Shown here: positions 1 through 64,000 of the stretch, piece after piece
How the letters are laid out: each line of letters starts with the position of its first letter
Position numbering within the stretch: the first letter of the stretch is position 1
From: Mermis nigrescens
Lineage: Eukaryota > Nematoda > Enoplea > Mermithida > Mermithidae
Reading direction: 5' to 3'
Assembly: GCA_036768485.1 (NCBI GenBank)
Contig: JAVLUZ010000019.1
Location: 464,889-528,888, forward strand
Length of the DNA stretch: 64,000 nt
Made by a program: the position numbers and the translations under genes
The notes under the pieces: model-generated
The model's database searches: none
Told to the model about the DNA's origin: nothing
The model's input: the letters and a program-made list of their open reading frames with translations, nothing else

Positions 1-103
1 AGAAACGTTGAAAATGGTGTTTTTCGCCATACCACCATTTTTAAGGCCATTTTTTGACCTCTAAAACCTTCCACCCCCAGAATTTTGTTGCTGCCTATCT
101 ATG
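1..103 (+). mobile_element. hAT-type MITE, family A, cut by window start
   Basis: This is the right-hand part of a MITE family seen at least six more times in the window. It shares the body motif with 'cgccataccaccatttttaaggcc' character (read at about 27-50) and the C-rich tract followed by 'ttgctgcc'. The terminus ends in ctatg at 103, like the other copies. The left end and its target duplication lie outside the window. Confidence 0.65.
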
Positions 104-590
104 GTTCGGACCCCCTTGAAATTCAAAAAATCGAAAAAAAATATGACTTTTTAAACGTTATTCTGAGCTATTTTTGGCCTTTTTGGGCTTAGTCGCCCAA
201 AATAGAACAGCCAGCTACATATATACGTGCCTAATAAAACGCAGACGCGAAATAAGAGAAACAAACGACTAAACTTCAGTGCGGCTTGAGCGCAAAATAC
301 AAAACATATACTAAATAAAATACAAAACGCAAGAAGAATGCCGTAAAATACAAAATACGACGCTCAAACGACCAAAATCGTACGCGAGTTTCGTCAGAAA
401 ATGTGACAAATAAAACATATGCGACAAAAACATAAAGATACAAATAAATGACCAGCTCAGCTACATAATAAATATGTAAAATAAAAAAGGAGTGTTAAAT
501 GAGAAACGTACATCAGATTTAGACAAAAAGATAAAAAATAAATATAAAAATTAGTAAGCCTGAACGCGTCCGCACAAAATAACGTTTTAA
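104..590. other. Intergenic / Cdk8 intron sequence, no gene
   Basis: AT-rich DNA without a supportable coding region. Positions 110-235 resemble 4980-5125: both contain 'gactttttaaacgttatt', a gctatttttggcc stretch and a ccagctac end. They look like two diverged copies of one short repeat. If Cdk8 continues past the left edge, this stretch lies in one of its introns. Confidence 0.4.
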
Positions 591-784
591 AAGTCCTATG
601 GTACAGTAGCGATTTTAGTACGGTAAAAACAGAGTTGTTAGACTGAAGCTAAATTCTAAGTCTCTAAGGGCAAAAATCACTGAGAATCGTCTTAAAATGG
701 CGCTAAGCGTCGAAAAATTTGACATTTTTCCTTTTGAAATGCAATTTCTGCCGTTATAAAGATATATAGAACACACAGTGACTC

Positions 785-1065
785 ATTTCGGCGCCAAGCG
801 CCGAAAATGTTTGCGAATTTAAGACCTTTTTTGCAATTTTCGTCTTCAAAAAAATCTTTGTACATGTACAAAGAGGGTTCCGAAAAGTCTTTGTACACCG
901 GGAAAAATCTTTGCCAAATACAAAGAAAAAACACTGGTCCGAATCCCCCCATTTCCCCCAGAGATGCGTGCCTGCTACTACTGGACGCATATTTTGAGGC
1001 TCGTACAAAGATTTTTGGAGCGACCTTGGTACATCTTTGTACGCAAACTATAGGCAGTTTTTGGC
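785..1065 (+). repeat. Dispersed repeat with GCGCC hairpin and TGTACA palindrome (copy 1)
   Basis: It carries a short hairpin (ggcgccaagcgcc) followed by AAAAT, then the palindrome CTTTGTACATGTACAAAG near 855-872 and further tttgtac units to about 1045. The same order recurs in reverse orientation at about 3850-4330 and in diverged form at 14.5-15.4 kb. The short open frames here have no protein similarity that I recognise. Confidence 0.5.
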
Positions 1066-1577
1066 CGATTTTCGATCGCGTAAAAAAATCAAAAATTTTT
1101 TGAACAAAACTAAAACAGCGGCAGTGCCAAATTTCCGGGAGAGAATTTTGAGTGGCGAAAGGGCGAAAAAAGTTCGACTTTCCTTATCATGCGTTGTTCG
1201 TAAGCATCAAAAATTGGGAAAAATCCAAAAGCCTAAAAATCCATTCTGAAGAGTCTGAAACCCCAACATGCCTATGTGTGGTCCGAAAATTAAGTACTAT
1301 TGGCCGGGAAGTAAGCCGTTACACGTTTGGCGGGTTTCCATTCTCCCCTAAAAATATTTTCACCCCCCCCCCCCCCAGAAATTTTTTCAACACTCTCCAG
1401 AATTTGCGATTTTTTGGAAGTTTCTGAAAAAATTTCTGATAATGCGCATAAAAGGTACTTTTTTACGCGTTTTTAGCTATCCACTTGCTTAAAAGTGTCA
1501 AACTCGGAAAACGACGTCTTCGTCGCGTACGCACCAATTTTGAGCCCAAAAAGCGCTTTAAAATTTCAGCCCCCCAC

Positions 1578-1851
1578 CAAACGTGGGCAGCAAGAAAATT
1601 CTAGGGGGTTGCACGATTTTTCAAAGGTCAAAAAATGGCCTTAAAAGTGGTGGTATGGCCAACAAACAACATTTTTCGACGTTCCTCATTGAGCACTACC
1701 TATTGGCATCAAAAATTGCGAAAAAAATTTAAAAAAATTTTAAAAATTGAATTTGAAGGGGGGTATTTTGATTTCTGGGGAGGGAAATCAAAAAAAATTT
1801 CTCGGGGGGGGGGGGGGTGTGCATACCCCCAACCACCCACGCCCAAATGTG
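1578..1851 (-). mobile_element. hAT-type MITE, family A, reverse copy
   Basis: About 274 bp. It begins CAAACGTGGGCAGCAAG and ends GCCCAAATGTG, which are imperfect terminal inverted repeats of the family consensus CAYACGTGGGC. The interior matches the other copies in reverse: poly-G tracts, 'gtggtatggc', 'ttggcatcaaaaattgcg'. The flanking 8-mers (ccccccac / gaacccac) agree at only 5 of 8 positions, so the target duplication is degraded or misjudged. Confidence 0.7.
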
Positions 1852-2328
1852 GAACCCACCAGAATTCCCATGCAGTGCATGCATGGATAGGCAGGACAAC
1901 CAAGTCTCAAACCGTCCTCCCGGTTAGAAATTTTTTTACCCGTCTCCGTTCGAGTTTTGCAAAAACATGCATTATTCCTAATTTTTAGGTGCTTTTTTGC
2001 CCAAAAATTGAAGGTCATTGACCCCTCCCCCTCTAAAAATGGCCGACTACCCCTTCCGATATTTTCAGCCGCAATAAGTATGTCTGGTCGACGTCCTATG
2101 TTATGAAGTAGGCAAAGCAATTTTAAGAAAATCTAAAGGAGCATTAAGTGTTGAATTTTCGTGGAGCAAAGTTCAATATAACATTGTAATTTGTTTGAAA
2201 CGAAGGCAAATAAAAGTTATATTCTTCACAAACCTTACGAGTTCTTATCCTAAATGCTCATCGTATTCTCCATTTATATCAAGCTCCTTATAGAAATTTA
2301 CTTTTTTCTTGATTAAATTACATATATC

Positions 2329-2515
2329 CAGGGGCGGATTTAGGGAGGGGCGAGGGGGGGGCGGCCGCCCCCCCCCCCATTGGCCCAAAATAGTGCGCAA
2401 AATTAAGAATTTTTGAGCGATTTTTTAGTTGAAACGGCTAATTTTCCGCCCAAGTCAGGTTTTCCGCCCCCTTAAAGGTACCGCCCCCCTTAGGAAAATC
2501 CTGGATCCGCCACTG
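2329..2515. mobile_element. hAT MITE, family B, with perfect 8-bp target duplication
   Basis: 187 bp with termini CAGGGGCGGATT and ATCCGCCACTG, which are inverted repeats of the hAT type. It is flanked on both sides by the direct repeat catatatc (2321-2328 and 2516-2523). The interior is C/G-homopolymer rich. Single ends resembling this family also occur at 52318 and 59373. There is no coding capacity, so it must depend on a hAT transposase supplied elsewhere. Confidence 0.85.
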
Positions 2516-2749
2516 CATATATCTATTCGAAAAGCGGATACTTTGATGAGACGTAGAGCCCTGATTTCACGTGCAAAAATCCTGCTTAAAGACAGGATCG
2601 AAAATTAGCATAAGTAAATATATTTAAAAAATATAATTGTGCAAATAAAACTATTGTTAGCTTCTAGACGAAAACGAACATTACATATTTCGATAATACG
2701 AGAAAAATAATGTCAGCTACTAGAAGCTGATTCGTTTTATAGTAAACAG

Positions 2750-3143
2750 CATACATGCACAGCATGGGAATTCTGGGGGTGAAAACCTAAACTGCTTTTT
2801 TTAGGCCCAAAAATGGCCGGTACGCGTTGAAAAAACATCGTTTTTGGCGTTTCCGACGATACTCTATCCTTCTAGAGCATAAAATCATGAAAAAAATTTC
2901 GAAAAGTCGAATAAATTGACCAATATATCGCTTAAAACATGAATATATGGCGCGAAGCGCCGAAAATTTTTGGCGATTTCGAGCAAATAGATAGCCAAAA
3001 ACCCCTAAAAAGGCACTTTTTCTACCAATTTTCAGGTAAGTTTAGGCTACTTTTGAAAAATCGCCAATTCTGGGGATGTGAAAAATTTTCTGCGGGGGTG
3101 AAAAATGATTCTGCGGGGGTGAAACCCCCCAAGATCATGTATG
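2750..3143. mobile_element. hAT-like MITE, family C
   Basis: 394 bp, from CATACATGCACAGCATGGG to AAGATCATGTATG. The ends share the inverted repeat CATACATG. The flanking 8-mers gtaaacag and gtatacac match at 6 of 8 positions, consistent with an aged hAT-type target duplication. The interior holds the GGCGCGAAGCGCC hairpin followed by AAAATTTT (about 2950) and repeated 'gcgggggtgaaa' units. A second copy lies at 10221-12613. Confidence 0.6.
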
Positions 3144-3151
3144 GTATACAC

Positions 3152-3840
3152 GTACATACATGGAATCGCCCAAAATATTTCACGAATGCTGCAGACTGGC
3201 AAAGAATGTCTCAAATTGAGAAAGTCTCACATTTATTTCCAGAAGCCATAAACAACGGCACAAAAAATAAAGCAAGAAGCATATTTACTCGTAATGTGAA
3301 GGAGGATTTCGGGGATTATGTACTCGAAGTCGGGAAGCGTTGATATTTTTAACCCTCACCCGACTTTTTTTTGACAATTTTTCGATGTTATCTTAGGTGC
3401 ATTTGTCGTTTTTGGCCAAAAACAACCAAAAAAGCCTAAACACGATAAAAAATTCAATTTCTTTCCAAAAATTGGGGAGGGGGTCAAAACTTTTCAGGCT
3501 TTGGGGGATGGGGGACGTCCGCCTTCAAGTAGGGCAAATCCCCTATACCCTGTTACATGTATGCGCCCAACTGATTTCTCATCATCCAGTCTATAGACCA
3601 TTTCTCAAATTTTAGTCTTTTGTATACTCTATCTTTTGGCTCTGCAAAAAAACAAACAGAAAACTCATAAAGCAGCGCAAAGCGCCGGAAAATTTTGTCA
3701 TAGTCTCCGTATTTAGTTTAAATTTAAGCGGTGTATAAGACAGAGACTATAAAGAAACAATAAAACCCGGGAAAAATTTCGCGTCTACTAGTTCAAAAAG
3801 TACGCCAAAACCTGCTTTGGCGATATTTTAAATGCACTTC
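3152..3840. other. Non-coding repeat-rich stretch
   Basis: No gene is supported. It contains another hairpin-motif copy (gcgcaaagcgccggaaaatttt near 3675) and generic AT-rich sequence. Confidence 0.35.
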
Positions 3841-3844
3841 GAGA

Positions 3845-4330
3845 ATTTTTATTTTTTCAAGAGCATGGGGCAAGAAGCAGTGTTTTTGTGAATTCGGCAA
3901 ACATTTTTCCCGATGTAAAAAGACTTTTCAAACAGTCTTTGTACATGTACAAAGATTTTTAGGAAGACAAAAATTGCAAAAAAGGTCTGAAATTCTGAAA
4001 AATTTTCGGCGCTTCGCGCCGAAATGACTAATTGTGTGTTCTGTATATCTTTATATTGGCAGAAATTGCATTTCGAAAGGAAAAATGTCAACTTTTTCGG
4101 CGCTTCGCGCCGTTTTAAGGCGATTCTTAGTGATTTTTGCCCTTGGAGACACAGAAATTAGCTAAAATACACTACCAAAAGTCGAACAACTATGTTTTTA
4201 CCACACTAAAATCGCTACTGTATACACCATATTACAGTACCCAAAAATTTGTGTGCACAAAATGTACAAAGACTTTTGGGTACCATCTTTGTACATGTAC
4301 AAACGGACCTTGTACAAAAATCACTGGTGA
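3845..4330 (-). repeat. Dispersed repeat with GCGCC hairpin and TGTACA palindrome (copy 2)
   Basis: Reverse-oriented relative of the 785-1065 repeat. It has tttgtacatgtacaaag near 3938, two copies of the hairpin ggcgcttcgcgcc (about 4008 and 4100), and another TTTGTACATGTACAAA near 4289. Between the hairpins lies 'tatatctttatattggcagaaatt', matched by similar sequence at about 735-765 and 15140-15170, so the family extends beyond the palindromes. Confidence 0.5.
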
Positions 4331-5619
<1,289 letters not shown>

Positions 5620-5927
5620 TTAATTATGCCGGATTTGTCATTTTTCCGTTCTCTTACCGAAAAGACAAGAATTCGGTCAAAATGGGTCACAAAATCAAAA
5701 TTGTTCAACAGACGGTCAGAATCGGCTACAGACATTTTAAATCGTTCAAAATTTTGGAAGAGGCGGGGTATATAAACGACTTTCGATTTTTTTTGTCCAA
5801 AAATGACAAAAAGCACTTAAAAATGGTGAGGGCGGAGGTAAAAATTCAAAAATGAGAGCAGCAGAGGCAAAAATTCCGAGTCATCCGAAGGATGGAGACG
5901 ACTTGATCTGAGTGGGTGGGCTACGAA

Positions 5928-6138
5928 CGTGTAAGGGCAGAAACCGGTACATGCAGAAAACATAGCTACCGTGATAATTTTTTTTGTTTTTTTAGCTTAT
6001 TTTTTCCCAATAGTGATCTTTCCTTCAAGGTGCTTAAACCTTAATTTTAGCTCAGGCTTAATGAGTGCGAAAAGATAAGCCAGCGTTGAATACCGATTTC
6101 TTATGTTTTCTGCATGTACCGGGTTCTGTCCTTACACG
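5928..6138. mobile_element. Fold-back MITE with about 37-bp inverted repeats
   Basis: The left arm (5928-5964) begins CGTGTAAGGGCAG and runs to gcagaaaacata. The right arm (6102-6138) is its near-perfect reverse complement, ending CTTACACG. The arms are separated by about 135 bp of AT-rich sequence. No clear target duplication was found, so the superfamily is undetermined. Confidence 0.65.
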
Positions 6139-6295
6139 CTCTTCTAGGTGGGAAGGGTCCCCGTTCTTTCTGGATATCTATCTGAGGGAGCCGAGAAAAA
6201 ATTTCCAAGACAAAGTCGACTTCTTATAAATCTTATCACGGCAAAGCGTCTGCGCATCAACTCACGTTCAAAATAAATAAATTAATCAATTACCT

Positions 6296-6919
6296 GGGCC
6301 CGGTTGCTCAACTTCGCCTTAATAAAGGAAAACAACTAAAAATTGGCTAAGCCAACAGTAAAGAACTCGTTCTCGAGAAAAATCTGTAGTAAAATTTATT
6401 GTCATCGAACTTTTTTAAATCAAATTTATATCAAAGGACTTCATTTTACTGCGGATCAGCGACCATGCGTCGTATTCTTGAATATATATGTAATTAAATG
6501 AAAGAGTGCCATTTTTAAGTGTGGAAAATAATCAACGAGTTCGTTAAGGTTGCTTCTGACCTACCAAAAAAATTAACCTTAATTAAACCGTTAAAGTCGT
6601 TAAAGTAAAGCCCAGCAACCCAATTTCCCTTAAAGAAACCATTAAAAGCCTAATAGGAGCAATAAGGCCTCAGTCGAGCAACCGGTCTTAAGGAAGACAT
6701 TAAAAAATCGAGCCTTTATTAATGACTGCACTAAGGTCGAGTCCAGCGACCGAAATCAAAATGGACCATTAGACTTCCCTTAAAGTCGAGCTTAATGGTG
6801 GAGTCGAGTAACCCGTTTTTTAATGGTTCCATTAAGGTGGAAATCGGACTTAACGCGACCATTAGATAGCGGTTGCGTTAAGGTGGCCATTAACGTTAAG
6901 GTAAAAAAAAAACGGGCCC
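6296..6919. mobile_element. Candidate non-autonomous DNA transposon with GGGCCC ends
   Basis: The stretch starts GGGCCCGGTTGCTCAACTT and ends AACGGGCCC. The interior repeats 'gtcgagcaacc', 'ttaaggt' and 'ttaatgg' modules many times in both orientations. The GGGCCCGGTTGC end resembles PIF/Harbinger-like termini, but the 3-bp flanks (cct / tta) do not match, so the assignment is tentative. Confidence 0.4.
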
Positions 6920-7515
6920 TTATGAAAGATGCATACAAATCTCTACTAAAATTCCTGAGCCGCCACATTTAACAAATAAAATTTTATGATAGGCTAGCGA
7001 ACAAAGAAATGATAGACGAATTAAGGGAGAGATAAAGGAATGTCAATATCTAGTTTTGATAGTGCATTGAAGAGGATGATTTGAAGGTTTTAGAATACAC
7101 AAAACAGATAAAATTGTGTTGTTCAATTAAACCGGCTTAAATTAAATAAATTACGCTAAATACAATCAGTGAATGACTGAGCCACTGAAAAAATCAAAAA
7201 ATAATTCTAAGGATGATAGGAAACGAGCAAAAAAATTTAAAAAGTTTGCTGCATAATCAGACAATATAATACGATGGCAGCGCCTAAATTCTGACGGGTC
7301 TGGATGTCTATAAATTTTAACAGGTAAAGAATGTGATAGGGCAAAGAACCCATTTTTCGCCGTTCCTTTTTATCCTATACAATAACATCAGAAAATTGCG
7401 GAAATACGAAAAACATTCAATCCTACTGAGGGCTTTCGAATTTAAGGGGTCTTCCGCATTCTCGGAGCCAATAGACCCTCCACGCCTATGTGTATGTAGG
7501 AATTGTTTTGCGTGC

Positions 7516-7782
7516 CTGTAGTGCAATGACGTTAGGATGTTTGAGTTCGCGGAGGAGGGCGATTTCGCGGCAAGCGGACATGGAGATGCCGGTGCCCTCT
7601 ATGAGCTTGAGGGCGAATTCGCGGCTGCCACCGCAGCTGTCCGACGACCCGGCATCGCGTCTTTTAGCCTTATACACGTGGCCATAAGTGCCGCGGCCTA
7701 CTTTGCATCCTTCAAATTCAAACAAGTCCTCAACCTTTTGACGCTGTGCATTTGACCGCATTTTAAAGTCATGATCGACCAT
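7516..7782 (-). CDS. Cdk8: Cdk8, first coding exon (ATP-binding lobe)
   Basis: 89 codons from ATG (7782-7780) to a glutamine codon at 7518-7516. The product is the N-lobe of Cdk8: [18 protein letters not shown] is the glycine-rich loop, FALKLIEG holds the ATP-binding lysine, and [16 protein letters not shown] is the Cdk8-specific SMSACRE helix that contacts cyclin C. A serine/glycine-rich insert ([11 protein letters not shown]) sits between the loop and the catalytic-lysine strand, at a position where family members vary. The exon joins in phase 0 to the next exon, which begins GVFLSH. The splice donor is GC (CAG|GCACGC). The start was chosen because it is the first ATG and matches the family's N-terminal length. 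Confidence 0.95.
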
Positions 7783-10220
7783 TTTTAAACGTATGAGAAT
7801 CAAACGAATTAACGCATACACACCTCAACAACAATAAACTAATTTCAGGTGGAGAACTGTGAAAGGACGATTAGAAGGGCAGTGGTGCTGAATATAGGTG
7901 CGCAAGGTCAAACTTTAGAGGGGGTGAAAACCGAAATAGGTAGATAGCTAAGTGTTTCATAAAAGCCGTTATATATCCCTTTTGAGCTCAGAAAACTAGG
8001 GGCAGGCTTTTTAGTCGGGGCTTATGTCCCGGCACCGGGGCCAGGGCAAGATGTTAAGCATACTATATGCTGACCCTGTATGTGTACCCTAAAATTATTT
8101 ACGGTACTTTTTACATTAGTACTTAATCATATAACTGTGAAAAGGAGATTAATTTCAGGTTTCTCACCGTATAATGGATTTAAATTAAAAGATTATAAAG
8201 TTAAAAACGGTTTGAAAAATATCAATGATGCACGTGATACTGAATCAGTCCAATTAAATGACAATTATTAGCTATAAATCGTAAATGTGCAACTGTCTTC
8301 AGTTTTTTATAACTTCTTGACTGCTTTCCGGGGAGGTAAAGAATAAACGAGGTACCTAATTTTGAAGTTAGAAATAGAATTCCCATATCTCTTAAGATCT
8401 AAGCTCTCAATTAGTGATGATGTCAGTTTTTAAGAAATATAAGAATTTTTTGTGATGATCCGTCTCGTCATTTTATTTATGGTGAATTTAATTTTTTAGG
8501 TGAAAACCCAATCAAACTATAAGCATTCCAGTTCAAAGCTTGTATTTTTTATGTTAAATATAATCATTTTTGTTACAATTTCCACTTAGAAAGTTCATTA
8601 ATTTTCAGTAAAAAACTGTAAATTCATCTATTGATTAAATACATTGCAGTTCTTAGATTTAAGACTACAGATTCTCCATTTTCTATTCCGAATCAGTCGT
8701 GTCTTCCAGCTGTGCTATGCCATCAAAATCATGGATATACAAATTTTAAACATCTTTTTCTTGCCAAGATTGCGGCTGATGCGATAAATATTCCCGACAG
8801 CACAAGCTTGATTTTCAGAGAAATGCCTTAAAATTATGAATTGCGAAACAAATGATCTCAAGTCAGGGCGCCAAGAGCTGCGATCACGGCATGGAATCTC
8901 GTTTCCTTCTTAAGCTGATCCTTTAATTTATTTTATGCATTCCGTCTGTTCAGAGTTGACAGATCATCGAATTTCATTTATAAAATCTGACAGAATAGGA
9001 AAAAATTTATTCGTCATCCGATTTAGGCTTTATTTCGAGATGAACTATAAAATTTATGAGATAAATCATAAATGTATCAAAATAATAGTAATAATAATAA
9101 ATATAGATTTATTAATAACTAACTTAAAAGTAAAGCGAATACGCAGCATTTAAATTGCTAAAGTTGGGTCCAAATTCAGATTTGATCTATAAAAACAATT
9201 TGACGATCAAATTTTGCCATTTGAACTCGTCAGGATTCTGAAATATACCATTTCTTTGGTTCCTCATAATTTCCAAGATTGATTTTGAAAGAAAATCTTA
9301 GAGTTTTGCAATTAATCAGAAATGTTTTAGCCCCCGGCCCGGGGCTGGTAATATCGCCCCGGCAACGGGGCCGGAGCTTGGGACATCCCTATTATACAGT
9401 TTTTGGACTAACAAACATAGCTGTATAGCCTTTTCGGACCATAAATAGCTATTTAGCCCTTTCAGAGTCAATCAAATAGCTATATAACCTTTTAAAACTC
9501 AGAAAAGACAACTGTATAGTATTTCTGAGCTCACACGGTATGTTTCTGAGTCAAGAAAGGCTACATAGCTAGTTTTCTAAGGAGCCCAAAAAGGCTATAT
9601 AGCTAATTTTTTGAGTCTAAAAAAAGATATATGGCGATGCTTTTTTGGTCAAAATGGTTGTATAGCTATAAGTTTTCCAGAGCTCTGGGGGAGTAATACC
9701 TCTCTCTCACCCCTCCCCAAGCTCTTGTATGGTGCTGAACATAATTTATTCAACTGCTCACTAAACAACAAAGGTAAATAACCGTTGTTAGACTACAATA
9801 GCAGCGACAGCATAATGGTCAGTTGCAGAAATGAGATCGCCTCCCAAGCATAACAATGAAGAAGGTAGAACTTCAATTTTGAATCGTAACGTTAAAATTT
9901 TCACAAAATCAGCCGAATCACGGTTCTGAAATCACCCAAAAAATTGTCAAACTTCATCAGCAAATTCACAATCATCAGTTAAAAAATTGCTGTCATTCTT
10001 GCTTCTTCCAAATCACATTTTCTGCATAAAACCTATGAAGAACAAAAGACCTAGATGCAAATATTCTCTTTGTTGTATAAAAATTGAAAAAATATAGGTT
10101 TAAACCGCTGAGACTAAATAGATTCGCGCCGAAATTTTTTTTTGCGATTTTTGACTAAATAAGCAAAGGGGGAGTAAAAGAATCATTTTCAGATTCCATA
10201 TCGGGGAAGGGAGTCACGTG
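7783..10220. other. Cdk8 upstream region and intergenic DNA
   Basis: Sequence upstream of Cdk8 with no convincing gene. The promoter and 5' UTR should be within the first few hundred bases, but no clear core elements were found. GC-rich repeat ends occur at 8010-8045 and 9325-9385 (gccccggcaacggggcc). 9400-9680 is a run of diverged 'ctatatagcc' units. Short open frames at 8080-9153 are AT-rich and unsupported. Confidence 0.4.
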
Positions 10221-12613
10221 CATACATGATCTTGGAGGGGGTCGGGGAGGGGGTTTCATCCCCCCCAAAAGAATTTTGACCCCGCAAAAATTATGACCCC
10301 ACAAAATTTTTTCAATTTCCACAATGGCGATTTTTTGAAATCGCACAAAATTTTCAATAAATTTGAAGAAAAGATGCTTTTTTAAGCGTTTTTAGCCATC
10401 TATTTGCTCAAAAATGTCACATTTTCGGCGCTTCGCGCCATTAAACTCATTTTTTCGCCTATATTTTGTTCAATTTGTTCCAACTTTTTTTATTTTTTTC
10501 AAAATTTTTTTTATATATCTTTTGCTCTAGAAAGATAGAGCATCGTCAGAAATGCTGAAAACTGATGTTCGTGACGCATACTTACCATTTTTCGACCCAA
10601 AAAAGTCACTTGTTAATTTCACCGCCGCCCCCCCCCAGAATTCCTATGCTGTGCAGTAGGGATGTGCCGGTTAACCAGAACCGGAACCGGAACCGGCTGG
10701 AACCGACCATTTTTTGGAACCGGAATCAGAACCGAGAACCGATTTTTTGATTTTCTAAGAACCGGAACCGAAACCGATTTCTTGATTTTCTAAGAACCGA
10801 ACCGATCTTATTTGGAGTCGGTTATCGGTTTTTAAAGTATAGAGTTAAAATCAACTACATAAAATTTAGTGAAGACATGAAGCAGCGATTCAATCTTTTA
10901 TTACCCAAAAGTTTACAGATTAAAACAAATGGAACAATTTCAATTTCCTATTATTAGTTTCCCGCTTTCAGACTCTAATGTACCTAAAGGGCTTTTTTAT
11001 GCCGTTTTTGTAAGTCAGCTCCATCGTTTTGCGCGTCTTTGCTCTAAAAGAGAGTTTTTCAAGGCACGCGTGAATCATCTGTCAGCTAAATAACAAAAAG
11101 AGGCTATAATGTTAAAATTATACGCCAAAATATCTCAAATTTTCCAATAGCGACCTTTCTGATTTTACAGCGTATTCTTATATTCAAAATTGTTTAAGAC
11201 CGTTTTGATTTTATCATCGCCGTTAGGACGCTGCTTCCTGCATTACATATGCGCATGAATAAATTGCTTCACTTAACTATTGTGCGCTGTCGTGTACGTA
11301 TTTGTCGCTGATATAGTATAAGTCTGGGTTGGTTGGATACGGGTACCAAATTCCCTGCTCTTTTCTTTTTGTCAATTTTTGCGTTTGCCTAGTTTTTGTT
11401 GTCATGTGCAGCATTATCCTGAAAATACCAAAGTAGGGGCACATTGACTTAGCTTTTCTAAAATTTTTTCACGTTCGCCTAGTTTTTGTCATGTGCAGCA
11501 TTATCCTGAAAATACCAAAGTAGGTAAACATTGACTAGTTTTTTTGAAATTTTCGCGTCTTTGCTTGCATTTCCTTTTGTTTGTTTTTTTTTGTGTTTGA
11601 GAGGCAGTCTAGCCGCCTAGACTGGTGCCGCTAGGTTGCAGTGACAGTCCAGAGGATTAAAGCGCACGAAACTGCAGCAACCTAGTTCTCTGATGACCTC
11701 GCCTGTTTACATTTTTTCATTTTATTATTTTTTTTGCGCCTTGTAAAACCCGTAGTTTCTCATAATATATTTAATGTACTTTTTGATGTACACGTGTACT
11801 ACTATTTCTTGCGTCTCTTTGTTTCTCTTATACTAACAGCAGGCCACTTTTACTTACCTTTTATTTTTTTATTTATTTTATTATTATTATATATATTATT
11901 ATTATTCTTTATTATTTTTTTATTTTTCTTTATTTATTTTTTTCTTTTCTTTTCTTCATCTTCTTTATTGTGTTGATGACCTTCTATTATTTGTATGCAA
12001 ATTTAGTTCCAGGTAAATTATATTTTAAAAATAACAGTCGTTCTGCTTTTTCGCCATATGCTACTGAGCCTAAAAAATATGAAAGAGTAAATAACATATA
12101 AATATCAGCAGTTATCAAATCAAATGACGACGGCAGATGGCTTTAGGATAAAAAATACACTAATTTACGAATTCTACTAGCAAAGAACAGTGGAAACATA
12201 GTGTTCAACTGAATGACAAAGACAGACATGATATAATATTTTATACAAGAAATACATAGAAAATATTAAGTGATTTATAAGTAAATTGTCAAATAGACGT
12301 TAAACTTGCTTGAAAGTGCAGTTGCCAGATTGAAACGACTTCCTGATTAATTTATCTTCCGATTATATCGTAATTTGTCTCTGTAGTCCGGCTATCAAGA
12401 GCGTCGCATATACTTTAACACAGGAACCAAGAACCCGAACCGGAACCGACGGTTCTCTAGTTGAAGAACCAGAACCGGAACCGGAACCAACAGTTCCAAC
12501 TTACGCAAGAACCGAACCGAACCGGAACCAAAGTCCTTGTTTTTCAAGAACCGGAACCGGAACCGAATTTTCTGAAAAACCTGGAGCCGGAACATCCCTA
12601 CTGTGCAGGTATG
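10221..12613 (-). mobile_element. hAT-like MITE, family C, split by another transposon
   Basis: Reverse copy of the 2750-3143 MITE. It begins CATACATGATCTTGG at 10221 and, after an internal insertion (10657-12600 plus duplicated target), ends gtatg at 12613. The flanks gtcacgtg (10213-10220) and gtcaggtt (12614-12621) match at 6 of 8. The hairpin motif ggcgcttcgcgcc lies near 10427. Confidence 0.6.
10657..12600. mobile_element. hAT-like non-autonomous element, TAGGGATG ends
   Basis: 1,944 bp. The termini TAGGGATGTGCCGG and CCGGAACATCCCTA are inverted repeats, flanked by a perfect 8-bp duplication CTGTGCAG (10649-10656, 12601-12608). Both ends carry tandem 'aaccggaaccgg' modules (10670-10830 and 12420-12590), mutually inverted. 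The middle includes T-rich low-complexity sequence and a duplicated 'gcctagtttttgt...aaaataccaaagtagg' unit (11390-11440, 11477-11525). No transposase was seen. Confidence 0.8.
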
Positions 12614-13165
12614 GTCAGGTTCCCCCTATCCACTCTGGATATGGGCCTGAATAGGTGGGAACTCAAGGCAATGAAAGAATCTGATTCTTCAATAAAAAAT
12701 GTTGCACTCCCATCTTTCCAGGTTTTTCCAATTTTTATTTTCCAACGATTTTCCAACTTGCTTCTGTGGCTGAAACTTTAACGATCTAGAGGCTGCTGTC
12801 AGAACCGAAATAATAGTGATTAATATTATTGTTTATTTGTTAATACGCATAGACAATTTATTGATGTAAAGTTTCCAGCCGAGTGGTTTCGCCATTCTCA
12901 TATCGTGTTGTGCACACCGTTTTTCCCAGCGATTCGGTTGGCATTATAGACCAGACCCAAAATTTTTTTCCACTTTTTCCAACCATTTTCCACGTTCTTT
13001 GGGAGGTCTAAAAACGTTGAGGATAGAGCGCCTGTGTTAAAAAATCACTGTTTTTAATGAAAATCCTATGTACACATGTATAATAGCGGTGTTTGATGCA
13101 CTTTTTGGGAATTTTTTTCTAATACGGTTTTGTCTCCGATTCTCCTAAAATATTTTTCTGATAGA
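12614..13165. other. Non-coding intergenic DNA
   Basis: No gene, structured RNA or transposon end was recognised beyond the flanking MITE target site. The sequence is AT-rich with mononucleotide runs. Confidence 0.35.
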
Positions 13166-13345
13166 TTCGAGGACGCCAGTCCAGAAAAAAAGCATTTAGG
13201 GGGCTGGACGAATATTTGTGGAGATAAATACCTACGAACATTTTGATAATCACGTTTTTTGAATGTTTGAAGGGCTCTATCTCCACAAATATTTGTCGGC
13301 TCCCAAAACATTTTTTTCCTGGACTCAGCGTCCTCCAATCCATCA
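13166..13345. repeat. Long-hairpin repeat, copy 1
   Basis: An imperfect inverted repeat. The left arm (about 13166-13230) runs from 'gattcgaggacgc' through 'gaatatttgtggagata'. The right arm (about 13270-13340) is its reverse complement, through 'tatctccacaaatatttgtc' to 'gcgtcctcc'. A loop of about 40 bp contains 'aatcacgttttttgaa'. A second copy lies at 16925-17125. Confidence 0.7.
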
Positions 13346-13532
13346 GAAAAAAGAATTTTTTGGAGAATCAGTGAAAAAAAATTTTTTGAAAAAAAAATTA
13401 TGCAAAAAAATTATGCAAAAACCCCCATTTTTATCATATCTACATTACAGCTCTGAAGCCAAAGCGGGTTGTACTCGATATATCACGGTTATTGTTTTGG
13501 ACTTGCCGTGCATATCAAATTGGTGCCAGCTA

Positions 13533-16081
13533 GTGATCGACCGGGGCGACTTTTTTTGGCCAGGGCGGTACCAGGGCTGTAAAAATCCCTGGCTCGCCGG
13601 GCCGGGCCGGGGCCAGGCCGGGGCCGGGGGCCGGGGCCGGGGCTGGCCAGGGTCAGACAAGGAAAATATTATTGCATGACACATACTTGGGGTGGGCATA
13701 GGAAAAGAAATAATGAGCAACTGCTCCATTCAGTAGTAAATGGCAAGCGCAAAGTTAGGTGCACCTTTTTCATATCAAGTTTTATTACTATTTATGTCAC
13801 AAGAAACAAATTTAGTTCAGTGTTTCATTGTCTGAATCATCAATAAAGTCTATGTTCGCTACTATTAGCACACTCTATATCATTTGAATCTTTGCTACTG
13901 CTACTGCTGCTGTAAGCGATTGGATGCAATAGGTATTGGATGTAATAAATGAGACATCACACATTCCCATAAGGGGAGAGGGGTATAACCCCTCAGGGTC
14001 CAAGACACAAGTCACCGTCAGACGATTTTTGGTGAAAACCTTTTGAATTTTTTGAACTTAATTTTTTAGTATGGCAAAAGTGTACCTATCTATTAGAATT
14101 TCACGAAGTGGTACATTATTTTAGAATGCGAGCTAGAGTAATTAGAGAAACTATCACAATAAAACATGCATGCAATCGCTTAAAATTTTTATGAGGGTCC
14201 CTCAGTAATACATGTAACGGCTGGAAATCTAGGATAGGGGTCCTCGCCATTTTTAGAAGGTAGGGGTTAGCGACTGAATCAAAAATGGTAAAAACACATG
14301 AAAATAGCTAAAAAAGCGCAGGTTTTTGCCAAAAAATGGGGAGGGTGATCAAATATTTTCTGACTTTCAAGGAAGTTTGGGGCTTCAAAGCATGGATGGG
14401 GGGTGGCCCAAACCCCTGTCATATGTATATTTCTCGGCCATTTTCAGGGGAAGGGGGTATGCGGCTCCATTTTTGCAGCCGCTTACCCCCTGAAAATCTT
14501 TAAAATGATAGAATTTGCAATAAGGAATTATACACCTTTTTACAGTTTTTGTTCTTCAAAATCTTTGTACATATACAAAGACGGTCCTAAAACGTCTTTG
14601 TACATCAGCAAAAAATCTTCGCCAAATACAAAAAATTGTGGTTGTAAATGTGATAATTCGGCCTGAATTTAGTTGATAATATTAGTTTGGCGCAAAGTGC
14701 CGCAATTTTTATGAGCTTTTGATGGAATTCACACATAAAACTCGACTGAGAGAGCTAAAACAACTTGTACTACAAAATCAGAAATATTACAAAAATTGTA
14801 ATATGCGAATTAAATCTTGTAATAAGCAACACTGCGCTTAGAATGGAAAAATGGAAAAATGTCAAATATTCAGAAACCCAAAAATTAGCCAAATACACTA
14901 CTAAAGGTCGAATATGTTCTACCACACTGAAATCGTTACTGTACCATATTATAGTATACAAAAATTTGCATGTACAAAACAGTGTTTTTTGTATTCGCCA
15001 AAGATTTTTCCCGATAGTACAAAGACTTTTCAGGACAATCTTTGTACATCTACAAAGATTTTTAAGAAGATAAAAACTGTAAAAAGGTGGTAAATTCGAA
15101 AAAATTTTCGGTGCTCCGCTCCGATATGTAAACTTGTCTGTCCTATATATCTTTAAAAAGGGCAAAATTTGTATTTAGAATGGAAAAATGTCAAATTTTT
15201 AGGCGCTTTGCGCCGTTTTGAGACAATTTTAGTAATTTTTGGCGTTAGAAACCCAGAAATTAGCTAAAATATACAATCAAAAGTCAAAAGACCCTGTTTT
15301 ACCACACTGAAATCGCTACTGTACCATATTATAGTAACCAAAAATGTTTAAAAAATATATTTATATTATATAGCTACAAAAATTTGTTAGCTCATACGAA
15401 GACCTTTTTGGAGATCTCTGTACAAGCACAAGAGGCTCGTACAACAAAATAGAGTCGGCTAACAATAGTCCACCACTTAATTTTCTGGTCCTCCAATTTG
15501 GGATTTCATCTCCTCCCTCAACTCTGGACCTTAGGAAACTATTTGAGACATATTAAGTTTATCGGATCGGACGCAATTCTGCAGCGTAGTTTACATTCGC
15601 CTATAATTAACCTCCGTCCTAATAACTATTACGAAAGAAACGCGTTTTAAAGCCCGTGGTTCCCATTCAATTAAATGTAAAAGTGTTTTTTTGTAAAAAT
15701 AATTTGTTGAAAACGCACAATTTCCAACTAGAAATAGAACGTATTTGTCAACTCTAAATCTTTTAGCCAGAGCTATGGAATGAATGAGTTAAAAGTAGCA
15801 TTTAGTTTAAATAAGTTAAGTGGAGGAATCAAAAACATGCAGATTTTCCTGAACATTTTTTCAGTAAAGGATTAAGTAAGTATACATATGGTCTAATCAG
15901 TACAGTTCTCAAAATTAATACTTGCTCATTGATAAATAAGTGCCAGTATCACAGCCTGTATCAAAATACGAATTACGCTAAATTTTCCCTCGGCCCCGGC
16001 CATTTTGACCTTGCCCCGGCCGGGGCCGAGGATGCTCAAAAATGGCCGGGGATTGCAGGGCCGCGGGCCCCGGTCGATCAC
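13533..16081. mobile_element. Candidate element with GC-rich inverted ends
   Basis: A 15-bp perfect inverted repeat GTGATCGACCGGGGC marks 13533-13547 and 16067-16081. Next to each end are long G/C-rich runs of ccggggcc modules (13590-13650; 15985-16066). The interior includes TGTACA-palindrome repeats and AT-rich DNA but no coding region. No target duplication was found, so the boundaries rest on the inverted repeat alone. Confidence 0.5.
14530..15440. repeat. TGTACA-palindrome / GCGCC-hairpin repeats, copies 3 and 4
   Basis: Diverged relatives of the repeats at 785 and 3845. They have tttgtacatatacaaag near 14567, tttgtacatctacaaag near 15041, and degraded hairpins (ggcgcaaagtgcc at 14689; ggcgctttgcgcc at 15200). 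The segments 'accacactgaaatcg(c/t)tactgtaccatatta' at 14930 and 15300 are duplicated within the stretch and also appear near 4200. Confidence 0.45.
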
Positions 16082-16924
16082 CCGCGACCAGCTGATGGTC
16101 TAAGCCTACTTGGCACAATTGGGGCAAAAATTGTGGCCAAGTACCTATTTGCCAAAAATTTAGCTGGCATGGATCTAATCACCGAATTTTATCTTATATG
16201 GTTTTTTCTCAATTTTTCCAAAAACAATGTTTTTACGCTTTTTTAACCTCAGAACTTCAATTTAGATATGTTAAAAATGGGGGCTTTTTTGCATATTTTT
16301 TGCTGTAATTTTTTTCAAAAATTTTTTTTCCATCGATTTTTCTAAAAAATATTTCTCTTCTGATAGATTCGAGGGAGTATATTGAGAATAAGGTGACCTT
16401 GTCAAATTTTCAAAAAACATGCTTTTATGCCTTTTAAACAATAATCTTTAGCTAAAGTCGAAAAAACTGTCGGAAAACCAAGTGAGTGAAATTTTTTCAA
16501 AGATTTTTTCACTCTTTGACAGATCGTGTTTTCAACATCTACGTTATAGATTATTGCTTGAAAAGGCATAAAATCACGTTTTTTAAGTTTGACATTTCAA
16601 CATATAATCATCTATAGGTACATCGACCTAAGCATCTATACATCGACCTGAGCGGGAGCGACATCAACCTAAGCAGCTTTAAACACTTTTTCAGATATAC
16701 TAAGCCTAAGCCTAAGTATAATAGAAGTAAAAACGGCTAATATTGAGAATAGCCCAGTTCGTCTTAATTAATTTGTTATTCTTAAACACATGAAGTTCAA
16801 CAGCCTGTAACTCGGTCAATAATGCCCACCGACACCTAATTCTTTCATATTTGAATTCCTTGACCCTTAATTAGATTAAGTCATCCATACAAAGTTAATT
16901 TCTAGGAAGTCACCTTATTCTCAA
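16082..16924. other. Non-coding intergenic DNA
   Basis: AT-rich sequence. The repeated phrases 'atcgacctgagc' and 'atcgacctaagc' near 16620-16680 are short local duplications. No gene was seen. Confidence 0.35.
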
Positions 16925-17125
16925 TATTAGCCGATTCGAGGACGCTGAGTCTAGAAAAAGAAGGCGTTTGGGAGCTGACGAATATTTGTGGAGATAGAGC
17001 CCTTCGAACTTTCAAAAAACGTGATTATCAAAATGTTCTTAGGGCTCTATTTCCACAAATGTTCGTCAGCCACCTAAACGCTTATTTTCTGGACTTAAGC
17101 GTTCTCGGAATCTATCAGAAAAAGC
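16925..17125. repeat. Long-hairpin repeat, copy 2
   Basis: Same structure as 13166-13345. The left arm 'gattcgaggacgctgag...gaatatttgtggagatagagccc' is followed by a short loop with 'aaaaaacgtgattatcaaaatg', then the right arm 'gggctctatttccacaaat...tctggac'. 17127-17170 continues to match 13128-13155 in reverse (tctaggagaatcggagacaaaacc), so the repeat unit extends beyond the hairpin. Confidence 0.7.
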
Positions 17126-17579
17126 ATTTCTAGGAGAATCGGAGACAAAACCATATTGGAGGCTTTAACCCACTTTTTGCATAAAAATTTCTGCACTCTT
17201 ACTAGAAATATGACAATCAGTATACGTTATTTCTGATGAAACTTGAATTTCCTTTCTTCAGCTGAGCATTTTAGCCAATTCTGGAAGTACGCTTTTGACT
17301 ATAAAGAAAACTATAATTTATCAAAATGGCGCGATGCGCCAGAAAATTTTGAAATTTTAGCTCTCTAAAGCGCATTTTTGCAATACAAAAACTAACCAAA
17401 TCCGTGAACAAGAAGATAAGGATTTTCAATCGTAGCGAAGTGTTCTAGACCAGATTGATCGATAAAAGTGCTGCAATTGGCGCGGCGTGGCTTAAAGATT
17501 AATAACAAGTAAGAATTTTTCTTTGCTCTTGACAACTCCATATAAAAGGTACATCGACCGGTCAATCGCTGCGATTATA
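17126..17579. other. Non-coding; may include the LINE 5' UTR
   Basis: A hairpin motif (ggcgcgatgcgcc at about 17330) lies here. The stretch just upstream of the first LINE ORF1 presumably includes that element's 5' untranslated region, but its 5' boundary cannot be fixed without other copies. Confidence 0.35.
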
Positions 17580-17609
17580 TATTATATATATTTGTAAATT
17601 ACATCCACC

Positions 17610-18536
17610 ATGGGCAAACCTAGTCAGTCAAAGAAGCCCATTGATCGTCAATCAAAATCTCCATCGCATTCAGGAAATCTAACGCTTCAAAATTCTCCTA
17701 TTAAAAATGACGCCTACCCATGCATAATCTGTTCGCTATTAGTTACTGAGAGTCATATTTCGGCCATTCAGTGCGATATTTGCCACAAATGGGCTCATGC
17801 CGAATGCCTAAATTTACCACCAGCACTCGTTTCTTATTTTAATAGCAAACAATATGTGGACGCTTCATTCTCATTCCCATTCGTTTGCAGCTGTTGCAAA
17901 CCTGTATTTGAAAATATTGCCTCCTTACCAACCAAATTTTCCATATTAGAATCTCGAATAAATTTATTGGAAGAACGCTACGAATCGAAGGCAAATGCAT
18001 CCCATACGTCCGACATCGGTTTGTTAATCAAGGACTGTTTGGAGCGAGAATCCAAAAAGTCAAATGCAGTATTATTCGGTTTACCCGATTCAGATGACGA
18101 TTTGAACTCTGTAAAGTCTTTGGTTGATGAATTCAGCAACGAATCCGACTTGTCATCTGTTGATATTACGCAAGTTTTCCGTGATGGTCCCAAACATCAG
18201 GGCAAACCTCAATTCCTGAAGGTTTGCCTCACGTCACCACGTGCTCAACGTCGTTTTATCGGACTAGTCAACAAAGTGATTCGCCCGTCAAATCCATCTA
18301 ATGGTCGGTCCAAATTGCGCGCTCGGCCAGACCTTTCGTACATGCAGCGCAAGCGACAGCGCGAGCTGTTTGCTGAATTGAATGAACGACGAAACTCGGG
18401 CGAAACGGATCTTTTCATAGACTTTGCTGCCGATTGTGTCAAAAAGAAGCCGACTTACGCGTCACGCGCTCGTTCCAATTTTCCGAAACCGTCCTTTCCT
18501 CAATCTTTCGCTCGCGTTGATTCCGGTTCTGTATAG
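17610..18536 (+). CDS. LINE 1 ORF1: PHD-finger nucleic-acid-binding protein
   Basis: 308 residues from an ATG in good context (ccaccATGG). Residues about 38-97 form a PHD-type zinc finger: CIIC, then CDIC, HAEC and CSCC pairs. The rest is a coiled or basic region with RARPDLSYMQRKRQRELFAEL and RRNSGETDLF, a pattern typical of ORF1 proteins of CR1-like LINEs. By analogy it packages element RNA into an RNP with the ORF2 protein; this is inferred from the family. It ends in UAG (18534-18536), and the same frame stays open beyond it into ORF2. It is closely similar to the ORF1 of LINE 2. Confidence 0.85.
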   Translation: MGKPSQSKKPIDRQSKSPSHSGNLTLQNSPIKNDAYPCIICSLLVTESHISAIQCDICHKWAHAECLNLPPALVSYFNSKQYVDASFSFPFVCSCCKPVFENIASLPTKFSILESRINLLEERYESKANASHTSDIGLLIKDCLERESKKSNAVLFGLPDSDDDLNSVKSLVDEFSNESDLSSVDITQVFRDGPKHQGKPQFLKVCLTSPRAQRRFIGLVNKVIRPSNPSNGRSKLRARPDLSYMQRKRQRELFAELNERRNSGETDLFIDFAADCVKKKPTYASRARSNFPKPSFPQSFARVDSGSV

Positions 18537-21263
18537 GATAAGTCGCCCTCTGAATTTATTAGTGCTAGGTGTTTTTTATTCAATGCACAAAGTTTAGTAA
18601 ACAAGTTAGGGGAGTTATATTATTTGTTAGATAGTGACAATTTTGACTTAATTTTCTGTTGTGAAACATGGTTAAATGAAGTAATTCATGATAGCATTTT
18701 ATGTCCTCAAAACAATTATCAAATTTTTCGCTCTGATCGAGTAAATAAACGAGGCGGCGGGGTCATTGTCTTTGTAAAATCACATTTTAGTGCTCGCTTT
18801 GTTAAAGTTCCTAACGAACTGAGTATATCTGACTCTTTAATTATTGATTTTTTCCATGGTCAGGATAGAATTAGATTTCTTCTTATTTACAGACCTCCTC
18901 ACTACGATTTAAATCATGCTTTAAGAATCTGTAACTTGATAGAATGGGTAAATAATTGCTCTTATCCCGTAATTATCCTAGGGGATTTCAATTTACCTAA
19001 AATTGATTGGACCTTAGGTACCTTTACATCCGATTCTCTTAACGAATTGTTTTACGACTGTTTCTCGTCTACAGGATTAACACAATTAGTTTTAGATCAA
19101 ACGCATGATACAAATATCATTGATGTTATTTTTGCAGCAAATAATGTTTTTAATGTTAAAGTACTACCCTCCTTTTCCACAAGTGACCACAATTCTATAT
19201 CTTTTGAAACTCGGATAACTCCACCTACTACTTATGTAGAATCTCACTTTAATTTTCAAAAAGCAGACTACTTTAGTATTGGTAGCTTTCTTTCTACTAT
19301 TTCTTGGCCTGATCTTTTTTCTACTTGTTTAAATGTTAACGACATGTATAATGTATTTTTAAATGTCTTAAGGCCTCTTATTTTTACTTTTGTTCCTAAA
19401 GTTAAAGCAAAGCCCTCCAAATTTTCATACCCTAAAGTTTTACGAAAATTATTTGCCAAAAAACGGCTTTTATGGCAAAAATACAAAAAATATCGTACAA
19501 TTATATGCAAACAAAGGTATCGTAATCATTGTAAAATGTTACGCAAAGAAATTCATAATCATTTTTGTTTACAGGAAAGTAATTTATTGCAACATAACGA
19601 TCTGAAATCCTTTTTTAGATTTGTAAATAATCGTTTAAATAATTCTCGAAGCATTCCACCTATTACTTCCACTGACAATAATGTAGTAACTGATCTTCAT
19701 TGTAAAACTAATATGTTCAATCATTACTTCTCTTCCGTATTTACCAATGATGATACTAACGATTCTTTTGTTTTTCAGAAGCGGGGCGATTTTTCTATTT
19801 CAAACATCGTCTTTGACGAAAATAATGTCTCACGGGCGATTGCTAAGATGAAAAACTCGACTTCGATAGCGCCTGATGGTTTAAGTAACTTTTTTGTTAA
19901 AAAATTAGCTTATTATCTTCTTAAACCCCTTATCAGTATTTTTACTGTTTCTTTTTTATCAGGTGATATCCCAGACATTTGGAGGGAGGCTTACGTTGTA
20001 CCTATAATTAAAAAGGGTGACCCCTCATTAACTGAAAATTATCGTCCTGTTTCTTTATGTTGCTCAACTTGTAAGATAATGGAAAGTATTATTAATACTC
20101 AACTATCAATTTATTTATCTACAAATGAGTTAATATCACCTTTTCAATATGGTTTCCAAAAACATAAATCTTGCGAATTGCAACTATTAAATTGTAAACA
20201 TTCTTGGGTTAAATCACTGGAATGTAAAGAAACCGTTGATATTATTTATATAGACTTTGCTAAAGCTTTTGACAAAGTCGACATATCTAAACTTCTTGTT
20301 AAATTAACTAGTTACGGTATTCAACAACACCTGTTTAATTGGTTAAAAGCTTTTCTATCTAATCGTATTCAGTGTGTTCGCGTTAATCAGTGTTTTTCAG
20401 ATTACGCCGCTGTTACAAGTGGAGTTATTCAAGGGTCCATTCTTGGACCTACGTTGTTTTTGATTTTTATAAATGATATCTTTGATAACTTGTTAAGTTC
20501 GACTTTTATGTTCGCGGATGACTTAAAAATATTCAATCTTTCCTGCAATTATCAAACACTTCAGACCGATTTAGATAGAATTTCCATTTGGGCCACCAGA
20601 AATTGTTTACCAATATCATATTCTAAATGCACAGCCCTATATTTGGGCAAAAATAATCCTAAATTGTCATATACACTCAATACACAAGTTATTACGAACG
20701 ATTCTGTCTATGTTCGCGATTTAGGAGTGCTAATTTCGCACAACCTGAAATTTAAGGAACATTACAACAGTATTATCAAGAAAGCTTTCTTGAGATCTAT
20801 CTTAATTAGAAAATCCTTCTTTTCGCGTGATAAAAATAATCTCGTAAAGGCCTTCATTGTTTACGTCAGACCGATCCTTGAATATTCCTGTGCTTTATGG
20901 AACCCCTCTTATATTAGTGATATCAACAGGCTGGAGGCTCTTCAGCGTAAATTTACTAAATACATAGTTGGATATCATAGCCCTCTTTCTTACGACGAAC
21001 GCCTTAACCAACTTAACTTGTGTCGATTAGAATTACGTCGCCTTCATATTTGCTTATGTATGATGTATCAAATTATTAGTCAAAAATCTTGTCTTTGCAT
21101 GACAGATTTTTTTGTGCTTAATCAAAATACTACTCGCTGCACAAATCGTTTCAAGCTAGTTGTTCCTCTTGTCCGTTCTAATTTACAAAAATTTGACTTT
21201 TTCTATAAGTATATCTCTGTTTGGAATCACCTACCTGATTTTGTAGTCTCTTCCCTAACTTGA
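18537..21263 (+). CDS. LINE 1 ORF2: AP endonuclease plus reverse transcriptase
   Basis: The open frame directly follows the ORF1 UAG in the same phase, with no AUG before the endonuclease. Endonuclease hallmarks, in order: FNAQSL, CCETWLN, RGGGV, ILGDFNLPKIDW, STSDHNSIS. RT hallmarks: RPVSLCCSTCKIME, FQYGFQKHKSC, IDFAKAFDKVD, SGVIQGSILGPTLF and the catalytic MFADDLKIF (about residue 660 of this frame). Together these domains support target-primed reverse transcription. Compared with LINE 2, one C is missing near 21253 (tcttccctaac versus tcttcccctaac). This shifts the frame and cuts about 24 C-terminal residues, so this copy may be slightly impaired. The stop is TGA at 21261-21263. Confidence 0.9.
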   Translation, partial: DKSPSEFISARCFLFNAQSLVNKLGELYYLLDSDNFDLIFCCETWLNEVIHDSILCPQNNYQIFRSDRVNKRGGGVIVFVKSHFSARFVKVPNELSISDSLIIDFFHGQDRIRFLLIYRPPHYDLNHALRICNLIEWVNNCSYPVIILGDFNLPKIDWTLGTFTSDSLNELFYDCFSSTGLTQLVLDQTHDTNIIDVIFAANNVFNVKVLPSFSTSDHNSISFETRITPPTTYVESHFNFQKADYFSIGSFLSTISWPDLFSTCLNVNDMYNVFLNVLRPLIFTFVPKVKAKPSKFSYPKVLRKLFAKKRLLWQKYKKYRTIICKQRYRNHCKMLRKEIHNHFCLQESNLLQHNDLKSFFRFVNNRLNNSRSIPPITSTDNNVVTDLHCKTNMFNHYFSSVFTNDDTNDSFVFQKRGDFSISNIVFDENNVSRAIAKMKNSTSIAPDGLSNFFVKKLAYYLLKPLISIFTVSFLSGDIPDIWREAYVVPIIKKGDPSLTENYRPVSLCCSTCKIMESIINTQLSIYLSTNELISPFQYGFQKHKSCELQLLNCKHSWVKSLECKETVDIIYIDFAKAFDKVDISKLLVKLTSYGIQQHLFNWLKAFLSNRIQCVRVNQCFSDYAAVTSGVIQGSILGPTLFLIFINDIFDNLLSSTFMFADDLKIFNLSCNYQTLQTDLDRISIWATRNCLPISYSKCTALYLGKNNPKLSYTLNTQVITNDSVYVRDLGVLISHNLKFKEHYNSIIKKAFLRSILIRKSFFSRDKNNLVKAFIVYVRPILEYSCALWNPSYISDINRLEALQRKFTKYIVGYHSPLSYDERLNQLNLCRLELRRLHICLCMMYQIISQKSCLCMTDFFVLNQNTTRCTNRFKLVVPLVRSNLQKFDFFYKYISVWNHLPDFVVSSLT

Positions 21264-21469
21264 ATATATTCAAATCTAGATTAATTGATGTCGACTTATC
21301 CAAATTTATTATAGGGCGGGCTTAAATCGTCATTTTCATGACTCGCTCGTCGCCTTTTGCTGTACGCTTTTATTCTTTTGACCGTACGTTTTATTACTCT
21401 TTTACATCTTTCGTAATTGTCGCGTTTCAGTAATAAATTATTTCATTCATTCATTCATTCATTCATTCA

Positions 21470-21999
21470 ATATTTTTGGCCTCCAAAAACTGAGTTCAAA
21501 CTAAATTTCTTGACGAAATTCCCGGGTTTTCCCGGGTTTCCGGGTGCCAAAAAAATCCCTGGCTTTTCCCCGGTTTCCCGGATTCCCGGGTGAGTGGCCA
21601 CCCTGTCCCCAAAAATGTATGTTATTTTAAGAGAGAAGAGTCAGCGACAGGGTTGCTAGGTCAAAATTTCAAAAACTATCAAAATTATTCAAAAACGCCA
21701 TTTTGGGTACTCAGAAAAACTACTACCCTGTGGTTAAGCATAGGGACCCAAACTACCAAATGCCTGCAAAAACTACCAAAATTCCCAAATGTCTTGCATG
21801 TTTTTCATTTTTCAACGTAAGTATTTCTAAATATTCGAATAAAATGACTGAAACAAGTCAATTTCAATTCGACAATATACCGCCGTTGCACAGGAAGCTT
21901 TTATCAACTTCCAAAAGAACAGTCGAATATTTCACAGAGCAAGGGGCTCGACGCGTCGCCATTGTCAAGTTACGATAATTGATCACCGGCTTGTCTTAT
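21470..21999. other. Spacer between LINEs 1 and 2 with transposon ends
   Basis: 21520-21604 carries cccgggttttcccggg modules ending 'gtgagtggccaccctg'. In reverse this is CAGGGTGGCCACTCACCCGGG, a hAT-like terminus whose partner is not visible. Then comes 'acagggttgctaggtcaaaatttcaaaaac' (about 21649). No gene is supported. The 3' part is probably the 5' UTR of LINE 2. Confidence 0.4.
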
Positions 22000-22018
22000 T
22001 ATTATTACAATACACATT

Positions 22019-22954
22019 ATGGGCGGTAAAAATCGCGGATCAAAAATTTACGTCAACAATCAACACTCTAAATCACCACTGCAACGAACGGGAAATTTTA
22101 CTCTCCTTAATACAGAAGATGACAATAATAGTCTTTGTGTCATTTGCGCGGAGACAGTTACGGATAGTCATATTTCGGCTGTTCAATGTGAACTATGTCA
22201 TAAGTGGGCACATGCTGAGTGCCTTAATCTACCATCAGCACTTATTTCATATTTCAATAGTTCGTCCTATATTGACGCTTCTTACTCTTTTCCATTCGTT
22301 TGCTCCTTGTGTAAACCCCTGTTCGAAAATTTCGCTTCTTTACCGGCTAAGATGGCTACTTTAGAATCTCGTCTAAACTCAATTGAATCAAAAATCGGCG
22401 CTTCTACGTCACCCAGCATCGTCGATATAGGCTTATTAATTCAAGATGGTCTAGAACGTGAATCAAAAAAGTCGAATGCGGTCGTATTTGGTTTAGCCGA
22501 ATCTAACGATGACCTTGTTTCGGTTAAATCTTTAATTGATGATTATGATAAAGACTCTGATTTTTCATCTGCCGATATAACGCAGGTATTTAGAGACGGT
22601 CCCAAATATTCAGACAAACCTCAGTTTCTGAAAGTTTGTCTTTCTTCGTCACGTGCTCAACGTCGCTTTATTGGTCTTATCAACAAAGTTGTCCGCCCTG
22701 CAAATCCAACAAACGTCTACTCGAAATTACGTGCGCGACCGGATTTGTCGTTTCTTCAGCGAAAACGTCAGCGTGAACTTAACGACGAGTTGCACCAACG
22801 ACTGGACGCGGGCGAGACTAATCTATATATCGACTTTAGGGATGACTGTGTGAAGAAGAAAACTGTACGAGTCTATGATCCTCGTTCTACAGCCCCTAAA
22901 CCATCTAATCCCAAATTTCGTGCTCAACATGGTCAACACGCGTCTAATATTTAG
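22019..22954 (+). CDS. LINE 2 ORF1: PHD-finger protein
   Basis: 311 residues from ATG. The PHD finger is at about residues 40-100 (CVIC, CELC, HAEC, CSLC), followed by a predicted helical stretch and the conserved ORF1 tail KLRARPDLSFLQRKRQREL and RLDAGETNLYIDF. It shares long blocks with LINE 1 ORF1, such as DGLERESKKSNAV and ITQVFRDGPK. Role: presumed RNA-binding partner in the retrotransposition RNP. It ends at UAG (22952-22954), followed by G, with ORF2 continuing in the same frame. Confidence 0.85.
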   Translation: MGGKNRGSKIYVNNQHSKSPLQRTGNFTLLNTEDDNNSLCVICAETVTDSHISAVQCELCHKWAHAECLNLPSALISYFNSSSYIDASYSFPFVCSLCKPLFENFASLPAKMATLESRLNSIESKIGASTSPSIVDIGLLIQDGLERESKKSNAVVFGLAESNDDLVSVKSLIDDYDKDSDFSSADITQVFRDGPKYSDKPQFLKVCLSSSRAQRRFIGLINKVVRPANPTNVYSKLRARPDLSFLQRKRQRELNDELHQRLDAGETNLYIDFRDDCVKKKTVRVYDPRSTAPKPSNPKFRAQHGQHASNI

Positions 22955-25738
22955 GTAAATTCGCCCCGTTATTTTGTTAATATTAAATGTTTGCTATGTA
23001 ATTCTCGTAGTATTGTGAATAAGTTAGGGGAACTTCACTTTCTGTTAAATACTGCAAAATTCGATATATTATTTTTTTGTGAAACCTGGTTAAATGAATC
23101 TATTTCCGACAGTCTATTATGTCCGTTAAAAAATTATATTATTCTCCGATCAGATCGTAAGAATAAGCGGGGAGGTGGAGTTTTAATTTTTGCTAAACCT
23201 CATCTTTATGCTCGATGCGTTAAAGTTCCTGCTTCTCTGTTTGTGTCTGATACTTTAGTAGTTGAAATTTTAAAAGGTGGAGATGTTATAAGATGTTTGT
23301 TAGTTTATAGACCTCCTCAGTATGATTTTGATACTGCACTTCGGATATGTAATTTAATTGAATGGGCTACTAATAGTTGTCATCCCGTTATTATAGTAGG
23401 GGATCTAAATTTGCCTAAAATTGATTGGTTTCATGGTACTTTTACATTTAATCCATTAAACGAATTATTTTTTGATTACTTATCAGCTAGTGGTCTGCAA
23501 CAGTTAGTTAAAGAAAATACTCACGATAATACTTTGATTGATGTAGTATTTGCTGCATATAACGTTTTTAATATCCAGGTTCTTCCTCCTTTTTCAACAA
23601 GCGACCATAATTCGATTTCTTTTGAAATTTTAACTAGAACTTTTCAAGATGGAGATAAACCTAGCTTAAATTTCAATAAAGCGGACTACGAGAGTATAGC
23701 TACTTTTTTATCCTCTGTTTCTTGGCCTGACATTTTTTCTACATGCTCAACAGTTAATGACATGTATAATGTTTTTTTAAGTATATTAAATCCTCTTATT
23801 TTTAGTTTTGTACCTACTTTTAGGGCTAAATTAAAATTTAAATACCCTAAAAGCTTACATAAATTATTTCTTAAAAAACGTTCTCTATGGGATAAGTATA
23901 AAAGGTGTAAAACTCCAGGAACTAAAGTTAAATATCGAAATCATTGTAAGGCTCTACGTAGAACTATTCATAATTATTTCTCTTCTCAAGAAAACAAATT
24001 GCTCAAGAATAATAATCCTAAAGCTTTCTATACTTTTGTAAATAATAGGTTAAAAAGTCGCAGTGAAATTCCTCCTCTAACATTTTCTGATAATAATGTT
24101 ATAACCGATTCATTACGCAAGGCTAACATTTTTAATGATTATTTCGCTTCAGTGTTTTCTAGTGACATTACTAACGCGAATTTTCTTTTTCAGAAGCGCT
24201 GTGATTTTTCGCTTTCTGACATTATTTTTAGTGAGGATCGCGTATTGGAAGCCATTAACCATCTAAATACGTCTATTGCAGTTGGCCCCGATGGCATATG
24301 TAATCTTTTTATTAAAAAATTGTCGTTTCAAATGATAAAGCCGTTAGTTAGTATTTTCACTGTATCTTTTCTGTCTGGAAATATTCCCGAGCTTTGGAGC
24401 ATGGCACATGTTATTCCAATATTAAAAAAGGGGGATCCAGCATTAGTGGATAATTACAGGCCCGTTTCTCTTTGTTGTTCTATTGCCAAAATTATGGAAA
24501 GAATTATTAATAGTCAATTGTTAGACTTTCTTAAGGTTAATAAACTAATATCTCCTTTTCAATTTGGTTTTCAAAAGAATAAATCTTGTGAAACACAATT
24601 GTTAAAGTGTAAATTTTCATGGATTCAGTCGTTAGCTAAAAAAGAAACTGTTGATATAATATATTTAGATTTCTCTAAAGCTTTTGATAAAGTAAATATG
24701 GAAAAACTTCTTATTAAGTTAAACGGATATGGAATAAACGGTAATTTGTATGCATGGTTAAAGGCCTATTTGTTTAATCGTTCCCAATGTGTTCGCGTTA
24801 ATCAGTCTTTTTCAGATTATGTGCCTGTTACCAGCGGTGTCGTCCAAGGAAGTGTCCTTGGACCTACGCTCTTTTCGATTTTTATAAATGATATATGTGA
24901 TAATATTTGTAGTACGGTTTATATGTTCGCAGATGATATCAAAATTTTCAATATTAGTCGTAACTGTAAATTATTACAGTCTGATTTAGATAAGATTATT
25001 GACTGGGCAATTGCATGGGATTTACCTATTTCTCGAACCAAAAGTCAAGTTCTATATTTGGGTAATAATAATCAAAAAGCTGTTTATAGACTAAATGGGG
25101 AAATTATTTCTAGTGATCCGTTTGTCCGTGATTTAGGAGTTTTGATTCCTCGAAATTTAAAATTTAAGGAACATTATAATTCTTTGATTAAAAAAGCTTT
25201 CTTTAGATGTATTTTAATACGCAAATCATTTTTTTCGCGTGATAAAGGTAATCTTGTTAAAGCTTATAGTTGTTATGTTAGACCTTTATTAGAGTATTGT
25301 TGCAGTGTATGGAACCCCTCTTATCTTAAGGATATAGATAGATTGGAAGCTGTTCAACGTAGATTCACTAAATATATTTTTGGCTATAATAATATTTTTT
25401 CTTACGAGGATCGTTTAACACAACTTAAATTGTGCAGACTTGAATTAAGACGCTTGCAGATTTGTCTGTGTATGATGTATCAAATTATTTGTCATAAATC
25501 ATGTTTGGAAGCTGATGATTTTTTTGTATTTAATCATAATATTACCCGTAGCATTAATAGATTTAAATTAGTCATACCTACTGTACATTCTAATTTAGAA
25601 AAGTTTGATTTCTTTTACAAATACATCGCAGTTTGGAACGATCTTCCTGACTTCATTGTTTCTTCCCCTAACCTAAACATATTTAAATCTAGATTAGCAA
25701 ACTTTGATTTATCTAGATATCTTGTGGGGCGCGCGTAA
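22955..25738 (+). CDS. LINE 2 ORF2: AP endonuclease plus reverse transcriptase
   Basis: Open from the ORF1 UAG to TAA at 25736-25738 in the ORF1 frame. The first in-frame AUG falls well inside the protein, after the endonuclease. Endonuclease motifs: CNSRSIVNKLGEL, FFCETWLN, IVGDLNLPKIDW, STSDHNSISFE. RT motifs: YRPVSLCCSIAKIME, YLDFSKAFDKVN, TSGVVQGSVLGPTLF, MFADDIKIF. The C-terminal region has YVRPLLEYCCSVWNPSY and ends NLNIFKSRL...YLVGRA, complete relative to LINE 1. There are no internal stops or frameshifts, so this copy could be competent. Confidence 0.9.
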   Translation, partial: VNSPRYFVNIKCLLCNSRSIVNKLGELHFLLNTAKFDILFFCETWLNESISDSLLCPLKNYIILRSDRKNKRGGGVLIFAKPHLYARCVKVPASLFVSDTLVVEILKGGDVIRCLLVYRPPQYDFDTALRICNLIEWATNSCHPVIIVGDLNLPKIDWFHGTFTFNPLNELFFDYLSASGLQQLVKENTHDNTLIDVVFAAYNVFNIQVLPPFSTSDHNSISFEILTRTFQDGDKPSLNFNKADYESIATFLSSVSWPDIFSTCSTVNDMYNVFLSILNPLIFSFVPTFRAKLKFKYPKSLHKLFLKKRSLWDKYKRCKTPGTKVKYRNHCKALRRTIHNYFSSQENKLLKNNNPKAFYTFVNNRLKSRSEIPPLTFSDNNVITDSLRKANIFNDYFASVFSSDITNANFLFQKRCDFSLSDIIFSEDRVLEAINHLNTSIAVGPDGICNLFIKKLSFQMIKPLVSIFTVSFLSGNIPELWSMAHVIPILKKGDPALVDNYRPVSLCCSIAKIMERIINSQLLDFLKVNKLISPFQFGFQKNKSCETQLLKCKFSWIQSLAKKETVDIIYLDFSKAFDKVNMEKLLIKLNGYGINGNLYAWLKAYLFNRSQCVRVNQSFSDYVPVTSGVVQGSVLGPTLFSIFINDICDNICSTVYMFADDIKIFNISRNCKLLQSDLDKIIDWAIAWDLPISRTKSQVLYLGNNNQKAVYRLNGEIISSDPFVRDLGVLIPRNLKFKEHYNSLIKKAFFRCILIRKSFFSRDKGNLVKAYSCYVRPLLEYCCSVWNPSYLKDIDRLEAVQRRFTKYIFGYNNIFSYEDRLTQLKLCRLELRRLQICLCMMYQIICHKSCLEADDFFVFNHNITRSINRFKLVIPTVHSNLEKFDFFYKYIAVWNDLPDFIVSSPNLNIFKSRLANFDLSRYLVGRA

Positions 25739-25982
25739 AACTTGTCATTCCATTGACTCGCATGTCCCTTTACTAATTCGTAATTGCATTTATTATATAT
25801 CTTGTCATTTCGTATTTTAACTGTTGCGCCGGCTAAATAAAACAATTAAATATAATAAATCTAAGTTACAATGCGGAAGGTGCTGACCTGGTTCAAATTA
25901 TAAACACTGTTTTCTTTGGATTTTATTTGTAAAAAAGCATGGATATTTAATATATTGATTAATTCGCTACCCGCGTCTTCCA

Positions 25983-26858
25983 ATGGGTCGTAAAGTGAAA
26001 TTGGCTTCGGATAAAGTGTGCAAATGCCCGAAATGCGACGAAGCGGTCGACCCGAATTCCAAGGGGATTCAATGCGACCTTTGCCACTGTTGGTTTCACA
26101 CGGCTTGCGTAGGTTTGAACGACGCCCAATACAGCGTCTTGGCACTGTTGGACCAGCTGTTTCTCTGCCCGATGTGCTTACCGGTTGGTAAGAAACTTTT
26201 GACAGTGGAGCAGAAAGTTTCCACTTTGGAAAATCGCTTCGACTCTCTCGAAGCATCTATTAAAGAACAGTTGGACTCTTTAGCCAAGCAGGTCACCCAA
26301 TCGCAGGCACCGCGTTTCACGGCTCCTAATTTTGCGGCACCTAACTTCGCGCCTATGAGGCCGCCGCGGATGGCCGATATCGACATCAACAAAGTGGTCG
26401 TTTCGGCAGTGAAGGACGCCTTGGAGGCAGATTCCAAGAAAACCACCGTCGTCCTGGAGAATTTCGTTCCCATTGGCGACGACAGCAGCTTGGAGGACGA
26501 CGTGAAGCAGTACGTCACCACCGCCGGGTTCGATCCCAAAAAAATCGTCGGCATTCGGCGCTCCGGCCCGGAGGTCAAATCGTACAAGGATGGCACCACC
26601 TTGCCCCGCATCATCAAGGTCAAGTGCGACTCGGAGTCCTCCAGGGCCGAGTTGATTCAGTTGGCCACCAAATACGCGGATAAGGGGCGTAAATCCAAAA
26701 TCTACGCCCGGCCGGATCGCACCTGGCAACAACGTGAGGCTCTCCGTCGATTGAATGCTGATTTGAAGGAAAAACGGGACGCGGGCGAGGAAAATTGGTT
26801 TATTGACCGTAACTCGTATGAATTGAAACAATATAAAGTGCGCATGCCTCGCCCTTAG
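25983..26858 (+). CDS. LINE 3 ORF1: PHD-finger protein, GC-rich codons
   Basis: 291 residues from ATG. The N-terminal PHD-like finger (CPKC, CDLC, HTAC, CPMC) is shorter than in LINEs 1 and 2. It is followed by a coiled-coil-like segment (VEQKVSTLENRFDSLEASI), a proline/alanine spacer (APNFAAPNFAPMRPP), and the conserved tail KIYARPDRTWQQREALRRLN and KRDAGEENWFID. The codons are strikingly GC-ended compared with its own ORF2 and with the other LINEs, hinting at a separate compositional history. It ends at UAG (26856-26858), with the frame open into ORF2. Confidence 0.85.
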   Translation: MGRKVKLASDKVCKCPKCDEAVDPNSKGIQCDLCHCWFHTACVGLNDAQYSVLALLDQLFLCPMCLPVGKKLLTVEQKVSTLENRFDSLEASIKEQLDSLAKQVTQSQAPRFTAPNFAAPNFAPMRPPRMADIDINKVVVSAVKDALEADSKKTTVVLENFVPIGDDSSLEDDVKQYVTTAGFDPKKIVGIRRSGPEVKSYKDGTTLPRIIKVKCDSESSRAELIQLATKYADKGRKSKIYARPDRTWQQREALRRLNADLKEKRDAGEENWFIDRNSYELKQYKVRMPRP

Positions 26859-29681
26859 GGAGTTAACGCCCCTGTTAAACCCGATTTAACTTCAAAAAAT
26901 GATGAAAATGATAAAAATGTACTGAATTGTGCCTTATTTAATGCTAGAAGTCTAGTGAACAAATTACCTGAACTTCATGCTTTACTCATTTCTGAAACCT
27001 ACGATATCATTTTTGTAACAGAATCTTGGTTAAATGATACAATTTCTGATGGTCTTCTTTGTACTTCTTCTGTTTATTCCATTTATAGATGTGACAGGCT
27101 GGATTATAGAGGTGGTGGGGTAGCTATATTGTATAAAAATGCACTGAAAATTTGTAATATTACTCTTAAGGAACCATTTGATTGCCCTGAAACTCTTATT
27201 TGTGAACTTCACTCCAATGATGAATATGTGCGGTTTATACTTTGCTATAGGCCACCAAAATATGATATTCAATATGCTCAAAAATTGTGTCTTTTTCTTG
27301 AAAAGTACATTGAAAACACGAAAAAATGCATAATACTAGGCGATTTTAACCTACCTGACCTAAACTTTGCCTCTCATTCTGCATACAGGAACCCAGTTAC
27401 ACAAATATTTTATGAATGTTTTGTAAACCTAGGTCTCAATTTAATGACAAACGAACCAAACCGAAATCTAAATATTTTAGATCTTATTTTGAGTACATCT
27501 CGTGAACTCCTTTTTAATGTTTCTGTTAACGAACCTTTTGCTAGTAGTGATCATGAAATAATTTCGTTTAATTTGCCATTTAATAGCAATGAGGATGAAA
27601 ATCTAATAACGCTTGATTTCAAAAAGGCAAATTATCAAGCAATTGAAGCTTTCTTGGCATCTGTTGAATGGGAAAAAATTTTTTCGTCTTGTGTAAGTGT
27701 TAATGATTTCTACGAGGCTTTTTTGTCCATTCTCAACACAGCTATTTCCGAATTCGTTCCACTGAAAAAGAAAATGCGCAGAAATCTTCTGCCAAATTCT
27801 GTACGAAAAATGCAGGCTACAAAGCGTAAACTTTGGAAAAAATACAAAATTAATAGGGATGCTAAAACGTTAGAGAAATGTAAGAAATTGACCAAAAATA
27901 TAAAAACTTTGATGAATGAACATCTTGCAAATGAGGAAGGAAAGTTACTAAAGTCGAATAATTTAAAAAACTTTTTCTCTTTTGTAAATGATCGATTAAA
28001 TAATAAAAAGAAAATTCCATTGTTGAAAAGCAACGGCATCACTATTGTGGATGATTTAGACAAAGCAAATGCTTTTAATACAAATTTTGCCAACAATTTT
28101 GTAAATGACAATAATGTTTTACCTGTATTTCCTGATAAAATTAACCGTAATCATAGTGTTTCTTGCAAATTTGACTTATTTACAATTTTGGATGCTCTAA
28201 ATCGACTAAAACCTTCATTGTCACTTGGCCCTGATGGCCTGTGTGCATATTTTGTGAAAAAGCTAAAATTAGTCCTTGTTAGACCTTTGATGTCAATTTT
28301 TGAAGTTTCTTACAGGACAGGGTGCATCCCCGACCTGTGGAGGGAAGCTATTGTTGTGCCTATACCTAAGAAAGGTGACTTATCATCCATAGAAAACTAT
28401 CGGCCCGTGTCCCTTTGTTGTGTTCTGTGTAAGGTCATGGAATCGATAATTAATATTAGCCTAACTACCCATTTAAATGAAAATAATTTGCTTTCTGAAA
28501 ATCAGTTTGGATTTAGAAAAAATAAATCTTGTACACTGCAACTTTTAAAGTGCAAAAATCAGTGGTCCAAAAATCTTGATGAAAATTGCCCAATCGATAT
28601 TGTTTATATCGATTTTTGTAAAGCTTTTGATACAGTTTCGCATGAAAAACTGCTTATAAAATTAGCTGCCTATGGCATAAGTGGTTTTTGCCTAAATTGG
28701 TTAAAATGCTTTTTGAGTAATAGATCCCAAAGGGTTAAAGTTGGAGATTCATTGTCTCTTCCGCTCCCTGTTTCCAGTGGGGTGCCACAGGGTAGTGTTT
28801 TAGGCCCTACCCTTTTTTTGTTATTCATAAATGATTTATGTGATTTTCAAAGTACCAGCTCAATTTCGCTATTTGCTGATGATGTTAAAATATCTAATTC
28901 AGCTTCCAATTTTTTGGACTTGCAAAATGATCTAATGCATATTAAGAGGTGGGCTGATATCTGGCAGCTTAAGATCTCACTCAGCAAATGTTTTGTTTTG
29001 CATTTAGGAAAATCTAATCCCAAGCACTCTTACGGTATAGATAATTTTGAAATCCCACATGATATATCCGAGATGAAGGATCTTGGTGTCTTAATAAGTA
29101 AAGATTTATCTTCTAGAACTCATTGTACAAACATTGTAAAAAAAGGCATGAGAATTGCAAACTTGATTTTACGGAGTTTTGTTTCAAGAGATAAAACTTT
29201 GTTAGTAAAAGCCTTTACAACCTATGTCCGACCAATTTTGGAATATGGTTCGTCTGTTTGGAATCCTTATCTGTTATGTGACATAAATAATGTTGAAAAT
29301 GTCCAAAGAAAATTTACCAAACGAATTTTTTCTGATAAAACTATCTCCTACGATGCCCGATTAAAGGAATTGGGCTTGGAGAGACTCGAATTACGTAGAA
29401 TGCAAAGTGATTTATCAATGACACGCTCTATAATCAAGGATAATTTGTTACCTGTTGAAGACTTCTTCACATTTAATGTAAACTCAAATCGTGCTGTAAA
29501 TTCTTGCAAACTTTACGTTAACCGTGTAAACAAAAATGTTAGAAAATTTGAATTTTGCAATCGTGTGATTTCTGTCTGGAATTATTTGCCTGATGATATC
29601 ATCTGCTCAGCTAATTCGAACATTTTTACGATGAAATTGAAACAATTTGATTTATCCATTTTTCTCAAGGGGCGTATCTAA
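26859..29681 (+). CDS. LINE 3 ORF2: AP endonuclease plus reverse transcriptase
   Basis: In phase with ORF1 across a single UAG. There is no in-frame AUG until after the endonuclease core begins. Endonuclease: FNARSLVNKLPEL, VTESWLND, ILGDFNLPDLNF, SSDHEIISF. RT: RPVSLCCVLCKVME, IDFCKAFDTVSHEKLL, SSGVPQGSVLGPTLF, LFADDVKI. It ends KQFDLSIFLKGRI, then TAA. The frame is intact. It is AT-rich, unlike ORF1 of the same element. Function: nicks the target DNA and copies the element RNA at the nick (family knowledge). Confidence 0.9.
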   Translation, partial: GVNAPVKPDLTSKNDENDKNVLNCALFNARSLVNKLPELHALLISETYDIIFVTESWLNDTISDGLLCTSSVYSIYRCDRLDYRGGGVAILYKNALKICNITLKEPFDCPETLICELHSNDEYVRFILCYRPPKYDIQYAQKLCLFLEKYIENTKKCIILGDFNLPDLNFASHSAYRNPVTQIFYECFVNLGLNLMTNEPNRNLNILDLILSTSRELLFNVSVNEPFASSDHEIISFNLPFNSNEDENLITLDFKKANYQAIEAFLASVEWEKIFSSCVSVNDFYEAFLSILNTAISEFVPLKKKMRRNLLPNSVRKMQATKRKLWKKYKINRDAKTLEKCKKLTKNIKTLMNEHLANEEGKLLKSNNLKNFFSFVNDRLNNKKKIPLLKSNGITIVDDLDKANAFNTNFANNFVNDNNVLPVFPDKINRNHSVSCKFDLFTILDALNRLKPSLSLGPDGLCAYFVKKLKLVLVRPLMSIFEVSYRTGCIPDLWREAIVVPIPKKGDLSSIENYRPVSLCCVLCKVMESIINISLTTHLNENNLLSENQFGFRKNKSCTLQLLKCKNQWSKNLDENCPIDIVYIDFCKAFDTVSHEKLLIKLAAYGISGFCLNWLKCFLSNRSQRVKVGDSLSLPLPVSSGVPQGSVLGPTLFLLFINDLCDFQSTSSISLFADDVKISNSASNFLDLQNDLMHIKRWADIWQLKISLSKCFVLHLGKSNPKHSYGIDNFEIPHDISEMKDLGVLISKDLSSRTHCTNIVKKGMRIANLILRSFVSRDKTLLVKAFTTYVRPILEYGSSVWNPYLLCDINNVENVQRKFTKRIFSDKTISYDARLKELGLERLELRRMQSDLSMTRSIIKDNLLPVEDFFTFNVNSNRAVNSCKLYVNRVNKNVRKFEFCNRVISVWNYLPDDIICSANSNIFTMKLKQFDLSIFLKGRI

Positions 29682-29931
29682 GCGCAGTTATAATTCATTG
29701 CCTGTACGTACCCGCGTGTCTTACATTTACATTACACTACTTTCTTTTATCACTTTATTCGTTTTTTTTACAATTAAATACGTGTGTTTGCAATATGTAC
29801 ATGAATTTCAATTATGCATTTATATGACATTTGTCCTTTTCCTTATTATTTGTATTGTAATGTGTACGTATATTTTAAATTTGTACGTGTATTTTGTAGA
29901 CCGAATAAATCTTTCTTTCTTTCTTTCTTTC

Positions 29932-30439
29932 AAAGAGTTGATACAGTAACTGACGAACTTTTAAAATTATACAAAATAAACAACCTTTATTTTTTACAGA
30001 AACCTGTCCTACGAATAAACACCTCGCAATACTTCGCGATAAAAAACACATCGGTGGCAAAAACCCCCTCTTTCAAATAAAAATCTTCTGTAGTCTGTTT
30101 CAGACTTCTTTGGACTTGTTCACAATGCGTCAATGTTAAGCAAAGCACATTAAATATCGATAAGAATAATTTAAAGCAGCTAATCTGTTGTAATAAGAAT
30201 TTAGTCAAAAATGGCCCGTTTGGAGTGTAACAGACATTAGTAATTTCGGTTCACTTCTGAGTGTAACAGACATTAGTAATTTCGGTTCACTTCTGTCACG
30301 CTAGAAAATTATTTGACCTATCTTAATTTAGTCAATAGATGGAAAATAATAAAATAAGGTTTACCCGGAAACAACCCATTTTTGAGGGTGCACATCTGCT
30401 CTAAGAATAACTGGTTTGGTTTGCCAGGACACTTTGTAA
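29932..30439. other. Spacer before the Gypsy element; includes a 36-bp tandem duplication
   Basis: No gene. A 36-bp unit starting gagtgtaacagacattag is perfectly duplicated at 30223-30258 and 30259-30294. The block 'ggcccgtttggagtgtaacagac...cacgctagaaaa' resembles 49387-49447 ('ggccgtttggaatggaacagac...cacgctaaat'), on the other side of the Gypsy element. The last four bases (GTAA, 30436-30439) are the Gypsy target duplication. Confidence 0.55.
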
Positions 30440-31499
30440 TGTAACTGCGAGAGTTACACGGTAGGCGAACCTGCCTTAGCAGTTCGCGATAGCCATTACA
30501 TAGCCAATACTAGTAGCTGTCTATGACGGTGCACTGTGGGCTATGCCTTCGGTCTTCCCATTATTTCCCCAAATTTTCAACAATAAAAAACAATTAGATA
30601 CTTGTCCGGTATCGTAGAGTTAAGTGTATGATAATAGTAATTGTTTAATGCATACCGCTTACGTGAATCGAGAACATTCGATCTGAGATAAAAGTCATTT
30701 CACTATTATGTTTAATTGATCGTTGTTTTTATTGTACTGTAATGGTCCTTGAGGCCAGTGTACTGAACGTTGTGTTGGAGTCTGGCGTTTTTTGGCGTTT
30801 TCGTTTTGCCAGTCGTACGTGTACATATTCCGTACGTTTACGTTTTTCTTTTTGCTTGTTTCCCGGCTATAGGCCGTGTGTTCTTCGTCGAATAAAAATA
30901 TAGAAAACCAACCCAGTGGTTTTGGTTATACCGAGGGTTAGGTCGGCCACCATCCCTTCGTCGAGGATTTCCACCCGTTTAGTGGACTGATAGGTAAATT
31001 CCGTATGATAGTTTATTTTATTCGAAAATCATATTTTATTTCTCAAGCCAAAAATTGATCAAAAATATTATTTAATCTTTAGGGATGATTGATCAGCATA
31101 GAGCTCGTTGTTGTTGTTTTCATTGTTCAGCGTGCTACACAAATTAGGAACCAAAAACATTTCTGATCAGGTACTGATTGAAAACAAGTTAAATTACAAC
31201 TTGAGCTTGAGATAGGTCAACTGACCTCCGCGGCAAATTCCGAGACTAGGTAGGTAGCCTTAGGTCTTAGGGCGTAGCTGCTGAGATCACCCGACGAAAA
31301 GCAGCCAGCAATATTAGGGCTGAGGGGATCGAAGCCGTAAGGTCTGTAAGGGTCCAAAGATCGAAAGCCATCCAGAGCCGCGCGATCGGGGCCAGCACTA
31401 AGCGCAGACTTAAGTACCTACGTACCTAGGTAAATCTCGAAGGCAAATGTATCCGCCCTGTGCCGATTCTCAGTAGGCATAGACGGCTCTACATTTACA
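30440..31499 (+). repeat. 5' LTR of the Gypsy element
   Basis: It starts TGTAACTGCGAGAGTTACA, which is itself a 7-bp stem hairpin, and ends ATTTACA. The outermost bases TGTAA/TTACA form the short inverted repeat typical of LTRs. AATAAA-type signals occur near 30585 and 30890 (gaataaaaata). No difference from the 3' LTR was seen on base-by-base reading. Confidence 0.95.
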
Positions 31500-31500
31500 T

Positions 31501-31518
31501 TGGATCGTTCCCTCCTTT
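31501..31518 (+). other. Putative primer-binding site
   Basis: TGGATCGTTCCCTCCTTT starts one base after the 5' LTR, with the TGG expected to pair with a tRNA 3' CCA. I cannot name the tRNA from memory with confidence. Confidence 0.55.
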
Positions 31519-31664
31519 AGGCTGCTAGCTACAGCCGAGCTGATCAATCATCGTAAAATTATTTTTCGATCCAAAAATTTATCATTTTGGCCATCTAAGA
31601 ATGTGTAACATTTTGTTCACCTTTGTTGTTGTATCGACCGCGATCGTGGCAGTGCGCAATTTAA

Positions 31665-31670
31665 GTAAGC
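31665..31670 (+). promoter_or_regulatory. Candidate splice donor in the Gypsy leader
   Basis: GTAAGC following 'aattta a' in the untranslated leader (31500-32086). It could pair with the acceptor ahead of ORF3 (39866-39867) to make a subgenomic mRNA, as retroviral env messages are made. The position is suggestive only. Confidence 0.35.
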
Positions 31671-32086
31671 GTCCGTGGTAAAGATTTTGTGTATCGTGGT
31701 AAAGTCATCGTTATTTTTCTATTTCCGTCGAAATTTTTATCGACGAAGGCAGCTCTCACGCTCGCATTTTTCTATAAACGTCGACCCACAGGCGACGATT
31801 CATCATTTTTCTCTCTTGACGACGAAATTCCGTCATTTAGGTGTTTACCTACCTGTTTTTCTAACCACGTACACGTTCTTGCGCATTAGGCTTAGTCCTA
31901 CCTGTTTTCGATCATTTCACGTCTGGTATATCTTACTTCACGTAAGGAAGTACTATTTACGTGGAAAAACCTGTTTTTCGGATCGACAAAGGCCAAATTC
32001 GAAACATTTATTTTGGGGAATAATTTCGACGTACTGAAATTTACTTTACCCAAGGTCACATTTTTCGACATTTTTGATATCTAAAA

Positions 32087-33040
32087 ATGGCAGGAAAAAA
32101 GGTTTTGCGGACACCGCCCGCTAAATTGAAAAAACCTTCTACGCCACCTACTTCAACTTGCCAATTACCTACCGCGCCTGTTGACTCTAATAGCGCGAGT
32201 AATTCTGCGAGTAATGACACAATTACGAAAGACGTAACTACTACGGCGAATAATGATAAATTACCCGCGTCACTAAATGCCGCGAGTAATACACAGTCCG
32301 ATGATGAATTGTTATTGACAACTGTGCGATCGCGCATTAATCAAACTTCGATAACTAGATCGGACCCTAACATTGATAATTCATCAAATCATACAATGAT
32401 TGATAATACGACTACTCATAACACAGCGAATAATCCTGAAACCAGTTCGGAACGCGAAAATCCCGATTCTGACGTCGAAAGTAATCATAGTCACAGCATA
32501 AATGCCGACCAAGAGCGTGCTAATGCTAATGCGACTAATGATCTTCTTTTGAAAGCTCTACAAGCTATTCATTTACAATTTTCGGATCTTTCTACGCGCT
32601 TTGAACAAGATAAAAAGGCAAATGCGGATGAAATGCGTAAACTGCGTTTGGAGCTAAGCACTATGCTTAAACCCCAACCAGTTCTGAATCGCATAGAGAG
32701 TAATCCATCTGAGCGCGTTAACCACTCAATCGATAGCGCAAATTTTTCTGAATTCAATGCACATACTGTGAATTGTGCGCAAAGTACGCATCATGCATCC
32801 TCACTATTGTCTACTAGCAACAGAGCATCAAATTCACGCTCACCTTCGGAAACCGTTCCTGAAAATATAACTCAAAGTTGTACAAATCGCGCGCCTGTGA
32901 TGTCTAATTTGTCACAGAATCCTTTAAACACGGGTTTTGTCACGCCCAGTAGTGGTCAATATATAATAATCATTAATATATTCACTTGGGTCACTCCGCG
33001 TATTGTACGTCTGTCGAGCCCCGTAACAATAGTAATATAA
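32087..33040 (+). pseudogene. Gypsy gag 5' part, interrupted by a TRIM-like element
   Basis: The frame opens at an ATG (32087). About 280 residues belong to the element: a lysine/proline start, a long N/S/T/D-rich low-complexity region, and a coiled-coil-like stretch (LLKALQAIHLQFSDLSTRFEQ...MRKLRLEL). At 32938 the frame runs into the LTR of the inserted TRIM-like element, and the final residues come from that LTR. After the insertion the gag sequence resumes at 34010, but stops follow (for example near 34126), so the gag N-terminal region is broken in this copy. It is probably a Gag matrix-like segment of a kind found in large Gypsy elements. Confidence 0.6.
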
Positions 33041-34005
33041 TTCCTTAGTTAATATAATACTCCGCGTGTCTCTGTGCACGTCAGGCGAGTTCAATCAATA
33101 ATTCTTAGGTCAACATACTTCGACCACCTACCAGGCTGACCTATATGTTCGTTTATAGTCACCAGCTCGGACTGAGCTGTCTTGCGGATTGTGCAGCTGT
33201 GTATATTATCGCGCGCACACGCATTAATAAAACCGGCGCTATTGGGCGAACCCAATAGCCTTTATCAGCGCTGACTCCTCACTTAGCAGTTTGACGTGCT
33301 AAGCTCGGACCGGTTCCCTTCAGATGTTATGTCCCTTCAATATATGCGTTGAATTCCTGTTGTTCTAACGTGCGCATCAAGTGTCAATGGATTACTGTAG
33401 TAGCGTATGATCGTTTCTACCTGACACCTCCCTCCTTAGCTTTGATCGTCCTCGATCAATAATAGCTGCTACAGACTCCACAAGATATGTGACTATCCCA
33501 CCGCTGCCACCAAATATGTCACGCCCAGTAGTGGTCAATATATAATAATCATTAATATATTCACTTGGGTCACTCCGCGTATTGTACGTCTGTCGAGCCC
33601 CGTAACAATAGTAATATAATTCCTAAGTTAATATAATACTCCGCGTGTCTCTGTGCACGTCAGGCGAGTTCAATCAATAATTCTTAGGTCAACATACTTC
33701 GACCACCTACCAGGCTGACCTATATGTTCGTTTATAGTCACCAGCTCGGACTGAGCTGTCTTGCGGATTGTGCAGCTGTGTATATTATCGCGCGCACACG
33801 CATTAATAAAACCGGTGCTATTGGGCGAACCCAATAGCCTTTATCAGCGCTGACTCCTCACTTAGCAGTTTGACGTGCTAAGCTCGGACCGGTTCCCTTC
33901 AGATGTTATGTCCCTTCAATATATGCGTTGAATTCCTGTTGTTCTAACGTGCGCATCAAGTGTCAATGGATTACTGTAGTAGCGTGTCGTCATTTCTACC
34001 TGACA
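32938..34005 (-). mobile_element. TRIM-like mini LTR retrotransposon inserted in gag
   Basis: Two 489-bp direct repeats (32938-33426, 33517-34005) surround only 90 bp, with a 4-bp target duplication GTTT (32934-32937, 34006-34009). Ends are TGTCA...TGACA. Read on the minus strand, the internal part starts four bases after the LTR with TGGTGGCAGCGGTGGGAT, a good tRNA primer site. It finishes with AAGGAGGGAGG, a polypurine tract against the next LTR. There is no coding capacity, so its mobility must come from another element's proteins. The two LTRs differ at about six positions, four of them clustered near 33410-33420 / 33986-33994. Confidence 0.88.
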
Positions 34006-34209
34006 GTTTGCAAACCAGTAGCAAAACTCTCTGGGTTTTTCGGAAAATATACTCTTATGATTGTGCAGCTCGCCGGTATCGATTTTGCAGACGTCACGAT
34101 CTCGACCTTCGCTGTCTTTAAATCGTAATGCGCCTTCTTTCGTACCTAGCTCTTCTACTACGAACGCGCAGCAGCAATTAAATCCTCCTCTGCTGCAATA
34201 TTTTCCACC

Positions 34210-34533
34210 TCAAGGCGAAAATTTATCTAATAGCTAGTACCTAATCCTATAAATGTGGAAATACCACTTAATAATAATATTTTGCATTCTTCCAATATCG
34301 AAATGCAACCTGTTGAGATAAATCTATCTGGCATTAACACCGAATCTGCACCTCCACCTGAATCGTCTAGTAGGAGAAAACATGTCAAATTCTCTGACGA
34401 CAGCTCATCTAGTAGCTATGATCGCCCGCGCAGTCGTCGCTCGCGCCGCAAGGGTCGATCGCGCAGACGACGTCATCGGCATAGTTCAGGTTCTTCATCT
34501 GAAAGCTCTCGTGGTGACTCCGCGTCTTGCTGA
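34210..34533 (+). pseudogene. Gypsy gag SR/basic segment, frameshifted
   Basis: An open segment with a P/E/S stretch followed by an arginine-serine-rich tract (DDSSSSSYDRPRSRRSRRKGRSRRRR, read at 34398-34485). The frame stops at TGA 34531-34533. The capsid-like frame continues one base over, starting around 34520, so either one base was lost or gained here or a frameshift is used. Its role, by analogy, is RNA binding within Gag. Confidence 0.5.
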
Positions 34534-34534
34534 T

Positions 34535-35758
34535 TCCTTGAATCGCGGACCATTTTTGCAGCAAATGCAATTTGCAATTGCTAATAAAAAATTTTTTGAT
34601 GGCGATAAATCGGATATGAAAGCATATTTTGCGGAATTTGAATCGCTTGCCAATACCTATGATATTGACAAAGCTGATCGTTTAAAATTCGCTACTGGAT
34701 TTCTTGATCCTTATGCTTTGCGTTTATACCGTTCGTTACCTGCTGACATACAACAATCGTATTCAAAAACGAAACAAGCGCTAATAGCCGAATTTTGTCC
34801 AATGGACACCGGTGCGCTCTTTAATCGTTTTTTGTCACACAAACAGCAGCCTAACGAATCGGTTAAAGCTTATTATCTCTCGCTTCGCGAAGAATTAATT
34901 AAGTCGGATCCTTACCTTGAAATTGATTCGCCACATTTCAATAATTTAATGCGACATCAGCTAAAAGAAGGTTTATTACCGCACATTTCGAAAGAGGCAT
35001 ATCACAAAAAACCTAGAGCATCATTAGCTGAATTTTTGGATAATGCGCTAAGCGCTGAATTTGCTAACAAAGAATTTGAGGATAAAAAGGCAGTAACGCC
35101 TTATGTATCGGTAACAGCTGCTCCAGTAGGCAGCGCAGTACCTAAAGATACTCCTCGCGTATCTAACCAAACTGATTCAAATCGCTCACGTTATAAAACG
35201 TTTCATCGCTCATCGCGTGCTGAGAAACCAGAAAGTTCTTCTCGTAAATATTGCACCTTTTGCAAGCGCATAGGTCACATTTATGAGGAATGTTTCACGC
35301 GTCAAAGGCAAGAAGTAACTAATAATACTAATCAGAACAATCAAGCAGAGCGAAATAATAATTCTATGGCTCGCAATTGCAGCCAATCGCGTTCTTTTCG
35401 CGTCAAAATCGTTCGCCATCGCGTTCGAATTCGCAAAATAGACATCGATCTCAATCACGATATCGTAACCCTAGTCAACATCGCTCATTTAACTATGCGA
35501 ATAATGATAATCGCTTTGAATCAAAGCAATCACGATCGAATTTTCGGCAAAATCGTAATGATTATTACCAAAATTCGCGTGCTAATTATCAAAATTCGCG
35601 TTACAACAATCGCTATAATAATCAATCGCGCCAAAATACACCTTTCGTGCAATTTCCAAATGAACAACGTGGGACATACTATAACTCGAACTATCGCAAC
35701 GACAATAATTTTAATCGCCCTTATGTTACATATACCGCAGATAACCAGCCCACCATGA
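34535..35758 (+). CDS. gag: Gypsy Gag: capsid-like domain and zinc knuckle
   Basis: Structural protein of the retroelement particle. From about 34535 the frame encodes a retrotransposon-gag-type helical domain: FFDGDKSDMKAYFAEFESLA, then ALRLYRSLP, YSKTKQALIAEF, FLSHKQQPNESVKAYYLSLR, and LKEGLLPHISKEAY. A CCHC zinc knuckle CTFCKRIGHIYEEC (C-x2-C-x4-H-x4-C, 35253-35294) precedes an N/Q-rich basic tail. The frame stays open to 35758, but the residues after about 35400 look non-native, since the natural continuation is in the pol frame one base back. I place the functional end of Gag near 35400. Upstream open sequence in this frame (34382-34530) is shadow sequence. Confidence 0.85.
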   Translation, partial: SLNRGPFLQQMQFAIANKKFFDGDKSDMKAYFAEFESLANTYDIDKADRLKFATGFLDPYALRLYRSLPADIQQSYSKTKQALIAEFCPMDTGALFNRFLSHKQQPNESVKAYYLSLREELIKSDPYLEIDSPHFNNLMRHQLKEGLLPHISKEAYHKKPRASLAEFLDNALSAEFANKEFEDKKAVTPYVSVTAAPVGSAVPKDTPRVSNQTDSNRSRYKTFHRSSRAEKPESSSRKYCTFCKRIGHIYEECFTRQRQEVTNNTNQNNQAERNNNSMARNCSQSRSFRVKIVRHRVRIRKIDIDLNHDIVTLVNIAHLTMRIMIIALNQSNHDRIFGKIVMIITKIRVLIIKIRVTTIAIIINRAKIHLSCNFQMNNVGHTITRTIATTIILIALMLHIPQITSPP

Positions 35759-38700
35759 ATGCGCCCCCACCGCAGCCAACCCCTACATCTCCTCATGATG
35801 TAAACACGGTTACTGCGAAAGGGCCAGAATCTAGCGCGCGTCCTAATTTATTCGCGTCGCAAGAATTTCTCGAAGAGTACGAACGTTTACAACGTCGTCT
35901 TGCAACTTACGAGAAAATAAATCTACCTCCGTCTAAGATCTTAGATCCTAATATTCCTATTGTAAGTCACGCTGGAACTAATTTACCCACTATTCTCGTC
36001 AAAGTTCATGGCGTTGAGGTACCTGCTCTCATAGATACAGGTTCACAGGTCACCATGATGACCACATCTGCATTCTTGCGTCTTGGTTTTAATTTACCAC
36101 CTAAACAAGTTTCGCAAGTTGTGCATGGTGTAGGCGAAATTACTGCAGTCGTTCGCTATAAAGTAAATATGACTCTAACCATCGCGGAACAATCTATTAC
36201 TACCTCAGTTGCTATAATTGATCATTTGCCGGAAGACATGCTTTTAGGATATGATTTTTGCGAATCCGCACTCATGTGGGTTAATCCTATTGAGCGTTGT
36301 GCTTTTATAAACGGCATAAAGGTTAATTTACTCTCATCTCATGAAAAATTGCAATTTCGCGCGAAACCCAACGCAACCACCTCTGGTGTTGTGTGTGTGC
36401 ATGTTTCGTTGCCCGAGCCTGTTATAATACAACCTAGGCATGAATTAATTACACCTGGCTATATAAGTCATGGTTCTTGCAATTTTGATTTCGCACTATT
36501 CGAACCAAATCCTGATTTTATGGAGAAAACATCACTTTTTGTTGCTCCATCTATAGTCGATGCTTCACAACCTTTAATACCTGTTCGCGTCTGTAACATC
36601 TCTAAAGCGCCAATTCGCATTGACTCTGGTGACATAATAGGTTCTTTAACCACTGATGCCGAGGTTGTGTCACATGTTTCATCTTTGGATGATAGGACAC
36701 CAGAACTTTTCGCATCAATAAATAAAGCTTTAAACGGCTCCGCCGTTGATTCTAGACAACAGCAACAAATTCGTGAATTATGTCTAAAATACGACTCAAT
36801 TTTTGCACTAAAAAACGAACCTCTCGGTCGTACCCCCTTGATGAAACATCATATCGATACAGGGGATAATCCACCCGTTGTGGGAAAAACTTATCGTGTC
36901 GAACATTCTAGAAGGGAATCTATGCAGAAAATTATAAATGAAATGCTTGCGGATAAAATTATTCGACCTACAACTAGCCCATGGGCAAGTCCATTATTTC
37001 TCATTGGAAAAAAGGACGGTTCCCTAAGGCCAGTCGTCGATTATCGACGGTTAAATGACGTTACTAAAACACAAGTTTATCCTCTTCCGCAACTAGACGA
37101 TTATTTTGATACTTTAGGCAGTGCTGCATATTTTAGCACACTAGATTTGAAATCTGGATACTGGCAAATCCCACTCGATAATAAATCTCGCGAAAAAACA
37201 GCATTTATATGTCCTGTTGGTCATTATGAATTTGAAGTTTTACCTTTTGGGTTAAAGAATGCGCCCGCAGATTTTCAAAGACTAATGGAGCTCGTGCTCG
37301 CAGGTCTAAATTGGAAATCTTGTCTCGTTTACATCGATGACATAATTATCTTTTCACGCACTTTCAAAGAACATTTAAAAGATCTCGAAAATGTCTTTAT
37401 TGCTCTTAAAAAGGCAAACTTACGTGTAAAGCCTGATAAGTGCCATCTTGCGCATGCAGAGGTAAAATTTCTTGGCCATAGCATAAGTGCAATGGGCATC
37501 GCTCCTGACATGTCCAAAGTCGCGGATTTAATCTCGTTTCCCGTACCAAAAACCGTAAAATCCTTGCAGAAATTCCTTGGTTTAGTCCAATGGTTTAAGA
37601 AATTCGTTAAAGATCTCGCTAAAATTGCTAAACCGTTATTCCATCTTCTGCGTAAAGATGTCGAATTTTGCTGGAAGGCTGAACACCAAACCGCCTTTGA
37701 GCTTCTGAAGAAAGCATTTACGTCCCCACCTATTTTACAATTACCGAAATTCGATGATGAGCACCAATTTATTTTAACAACTGACGCAAGTAACTATGCG
37801 TTAGGTGCTATTTTGACACAAAAACACTTACCATCAAAAAATCGTTTTATTCTTAGCTACGCTAGTCGCGTACTAAATTCTGCCAAATGTAATTATGCTA
37901 CTTCGGAAAAAGAAGCGTTAGCGGTAGTGTGGGCCATCAAGCATTATCGACATTATCTTTACGGTAAAAAATTCATTGTCGAAACTGATCATCAAGCGTT
38001 AACCTGGCTAGTAAACGTAAAAGACCCATCGAGTCGATTACGCCGTTGGGGTCTCAAATTACAGGAATACGAATATGATATCGTTTACGTTCCTGGTGCA
38101 TATAATTGCGCAGCTGATCTTCTCTCACGTCATCCTAAATATGATCATGCAGAACGAAAATATAAAGTCGAGCGCAAAAATATCGTTAACATCGCAAATT
38201 TAGAATCAGAAGATTCTGAGTCAGATGATGAATCGGTTCCACCTGACCGATCGCGCGATAACGCGCCTACTGCACCAATTAATCATCCAAATGCGCAAAA
38301 TAATGTTCCTACTGCGCAAACCGATCCTACTAATTCTAAACCACCTACATTTCGCGAACGCTTGTTACTTACCGATGCCGAAAAAGCTGAAATGCTAACA
38401 CCTGCGCGTTTACTCGCTGAGCAACGTGCAGATGACGAATTGCATAAAATTCGCATCGCATTGAACGACTTAACAACGAAAAAATATCGTGACGAATTTT
38501 TTCTCGTAAACGATGTACTTTTTCGTCGTTTCCAACCTAAGCGCTCACCAACTGTCGTTCATCAAATAGTCATACCCAAATCTTTGCGTCGCTTCATATT
38601 AACGGAATTTCATGACTCTATTTTCGGAGCTCATTTTTCATCGCGCAAAATCTTGCCCGCCATTCAAATGCGTTATTGGTGGCCGCGCATGGAAAATGAT

Positions 38701-39813
38701 GTGATCGCGTGGTGTCGGAATTGTGATGTGTGCTTACAACGTAAGGTCGCATTAAATTCCACATCCGTTCCGCTGCAACCAATCGAAGTATCCGCACCCT
38801 TTGAACTCATTGCGTGCGATTGTTTGCATATGCCGCGATCCCCCTCCGGAAATGACCAAATTGTAGTTTTTATGGATTATTTCACAAAATACGTGGAAGC
38901 TTTTGCTGTTTCTGATATCAAAGCAACAACTATCGCAAATTTATTATTACGAGAAATTATACCACGTTATGGAGTCCCCAAGAAATTTTTAACAGATCAG
39001 GGGTCAAATTTTACATCTACCCTTATTTCGGAAGTCTGTAAATTATTAAACGTTCAAAAAATATTTACAACCCCATATCACCCCCAGTGTGATGGGTTGG
39101 TGGAACGTTATAATCGAACTTTGATTGATGGTTTGTCGAAGCTGAGTGCGCGTTCCCAGTATGATTGGGAGCAATTTTTACCTTTTGCATTATTTGCATA
39201 CCGCGCAACTCCGCAATCATCGACTAATATATCTCCTTTCGAAATGCTTTATGGTCGCGAACCAGCATTTCCTCTCGACACTTTACTAATAAATGACTTC
39301 GTGATAAATCCGAATTTACCTTCCGTTGCGGAAAAATATGTCATTGATTTAAAGCTGACTTTACAAGACTTGCATGAAATCGCATCTCAAAATTTAACGC
39401 AAGCGCGTAAGCAGCAGAAATCACAATATGACAAGTCCGTAACGCAAACAAATTTTTCTCTTTCGGATATAGTCTATCTTAATAATACCTCAGTCATTCA
39501 ACCTGAAATAGGTAAATTATCACCCAAGCGTGTGGGTCCATACCGAATTATTGACTTACCTACGCCTGAAACTGCGAAAATCGCATATGTCTATAACCCT
39601 CTTATCGTTCATCACGTTCATAGGAATAGACTTCTGCCTGAGCCTAAACTACCTTATTCTGACTTAATTGTGGAAAAACACGCGTACGTCCCTGGCGATT
39701 TTGTGTTGGTAAAATTACCACATCGCCCTCTTGCCCCGGCAGTTGTCATAAGTTTTGAGGATTTACCGGGCAGGGAACAAAAGCTAAGGACTGCGCGCCT
39801 ATACGTTTATTAA
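35377..39813 (+). CDS. pol: Gypsy Pol: protease, reverse transcriptase, RNase H, integrase
   Basis: Intact 1,478-codon frame in the -1 phase relative to Gag. The overlap (35377-35758) and a common RS/N-rich theme suggest entry by -1 frameshifting near 35380-35410. Domains by residue of the open frame: R/N/S/Q-rich start; aspartic protease LIDTGSQVTMM (about 218); RT with LRPVVDYRRLND (550) and catalytic YIDDIIIF (652); RNase H TTDASNYALGAIL (803); integrase zinc region H...H and C-x2-C ending CRNCDVC (about 1080-1116); D,D-35-E core with CDCLHM, TDQGSN (D1207) and GLVERYN (E1243); and a C-terminal GPY/F motif (VGPYRII). The integrase-after-RNaseH order defines Ty3/Gypsy. No disabling change was seen. 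Confidence 0.95.
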   Translation: MQPIAFFSRQNRSPSRSNSQNRHRSQSRYRNPSQHRSFNYANNDNRFESKQSRSNFRQNRNDYYQNSRANYQNSRYNNRYNNQSRQNTPFVQFPNEQRGTYYNSNYRNDNNFNRPYVTYTADNQPTMNAPPPQPTPTSPHDVNTVTAKGPESSARPNLFASQEFLEEYERLQRRLATYEKINLPPSKILDPNIPIVSHAGTNLPTILVKVHGVEVPALIDTGSQVTMMTTSAFLRLGFNLPPKQVSQVVHGVGEITAVVRYKVNMTLTIAEQSITTSVAIIDHLPEDMLLGYDFCESALMWVNPIERCAFINGIKVNLLSSHEKLQFRAKPNATTSGVVCVHVSLPEPVIIQPRHELITPGYISHGSCNFDFALFEPNPDFMEKTSLFVAPSIVDASQPLIPVRVCNISKAPIRIDSGDIIGSLTTDAEVVSHVSSLDDRTPELFASINKALNGSAVDSRQQQQIRELCLKYDSIFALKNEPLGRTPLMKHHIDTGDNPPVVGKTYRVEHSRRESMQKIINEMLADKIIRPTTSPWASPLFLIGKKDGSLRPVVDYRRLNDVTKTQVYPLPQLDDYFDTLGSAAYFSTLDLKSGYWQIPLDNKSREKTAFICPVGHYEFEVLPFGLKNAPADFQRLMELVLAGLNWKSCLVYIDDIIIFSRTFKEHLKDLENVFIALKKANLRVKPDKCHLAHAEVKFLGHSISAMGIAPDMSKVADLISFPVPKTVKSLQKFLGLVQWFKKFVKDLAKIAKPLFHLLRKDVEFCWKAEHQTAFELLKKAFTSPPILQLPKFDDEHQFILTTDASNYALGAILTQKHLPSKNRFILSYASRVLNSAKCNYATSEKEALAVVWAIKHYRHYLYGKKFIVETDHQALTWLVNVKDPSSRLRRWGLKLQEYEYDIVYVPGAYNCAADLLSRHPKYDHAERKYKVERKNIVNIANLESEDSESDDESVPPDRSRDNAPTAPINHPNAQNNVPTAQTDPTNSKPPTFRERLLLTDAEKAEMLTPARLLAEQRADDELHKIRIALNDLTTKKYRDEFFLVNDVLFRRFQPKRSPTVVHQIVIPKSLRRFILTEFHDSIFGAHFSSRKILPAIQMRYWWPRMENDVIAWCRNCDVCLQRKVALNSTSVPLQPIEVSAPFELIACDCLHMPRSPSGNDQIVVFMDYFTKYVEAFAVSDIKATTIANLLLREIIPRYGVPKKFLTDQGSNFTSTLISEVCKLLNVQKIFTTPYHPQCDGLVERYNRTLIDGLSKLSARSQYDWEQFLPFALFAYRATPQSSTNISPFEMLYGREPAFPLDTLLINDFVINPNLPSVAEKYVIDLKLTLQDLHEIASQNLTQARKQQKSQYDKSVTQTNFSLSDIVYLNNTSVIQPEIGKLSPKRVGPYRIIDLPTPETAKIAYVYNPLIVHHVHRNRLLPEPKLPYSDLIVEKHAYVPGDFVLVKLPHRPLAPAVVISFEDLPGREQKLRTARLYVY

Positions 39814-39850
39814 ATGGCTCTAAAACAGCACATGCCGTACCATTATCTAA

Positions 39851-39867
39851 TGTTTTTCCTTTTGCAG
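39851..39867 (+). promoter_or_regulatory. Splice acceptor just ahead of ORF3
   Basis: tgtttttccttttgcag: a long pyrimidine run ending in CAG, with an upstream branch-point-like 'ttatctaat', five bases before the ORF3 ATG at 39872. The layout matches a retroviral env acceptor and predicts a spliced subgenomic mRNA for ORF3. Confidence 0.6.
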
Positions 39868-39871
39868 ACCC

Positions 39872-42148
39872 ATGGCTGCAGAAGGCACCCCAAGCAAAGA
39901 GGCATTGCTGGAGGCAGCTGGTCGCCGATGCAAATTCGAAGGGCGTGATCCCGCGTCCTTAGATGAGTTTCGTTCGGCGTTGACCAGTATGGCTTTAGAG
40001 CGGGGTTTGGTTGTACCAGACCCGCTGCCACAAAACGACGATAGTCGTGTTAGCGGTTTACAAGCATTCACTGCTAGATGGGTTAAGCACAAAGCAGCAC
40101 ATAAAATTAAAAATCATACCAAGCGTATAAACGATCAACAGCTCTGGTGGGAGAATAGATTTCGTAGATTTCCTTTGGTAACCCCTCGCGTACCAAGGAA
40201 CAGGCCTATGCCTACGGTCATAGTCTCCGACGACCAGAAGTCGTTTGCCGCCATTTTGGCGTTAACTCAACCATCAAATTTGACTAATGGCACACTATTT
40301 TTAGGCTACGATTCTGAATTTGTTAATGACAGGAAAGGCAGACACTATAAGACCTGGGACTTGCGTTTTCAGCAATTATGTCCCACCTACCAGGACCTCC
40401 ATGGCCCATTCGTACGCTACGTCCAAGTTGCGAGCGCGAACGGTCATGTGTTCTGCTGGGACCTGGCGAAGTTCCCGCAACCTCCGTTCGGGCTTCACCA
40501 GTTGCTCGAAACACGTTTGCCAAATGTATATATGGTTTGTTACGATCCTACGCAAGATCGACTTGCGTATTTTCACGTATACGGTCCAACTTTTGAGGAA
40601 ATTTTGGCAATCCCAGATGCAGAAATTCGCAATCAACTGCACTGGAAGGATCCATTCATCGCTAATTTTATCGATATTCAGCCATTAGCGAGAGAATTTA
40701 CTCGTCGTTTTCGCATTACAGCGCGTTCACACACACTGAAGCGCTTGGCTGAGTTCCTATTTGACATGTATCTTGACCCGAACGCGCCTGATAACTTCGG
40801 ACAGGCGTGGAGCTTACCTTTAACTCGGGACATGCAGAATTATTTAGTGATGGACGCCCTTATAACTATCGATGTTTTTATATTGATAGAAGGGACATCG
40901 CAAAATAATCGCATTACTGACGATAGAAAGCCTATGTCAGTCTCATTTGTAGGCGATGAATTGCACATTAAGGCCACTGGCCCAAAAGCCAGAGTGCGTA
41001 TACCATTGTCGACTAGCAAACCACCGCAAGGACAGTCGACCAGCACAGCTGCTGAAGCTGAAGTAGAAGTTGACTCGAATGGCGAAGAATTAATTAGAGT
41101 TGAGGACTTCTATGGCCCGGTTCCGCAACTTCCAGCGGCCATAGCAGCAGCCACCACCGTTGCCTCAGTAACGGAAGCGTTGGCTCACACTAATGTTTTT
41201 GACAATCCTGACCTACAAGTTCAGGATTCGCAGGCCGTTGCCGACTCAGTTTCGGGCCCGGCTTATGCACCTGATACCGAACCAAAATCTAAACCAACCA
41301 GTTCGAGTACACCTGCATCTGCGTTTTCTTCGCAAACGGACATTCCATATGATTCACCTATGGTCGATGTAGAACCGATCTCCACTGAAGACGATGATTT
41401 ATCTCCTAAGCGTTTAGTTATGGCGTTATCCGACACCGAGGCGGAAAGACAAGCTAATTTGTCACCACCGCGTTCTACACGCGTGGCATTGGCTAGAAAA
41501 GGGGCTGTTACCGTTTCGCAACCGATTGTCTCACAATCGCTTGCGGCGGACAAACAAGCGCCCTTGGGCATCAGTTCGCTCGGACCTTTGCCGACTTCAC
41601 AGCCGGGTTGGGTAGAGCGTGACTCTGAGCCCGATGTGATCATGACTGAGATTATAGGTTTTCCGCCGGTGACACAACAAATTTTACCCGCGCACGAAGT
41701 ACCACAAGTAGCATTGTATACGCAAGTCGCGACTCATTCCGCGCCACAAGGCGTGTCGGCACCAGATGCTCGTTTTATGGCTCCTATGGCCATGACGGGT
41801 GTGTCGAGTACTGTGGCGACTATTCACCCACAGGCAATTCAAAGTCAGTCATCAAATAGGGAAGTCGCCATACCCCCAATGATGCAAGCTATTCGCGAAC
41901 GTATGGCCACGAATGAAAGCGCGAGAGTGCAAAGCCGCTCGCGCTACGTTCAGCATTTTTTCACCATGATGGAAAATATGACGCGAGAACCTCCGTGCAC
42001 TGTCGTATCAGTTGTATTGCACGAGTTACATGACTGTTTGGGTGAAGTTGAAGGAACGCGTCTATATGATCAGCTGGTTGAAGCTGCACAAGTGTACTTC
42101 GACCGAGTGTATGCAATCCATTTGCAGCACGCGACTTCAACTGATTAG
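39872..42148 (+). CDS. Gypsy ORF3: RNase D/WRN-type DEDDy 3'-5' exonuclease with disordered tail
   Basis: 758 residues from an ATG directly behind a splice acceptor, in the place where env would be. Residues about 140-340 read as a DEDDy exonuclease of the RNase D/WRN family: motif I GYDSEF (D147, E149), then RYVQVAS and HVFCWDL (beta strands), motif II CYDPTQDRLAYF (D229), FIDIQPLAREF, and HTLKRLAEFL. The final motif is WSLPLTRDMQNYLVMD, with the Y324-x3-D328 signature. All expected catalytic acids are present. Residues 350-700 are S/T/P/E-rich and probably disordered. The C-terminal 80 residues look helical. There is no signal peptide or membrane segment, so it is not an envelope protein. 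Likely activity: 3'-5' trimming of RNA or DNA ends (inferred). The stop is TAG at 42146-42148. Confidence 0.8.
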   Translation: MAAEGTPSKEALLEAAGRRCKFEGRDPASLDEFRSALTSMALERGLVVPDPLPQNDDSRVSGLQAFTARWVKHKAAHKIKNHTKRINDQQLWWENRFRRFPLVTPRVPRNRPMPTVIVSDDQKSFAAILALTQPSNLTNGTLFLGYDSEFVNDRKGRHYKTWDLRFQQLCPTYQDLHGPFVRYVQVASANGHVFCWDLAKFPQPPFGLHQLLETRLPNVYMVCYDPTQDRLAYFHVYGPTFEEILAIPDAEIRNQLHWKDPFIANFIDIQPLAREFTRRFRITARSHTLKRLAEFLFDMYLDPNAPDNFGQAWSLPLTRDMQNYLVMDALITIDVFILIEGTSQNNRITDDRKPMSVSFVGDELHIKATGPKARVRIPLSTSKPPQGQSTSTAAEAEVEVDSNGEELIRVEDFYGPVPQLPAAIAAATTVASVTEALAHTNVFDNPDLQVQDSQAVADSVSGPAYAPDTEPKSKPTSSSTPASAFSSQTDIPYDSPMVDVEPISTEDDDLSPKRLVMALSDTEAERQANLSPPRSTRVALARKGAVTVSQPIVSQSLAADKQAPLGISSLGPLPTSQPGWVERDSEPDVIMTEIIGFPPVTQQILPAHEVPQVALYTQVATHSAPQGVSAPDARFMAPMAMTGVSSTVATIHPQAIQSQSSNREVAIPPMMQAIRERMATNESARVQSRSRYVQHFFTMMENMTREPPCTVVSVVLHELHDCLGEVEGTRLYDQLVEAAQVYFDRVYAIHLQHATSTD

Positions 42149-43114
42149 TGTGGCCCTTGACCGCACAGTCTTTGGCTGATGTGGATCGTCCACCCGCACC
42201 TCGATTTATCAGCAAATTGAGTGTGTTTAACCGATTGTTTTATCCCAATCAATATTTTGTGCGCATACGTTTCTTTATTACAACGGGAATGATGTTGTAC
42301 GAAGTGCCGTTAGAGTATTTGGTGGTGCACCCGCACCTTGATGCACCAACTGAAGTGTCTGATGGTGTTGCTCATCAGGTTCGCCCGGAGTTATATCCAC
42401 ACAGGATGTCTCCAGCGCCAGATCACATGGCACCCATCTTAATATTGGCACGCCAGATGGTCGATATTTTCGATACTTTCCGAGAATTTCAAGCATTATA
42501 TGATTTGGAGTATCGACACATGACGGTCTTTTCTTCCATAGACGCCATGCGCGCTACAGCGCTTTTGGAATTCCTGGACAGGAAGTTCCACTTCTTTGCG
42601 TACGCCTACGGAAATCCCGGAATACACACCTGGGCGTGGGGGTTGCGGGGGGTATGCACCCCCCCAGAAACCAAAATACCCCCCCCAGAAATCAAAATAC
42701 CCCCCCAGAATTCAATTTTTGAAAATTTTTTTCGTTTTTTTCGCAATTTTTTGATGCCAATGGATAGTGCTTGATGAGAAACGTCGAAAAATGGTGTTTT
42801 TATCGCCATACCACCATTTTTAAGGCCATTTTTCGACCTTCAAAAAAATCTTGCACCCCCCCCCCAGAATTTTCTTGCTGCCCACGTATGCCGGAATAGG
42901 CTGGCGCATGGTGGAGCAGTTACGTCGCATGTTGGCAGTAGCGTTCCTTGGCGAATCTTATACTCCTTCGCCAAGTGAGGCTTTTCCGGAATTCCCGGAT
43001 TTAACAGCACGAATTGAAAGTCCTCATGTTTTACATAACATGTTTCGGCAAATTCGGCTGGCAACTGATCCGCCGCTCGAAGTTCCGGCTCAGTTCGATC
43101 GTTTTAGAGGTTGA
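42145..43114 (+). pseudogene. Gypsy ORF4: unknown protein, split by a MITE
   Basis: The frame opens in the -1 phase exactly at the ORF3 stop (ctgattagtg). It has no early AUG, so it may be a fused extension of ORF3 by -1 shift or reinitiation. About 159 residues (FISKLSVFNRLFYPNQYFVRIRFF is its start region; later ALLEFLDRKFHFFAYAYGN) precede the MITE at 42625. The same frame resumes after the duplicated 8-mer at 42899 (GWRMVEQLRRMLAV) and stops at TGA 43112-43114. The MITE adds foreign codons and frame loss in this copy. I do not recognise a domain. Confidence 0.5.
42625..42890 (+). mobile_element. hAT MITE, family A, inserted in Gypsy ORF4
   Basis: 266 bp. Starts CACACCTGGGCGTGG, ends GCTGCCCACGTATG, and is flanked by a perfect 8-bp duplication CCGGAATA (42617-42624, 42891-42898). 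ORF4 sequence on both sides is in the same original frame, so the insertion point and target duplication can be read directly. This is the clearest family A copy. Confidence 0.93.
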
Positions 43115-44285
43115 CAAAAATTGGTCTTTTTCTTAAAGCATCGAATTCAAGGCGAATTAGAAAAAATTCGTAGACAAAGGCAACAGGCATCCTTGCAGGA
43201 CCCTAGCGGATCCGTAGCGAGCCTTGAATTGCTAGAAGTCGACCTTTCCTTGGAAGCACAAATCGAAATGCGTAGAACTCGCATGACGATCGAGAAACGC
43301 TGATCGTGAGAATTTGGCTACGGAAATGCCACGGCGTGTGACGAAATTACGCGCCGCCGGTTCTCTTACTGAAGCTTCCGAGGTTCGTCATATGCCAGAA
43401 GACAAACATAAGGCGAAATTGAATAGATTTTATGACACCAAGTCAGAGCACGCTTTGCGTCGACTGAAAAACTTGGAAAAGCAACGAGTCAGAAGACTCG
43501 TTCAAGCTGAAGTTGCAGCTAAATTAAAAGCGCGTTTAGGCCCAAAGGGATCGAGGCGGCAAGAACCGCAATCATCCCGGCAACGCTATGCTGCAACGCA
43601 TCACCGTTCACAATCGCAAGCACAACAGCAAACGCAAGTAAAACCGCATATACAGCAATACACAAGACCGCAAACCCAACCGCGGCAACAACAGCATTTT
43701 ACGGAATCGCGTGAGCGTTCCGAGGCGTATTCACAGGCCGATGCTGGTCATCTGTCGCGCTCGCGACAGCAGCAGCCTTACGAATATCGCCGCCAACCAC
43801 AGTCGAACCGCGGAACTCATCAGGACCGGTCACAATCCCGTCAACGGCAGCAATGGGATCAATCGTATCGCTCTCCGTTGGAACAAAGCCAACCAGCCAC
43901 CGGGGATTATCAGCCACAACCTCGACCGGGTCCACTTTTGCCGAAACCGTGGCCTGTTAATCAACAACAACAGCGTCCACGCGAACCTTCTCGCCAACGA
44001 ACTTACGGTTTTACGCCGGAGCAATTATTTACTCCGACGCCACCCATACCGCGTCGTTATGCTGACGACTACGAGGACGATGACGATTTTGAGGACGACG
44101 ATCGACCCGTCGATCCACACCAACGCTTACGCCAACATATGTACGGGCGTAGGCAATCGCCATATCAATATCGTGAGCGTTCGAATACGCGTCGCGAACC
44201 GGAATCCGATCAGGAATATTTTCAACGACAACGACGTCGCGGAAAATCGTATGGCTCGAAGGCCAATTACCGCGATCAATATTAA
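43115..44285 (+). pseudogene. Gypsy ORF5: basic, glutamine/arginine-rich protein, frame broken
   Basis: 43115-43303 continues the ORF4 frame after one TGA and encodes a charged helical stretch (ELEKIRRQRQQ). It stops at TGA 43301-43303. One phase over, 43314-44285 encodes about 323 residues: a Lys/Arg-rich coiled region (RRLKNLEKQRVRRLVQAEVAAKLK), then a long Q/R/S/P-rich low-complexity region with many Arg-Gln and Ser-Arg pairs, and an acidic patch (DDYEDDDDFEDDD) near the end. The composition suggests an RNA-binding, disordered protein; this is inferred. Originally it may have been one frame with ORF4. No known family is recognised. Confidence 0.5.
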
Positions 44286-45080
<795 letters not shown>

Positions 45081-45081
45081 C

Positions 45082-45090
45082 GTGGGGGAG
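45082..45090 (+). other. Polypurine tract of the Gypsy element
   Basis: GTGGGGGAG immediately precedes the 3' LTR and would prime plus-strand DNA synthesis, as in other LTR elements. Confidence 0.7.
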
Positions 45091-46150
45091 TGTAACTGCG
45101 AGAGTTACACGGTAGGCGAACCTGCCTTAGCAGTTCGCGATAGCCATTACATAGCCAATACTAGTAGCTGTCTATGACGGTGCACTGTGGGCTATGCCTT
45201 CGGTCTTCCCATTATTTCCCCAAATTTTCAACAATAAAAAACAATTAGATACTTGTCCGGTATCGTAGAGTTAAGTGTATGATAATAGTAATTGTTTAAT
45301 GCATACCGCTTACGTGAATCGAGAACATTCGATCTGAGATAAAAGTCATTTCACTATTATGTTTAATTGATCGTTGTTTTTATTGTACTGTAATGGTCCT
45401 TGAGGCCAGTGTACTGAACGTTGTGTTGGAGTCTGGCGTTTTTTGGCGTTTTCGTTTTGCCAGTCGTACGTGTACATATTCCGTACGTTTACGTTTTTCT
45501 TTTTGCTTGTTTCCCGGCTATAGGCCGTGTGTTCTTCGTCGAATAAAAATATAGAAAACCAACCCAGTGGTTTTGGTTATACCGAGGGTTAGGTCGGCCA
45601 CCATCCCTTCGTCGAGGATTTCCACCCGTTTAGTGGACTGATAGGTAAATTCCGTATGATAGTTTATTTTATTCGAAAATCATATTTTATTTCTCAAGCC
45701 AAAAATTGATCAAAAATATTATTTAATCTTTAGGGATGATTGATCAGCATAGAGCTCGTTGTTGTTGTTTTCATTGTTCAGCGTGCTACACAAATTAGGA
45801 ACCAAAAACATTTCTGATCAGGTACTGATTGAAAACAAGTTAAATTACAACTTGAGCTTGAGATAGGTCAACTGACCTCCGCGGCAAATTCCGAGACTAG
45901 GTAGGTAGCCTTAGGTCTTAGGGCGTAGCTGCTGAGATCACCCGACGAAAAGCAGCCAGCAATATTAGGGCTGAGGGGATCGAAGCCGTAAGGTCTGTAA
46001 GGGTCCAAAGATCGAAAGCCATCCAGAGCCGCGCGATCGGGGCCAGCACTAAGCGCAGACTTAAGTACCTACGTACCTAGGTAAATCTCGAAGGCAAATG
46101 TATCCGCCCTGTGCCGATTCTCAGTAGGCATAGACGGCTCTACATTTACA
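45091..46150 (+). repeat. 3' LTR of the Gypsy element
   Basis: 1,060 bp, same length as the 5' LTR and with no difference found on reading. It is followed by the target duplication GTAA (46151-46154). Confidence 0.95.
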
Positions 46151-46154
46151 GTAA

Positions 46155-46604
46155 GATGTGATGCGCCGCATTTCAAACAGCGCCTATTAAACACCAATAA
46201 GGAGAGTATAACTAGGTAGCGTATTAGAGTCTCACAAAACTGGGCAGACCCGAAGGGTCGCCACTAATCAGTGTTCAGTCGCGTTTGCGAGCTGAACCAG
46301 TGCTCAAACAATAACGAGATTGGCTGAGTTTTATGCCCACCGGAAGCATAAACTCACGGGTGAACGAACACCCGACTGCAGCGCCGCTGAAAAGGCGGCG
46401 CGCAATACCGATCGAATGCAACACCAAGAGGAGCAACAGATGGGCTCTATCGAATGGTGCATAATTGCTTGGTGAGCGTGGTAGGCATACCGCTATAGCC
46501 CGTCTTAGCTCGTCATCGGCTTTAATGCGTGTTGGAGTATTACCCTCCTGTCATAGGCGTTTGAACCGGAGTTCAAAAGGCGTGTAACTACTGACAGCAG
46601 TTAC
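46155..46604. other. Hairpin-rich unidentified sequence
   Basis: Unlike its surroundings this stretch is GC-balanced and full of short stems: gttcagtcgcgtttgcgagctgaac, gagttttatgc/gcataaactc, cgggtg/cacccg, gcgccgc/gcggcgc. It ends with TGTAACTACTGACAGCAGTTACA (46583-46605). That last hairpin resembles the start of the Gypsy LTR read from the other strand, so the stretch could be a solo LTR of a related element. No matching target duplication proves this. No tRNA or rRNA was recognised. Confidence 0.35.
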
Positions 46605-47726
46605 ACTAGCAAAGAAACATGCTCCAATGGAAAAAAAGGTATAACGGGGGCGCCGCCTCCCACCGTTACGTGAGCAAAATTTTACCCGCACCGGTTTCCC
46701 GGATCTTCCGCTCTGATTCGCGTGTGTCGACTACTCGGGCTCTTGCTCACAACTGCGCAAGGTATTGAATAATATTGAGAAACAATGAAACATCAACGTC
46801 ACGGGTTAAACTTCAAAGAAGGCATTTCTAGCCGTGTAGTAGCACTCCTGCTACACTCCTTCCCCTCTAGGAGAAAGCTTAAGCGCAGACAACTCCAGAG
46901 AACGAACTCTGAGACCTCCAATATGTAATGGGGGCGCCGCCTCCCACCGTTACGTTAGCAAAATTTTACCCGCACCGGTTTCCCGGATCTCCGCTCTGAT
47001 TTGCGTGTGTAGTACTAATCGACTACTCGGGCTCTTGCTCACAACTGCGCAAAGTATTGAATAATATTGAGAAACAATGAAACATCAACGTCACGGGTTA
47101 AACTTCAAAGTAGGCATTTCTAGCCGTGTAGTAGCACTCCTGCTACAAAGGTAAATATACTTGAATTTCTTCATCATAAAGAATGTAAAAGGAGGGAACT
47201 AGGGAAAATTCCCTATATGCGCAGAAGCCATAGGAACGAAATATATTCTGCGGACTGTGAAAAATGAGGGTGTAGTCACAAAACGTTCTCAAGTGTTTCG
47301 CAAAAAGAGCATTGAAGACGCTTCCATGACTAGTAATTAATCAATGTGTTATTTATTTAATGAGATCTTGACCCTCCACAATGCTCTGGCGTAAAAGATA
47401 ATAGTGTAAATTTTACACCTACATGGCCAACTCAATAGTCTGCATGAAAAGCACAAAAAATTTCTTTAAATCTTTCAAAATAAAGTAATCAAAATACTCG
47501 CCATCGTAATCGAAATTACAACGGAAAATCTGCAGAAACGCGCATAGGCCGCAGAATATACTTCGATTTTTGCGTTGTTTAGGGGAAGTCTAAGTGTTTA
47601 GCATATTCCTTTGGCTTCTGCGCATATAGGGAAATTTTCCTTAGTCCCCTCCTATTACATCCTTAACGATGAAGAAATTCAAGTATGTTTACCTTTTTTG
47701 TTCCATCGAAGCATTTCTTTGCTAGT
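46605..47726. mobile_element. Fold-back element carrying a TRIM-like insertion
   Basis: The outer arms are inverted repeats. ACTAGCAAAGAAACATGC at 46605 matches the reverse complement of 47709-47726 (gcatttctttgctagt end). Further inside, 'acttgaatttcttcatc' (47158) and 'ctatatgcgcagaagcca' (47213) match the reverse complement of 47625-47690. Without the TRIM-like insertion the element is about 610 bp. No flanking duplication was recognised. Confidence 0.65.
46640..47147 (-). mobile_element. Second TRIM-like mini LTR element
   Basis: Two direct repeats (46640-46855, 216 bp; 46924-47147, 224 bp) flank a 68-bp interior. The 4-bp target duplication is AAGG (46636-46639, 47148-47151). The ends are T(A/G)TAA...CTACA. 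On the minus strand the interior begins TATTGGAGGTCTCAGAG (primer-site TGG three bases in) and ends with purine-rich GAGGGGAAGGAG against the next LTR. The LTRs differ by substitutions and a 9-bp insertion (near 46996), so it is older than the Gypsy insertion. There are no genes inside. Confidence 0.8.
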
Positions 47727-47799
47727 TCCCATCTTTTATTTAATATTTTAGGCCGTATATCCATAGGTGGGCAGCGCCGAAATTCTGGAGGGTGTAAGT

Positions 47800-49075
47800 A
47801 GCTGAAAAAATTTCTTTTTTAGTCTCGAACCCTTTACACTAAAATGATCACAAATCGAGAAATATTGCATTAGAAGAGAAAACAAATTTAGCTTTTGAGA
47901 TATTATAGCGTTCTACATTATAAAAGCAATTGGAATGCACAGAAACCAAAATTGACTTAGATTAGCTTCAGGACACGAAAACAGTAAAAAACTCCGTATA
48001 ATTTGCACTTTTGTGCAACAACCATTGAGTTTAAAGAAATTTTAATGTCACATTCTTAATCTACAACTCGGGGGCAACATTTTCAAAACTGAAATCGGCC
48101 CTCCGCAGATTGTTTGATACCCAACGCTCTGGGCGGAAAAGTGCTTCTCGGTGTAAACTTTACACTTGTGCAAATAACGCAATATTGGGTGTATAGAAAC
48201 AAAATAAACCAGGATCTGTAACACTGAGCTCAGGGCACATTTTAGGCATAATTAACATGTTCCGCCAACTTAGCGGAGTAGCTAAAGAAATTTCGTTTTT
48301 CGTCCCGAACAATTTACACTAAAACGATCACAGTTCAAGAAATATTGCATTAAAAGAGAAACAAAATTAGTCTTTGAGATATTTTAACCCTCTACATTAT
48401 AAAACCAATTGGACTGCACAGAAACCAAAATTAAGTTAGTTAAGCTGAAAACACGCAAGGAGTAATAAATCCGTATACTTTACACTTTTGCGCAACAACC
48501 ATTGAGTGTAAAGAAATTTTAATATCACATTCGTAATCTACAACTCGGGAGCAACATTTAAAAAAATAAAATTGGCCCTCCGCAAATTGTTTGATACTCA
48601 ATGCTCTGGGCGGAAAAGTGCCTCTCAGTGTAAACTTTACACTTGTGCTAATAACGCAATATTGGGTGTATAGAAACAAAATAAACTAGGATCTGTACCG
48701 CTAAGGTCAGGATACATTTTAAGCATACTTGGCATGTCCCGTCTACTTAGCGGAGTAGCTTGAGAAATTTCGTTTTTCGTCTTGAACCTTTTACACTAAA
48801 ACGATCACAGATCAGGAAATATTGCGTCAAAAGAGAACAAAATTGATCTTTGAGATATTGTAATTGTAACCCTCTACATTCTAAAACCAATTGGATTGCA
48901 CAGAAACCAAAATTGAGTTAGATAAGCTGAAAACACGCAAGGAGCAAAATATCCGTATACTTTACATTTTTGTGCAACAACCATTGAGTGTAAAGAAAGT
49001 TTAAGTCCAGCTTCGTAATCTACAGCTCGGGGGCAACATTTTTAAAAGAATTGGCCCTCCGCAAATTATCTTATT
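47800..49075. repeat. Tandem repeat, period about 480 bp, about 2.7 copies
   Basis: Units start near 47800, 48285 and 48765. Landmarks repeat in each: 'ttacactaaaa(t/c)gatcaca' (47834, 48314, 48791), 'aaccaaaattga(c/g)ttag', 'caacaaccattgagt', 'ggccctccgca'. The palindromic GTGTAAACTTTACAC appears in the first two (about 48154 and 48630). The third unit breaks off near 49070. Identity between units looks high but is not perfect. No protein is encoded. Confidence 0.8.
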
Positions 49076-49812
49076 TTTGGTTTACACGTCACACACTCAT
49101 TGCTAAATCGGCATTGAGTCTAAACAAAAGAAAAAATGGTACATCGAATTTTTCAATTATCTATCGTTTAAGCCGCTTCTCCCAGCTGTGTACCGTTGTT
49201 GCTGTGAGCGGGGACACAAAATTCGCACTGGCTGTGATAAACATATAAGAAAAAAGGTGGCCAAGTATGTTATAGAGTAGCGCTATCGCGCTACCTATGG
49301 TGCAACCAACCGCCACGAGCATAATTGGAGAAGCCATTTGCGCAGTGAAAAGCTTATACGCTTATACGACTTTTGCAAAAATAGGCCGTTTGGAATGGAA
49401 CAGACTTTAGCAATATAAATATGTCCGCTGCTCCACGCTAAATGTGTAGGCACTACAATATTACAAAAAAGTTAAATTTTCATTAGGTATACACTTGTTT
49501 GCTACGAAAGCGCATAAGAACGAGCAGTGAATTAGCGATGGGCGCATTTTTTTGTCTAATATTTAACGAAATTTTTTGTGCACGGAAGTCAATTTTCGGC
49601 GTTCCTAGCGAGTGGCTACAAAAGTTGTTTCCCTGCAGCCTGGCAGCAATACAATTGTGTAAAAGTAAAACTTAACATGCTTATCAGTTGTTTTGCACAG
49701 TATCGTGATATTTTAACCGTGATCCACGAGGTTTCATTAAATAGGCGATAGTTTCACAAGAGCGCTTGTACGATGGAGTAGCTGCATCATCAAGTGGGTC
49801 GTCGTCCGAATA
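49076..49812. other. Non-coding spacer
   Basis: No gene is supported. 49387-49447 resembles the sequence around 30210-30300 upstream of the Gypsy element. The small open frame near 49051-49248 has no recognisable similarity. Confidence 0.4.
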
Positions 49813-51092
<1,280 letters not shown>

Positions 51093-51094
51093 TA

Positions 51095-51470
51095 CGTACG
51101 AAATAGAAGCATTTTATTTCTGTTTGTGCTGGTAGGCGAGTATTTTTTAGTAATGCACGATTACTTAAAAATCCATATAAAGATTAAGTAGATAATTGAA
51201 TATTTAGTCTTCTATACGTCCTTTTTTCGTAATTCTCTATGTAAGATACGAAAATGGCTAAACGCGACACCCATAAGCCATATTTTGAAAATTGAAAAGC
51301 TGCACAATATCCTCTACATTGAAGCATTTTTGTATGTGTAATTCCACATCCCTTTTGTAGCTCGTGGGTGAATCGGAATAGTTGGTAAAAAATGGCATTT
51401 GAAACGGAAAAAGACTGTAGTCAATTGAAAGAAAAGGTATGTAGGTATGTACCTATGTCACAGTTCTCAT
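51095..51470. other. Non-coding spacer
   Basis: No gene or repeat end was recognised between the TA-flanked element and the next MITE. Confidence 0.35.
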
Positions 51471-51735
51471 CACACCTGGGCGTGGAGGGTTTGGGGATAT
51501 GCACCCCCGAGAAACCAAAATACCCACCCCTAGAAATTTATATACTCCCCCAGAATTCAATTTTTAAAATTTTTTTCCCGTTTTTTCGCAATTTTTTGAT
51601 GCAAATAGATTGTGCTCAACGAGAAACGTCGAAAAATTGTGTTTTTACGCCACACCACCACTTTTAAGGCCATTTTTTGACCTTTGAAAAATCTTGCACA
51701 CCCCCCCCCCAGAATTTTCTTGCTGCCCACGTATG
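51471..51735 (+). mobile_element. hAT MITE, family A, with perfect 8-bp duplication
   Basis: 265 bp, CACACCTGGGCGTGG to GCTGCCCACGTATG, with the flanking duplication GTTCTCAT (51463-51470, 51736-51743). Almost the same sequence as the 42625 copy, indicating a recently active family. Confidence 0.92.
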
Positions 51736-51743
51736 GTTCTCAT

Positions 51744-52589
51744 CATTCGACAGTTCAGGTGAATTGAGTTGAGAAGGCGACGCACTCATCCCAGCAGCCC
51801 CTTTTCCCGCTGGCTTGTAGAAGCGATGAAGGATCATATTTTACTCATTCTACCTACTCATCATTAGCATAATTATTTTAATGCTAGAATTGAAATAAGC
51901 AAACATAGGACATTGCTCTGAAAATAATATTTATGTACATAATACCAGGGAAAACATTACCAAGGAAAACATGATTCTACAACTGCTTCAACAAAATTTT
52001 GAGCTTTACGACGTTTGTCAGCAAATGGTATATATGATATATTATATATTGAAAATAAAAATATAAAAGTACAAATATAAACAGTCCAGAAGACAATTAA
52101 TTGTCAAAATTGATTTTCTTTTTTCGCGAATTTTTTTACGCCAAATGGAATGAGGATGTCGAAAAATGATGTTCTTTTGCCCATCATCAGTAATTCAGCA
52201 CTTTTTTACCTTGGAAAATTTTTCGAACCCTAGAATTCAGGCGTCGCCCTGTTTAGTTACAAATTTCTGCCACAAAGAAGAAAAGAAGAGTCATTTTTCT
52301 ACCGATGCTTGCATGTGCAGTGGCGGATCTATAGGGTTTTCCTAAGAGGGGTGCGGTACTTTTCTAAAAAGATTTGAAAATAGATCCCAAAATTTGCCCT
52401 TCGAGCGCTAATTTACCCTTCGGCGTTTTACATTGTCTACTTATATCTAAAATTGCTTTTGAAGCAACATTGTTTTTAAAAAATTTTGGAATTTTCGAGA
52501 ATTTGGTGTGAAAAAATAATTAAATTTCTTTGACTTTAGCGAAGCGCCGGAAAATTTTAATAAAAAAGCAGGCGGAAGGACGTTTAAAG
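51744..52589. other. Non-coding spacer with a hAT end
   Basis: No gene. CAGTGGCGGATC at 52318 resembles one terminus of MITE family B, without a visible partner. Another hairpin-motif fragment (gcgaagcgccggaaaatttt) lies near 52538. Confidence 0.4.
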
Positions 52590-52610
52590 CCCGGTTCAGA
52601 AAAGTAAAAG

Positions 52611-52795
52611 TCGGCGATATCGCCGATTTTACCGATTCAGTCGGGAAAGTCGTCGATATCGCCGACAAAATCGGGAAAGTAGGCGATATCGCCGACGAAA
52701 GTCGGGAAAGTCGGCGATATCGCCGACTGAAAATCGGGAAAATCGTAAGAATCGGGGATATCGCCGACCAAAATCGGGAAAGTCGGCAATAGGTA
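52611..52795. repeat. GGCGATATCGCC palindrome array, left
   Basis: About five units of roughly 33-36 bp: 'gtcggcgatatcgccgac' joined by 'aaaatcgggaaa'. Each unit centres on a 12-bp perfect palindrome with a GATATC core. Confidence 0.8.
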
Positions 52796-53113
52796 CATAC
52801 ATAATTTTTAACGCGTACCCTTTGTTTTTAGCCCAAAAAGGGACTCCAGAAAAAATTTTTGCTTTCCACCTCTCCCCAGAAATTTTTTACTGTGCATGTC
52901 TGCGGCCAAGTCAGAAATTTTCTGGGGAAAAAGTAAGGCAGAAATAGGGACAAAAGGTGATAAAAATCGCAATTATTTCACATGTGTCTGAGTTTCGTTC
53001 TTTATCATGAATTGTGCTGGAATTGGCGCTAATTTAACTTTTCGAACACTTTTTCAGTCGTTTTTGGCCCTAAAAACCGAAAAAATTTCGACCTTGTGTT
53101 ACCGGCTGACCTC

Positions 53114-53380
53114 CATAGGTGGGCAGCACCAAAATTCTGGGGGTGGAAAAATTTCTGGAGGGGTGAAAAAATTTTTAAAGGTCAAAAAATGGTCTTAAAA
53201 GTGGTCGTATGGCGAAAAAACACCATTTTTCGACGTTTCTCATCGAGCACTATCCAATGGCATCAAAAAATTGCTAAAAAAGCAAAAAAAATTTTTCTGG
53301 GGGTATTTTGATTTCTGGGGGGGGGTATTTCAACTTCTGGCGGGGTGCATACCCCCAAACTTCCCCCACGCCCATGTGTG
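53114..53380 (-). mobile_element. hAT MITE, family A, with perfect 8-bp duplication
   Basis: 267 bp in reverse orientation, CATAGGTGGGCAGC to GCCCATGTGTG. The flanking duplication CTGACCTC is exact (53106-53113, 53381-53388). Confidence 0.92.
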
Positions 53381-53443
53381 CTGACCTCCCCCAAGATTGA
53401 CCATGCTGTGCATCTATGGTCTGGAGGTCTGGAGGCTCTGAGC

Positions 53444-53702
53444 CACACGTGGGCGTGAGGGGTTTGGGGGTATGCACCCCCCCCCAGAAGGCAAAATACA
53501 CAACATGAAAACCAGAATACCTCCCAGAAATCGATTTTCGAATTTGTTTAGCATTTTTCGCGATTTTAGATGCCAATGGATAGCGCTCGATGAGAAATAT
53601 CGAAAAATGGTGCTTTTTCGCCCTACCGCCATTCTTAAGACCATTTTTTGACCTTTTAAAAATTTTTACACTTCCCCAGAATTTTCTTGCTGCCCACGTA
53701 TG
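53444..53702 (+). mobile_element. hAT MITE, family A, 7/8 duplication
   Basis: 259 bp, CACACGTGGGCGTGAGG to GCTGCCCACGTATG. The flanks ctctgagc and ctctgggc differ at one base. It lies only 55 bp from the previous copy and in the opposite orientation. Confidence 0.88.
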
Positions 53703-53889
53703 CTCTGGGCCCCCAGAATCTGAAAGTCCCCTAAAAATCAATTGACCTCGGAATTCAATGTTTAATGCGATTTTTGGCATTTTGGCCGAAAAGCTACGTG
53801 CTTAAGTGGACAACAGCATACCTAGCGCATTCTTCAATGCACCAAAAATCGGCGATATCATAGAAAAATAGGATAGGTTCCTATTCTTA

Positions 53890-54115
53890 CGATTTTAGTC
53901 GGCGACATCGCCGACTCAAATCGGGAAAGTCGGCGGTATCGCCTATAAAAATCGGGAAAGTCGGCGATATCGCCGACAAAAATCTGGAAAGTCGTAAGAA
54001 TCGTTGATATCGCCGACAAAAATCAGGAAAGTGGGCGATATCGCCGACTAAAAATCGGGAAAATCGGGGCACTTCTGAACCGGGAAAAAGTGTCGGCGAT
54101 ATCGGCGATATCGCC
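53890..54115. repeat. GGCGATATCGCC palindrome array, right
   Basis: About six units of 'aatcgggaaagtcggcgatatcgccgac' type with point variants, ending in the fused 'ggcgatatcggcgatatcgccc'. Same unit as 52611-52795. Confidence 0.8.
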
Positions 54116-54550
54116 CGATTTTTACTTCTGAACCGGGTTTTAGAAGCTTGATTTACTGCTTCATTACTGTATTTGATAGCATTTGACGCGAAAGTCAAAA
54201 AGTTTTGAATTGAAAATTTGTCCGCAGAGTTATAAGCATGCCGGGAGAAGGGGTCTGGCTGGAAGACCGGGTGCCCCTCTCCAAAATTAATTTTTCGGAG
54301 TTTTTCCCTGATTTCGCATTTGTTAATGCTAACGGCTCGATAATATCGGAAAACTTTATTTTTGTGCTCCACCCTTATTTTTCGGCACTTTTTCGCTCTT
54401 TGAAAATTTTTAAACACCAAAATTTAGTTGATGCACGTGTATAGTGGTGTAAATCGGGTTTACTAGAACCCCAGTCCGAAAAATCCCCTCAGGCCGTAGA
54501 CGAATGAAACCTTTTGCACTTTTTTGCCCATCTATGCATATAGTGATAAG

Positions 54551-54778
54551 CAAACGTGGGCGTGGGTGGATTTGGGGCTTCTCATCCCCCAGAAGGCCGA
54601 CCCCAGTCCAGAATTCAATTTTTGAGTTTTTTTATTTTTTTGCAATTTTTTGATGCCAATATGATAGTGCTCGATGAGAAACGTTGAAAAATGCTGTTTT
54701 TTCGCCATGCCACCATTTTCAAGACTATTTTTTAACCTATTAAAAAATCTCGCTCCCAGAATTTGCTGCCCACCTATG
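54551..54778 (+). mobile_element. hAT MITE, family A, shorter diverged copy
   Basis: 228 bp, CAAACGTGGGCGTGGG to GCTGCCCACCTATG. The flanks gtgataag (54543-54550) and atgataag (54779-54786) match at 7 of 8. Confidence 0.85.
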
Positions 54779-54932
54779 ATGATAAGCATTCCACTAGAAT
54801 AGATCGCATTTCATGACTATAGACGTTTGACCTCATACATATACAGTGCTCGCGAATGGCCAAGCTTGAATTTTTTTATACAAATACCTTTTGCCGAAGA
54901 TTTTGTTTTTTGCAATACGCTGATGCTGATTT

Positions 54933-55141
54933 CAGGCACGTAGTTGTGGGGGATAGGGGGGACTTGTCCCCCAAAATTTTGATAGTACGAGTATTTTTCG
55001 CAAGGGTCCCTCCAAAAAATATTGAGAAATCCTTGGAACTTGTTTAAAAGACCACTAGAATAGATTTTAGCATGCTTTTGAGCTAATAGGCCAAAAATTT
55101 TCAGGCATTTGCACCGACTTTAAAGGCCAGCTACGTGCCTG
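54933..55141. mobile_element. hAT-like MITE, family D, copy 1
   Basis: 209 bp, CAGGCACGTAGTTGTGGGGG to CCAGCTACGTGCCTG: terminal inverted repeats of about 14 bp. The flanks gctgattt and actaattt match at 6 of 8. Confidence 0.7.
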
Positions 55142-55149
55142 ACTAATTT

Positions 55150-56240
55150 TAGCTATTCTGTAATAAACATTCGAAAAACACGTTTTAGAATCTTTGAACG
55201 ACGAAAAACTCGCAATGAATTAAAGAGTTGTCTAGAACATTCGGTCTGGGAGGTGAGTCGACTGCCGTTCGTGATAAAACGGCTAATAAATTGGTATAAA
55301 TGCTAAAATATAGTAAAAAATGGGCTATCGCATATAAGCTTTAATTTGTATCTATTTAAAGTCATAATTTAGCATCGGGGTTAAGGGCCTGCTAAAAGCG
55401 CGTGACGTCTAGACCGGTCTGAACCATAAATGAAATTTTTTCTGATGATGACCACACTCTGACCTCGATCCGGGTAGCTGAATTTTCTCAGGAAAATTTA
55501 TTGAAAAATATTCTCGCCGCGCAGCGACTATCGTATTCATTCGGGCTCGATGCAATGATTTTCAATTTAACATCCGATTAAACGATTCCCGTCAAAACCG
55601 TGTAGTGGAAATTAATTTTGTTTTATGTTGTGCCAATTATTTTTCCTGACCCAGGCCCGCGTTTGTCAGCGTTTTATGTACGTTCGATTATTTTTAATGA
55701 ACATCCAGCCGTCAATCAAAAGTCGGCGAAATAACATCGCTGCCGTGCCGCGCGCGACTGACTGACTTCCCTATTCCTTGGCGGCGTAATTATTCGCTTT
55801 CCATTATCGTTAAATAATGGAGACAAGGAAAGGCGAATGACACTGGATTAATAATCATCGCACTGTACGTAGGTACATCATTGCGGTTTGCGTATCGTTT
55901 ACAAAACGCTATAAATGCAAATATGGCCCGAAATGCGAAGGAGGCGGGCCTATCGCGCCGAAGTCTTCTAAACCCCGCCCTCCTCCGATGCGTGCAATCA
56001 CATCGCGAGGTACCAATCTACCGCGTCGTGATTGGACGTTTTTTCTTCAACCCAATTTAATTGGCCGACGTCGGTACGTAAAAGAGAAGGCGGGGCTTAT
56101 TGACGTAAATTTGAAAACTGGTTGTCGTTACACTCAACTGAACGCATCAAGCGTCAAATCGCGGCGTTTCGTACACAAATCTTTCATAGACGACAGCCAG
56201 TCCTTGAGTAGTAGTGCGAGCCCGTATTGGTAGCGTTTTA
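55150..56240. other. homothorax upstream region
   Basis: No gene. From about 55480 the DNA becomes less repetitive and richer in CpG (for example 'cgccgcgcagcgactatcg', 'gccgtgccgcgcgcgactg'), in contrast to the transposon-filled sequence to the left. ccaat/attgg boxes (about 56031 and 56047-56063) and a GC box (ggcggggc, 56090) are near the gene. Enhancer content cannot be judged from one sequence. Confidence 0.45.
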
Positions 56241-56247
56241 ACGGGCG

Positions 56248-56293
56248 CATAAATAGCGTGGCGTTGTTGTATATGAAGTATTATCCGTCAGTG
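56248..56293 (+). promoter_or_regulatory. Candidate core promoter of homothorax
   Basis: CATAAATA (56248-56255) and an arthropod-like initiator TCAGTG (56288-56293) lie about 285 bp upstream of the proposed ATG, in CpG-rich DNA. The spacing (about 40 bp) is longer than the usual 30, so this is a weak candidate. Confidence 0.3.
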
Positions 56294-56577
56294 TGCGGCG
56301 TATACGCCTTAGAACACGGCGCGAAATAAGTGAACTAGTGCTCGGCGCAGTGGGTTAGTGGATGGATGGAGATTTATTATTGAGTCGATCGTGCAGTAGC
56401 GGCGTTGTTCGTTCGGCCGAGTGACATTCGAGCAAAGAAACATTTTTCTATTTTATCGCCGCATTTCTGAAGAAACATTTCCCCGCCACCGATATAATAA
56501 TAGAAATTATTATTATTGCCGCCGCCGCCGCTGCTGCTGCTATCAGCCGGCCGTCATCTTCGCTCAATTTCGTTTGA

Positions 56578-56598
56578 ATGGCCACGGCGCGCGAAAGG
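56578..56598 (+). CDS. hth: homothorax/Meis, proposed first coding exon (7 codons)
   Basis: ATG at 56578 encodes MATARER and stops at a consensus donor (AGG|GTAAGC). It joins in phase 0 to the exon starting at 61057 (YDD...). The joined start then has M-A-x-x...R-Y-D-D, matching the conserved beginning of Meis/Homothorax proteins. This was chosen over starting at an in-frame ATG at 61039, because that ATG lies upstream of a good splice acceptor and gives a foreign N-terminus. The leader from about 56290 would be the 5' UTR. It rests on motif and phase agreement, not on transcript evidence. Confidence 0.65.
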
Positions 56599-59500
56599 GT
56601 AAGCCGAGCGAGCGAGCCGTTTACAACGCGCGCGTCGTAAACCGTAAATTTAATGTTTCGAATGTGTGACGGATGGGAGAATCGATCGTTTCTATCTACT
56701 AATCTCTTCCAATCGATCGATAAACGTTCGCCTCTGCGGCGCAACGTCAAAACGCCACTTTCGCTATCAATTAAACGTCAATCATTTTATTCGCTCGCCG
56801 ACCGACGACGCTTTTCAAATTATATTAACGATTGGCCATTAATTTGAAAAATTTACACCAATCGGGCTGGCGGACGGGTTTACGCGCGTATGGCGCGTAT
56901 GTGTACGTGAATCGAACACGCGCGCACGCGAAAAAGGGCTGATAAATTGGCCGGCCTGAGACGGATTTGGGCCACGCGCTTTCGGATTAAACTCGCGCGT
57001 GTAGCGTTTTGTCTGCGCGAGTGCGATTTGGGGGCGATTCAAAAATCAAAATCATCCAATTTCATTCGAGATTTTTGAGGATGTGTTTTGAATTTGCGTT
57101 AGTCATTCGTAGATTTAATTTTTTCCAACATTTCAGTTGCAAAGAAATCGTCGAACTCTTTTCCTTGAATTTTTGGCCGAATTTCTCACGAGTTACCCTT
57201 TCGATGCCGGCTAATGCCCTTTACGATTAAGGACATACATAAGCGATCGCGGACGTTTTTTTATTAACGTGTAACGTAAAGTATCACTAGAAGTATTCTG
57301 AAAATAAAATACTTGAATTAAAAAAAGAATCCAAGATGAAGATTTCTTGTCAAGCCTTTGATTTTGGAAAATAATTTATGTTTTTGATTAGCCTTCAATT
57401 TTCCATTGATGTAACGGTCTGCGGTCTGAATAGCCCTTCTTTTATTTGCTTTCTCCTAACGCATCACTGTATTTTTATCACCATTAATGTTGCTTGAGTT
57501 TTGATTTTGCATTGTTCGTATTGCCACGATTATCTTTTTTCATACGTTGATTTCCTGACTGCTGCTAATTAGAATAAGCTCGTGTGATTTTCCTAATTTT
57601 TAGTGGCTATCTCTTACCCGCTTAAAAATTATAATAAAATGAAATTTAAAAATAAATAAATTTGCTTCATTCACGTTTCACCAATCTCAGCGATCAAAAA
57701 TTTTTTCAACAACTGCTAAAAAACTGGAAATTTGCTGCTTGTTTTCCTTTATTTTACCGCAATGACGACTTATTAATCTATTGATAGTCGTTTTTCCACT
57801 TACTTCTTACACGACTGATTCTGTTCAAGCAAATCGCGATAACGAACAAATACAGTTTTAATGGGAACTACGAAGGTTATTTGATTCTTTGTTGCCTGTT
57901 TTTAATAATTGGCTTTCGATAATAACTGCATTTCGACGTAGTTCTTGTTTTGTTTTAGCCCAAAACCTGAATTTCTGAATTTAACACGCAGGTTGCCATT
58001 TCAATGGCATCCGTTTTGAATAGCGCTTCTAGTTAACGTCGATCACTTTCTGGTAAATCAGCTGACATTCGTCCGACAAAAACTTAACTTTTTTACGTTT
58101 ATCGTATAGCCCAAACAAAAAAATCAGCATTTAATGAATTGTTTTTATTCTGAGCTTTTGCTTCGAGTGTGACTGTGACTATGATACTTCGTTTGACGTT
58201 TCTCGCGCGAAACTTCAAAACCGCGCGGCGACGTGCAACCAGACGAATTAACGGTTTTCCTCCACGCGGGCGAAATCAATTTTTTTCGATAAGTTCGTTT
58301 TTATATGCCTTATCGCTTTCGTGCATATCATTATTTTTTCGATTCCGCTGACCACATTTATTGGGGTGTTTTGGAGGAATTTTCAGCGGGCCGCTGTCCG
58401 GCGCACACAGAAACCTTTAGAGCTCGATTATGCGCATTTTTAATAAGCAGCGAGCGCGTGCCGGCGACTCGTTTTGCCCCCCAAAAAGCGTATGTATATT
58501 TATCTAAGCACGTTCGATCCAATAGCTTTTCTTTGTTGCATTATCTTTGAACGACACTATAAGCACCAAAGTTTTTGCCCAGAGCGAATCGCCCAATTTT
58601 TTCACTGCGTTTCATGCGCGGATAAATAAAGGCTTGCGTTTGCTGTACCTATTCACACAACAATGTCTTGAAGAATTAAATCACTTGTTTTTCTAAAAAG
58701 TCAATCGCTTGGTACGAACGGTGTTTAGAAAGTGAGTTTACAGATTTGAAAGGTGATTGTCTTGGTTGAAAAATGGCTAGATTTTCAAATTTGGGAAGAA
58801 ATCACGCAAACGAGCTTTCAAGATTTCTTGCTTTGAATTTTCGCCAGGGGCTTAGCTGTGGGGGAATTGGGGGAGGGGTACTAAACCGCCCCAAAATTTT
58901 GGAAGTATGATTTCTTTTGACAAGGGTCACCCAGAGGAAAAAATTGAAAATTCTCAAAGCGTATCTGATAGACCGCTAGAATAAATTTTAGTGCACTTTT
59001 TGAGCATTAAGCCCAAAAGTTGAATTTTTGAAAATCTTTCCTTTTTCAATGTGTAGATCTCGTTGAAAAAAGCTCAAAAACACGCCTATCTACAAGTGCT
59101 TGTTGAGATATACGACTTCAAAGTTTTCGTCCCCTCAAATTCAGAAGGCCAACTACGCTACTGACTTTCGCTACGGCAAGCTGTGAAAAATACCTCACAT
59201 TTTCCTCCTATTTTTAAACGGAAGATAAGCGTTGGCCTTATTCTTCTACTCTTTCCGTATTTTGATCATGTAGTTGAGTCCGAAAAGTCACGCGGAGTCG
59301 TTCATGCAATATAGGAGAAAAGAAATTCCAGGAAAAATTAGGCAAAATTAGCTCGTGGAAAAAACAAAAACGCAGTGGCGGATTCCGGATTTTCTAAGGG
59401 GGCGGCTCCTCCAACTTTCGCTAAACAGTTGGAAAAGGCCCGAAAGCTTGCTATTTGCGTTCCAGGAGTTTTCTCGTCATTTTACATATCTAGTTTTATT

Positions 59501-61056
59501 CAAAACCATGCTTGGTGCATGATTTTTGGAGAAATTCAAATTTTCGGCAGTGTGCGAGAAAAAGCATAAATTTCTTTGACTTTAGAGCGAAAATCAGGCG
59601 CGCGCGCCGGAATATTTGAGACATTTAAACTGCAGGATGCTTAGATACTCAAATTACTGCTCTTTTTCTAAATTCATACACTTCGAAGCAATAAGACGCG
59701 GAGCATCGAATTTTTGTATAATTTATGCTAAAAAATGGAAGAAAATATGCTTGAAAGTTGAATGCCGAAAAAATTCGAGAAATTTCAAGAAACGATGACC
59801 AAAAATCTTTACATAACTTAAATTATCTCTTTATCTCAGCCAGCTATGTTAGGCCAGGCGATGATCACCCTCGCCCCTCAAATCCGTCCCTAAAACGAAT
59901 AATAACCAAAAAATAAGATAGCTGTCGTCTATTCGAACTTTCACGCTGCTCTTTTATGTCAATTTGACTCGAGGAATTATAAAAATTGGCTTGTTTTCCA
60001 CCTCCTTCAGGACCGGCATCTTTTTTTGTTCACGTCCGAAGGATTAAGCTGGTGCTGAAGTCTTGCATATCCAAAGAGCTGCGCAAAAATTAAAATAAAT
60101 TAGTGCATTTCGAGAATTATTTTATTCATACGATGATTCTAGGATTGGTTATCGCGATTCCATAATTTCCTGTGTGATTTTGGACTAAAAAGCATTTTTT
60201 CAAATTGCTTCATGATGAAACATATAGCGATATTTTGATTGCCATTCCTTTATCAAAGTATAGCGATCTGAGTTTCCGTAAATGCGATAATCTCGTGTGA
60301 GCTGACGTTTAAAGCAAAATTGAGGATTTTGAATTTTTTCTTGTATGAAGAGGTCGAAGTTCGTTAGTAATAGGGTAGTATTGCCTCTTTACTGATTTAC
60401 TGCTGCAGTCAAATTCTTTCATGCTCATAAGCACCTGAAATTTTCTAAATTTCACATTTTTTATAATCTACTTCTTTTAGATCACATTTTTGGCATCGTG
60501 GGGACTAACAAGCAGCCCACAGCATGGGAATTTAGCCCTAAAAGTTTTCTGAAGTTGTTTTTTGGGTTAAAAATGATGGGTGCATGTCAAAAATTAAATT
60601 TTGCGATTCCTATGATGATGCTGTTTTTATACTGCGAAGAAAATACGCTACAATTTTCAAGCGAATTTTATGAAATATTTGCAAATCCGTTTCAAATACT
60701 GACTCACTGGTACAAAGCGTAAAAACATATTTTTATGATGCAAAAAGTCAACAAAACAAGTATGGAAGATCAAACTTTTCAGCACTTTTTGATTTTTAGG
60801 GGTAAAAACATTAGCTATCAGAGTATGCTATTTCACCCAACCACAGCCACGCCGCCTGCTATAGCATGGGCGCGGAATCAAATAATAAAAATTTCGTACC
60901 ATAAAGGTTTATTGTATCTCGAAAGCAAGCTTATCGAATTTGTTTATAAGCTGTCATTGGTTATTCTATAGTGAGCTTAAGAATAAATTGAAATGTCGGG
61001 ATAGTACCGAAAACAAAATTAATAATTAATGAGACTGTATGCATTGTTTATTACAG
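56599..61056 (+). other. homothorax intron 1 (4,458 bp)
   Basis: Donor GTAAGC at 56599, acceptor ttattacag at 61056. Mostly unique AT-rich sequence without recognised genes. It carries a family D MITE (58845-59165) and a family-B-like hAT end (CAGTGGCGGATTCC at 59373). First introns of hth/Meis genes often hold enhancers, but none is identifiable here. Confidence 0.6.
58845..59165. mobile_element. hAT-like MITE, family D, copy 2
   Basis: 321 bp, CAGGGGCTTAGCTGTGGGGG to GGCCAACTACGCTACTG. The flanks attttcgc (58837-58844) and actttcgc (59166-59173) match at 7 of 8. Shares 'ccaaaattttg...agta', 'caagggtc' and the G-run with the copy at 54933. Confidence 0.75.
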
Positions 61057-61421
61057 TACGACGATAGTGCCGTCGTCTCTTCAATCGCGCAGTACGCATC
61101 ACCGGCGCAAGCGGCTGCCGCAGCGTCATTGGCCGCAGCGGCTTACCGTCAGCCGTCGTCGGTTTCGCAGCCCGACGGCGGCAGTGCGGCTGCCGCTGCC
61201 ACCGCCAATACGTTCGCCGCGTCGTTTTACCAGTCGCAAGCTGCAGCTGCCGCTGCTGCGGCGCTCAGTCAAAGCTATCAAGCGGCTGTGCAGCAGCAGC
61301 AACAGCAACAAGTCGTTGGCATGACGCCAGCCGTCGCCGCTGCCGCAGCGGCTGCCGCCCATAAGCTGCCATTCGCCACGGTCAGCGACACGCTTAGGAT
61401 AGAACGTGATCAGATTTACAG
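61057..61421 (+). CDS. hth: homothorax/Meis, coding exon 2 (Ala/Gln-rich N-terminus)
   Basis: 121 codons plus two bases, entered in phase 0 after acceptor ttacag. It encodes YDDSAVVSSIAQYASPAQAA, long alanine runs, a QQQQQQQ tract and finally TLRIERDQIY, the lead-in to the conserved Meis domain. It ends at cagatttacag|gtcatt. The last two bases join C of the next exon to make serine, then HPLFPLL. Poly-Ala and poly-Gln here are longer than in vertebrate Meis, but such tracts are common in arthropod Homothorax. The encoded region precedes the Exd/Pbx-binding domain. Confidence 0.9.
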
Positions 61422-62054
61422 GTCATTTCAAGCAACTATTTGATCTTAATCAATTGATACAATGTTTATTTGATTGGAAATCGCTAGAAGGGTAAAAATA
61501 AAAATTTAAAGTATCGATGTATCAGTATTTTATGTAGAGAACAGTTTCCTAACGTGTTCATATGTTTTACTTATAGGTATTTCGTCCTCTAGTATATTTT
61601 CAATGTTGACAAAAAGGTGTCGATACAGTAGGCTGATTCTGTGGGTCCAGTGGGGCAAAATCGCTAAAAATGGCACCAAAAATTCTATTCTGATGGGATC
61701 TATCGGTTAAGGGGTCCGCCGTATTCTCGGTGGTCCAGACCGACCCCAAGCCCATTTAAGGTGTTGAGTGAACGAGAGCAATATCGTTAGCTCTATTTTG
61801 ACTTCGGCAAGGTTTAAAATGTAAAAATATTTTTAGGCTCAAAAATGGGTTTTCAAGTAAGCTAAATTCTTTTTTGGACCAACTTTAATGATTCCTTTCA
61901 AATCTATTTTGCGAAAAATGGAAAATCTTGAAATTGAACAACTTGAGTTTCGCGCAAGCTGATTTTATCAGACTTGCTTCGATTCTGTCTACTATTTTCT
62001 TTGGAATTTTCAGCTTTCGAGGATCTAACATATTGAAAAAATGTATCTTTACAG

Positions 62055-62196
62055 CCATCCTCTGTTCCCTTTGCTGGCGCTGATATTCGAAAAATGTGAA
62101 TTGGCCACGTGCAGTCCCCGTGATCCAGGCGCCCCCGGTTCAGACGTTTGCTCCTCGGATAGCTTTACTGAAGACGTTGCTATATTCACCAAGCAG
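62055..62196 (+). CDS. hth: homothorax/Meis, coding exon 3 (start of the HM domain)
   Basis: 142 bp between acceptor tctttacag and donor CAG|GTTTGT. It encodes [19 protein letters not shown], then [20 protein letters not shown] and DVAIFTKQ, the most conserved part of the Homothorax-Meis (HM) domain. This surface binds Extradenticle/Pbx, controlling its nuclear import and joint DNA binding with Hox proteins. The sequence clearly fits Meis/Hth and not Prep/Pknox, which lacks the long CSSDSF-type loop. Confidence 0.96.
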
Positions 62197-62657
62197 GTTT
62201 GTATAACGCACTTTTATTGTTTTTGCAATTTTGTTGCGCGAAAAGAAATCAACAAGTTATCTTTCAGTGAAAATGCTTCACATAATGCTGCTTTCGATCA
62301 TAAATGTCATATCATATATATTAATTCTGACGTTAATTACGGCTCATGCATTATTTATGCCGGTCGAATTCACGTTTTAACAAAGAAAAGCCTTGTTTTT
62401 GATTTACGGCATTAATTTTTATCTAAAGTAGTCCGCCCTCAGGAAAAAAATAGACCGGCCAAAAGGTTTTGTTTTCCCTTCTAATTTTTCGGCAGCACTT
62501 TGCGGTGCGTTAATCTGCCCAAAATCCCATTATGGGCCAATTATATTGTGTATACATTACGGCTCTAATTGCGCCTCTCACAATGAGTCTAAACGTATTT
62601 TTATTTATTATTGCACCAACGGTGCCAAATCCGTCTATTTTCTACCTTTTTTGGCAG

Positions 62658-62708
62658 ATACGGGCCGAAAAGACCTATTATAAACCGTGCGCCGAATTGG
62701 ACAGCCTG
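62658..62708 (+). CDS. hth: homothorax/Meis, coding exon 4 (17 codons)
   Basis: 51 bp, acceptor tttggcag, donor CTG|GTAAGC, phase 0 on both sides. It encodes IRAEKTYYKPCAELDSL, the segment that follows FTKQ in Meis/Hth. A 51-bp exon at this place is a conserved feature of Meis genes, which supports the exon model. Confidence 0.93.
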
Positions 62709-63247
62709 GTAAGCGATACCCGCCAATTTATCCTTTGTCCTTTGACCCTTGAATCGCACCATATGTTCGCTGAGTTGCACGCATTAGTATATTACCACGT
62801 GCGCTAGGTATACATGAGTAGAATAAATCTGAGATCGCAGTCAAAATACGGCTGGTCTTTAACTACGTGAACCATTTGTACAATTAGCATAATTTTGGCA
62901 GTACTTAGTTTCTACGACTACAGTAAGAATGTTCGCTTCTACCGTAAATCAGATTTTCACTGCGTTTTAGCCAGACGTACATTATGTACGACCCATTTAG
63001 TACTCGCGCAGCGAAAAGCAATGAAATATTATACGGATAAATAACCATTTTGGCGATTAAGGGTCATAATTCTGGCGCCTTTTCTTCTTGAAAAATTTTC
63101 GAATTTTCCTTCTTGTAAATAAAACTGATTCATCGAAACACGATTAATCCGGCTATTTAGTCGATTTCGGATGTCATTGCGTGGCTTTTGTGCTAAAATC
63201 GTTCGTCGCTTACCGTATTTTCATGTTTCTTTCTCTGTTTGTTTCAG

Positions 63248-63298
63248 ATGGTTCAAACGATTCAAGTGTTGCGGTTGCATTTGATGGAACTGGAGAAA
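63248..63298 (+). CDS. hth: homothorax/Meis, coding exon 5 (17 codons)
   Basis: 51 bp, acceptor tttgtttcag, donor AAA|GTAAGT. It encodes MVQTIQVLRLHLMELEK, the start of the second HM-domain half. The next codon (valine, from VHELCDNFC in the family) must come from an exon right of the window. Because the gene is cut by the window edge, the remaining HM domain and the TALE homeodomain are absent here. Confidence 0.93.
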
Positions 63299-64000
63299 GT
63301 AAGTTTAGTTCGTTTGTGCCAACAAATAACGTTGCATTCGTTTGATACTCGCACGAAATGCGCTTTTGTGAGTGGCGCCATAAATTACTAAAATGTTCCA
63401 AATCACCATGGTTCTCATTGCGACAATAATAACTAACTGTACGCGACATCCCGGTATTCGGTCGGGTACGTAATTTTTAATTTTCACAAATATCCGACGT
63501 TTTATCTCGGCCGTTCCTCAATCTCTAACGGGCACCCGCACGCGTGTAACGTAAGTACCCGAAAACAGTGTACAAACAAAAAATTACGCCGATAAAATAT
63601 TCATACTTTAATCACGAAATGATTATCTTGCGAGCCTATAAATAATTTACATTATATCCATATTTTATGCGTAATGTATATCATGTACGTACTGCACGCG
63701 TTGAGTAAGTATATGCCTACAAATTTTACGTGCGGCATTCTACAGTATACCCGCGGCTGATACGGTGCGCGTAGATTTCGCGATATCTAGCGAGATAAAT
63801 GTCGGCGGTCCCATTACATAGCACTCAGTGTTTTATATCCGGTCCTAATGGCCATCGCGTTATTTTGCTGACCATAGACGGGTTTTTATCTAAATTAAAA
63901 CGAGTAACCAACGGTGTATAATTTAAAAATCGATCAATAATACATATGTACGCTCATCGCGCTGGGTGTATATGACAATGATATAATGTAGTCGTATCGA
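63299..64000 (+). other. homothorax intron 5, 5' part
   Basis: AT-rich intron sequence after donor GTAAGT. The short open frames here are unsupported. No further exon was found before the window end. Confidence 0.6.

Follow-up and report, generated by a model that had tools for sequence, protein, structure and literature searches.

DEDDy exonuclease-like domains encoded by a third open reading frame (ORF3) of LTR retrotransposons have been described in Juno and Vesta of bdelloid rotifers (Rodriguez, Kenefick and Arkhipova 2017; PMC5408684). According to the passages of that report dealing with their structure, these elements possess a pol for protease (PR), reverse transcriptase (RT), RNase H (RH) and integrase (IN), a separate ORF3 behind pol with the exonuclease-like domain, and recent copies, all of which are shared by the element from the nematode Mermis nigrescens described here; apparent splicing of ORF3 is a further likeness, the rotifer ORF3s being typically derived from spliced messages. 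In contrast to its rotifer counterparts, the Mermis element resides in a nematode and has an ORF3 of about 1384 amino acids with further regions that match no family. Juno, Vesta and TelKA carry a dUTPase between PR and RT, as the same passages state, whereas the Mermis pol is without one, there being no dUTPase among the 12 Pfam families listed for it at an E-value of 1. The rotifer motif is described there as changed to DEED (PMC5408684), and the Mermis element is likened to Juno and Vesta by description only.

Terminons, the giant Athena Penelope-like elements of rotifers, resemble the Mermis element in carrying DEDDy exonuclease ORFs among others, as noted in the relevant sections of two papers (PMC5408684, PMC6431247), the second being a 2019 review that names these ORFs again; they belong to a different class of retroelements, with a Penelope-like RT. 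The RNase D/WRN/Rrp6/Mut-7 enzymes (PF01612) share with the Mermis domain the succession of DxE, D and YxxxD motifs, as well as weak profile matches, and differ from it in being cellular rather than element-borne; the domain has no significant sequence similarity to their solved members. The initial annotation of the present locus knew of no described Gypsy element with an exonuclease module, a claim to novelty that fails because the DEDDy ORF3s of Juno and Vesta had been described in the rotifer report (PMC5408684, in the passages mentioned). A search of the open-licence PMC literature, with subscription papers and preprints outside its scope, did not turn up any nematode element reported to carry a DEDDy ORF3. 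The Mermis element is probably a nematode variant of a known arrangement, occurring outside rotifers, which suggests that the association of exonucleases with LTR elements recurs in a new phylum.

Mermis nigrescens is a mermithid nematode living in insects. Repeats make up 83.98% of its assembly, and the word Gypsy is absent from the main text, as distinct from other parts, of the assembly paper (PMC10989877). The role of exonucleases in retrotransposons could then be put to the test in an animal whose mRNA-seq has been published. The stretch analysed here, hereafter the window, comprises 64,000 nucleotides.

Methods

A 211-residue query representing the domain was searched against the assembly (523,963,438 bases in 860 contigs). 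This gave 3011 first-look candidates, of which the best 150 were scored (92-100% identity to the query). Twelve copies were fetched from these 150, eleven because their frames are long and one (L020) because it contains a stop codon; 40 further copies were chosen to spread across the 150, and the 24 copies of alignment A1 were drawn from the fetched copies for variety. Catalytic residues were tabulated in 58 rows corresponding to 52 places, six places being doubled (L001/L009, L002/L021, L003/L010, L004/L022, L006/L023 and L008/L024); the table leaves out the partial copies L055 and L056, and L005, which is the window itself.

A loose DEDDy pattern (D.E...D...YxxxD, with similar spacing) was written after the ORF had been seen. 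An independent small profile was built from five bacterial DEDDy sequences, and was compared with 2000 shuffles of each of three sequences, pooled to 6000.

Results and discussion

Organisation of the element

A Ty3/Gypsy LTR retrotransposon of 15.7 kb occupies 30440-46150 of the window. The initial assignment to this class is borne out by a pol with PR, RT, RNase H and integrase in order, by LTRs with TG...CA ends and by a short target-site duplication. The 5' LTR (30440..31499, +; TGT...ACA) and the 3' LTR (45091..46150, +) are each 1060 bp long and show no mismatch, and the 4-bp duplication GTAA was read directly in the flanks at 30436..30439 and 46151-46154. A putative primer-binding site starting with TGG lies just 3' of the 5' LTR (31501..31518, +), and a purine-rich stretch adjoining the 3' LTR (45082..45090, +) would represent the polypurine tract.

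The gag core ORF (34382..35758, +; PF03732, E 3e-5) is in a frame other than that of pol, which spans 35377..39813 (+) and encodes the protease, RT, RNase H and integrase (PF13650, PF00078, PF17917, PF17921 and PF00665). The sequence VGPYRI near the C-terminus of the integrase resembles the GPY/F motif. About 1.07 kb of extra DNA in the gag region (32938..34005), missing in the single other copy compared, contains a tandem repeat with a spacing of 579, whose units are about 99% identical and are perhaps the LTRs of a nested element.

ORF3 in the window and in the family

The ATG of ORF3 lies 58 bases 3' of the pol stop codon. In the window the frame extends over 39872..42148 (+) and encodes 758 amino acids, comprising an N-terminal region, the exonuclease-like domain (residues 105-355, 251 amino acids; 40184..40936, +) and an acidic S/T-rich linker, after which it ends prematurely. 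The ORF given in the initial annotation exists, and its coordinates take in roughly the N-terminal 55% of ORF3 and no more; in many other copies ORF3 of the family is one frame of about 1384 amino acids, starting MAA(E/Q)GTPSKEAL in the unbroken frames. The remaining, C-terminal part corresponds to 42149..44285 (+), where the window has no single open frame; its counterpart in other copies consists of a conserved region of no assigned family followed by an R/Q-rich basic tail.

Behind the exonuclease domain, the window ORF3 is broken by a small deletion, an inserted C-rich dispersed repeat (42625..42887), recognised by sequence matches within the window, and further small changes. A natural end of ORF3 at 42148 was ruled out by these breaks together with the unbroken frames of about 1384 amino acids elsewhere. 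The family thus includes unbroken copies, and the one in the window is defective. The C-rich repeat is about 265 bp long, and its matches in the window include 1578-1784, 51471-51735, 53114-53380, 53444-53703 and 54608-54778.

Eleven of the twelve fetched copies have ORF3 as one frame of 1373-1421 codons, one of them overrunning the usual end and one falling short of it, and ORF3 is broken in the twelfth, L020; these copies were selected for frame length, so the proportion is no estimate of the share of unbroken ORF3s. Such an estimate, among the best-scoring places, is given by the 42 of 150 whose open frame around the domain has at least 1300 codons (hand count), the frame being shorter in the other 108, the window included. 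A stop codon falls inside the matched part in three of these 150 places, the other 147 being free of one.

Pol sequence was found 5' of the domain at all 20 loci tested (18 places, including the window), and a 3' LTR downstream of it in 5/5 copies tested. The 5' LTR was located in three of the five stretches fetched (one of them partial) and, for a fourth copy, in another stretch; that of the fifth copy was not found in the stretches examined. No difference separates the LTRs of the window copy over 1060 bases, and both LTRs of copy C44 equal those of the window; in the other subfamily, LTR identity is 99.8% and 99.5% in two copies and 99.6%, over 228 pairable bases, in a third. The presence of pol upstream and a 3' LTR downstream, together with near-identical LTRs, indicates that ORF3 belongs to the element in the tested copies and was recently copied with it. 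The window element is a recent insertion in M. nigrescens, and its family is young and present in many copies.

Catalytic motifs of the exonuclease-like domain

The three motifs reported for ORF3 in the initial annotation were confirmed, in order, within 39872-42148 (+), viz. ExoI GYDSE (D147 and E149), ExoII YDPTQDRL (D229) and ExoIII YLVMD (Y324 and D328), and all the catalytic DEDDy positions are kept as claimed, with codons at 40310 (D147), 40316 (E149), 40556 (D229), 40841 (Y324) and 40853 (D328). Shuffling the 251-residue domain 20,000 times reproduced the loose pattern 36 times, and 5,000 shuffles of the 758-residue ORF did so 83 times; these frequencies make the bare motif suggestive, not decisive.

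D147, E149, Y324 and D328 are kept in all 52 places and D229 in 51. Loss of catalytic residues among other genomic copies, which according to the initial annotation would speak against an exonuclease, is confined to L020, the sole D229 exception, in which the domain is also interrupted by a stop. Among other acidic residues, D225, beside the ExoII aspartate, is replaced by Y in one of the 52 places, and D268, which is not a DEDDy residue, by N in two. This conservation bears on the possibility that the DEDDy fold is used in ORF3 for nucleic-acid binding without catalysis, as in EXD1 and Maelstrom, which are named as inactive DEDD derivatives in a passage of the rotifer report (PMC5408684). The R/Q-rich basic tail formed by the last 324 residues of ORF3 (1061-1384), with a net charge of +22, would suit such a binding module; a non-catalytic module would need none of the five catalytic positions, and the constancy of four of them and near-constancy of the fifth make this explanation very unlikely.

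Profile and structure database searches

Of 24,736 Pfam models, PF01612 alone matches the domain. The match was obtained with 21 of the 24 copies (best E 0.0036; 0.19 for the window copy), the other three having no match. In single scans of ten copies, a match to profile positions 98-165, at 12.9-17.1 bits, was obtained for eight; the remaining two gave none. The weak matches fall on the ExoIII half of the profile. The profile check proposed in the initial annotation is thus answered in part: PF01612 is the sole family found, and all the printed scores (11.9-17.1 bits) lie below the curated cut-off of 23.6 bits. Neither the whole window ORF3 nor one unbroken ORF3 matched PF01612 in the Pfam scan. 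The domain is accordingly classed as exonuclease-like on its motifs, and is not filed as a member of PF01612, the curated cut-off not being reached.

With the five-sequence DEDDy profile, the ExoII and ExoIII segments were aligned in the right order in the best-scoring copies shown. The scores of the four copies looked up were reached by 7-11 of the 6000 shuffles and that of the window copy by 296, the best shuffle (11.1 bits) exceeding the best real copy (4.7 bits). No resemblance to DEDD enzymes of solved structure appeared in sequence searches of the PDB: a profile search with the domain gave no match at an E-value of 10, and single-sequence searches returned unrelated chains only, with no DEDDy chain among them. 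Comparison with the five DEDDy sequences by hhalign gave a probability of 2.2% over a 13-column stretch lying off the motifs. The alignment of the 24 copies has a mean column identity of 96%, and with almost no diversity in it the profile tests are weak either way.

No relative of the window ORF3, or of the exonuclease part of an unbroken ORF3, was found in a set of 5.8 billion proteins by a word-based search of limited reach. The NCBIfam scan gave only one weak and unrelated family (TGR; 3/24 copies, best E 0.089) and the PHROGs scan a single weak match, to a family whose function is unknown (phrog_2216; 18/24 copies, best E 0.11), and nothing was found in the PADLOC scan. Viral contigs scanned with the exonuclease part of Escherichia coli RNase D yielded no relative, and genome contigs scanned with the whole of this enzyme yielded 80 sequences from enterobacteria, whose close similarity made them uninformative.

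The sub-threshold scores, the PDB result and the hhalign probability would be expected if ORF3 were an unrelated protein, of a structural, env-like or gag-like nature, that resembles DEDDy enzymes by chance; the position of ORF3 in the slot of env and its apparent use of a splice acceptor are also in keeping with this explanation. Env-bearing Gypsy elements such as the errantiviruses have a spliced third ORF behind pol, as the Mermis element apparently does too. In contrast to them, ORF3 shows no env-like transmembrane architecture in the hydropathy scan, which revealed no clearly transmembrane stretch, and env was rejected on this ground: the best 19-residue hydropathy value, a borderline 1.64, falls on the ExoIII segment, which includes three acidic residues. 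No CCHC knuckle was found in ORF3 by a strict pattern. These results, the singular match to PF01612, the order and spacing of the motifs and the finding that no part of ORF3 is more constrained than this region in any of the three pairs (see below) render a chance resemblance decidedly unlikely. The assignment of the domain to the DEDDy type is made with good confidence, and the corresponding exonuclease fold and activity are predicted.

Selection along ORF3

The comparison of dN/dS across copies that had been suggested at the outset gave low values for the domain. They are 0.12 within the subfamily of the window (15 sequences), 0.07 within the other (33) and 0.08 between the two (48 distinct sequences), absolute values that are biased downward, as identities are upward, because the copies were drawn from the best-scoring 150 and several of them for long frames. 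The contrast along ORF3 and against pol is less affected by this bias. In the 12 copies in which both were read, dN/dS is 0.05-0.08 for the domain and 0.037-0.046 for a 141-residue RT-RH control. The core of the exonuclease (columns 151-300) has the lowest dN/dS along ORF3 in each of three pairs (0.03-0.05), compared with 0.11-0.27 for columns 301-750, where the domain ends with ExoIII and the linker follows, and 0.06-0.12 for a second conserved region (about residues 751-1050 of copy L009; counterpart in the window from 42149).

The core of the domain is about as constrained as RT in the sampled copies and is under purifying selection, suggesting that the domain is of importance for retrotransposition. 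The passages on the rotifer elements (PMC5408684) report no such signs of selection for their exonuclease domain. ORF3 residues 690-1060 had no relative in the set of 5.8 billion proteins, and the DNA over most of them gave one weak and unrelated Pfam match (IMS_HHH_1, E 0.17).

Expression and probable role of ORF3

Pol and ORF3 are separated by 58 bases (39814..39871, +) that resemble the end of an intron, with a branch-point-like CTAAT, a pyrimidine tract and TTTTGCAG (AG at 39866-39867), followed by ACCCATGG. The pyrimidine tract and AG are identical in the 12 chosen copies and the window, and CTAAT is present in 11 of the 12; over the 60 bases shown, there is one C/T-variable position and one change in L020, which alters CTAAT. 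At synonymous sites the two subfamilies diverge by 0.5-0.6 in the domain and by 0.22 in the RT-RH part, and by the latter measure the contrast with the conserved spacer is clear, though less sharp than the domain alone implies. The message of ORF3 is probably spliced or trans-spliced, and a passage of the rotifer report (PMC5408684) gives spliced messages as the typical source of ORF3 expression in LTR retrotransposons.

On balance, we moderately favour the view that ORF3 is a spliced third gene of about 1384 codons with a DEDDy exonuclease-like product that trims 3' ends of the element within the element's own complex. ORF3 would probably be translated from a spliced message by way of the acceptor immediately 5' of the start codon; the N-terminal third of the protein would contribute a 3'-5' exonuclease-like domain of the DEDDy type (RNase D/WRN/Mut-7-like), and its basic R/Q-rich tail would be likely to bind nucleic acid. 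The protein would most likely act in the ribonucleoprotein or particle stage of the element, where it may trim RNA of the element, or its single-stranded cDNA, at the 3' end, a role suggested by the domain and its constraint.

Mut-7 and Nibbler are DEDDy enzymes of host small-RNA pathways and show that this fold can act there, and the numerous and recent copies of the family would also accord with ORF3 being a counter-silencing factor, whose exonuclease trims or destroys host piRNAs or siRNAs directed against the element. The high conservation of the domain, with a dN/dS of 0.03-0.05 in its core, is unlike that of arms-race genes, which often evolve fast. Mut-7 is also discussed in the rotifer report, in passages where the authors do not expect a self-limiting Mut-7-like role to last and saw no clear-cut link of ORF3 with copy number in rotifers (PMC5408684). 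Counter-silencing is, on these grounds, unlikely. A second, independent capture of a DEDDy enzyme by LTR retrotransposons, in nematodes, which shields the element from the small-RNA response or edits that response and thereby enables its spread, is very doubtful; if true, it would explain the RT-like selection on a captured enzyme and the large copy number in a repeat-rich genome. Trimming of the element's own 3' ends is the role preferred here.

Sequences around the element

Just outside the element, at 47902-49047, there are direct repeats spaced about 480 bases apart. On its other side, 17610-29681 contains three units of two ORFs each, the first PHD-finger-like (by eye) and the second endonuclease/reverse-transcriptase-like; by eye, these appear to be RTE/CR1-like non-LTR retrotransposons. 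An ORF at 5143-5598 (-) resembles, also by eye, an exon of a CDK8-type protein kinase.
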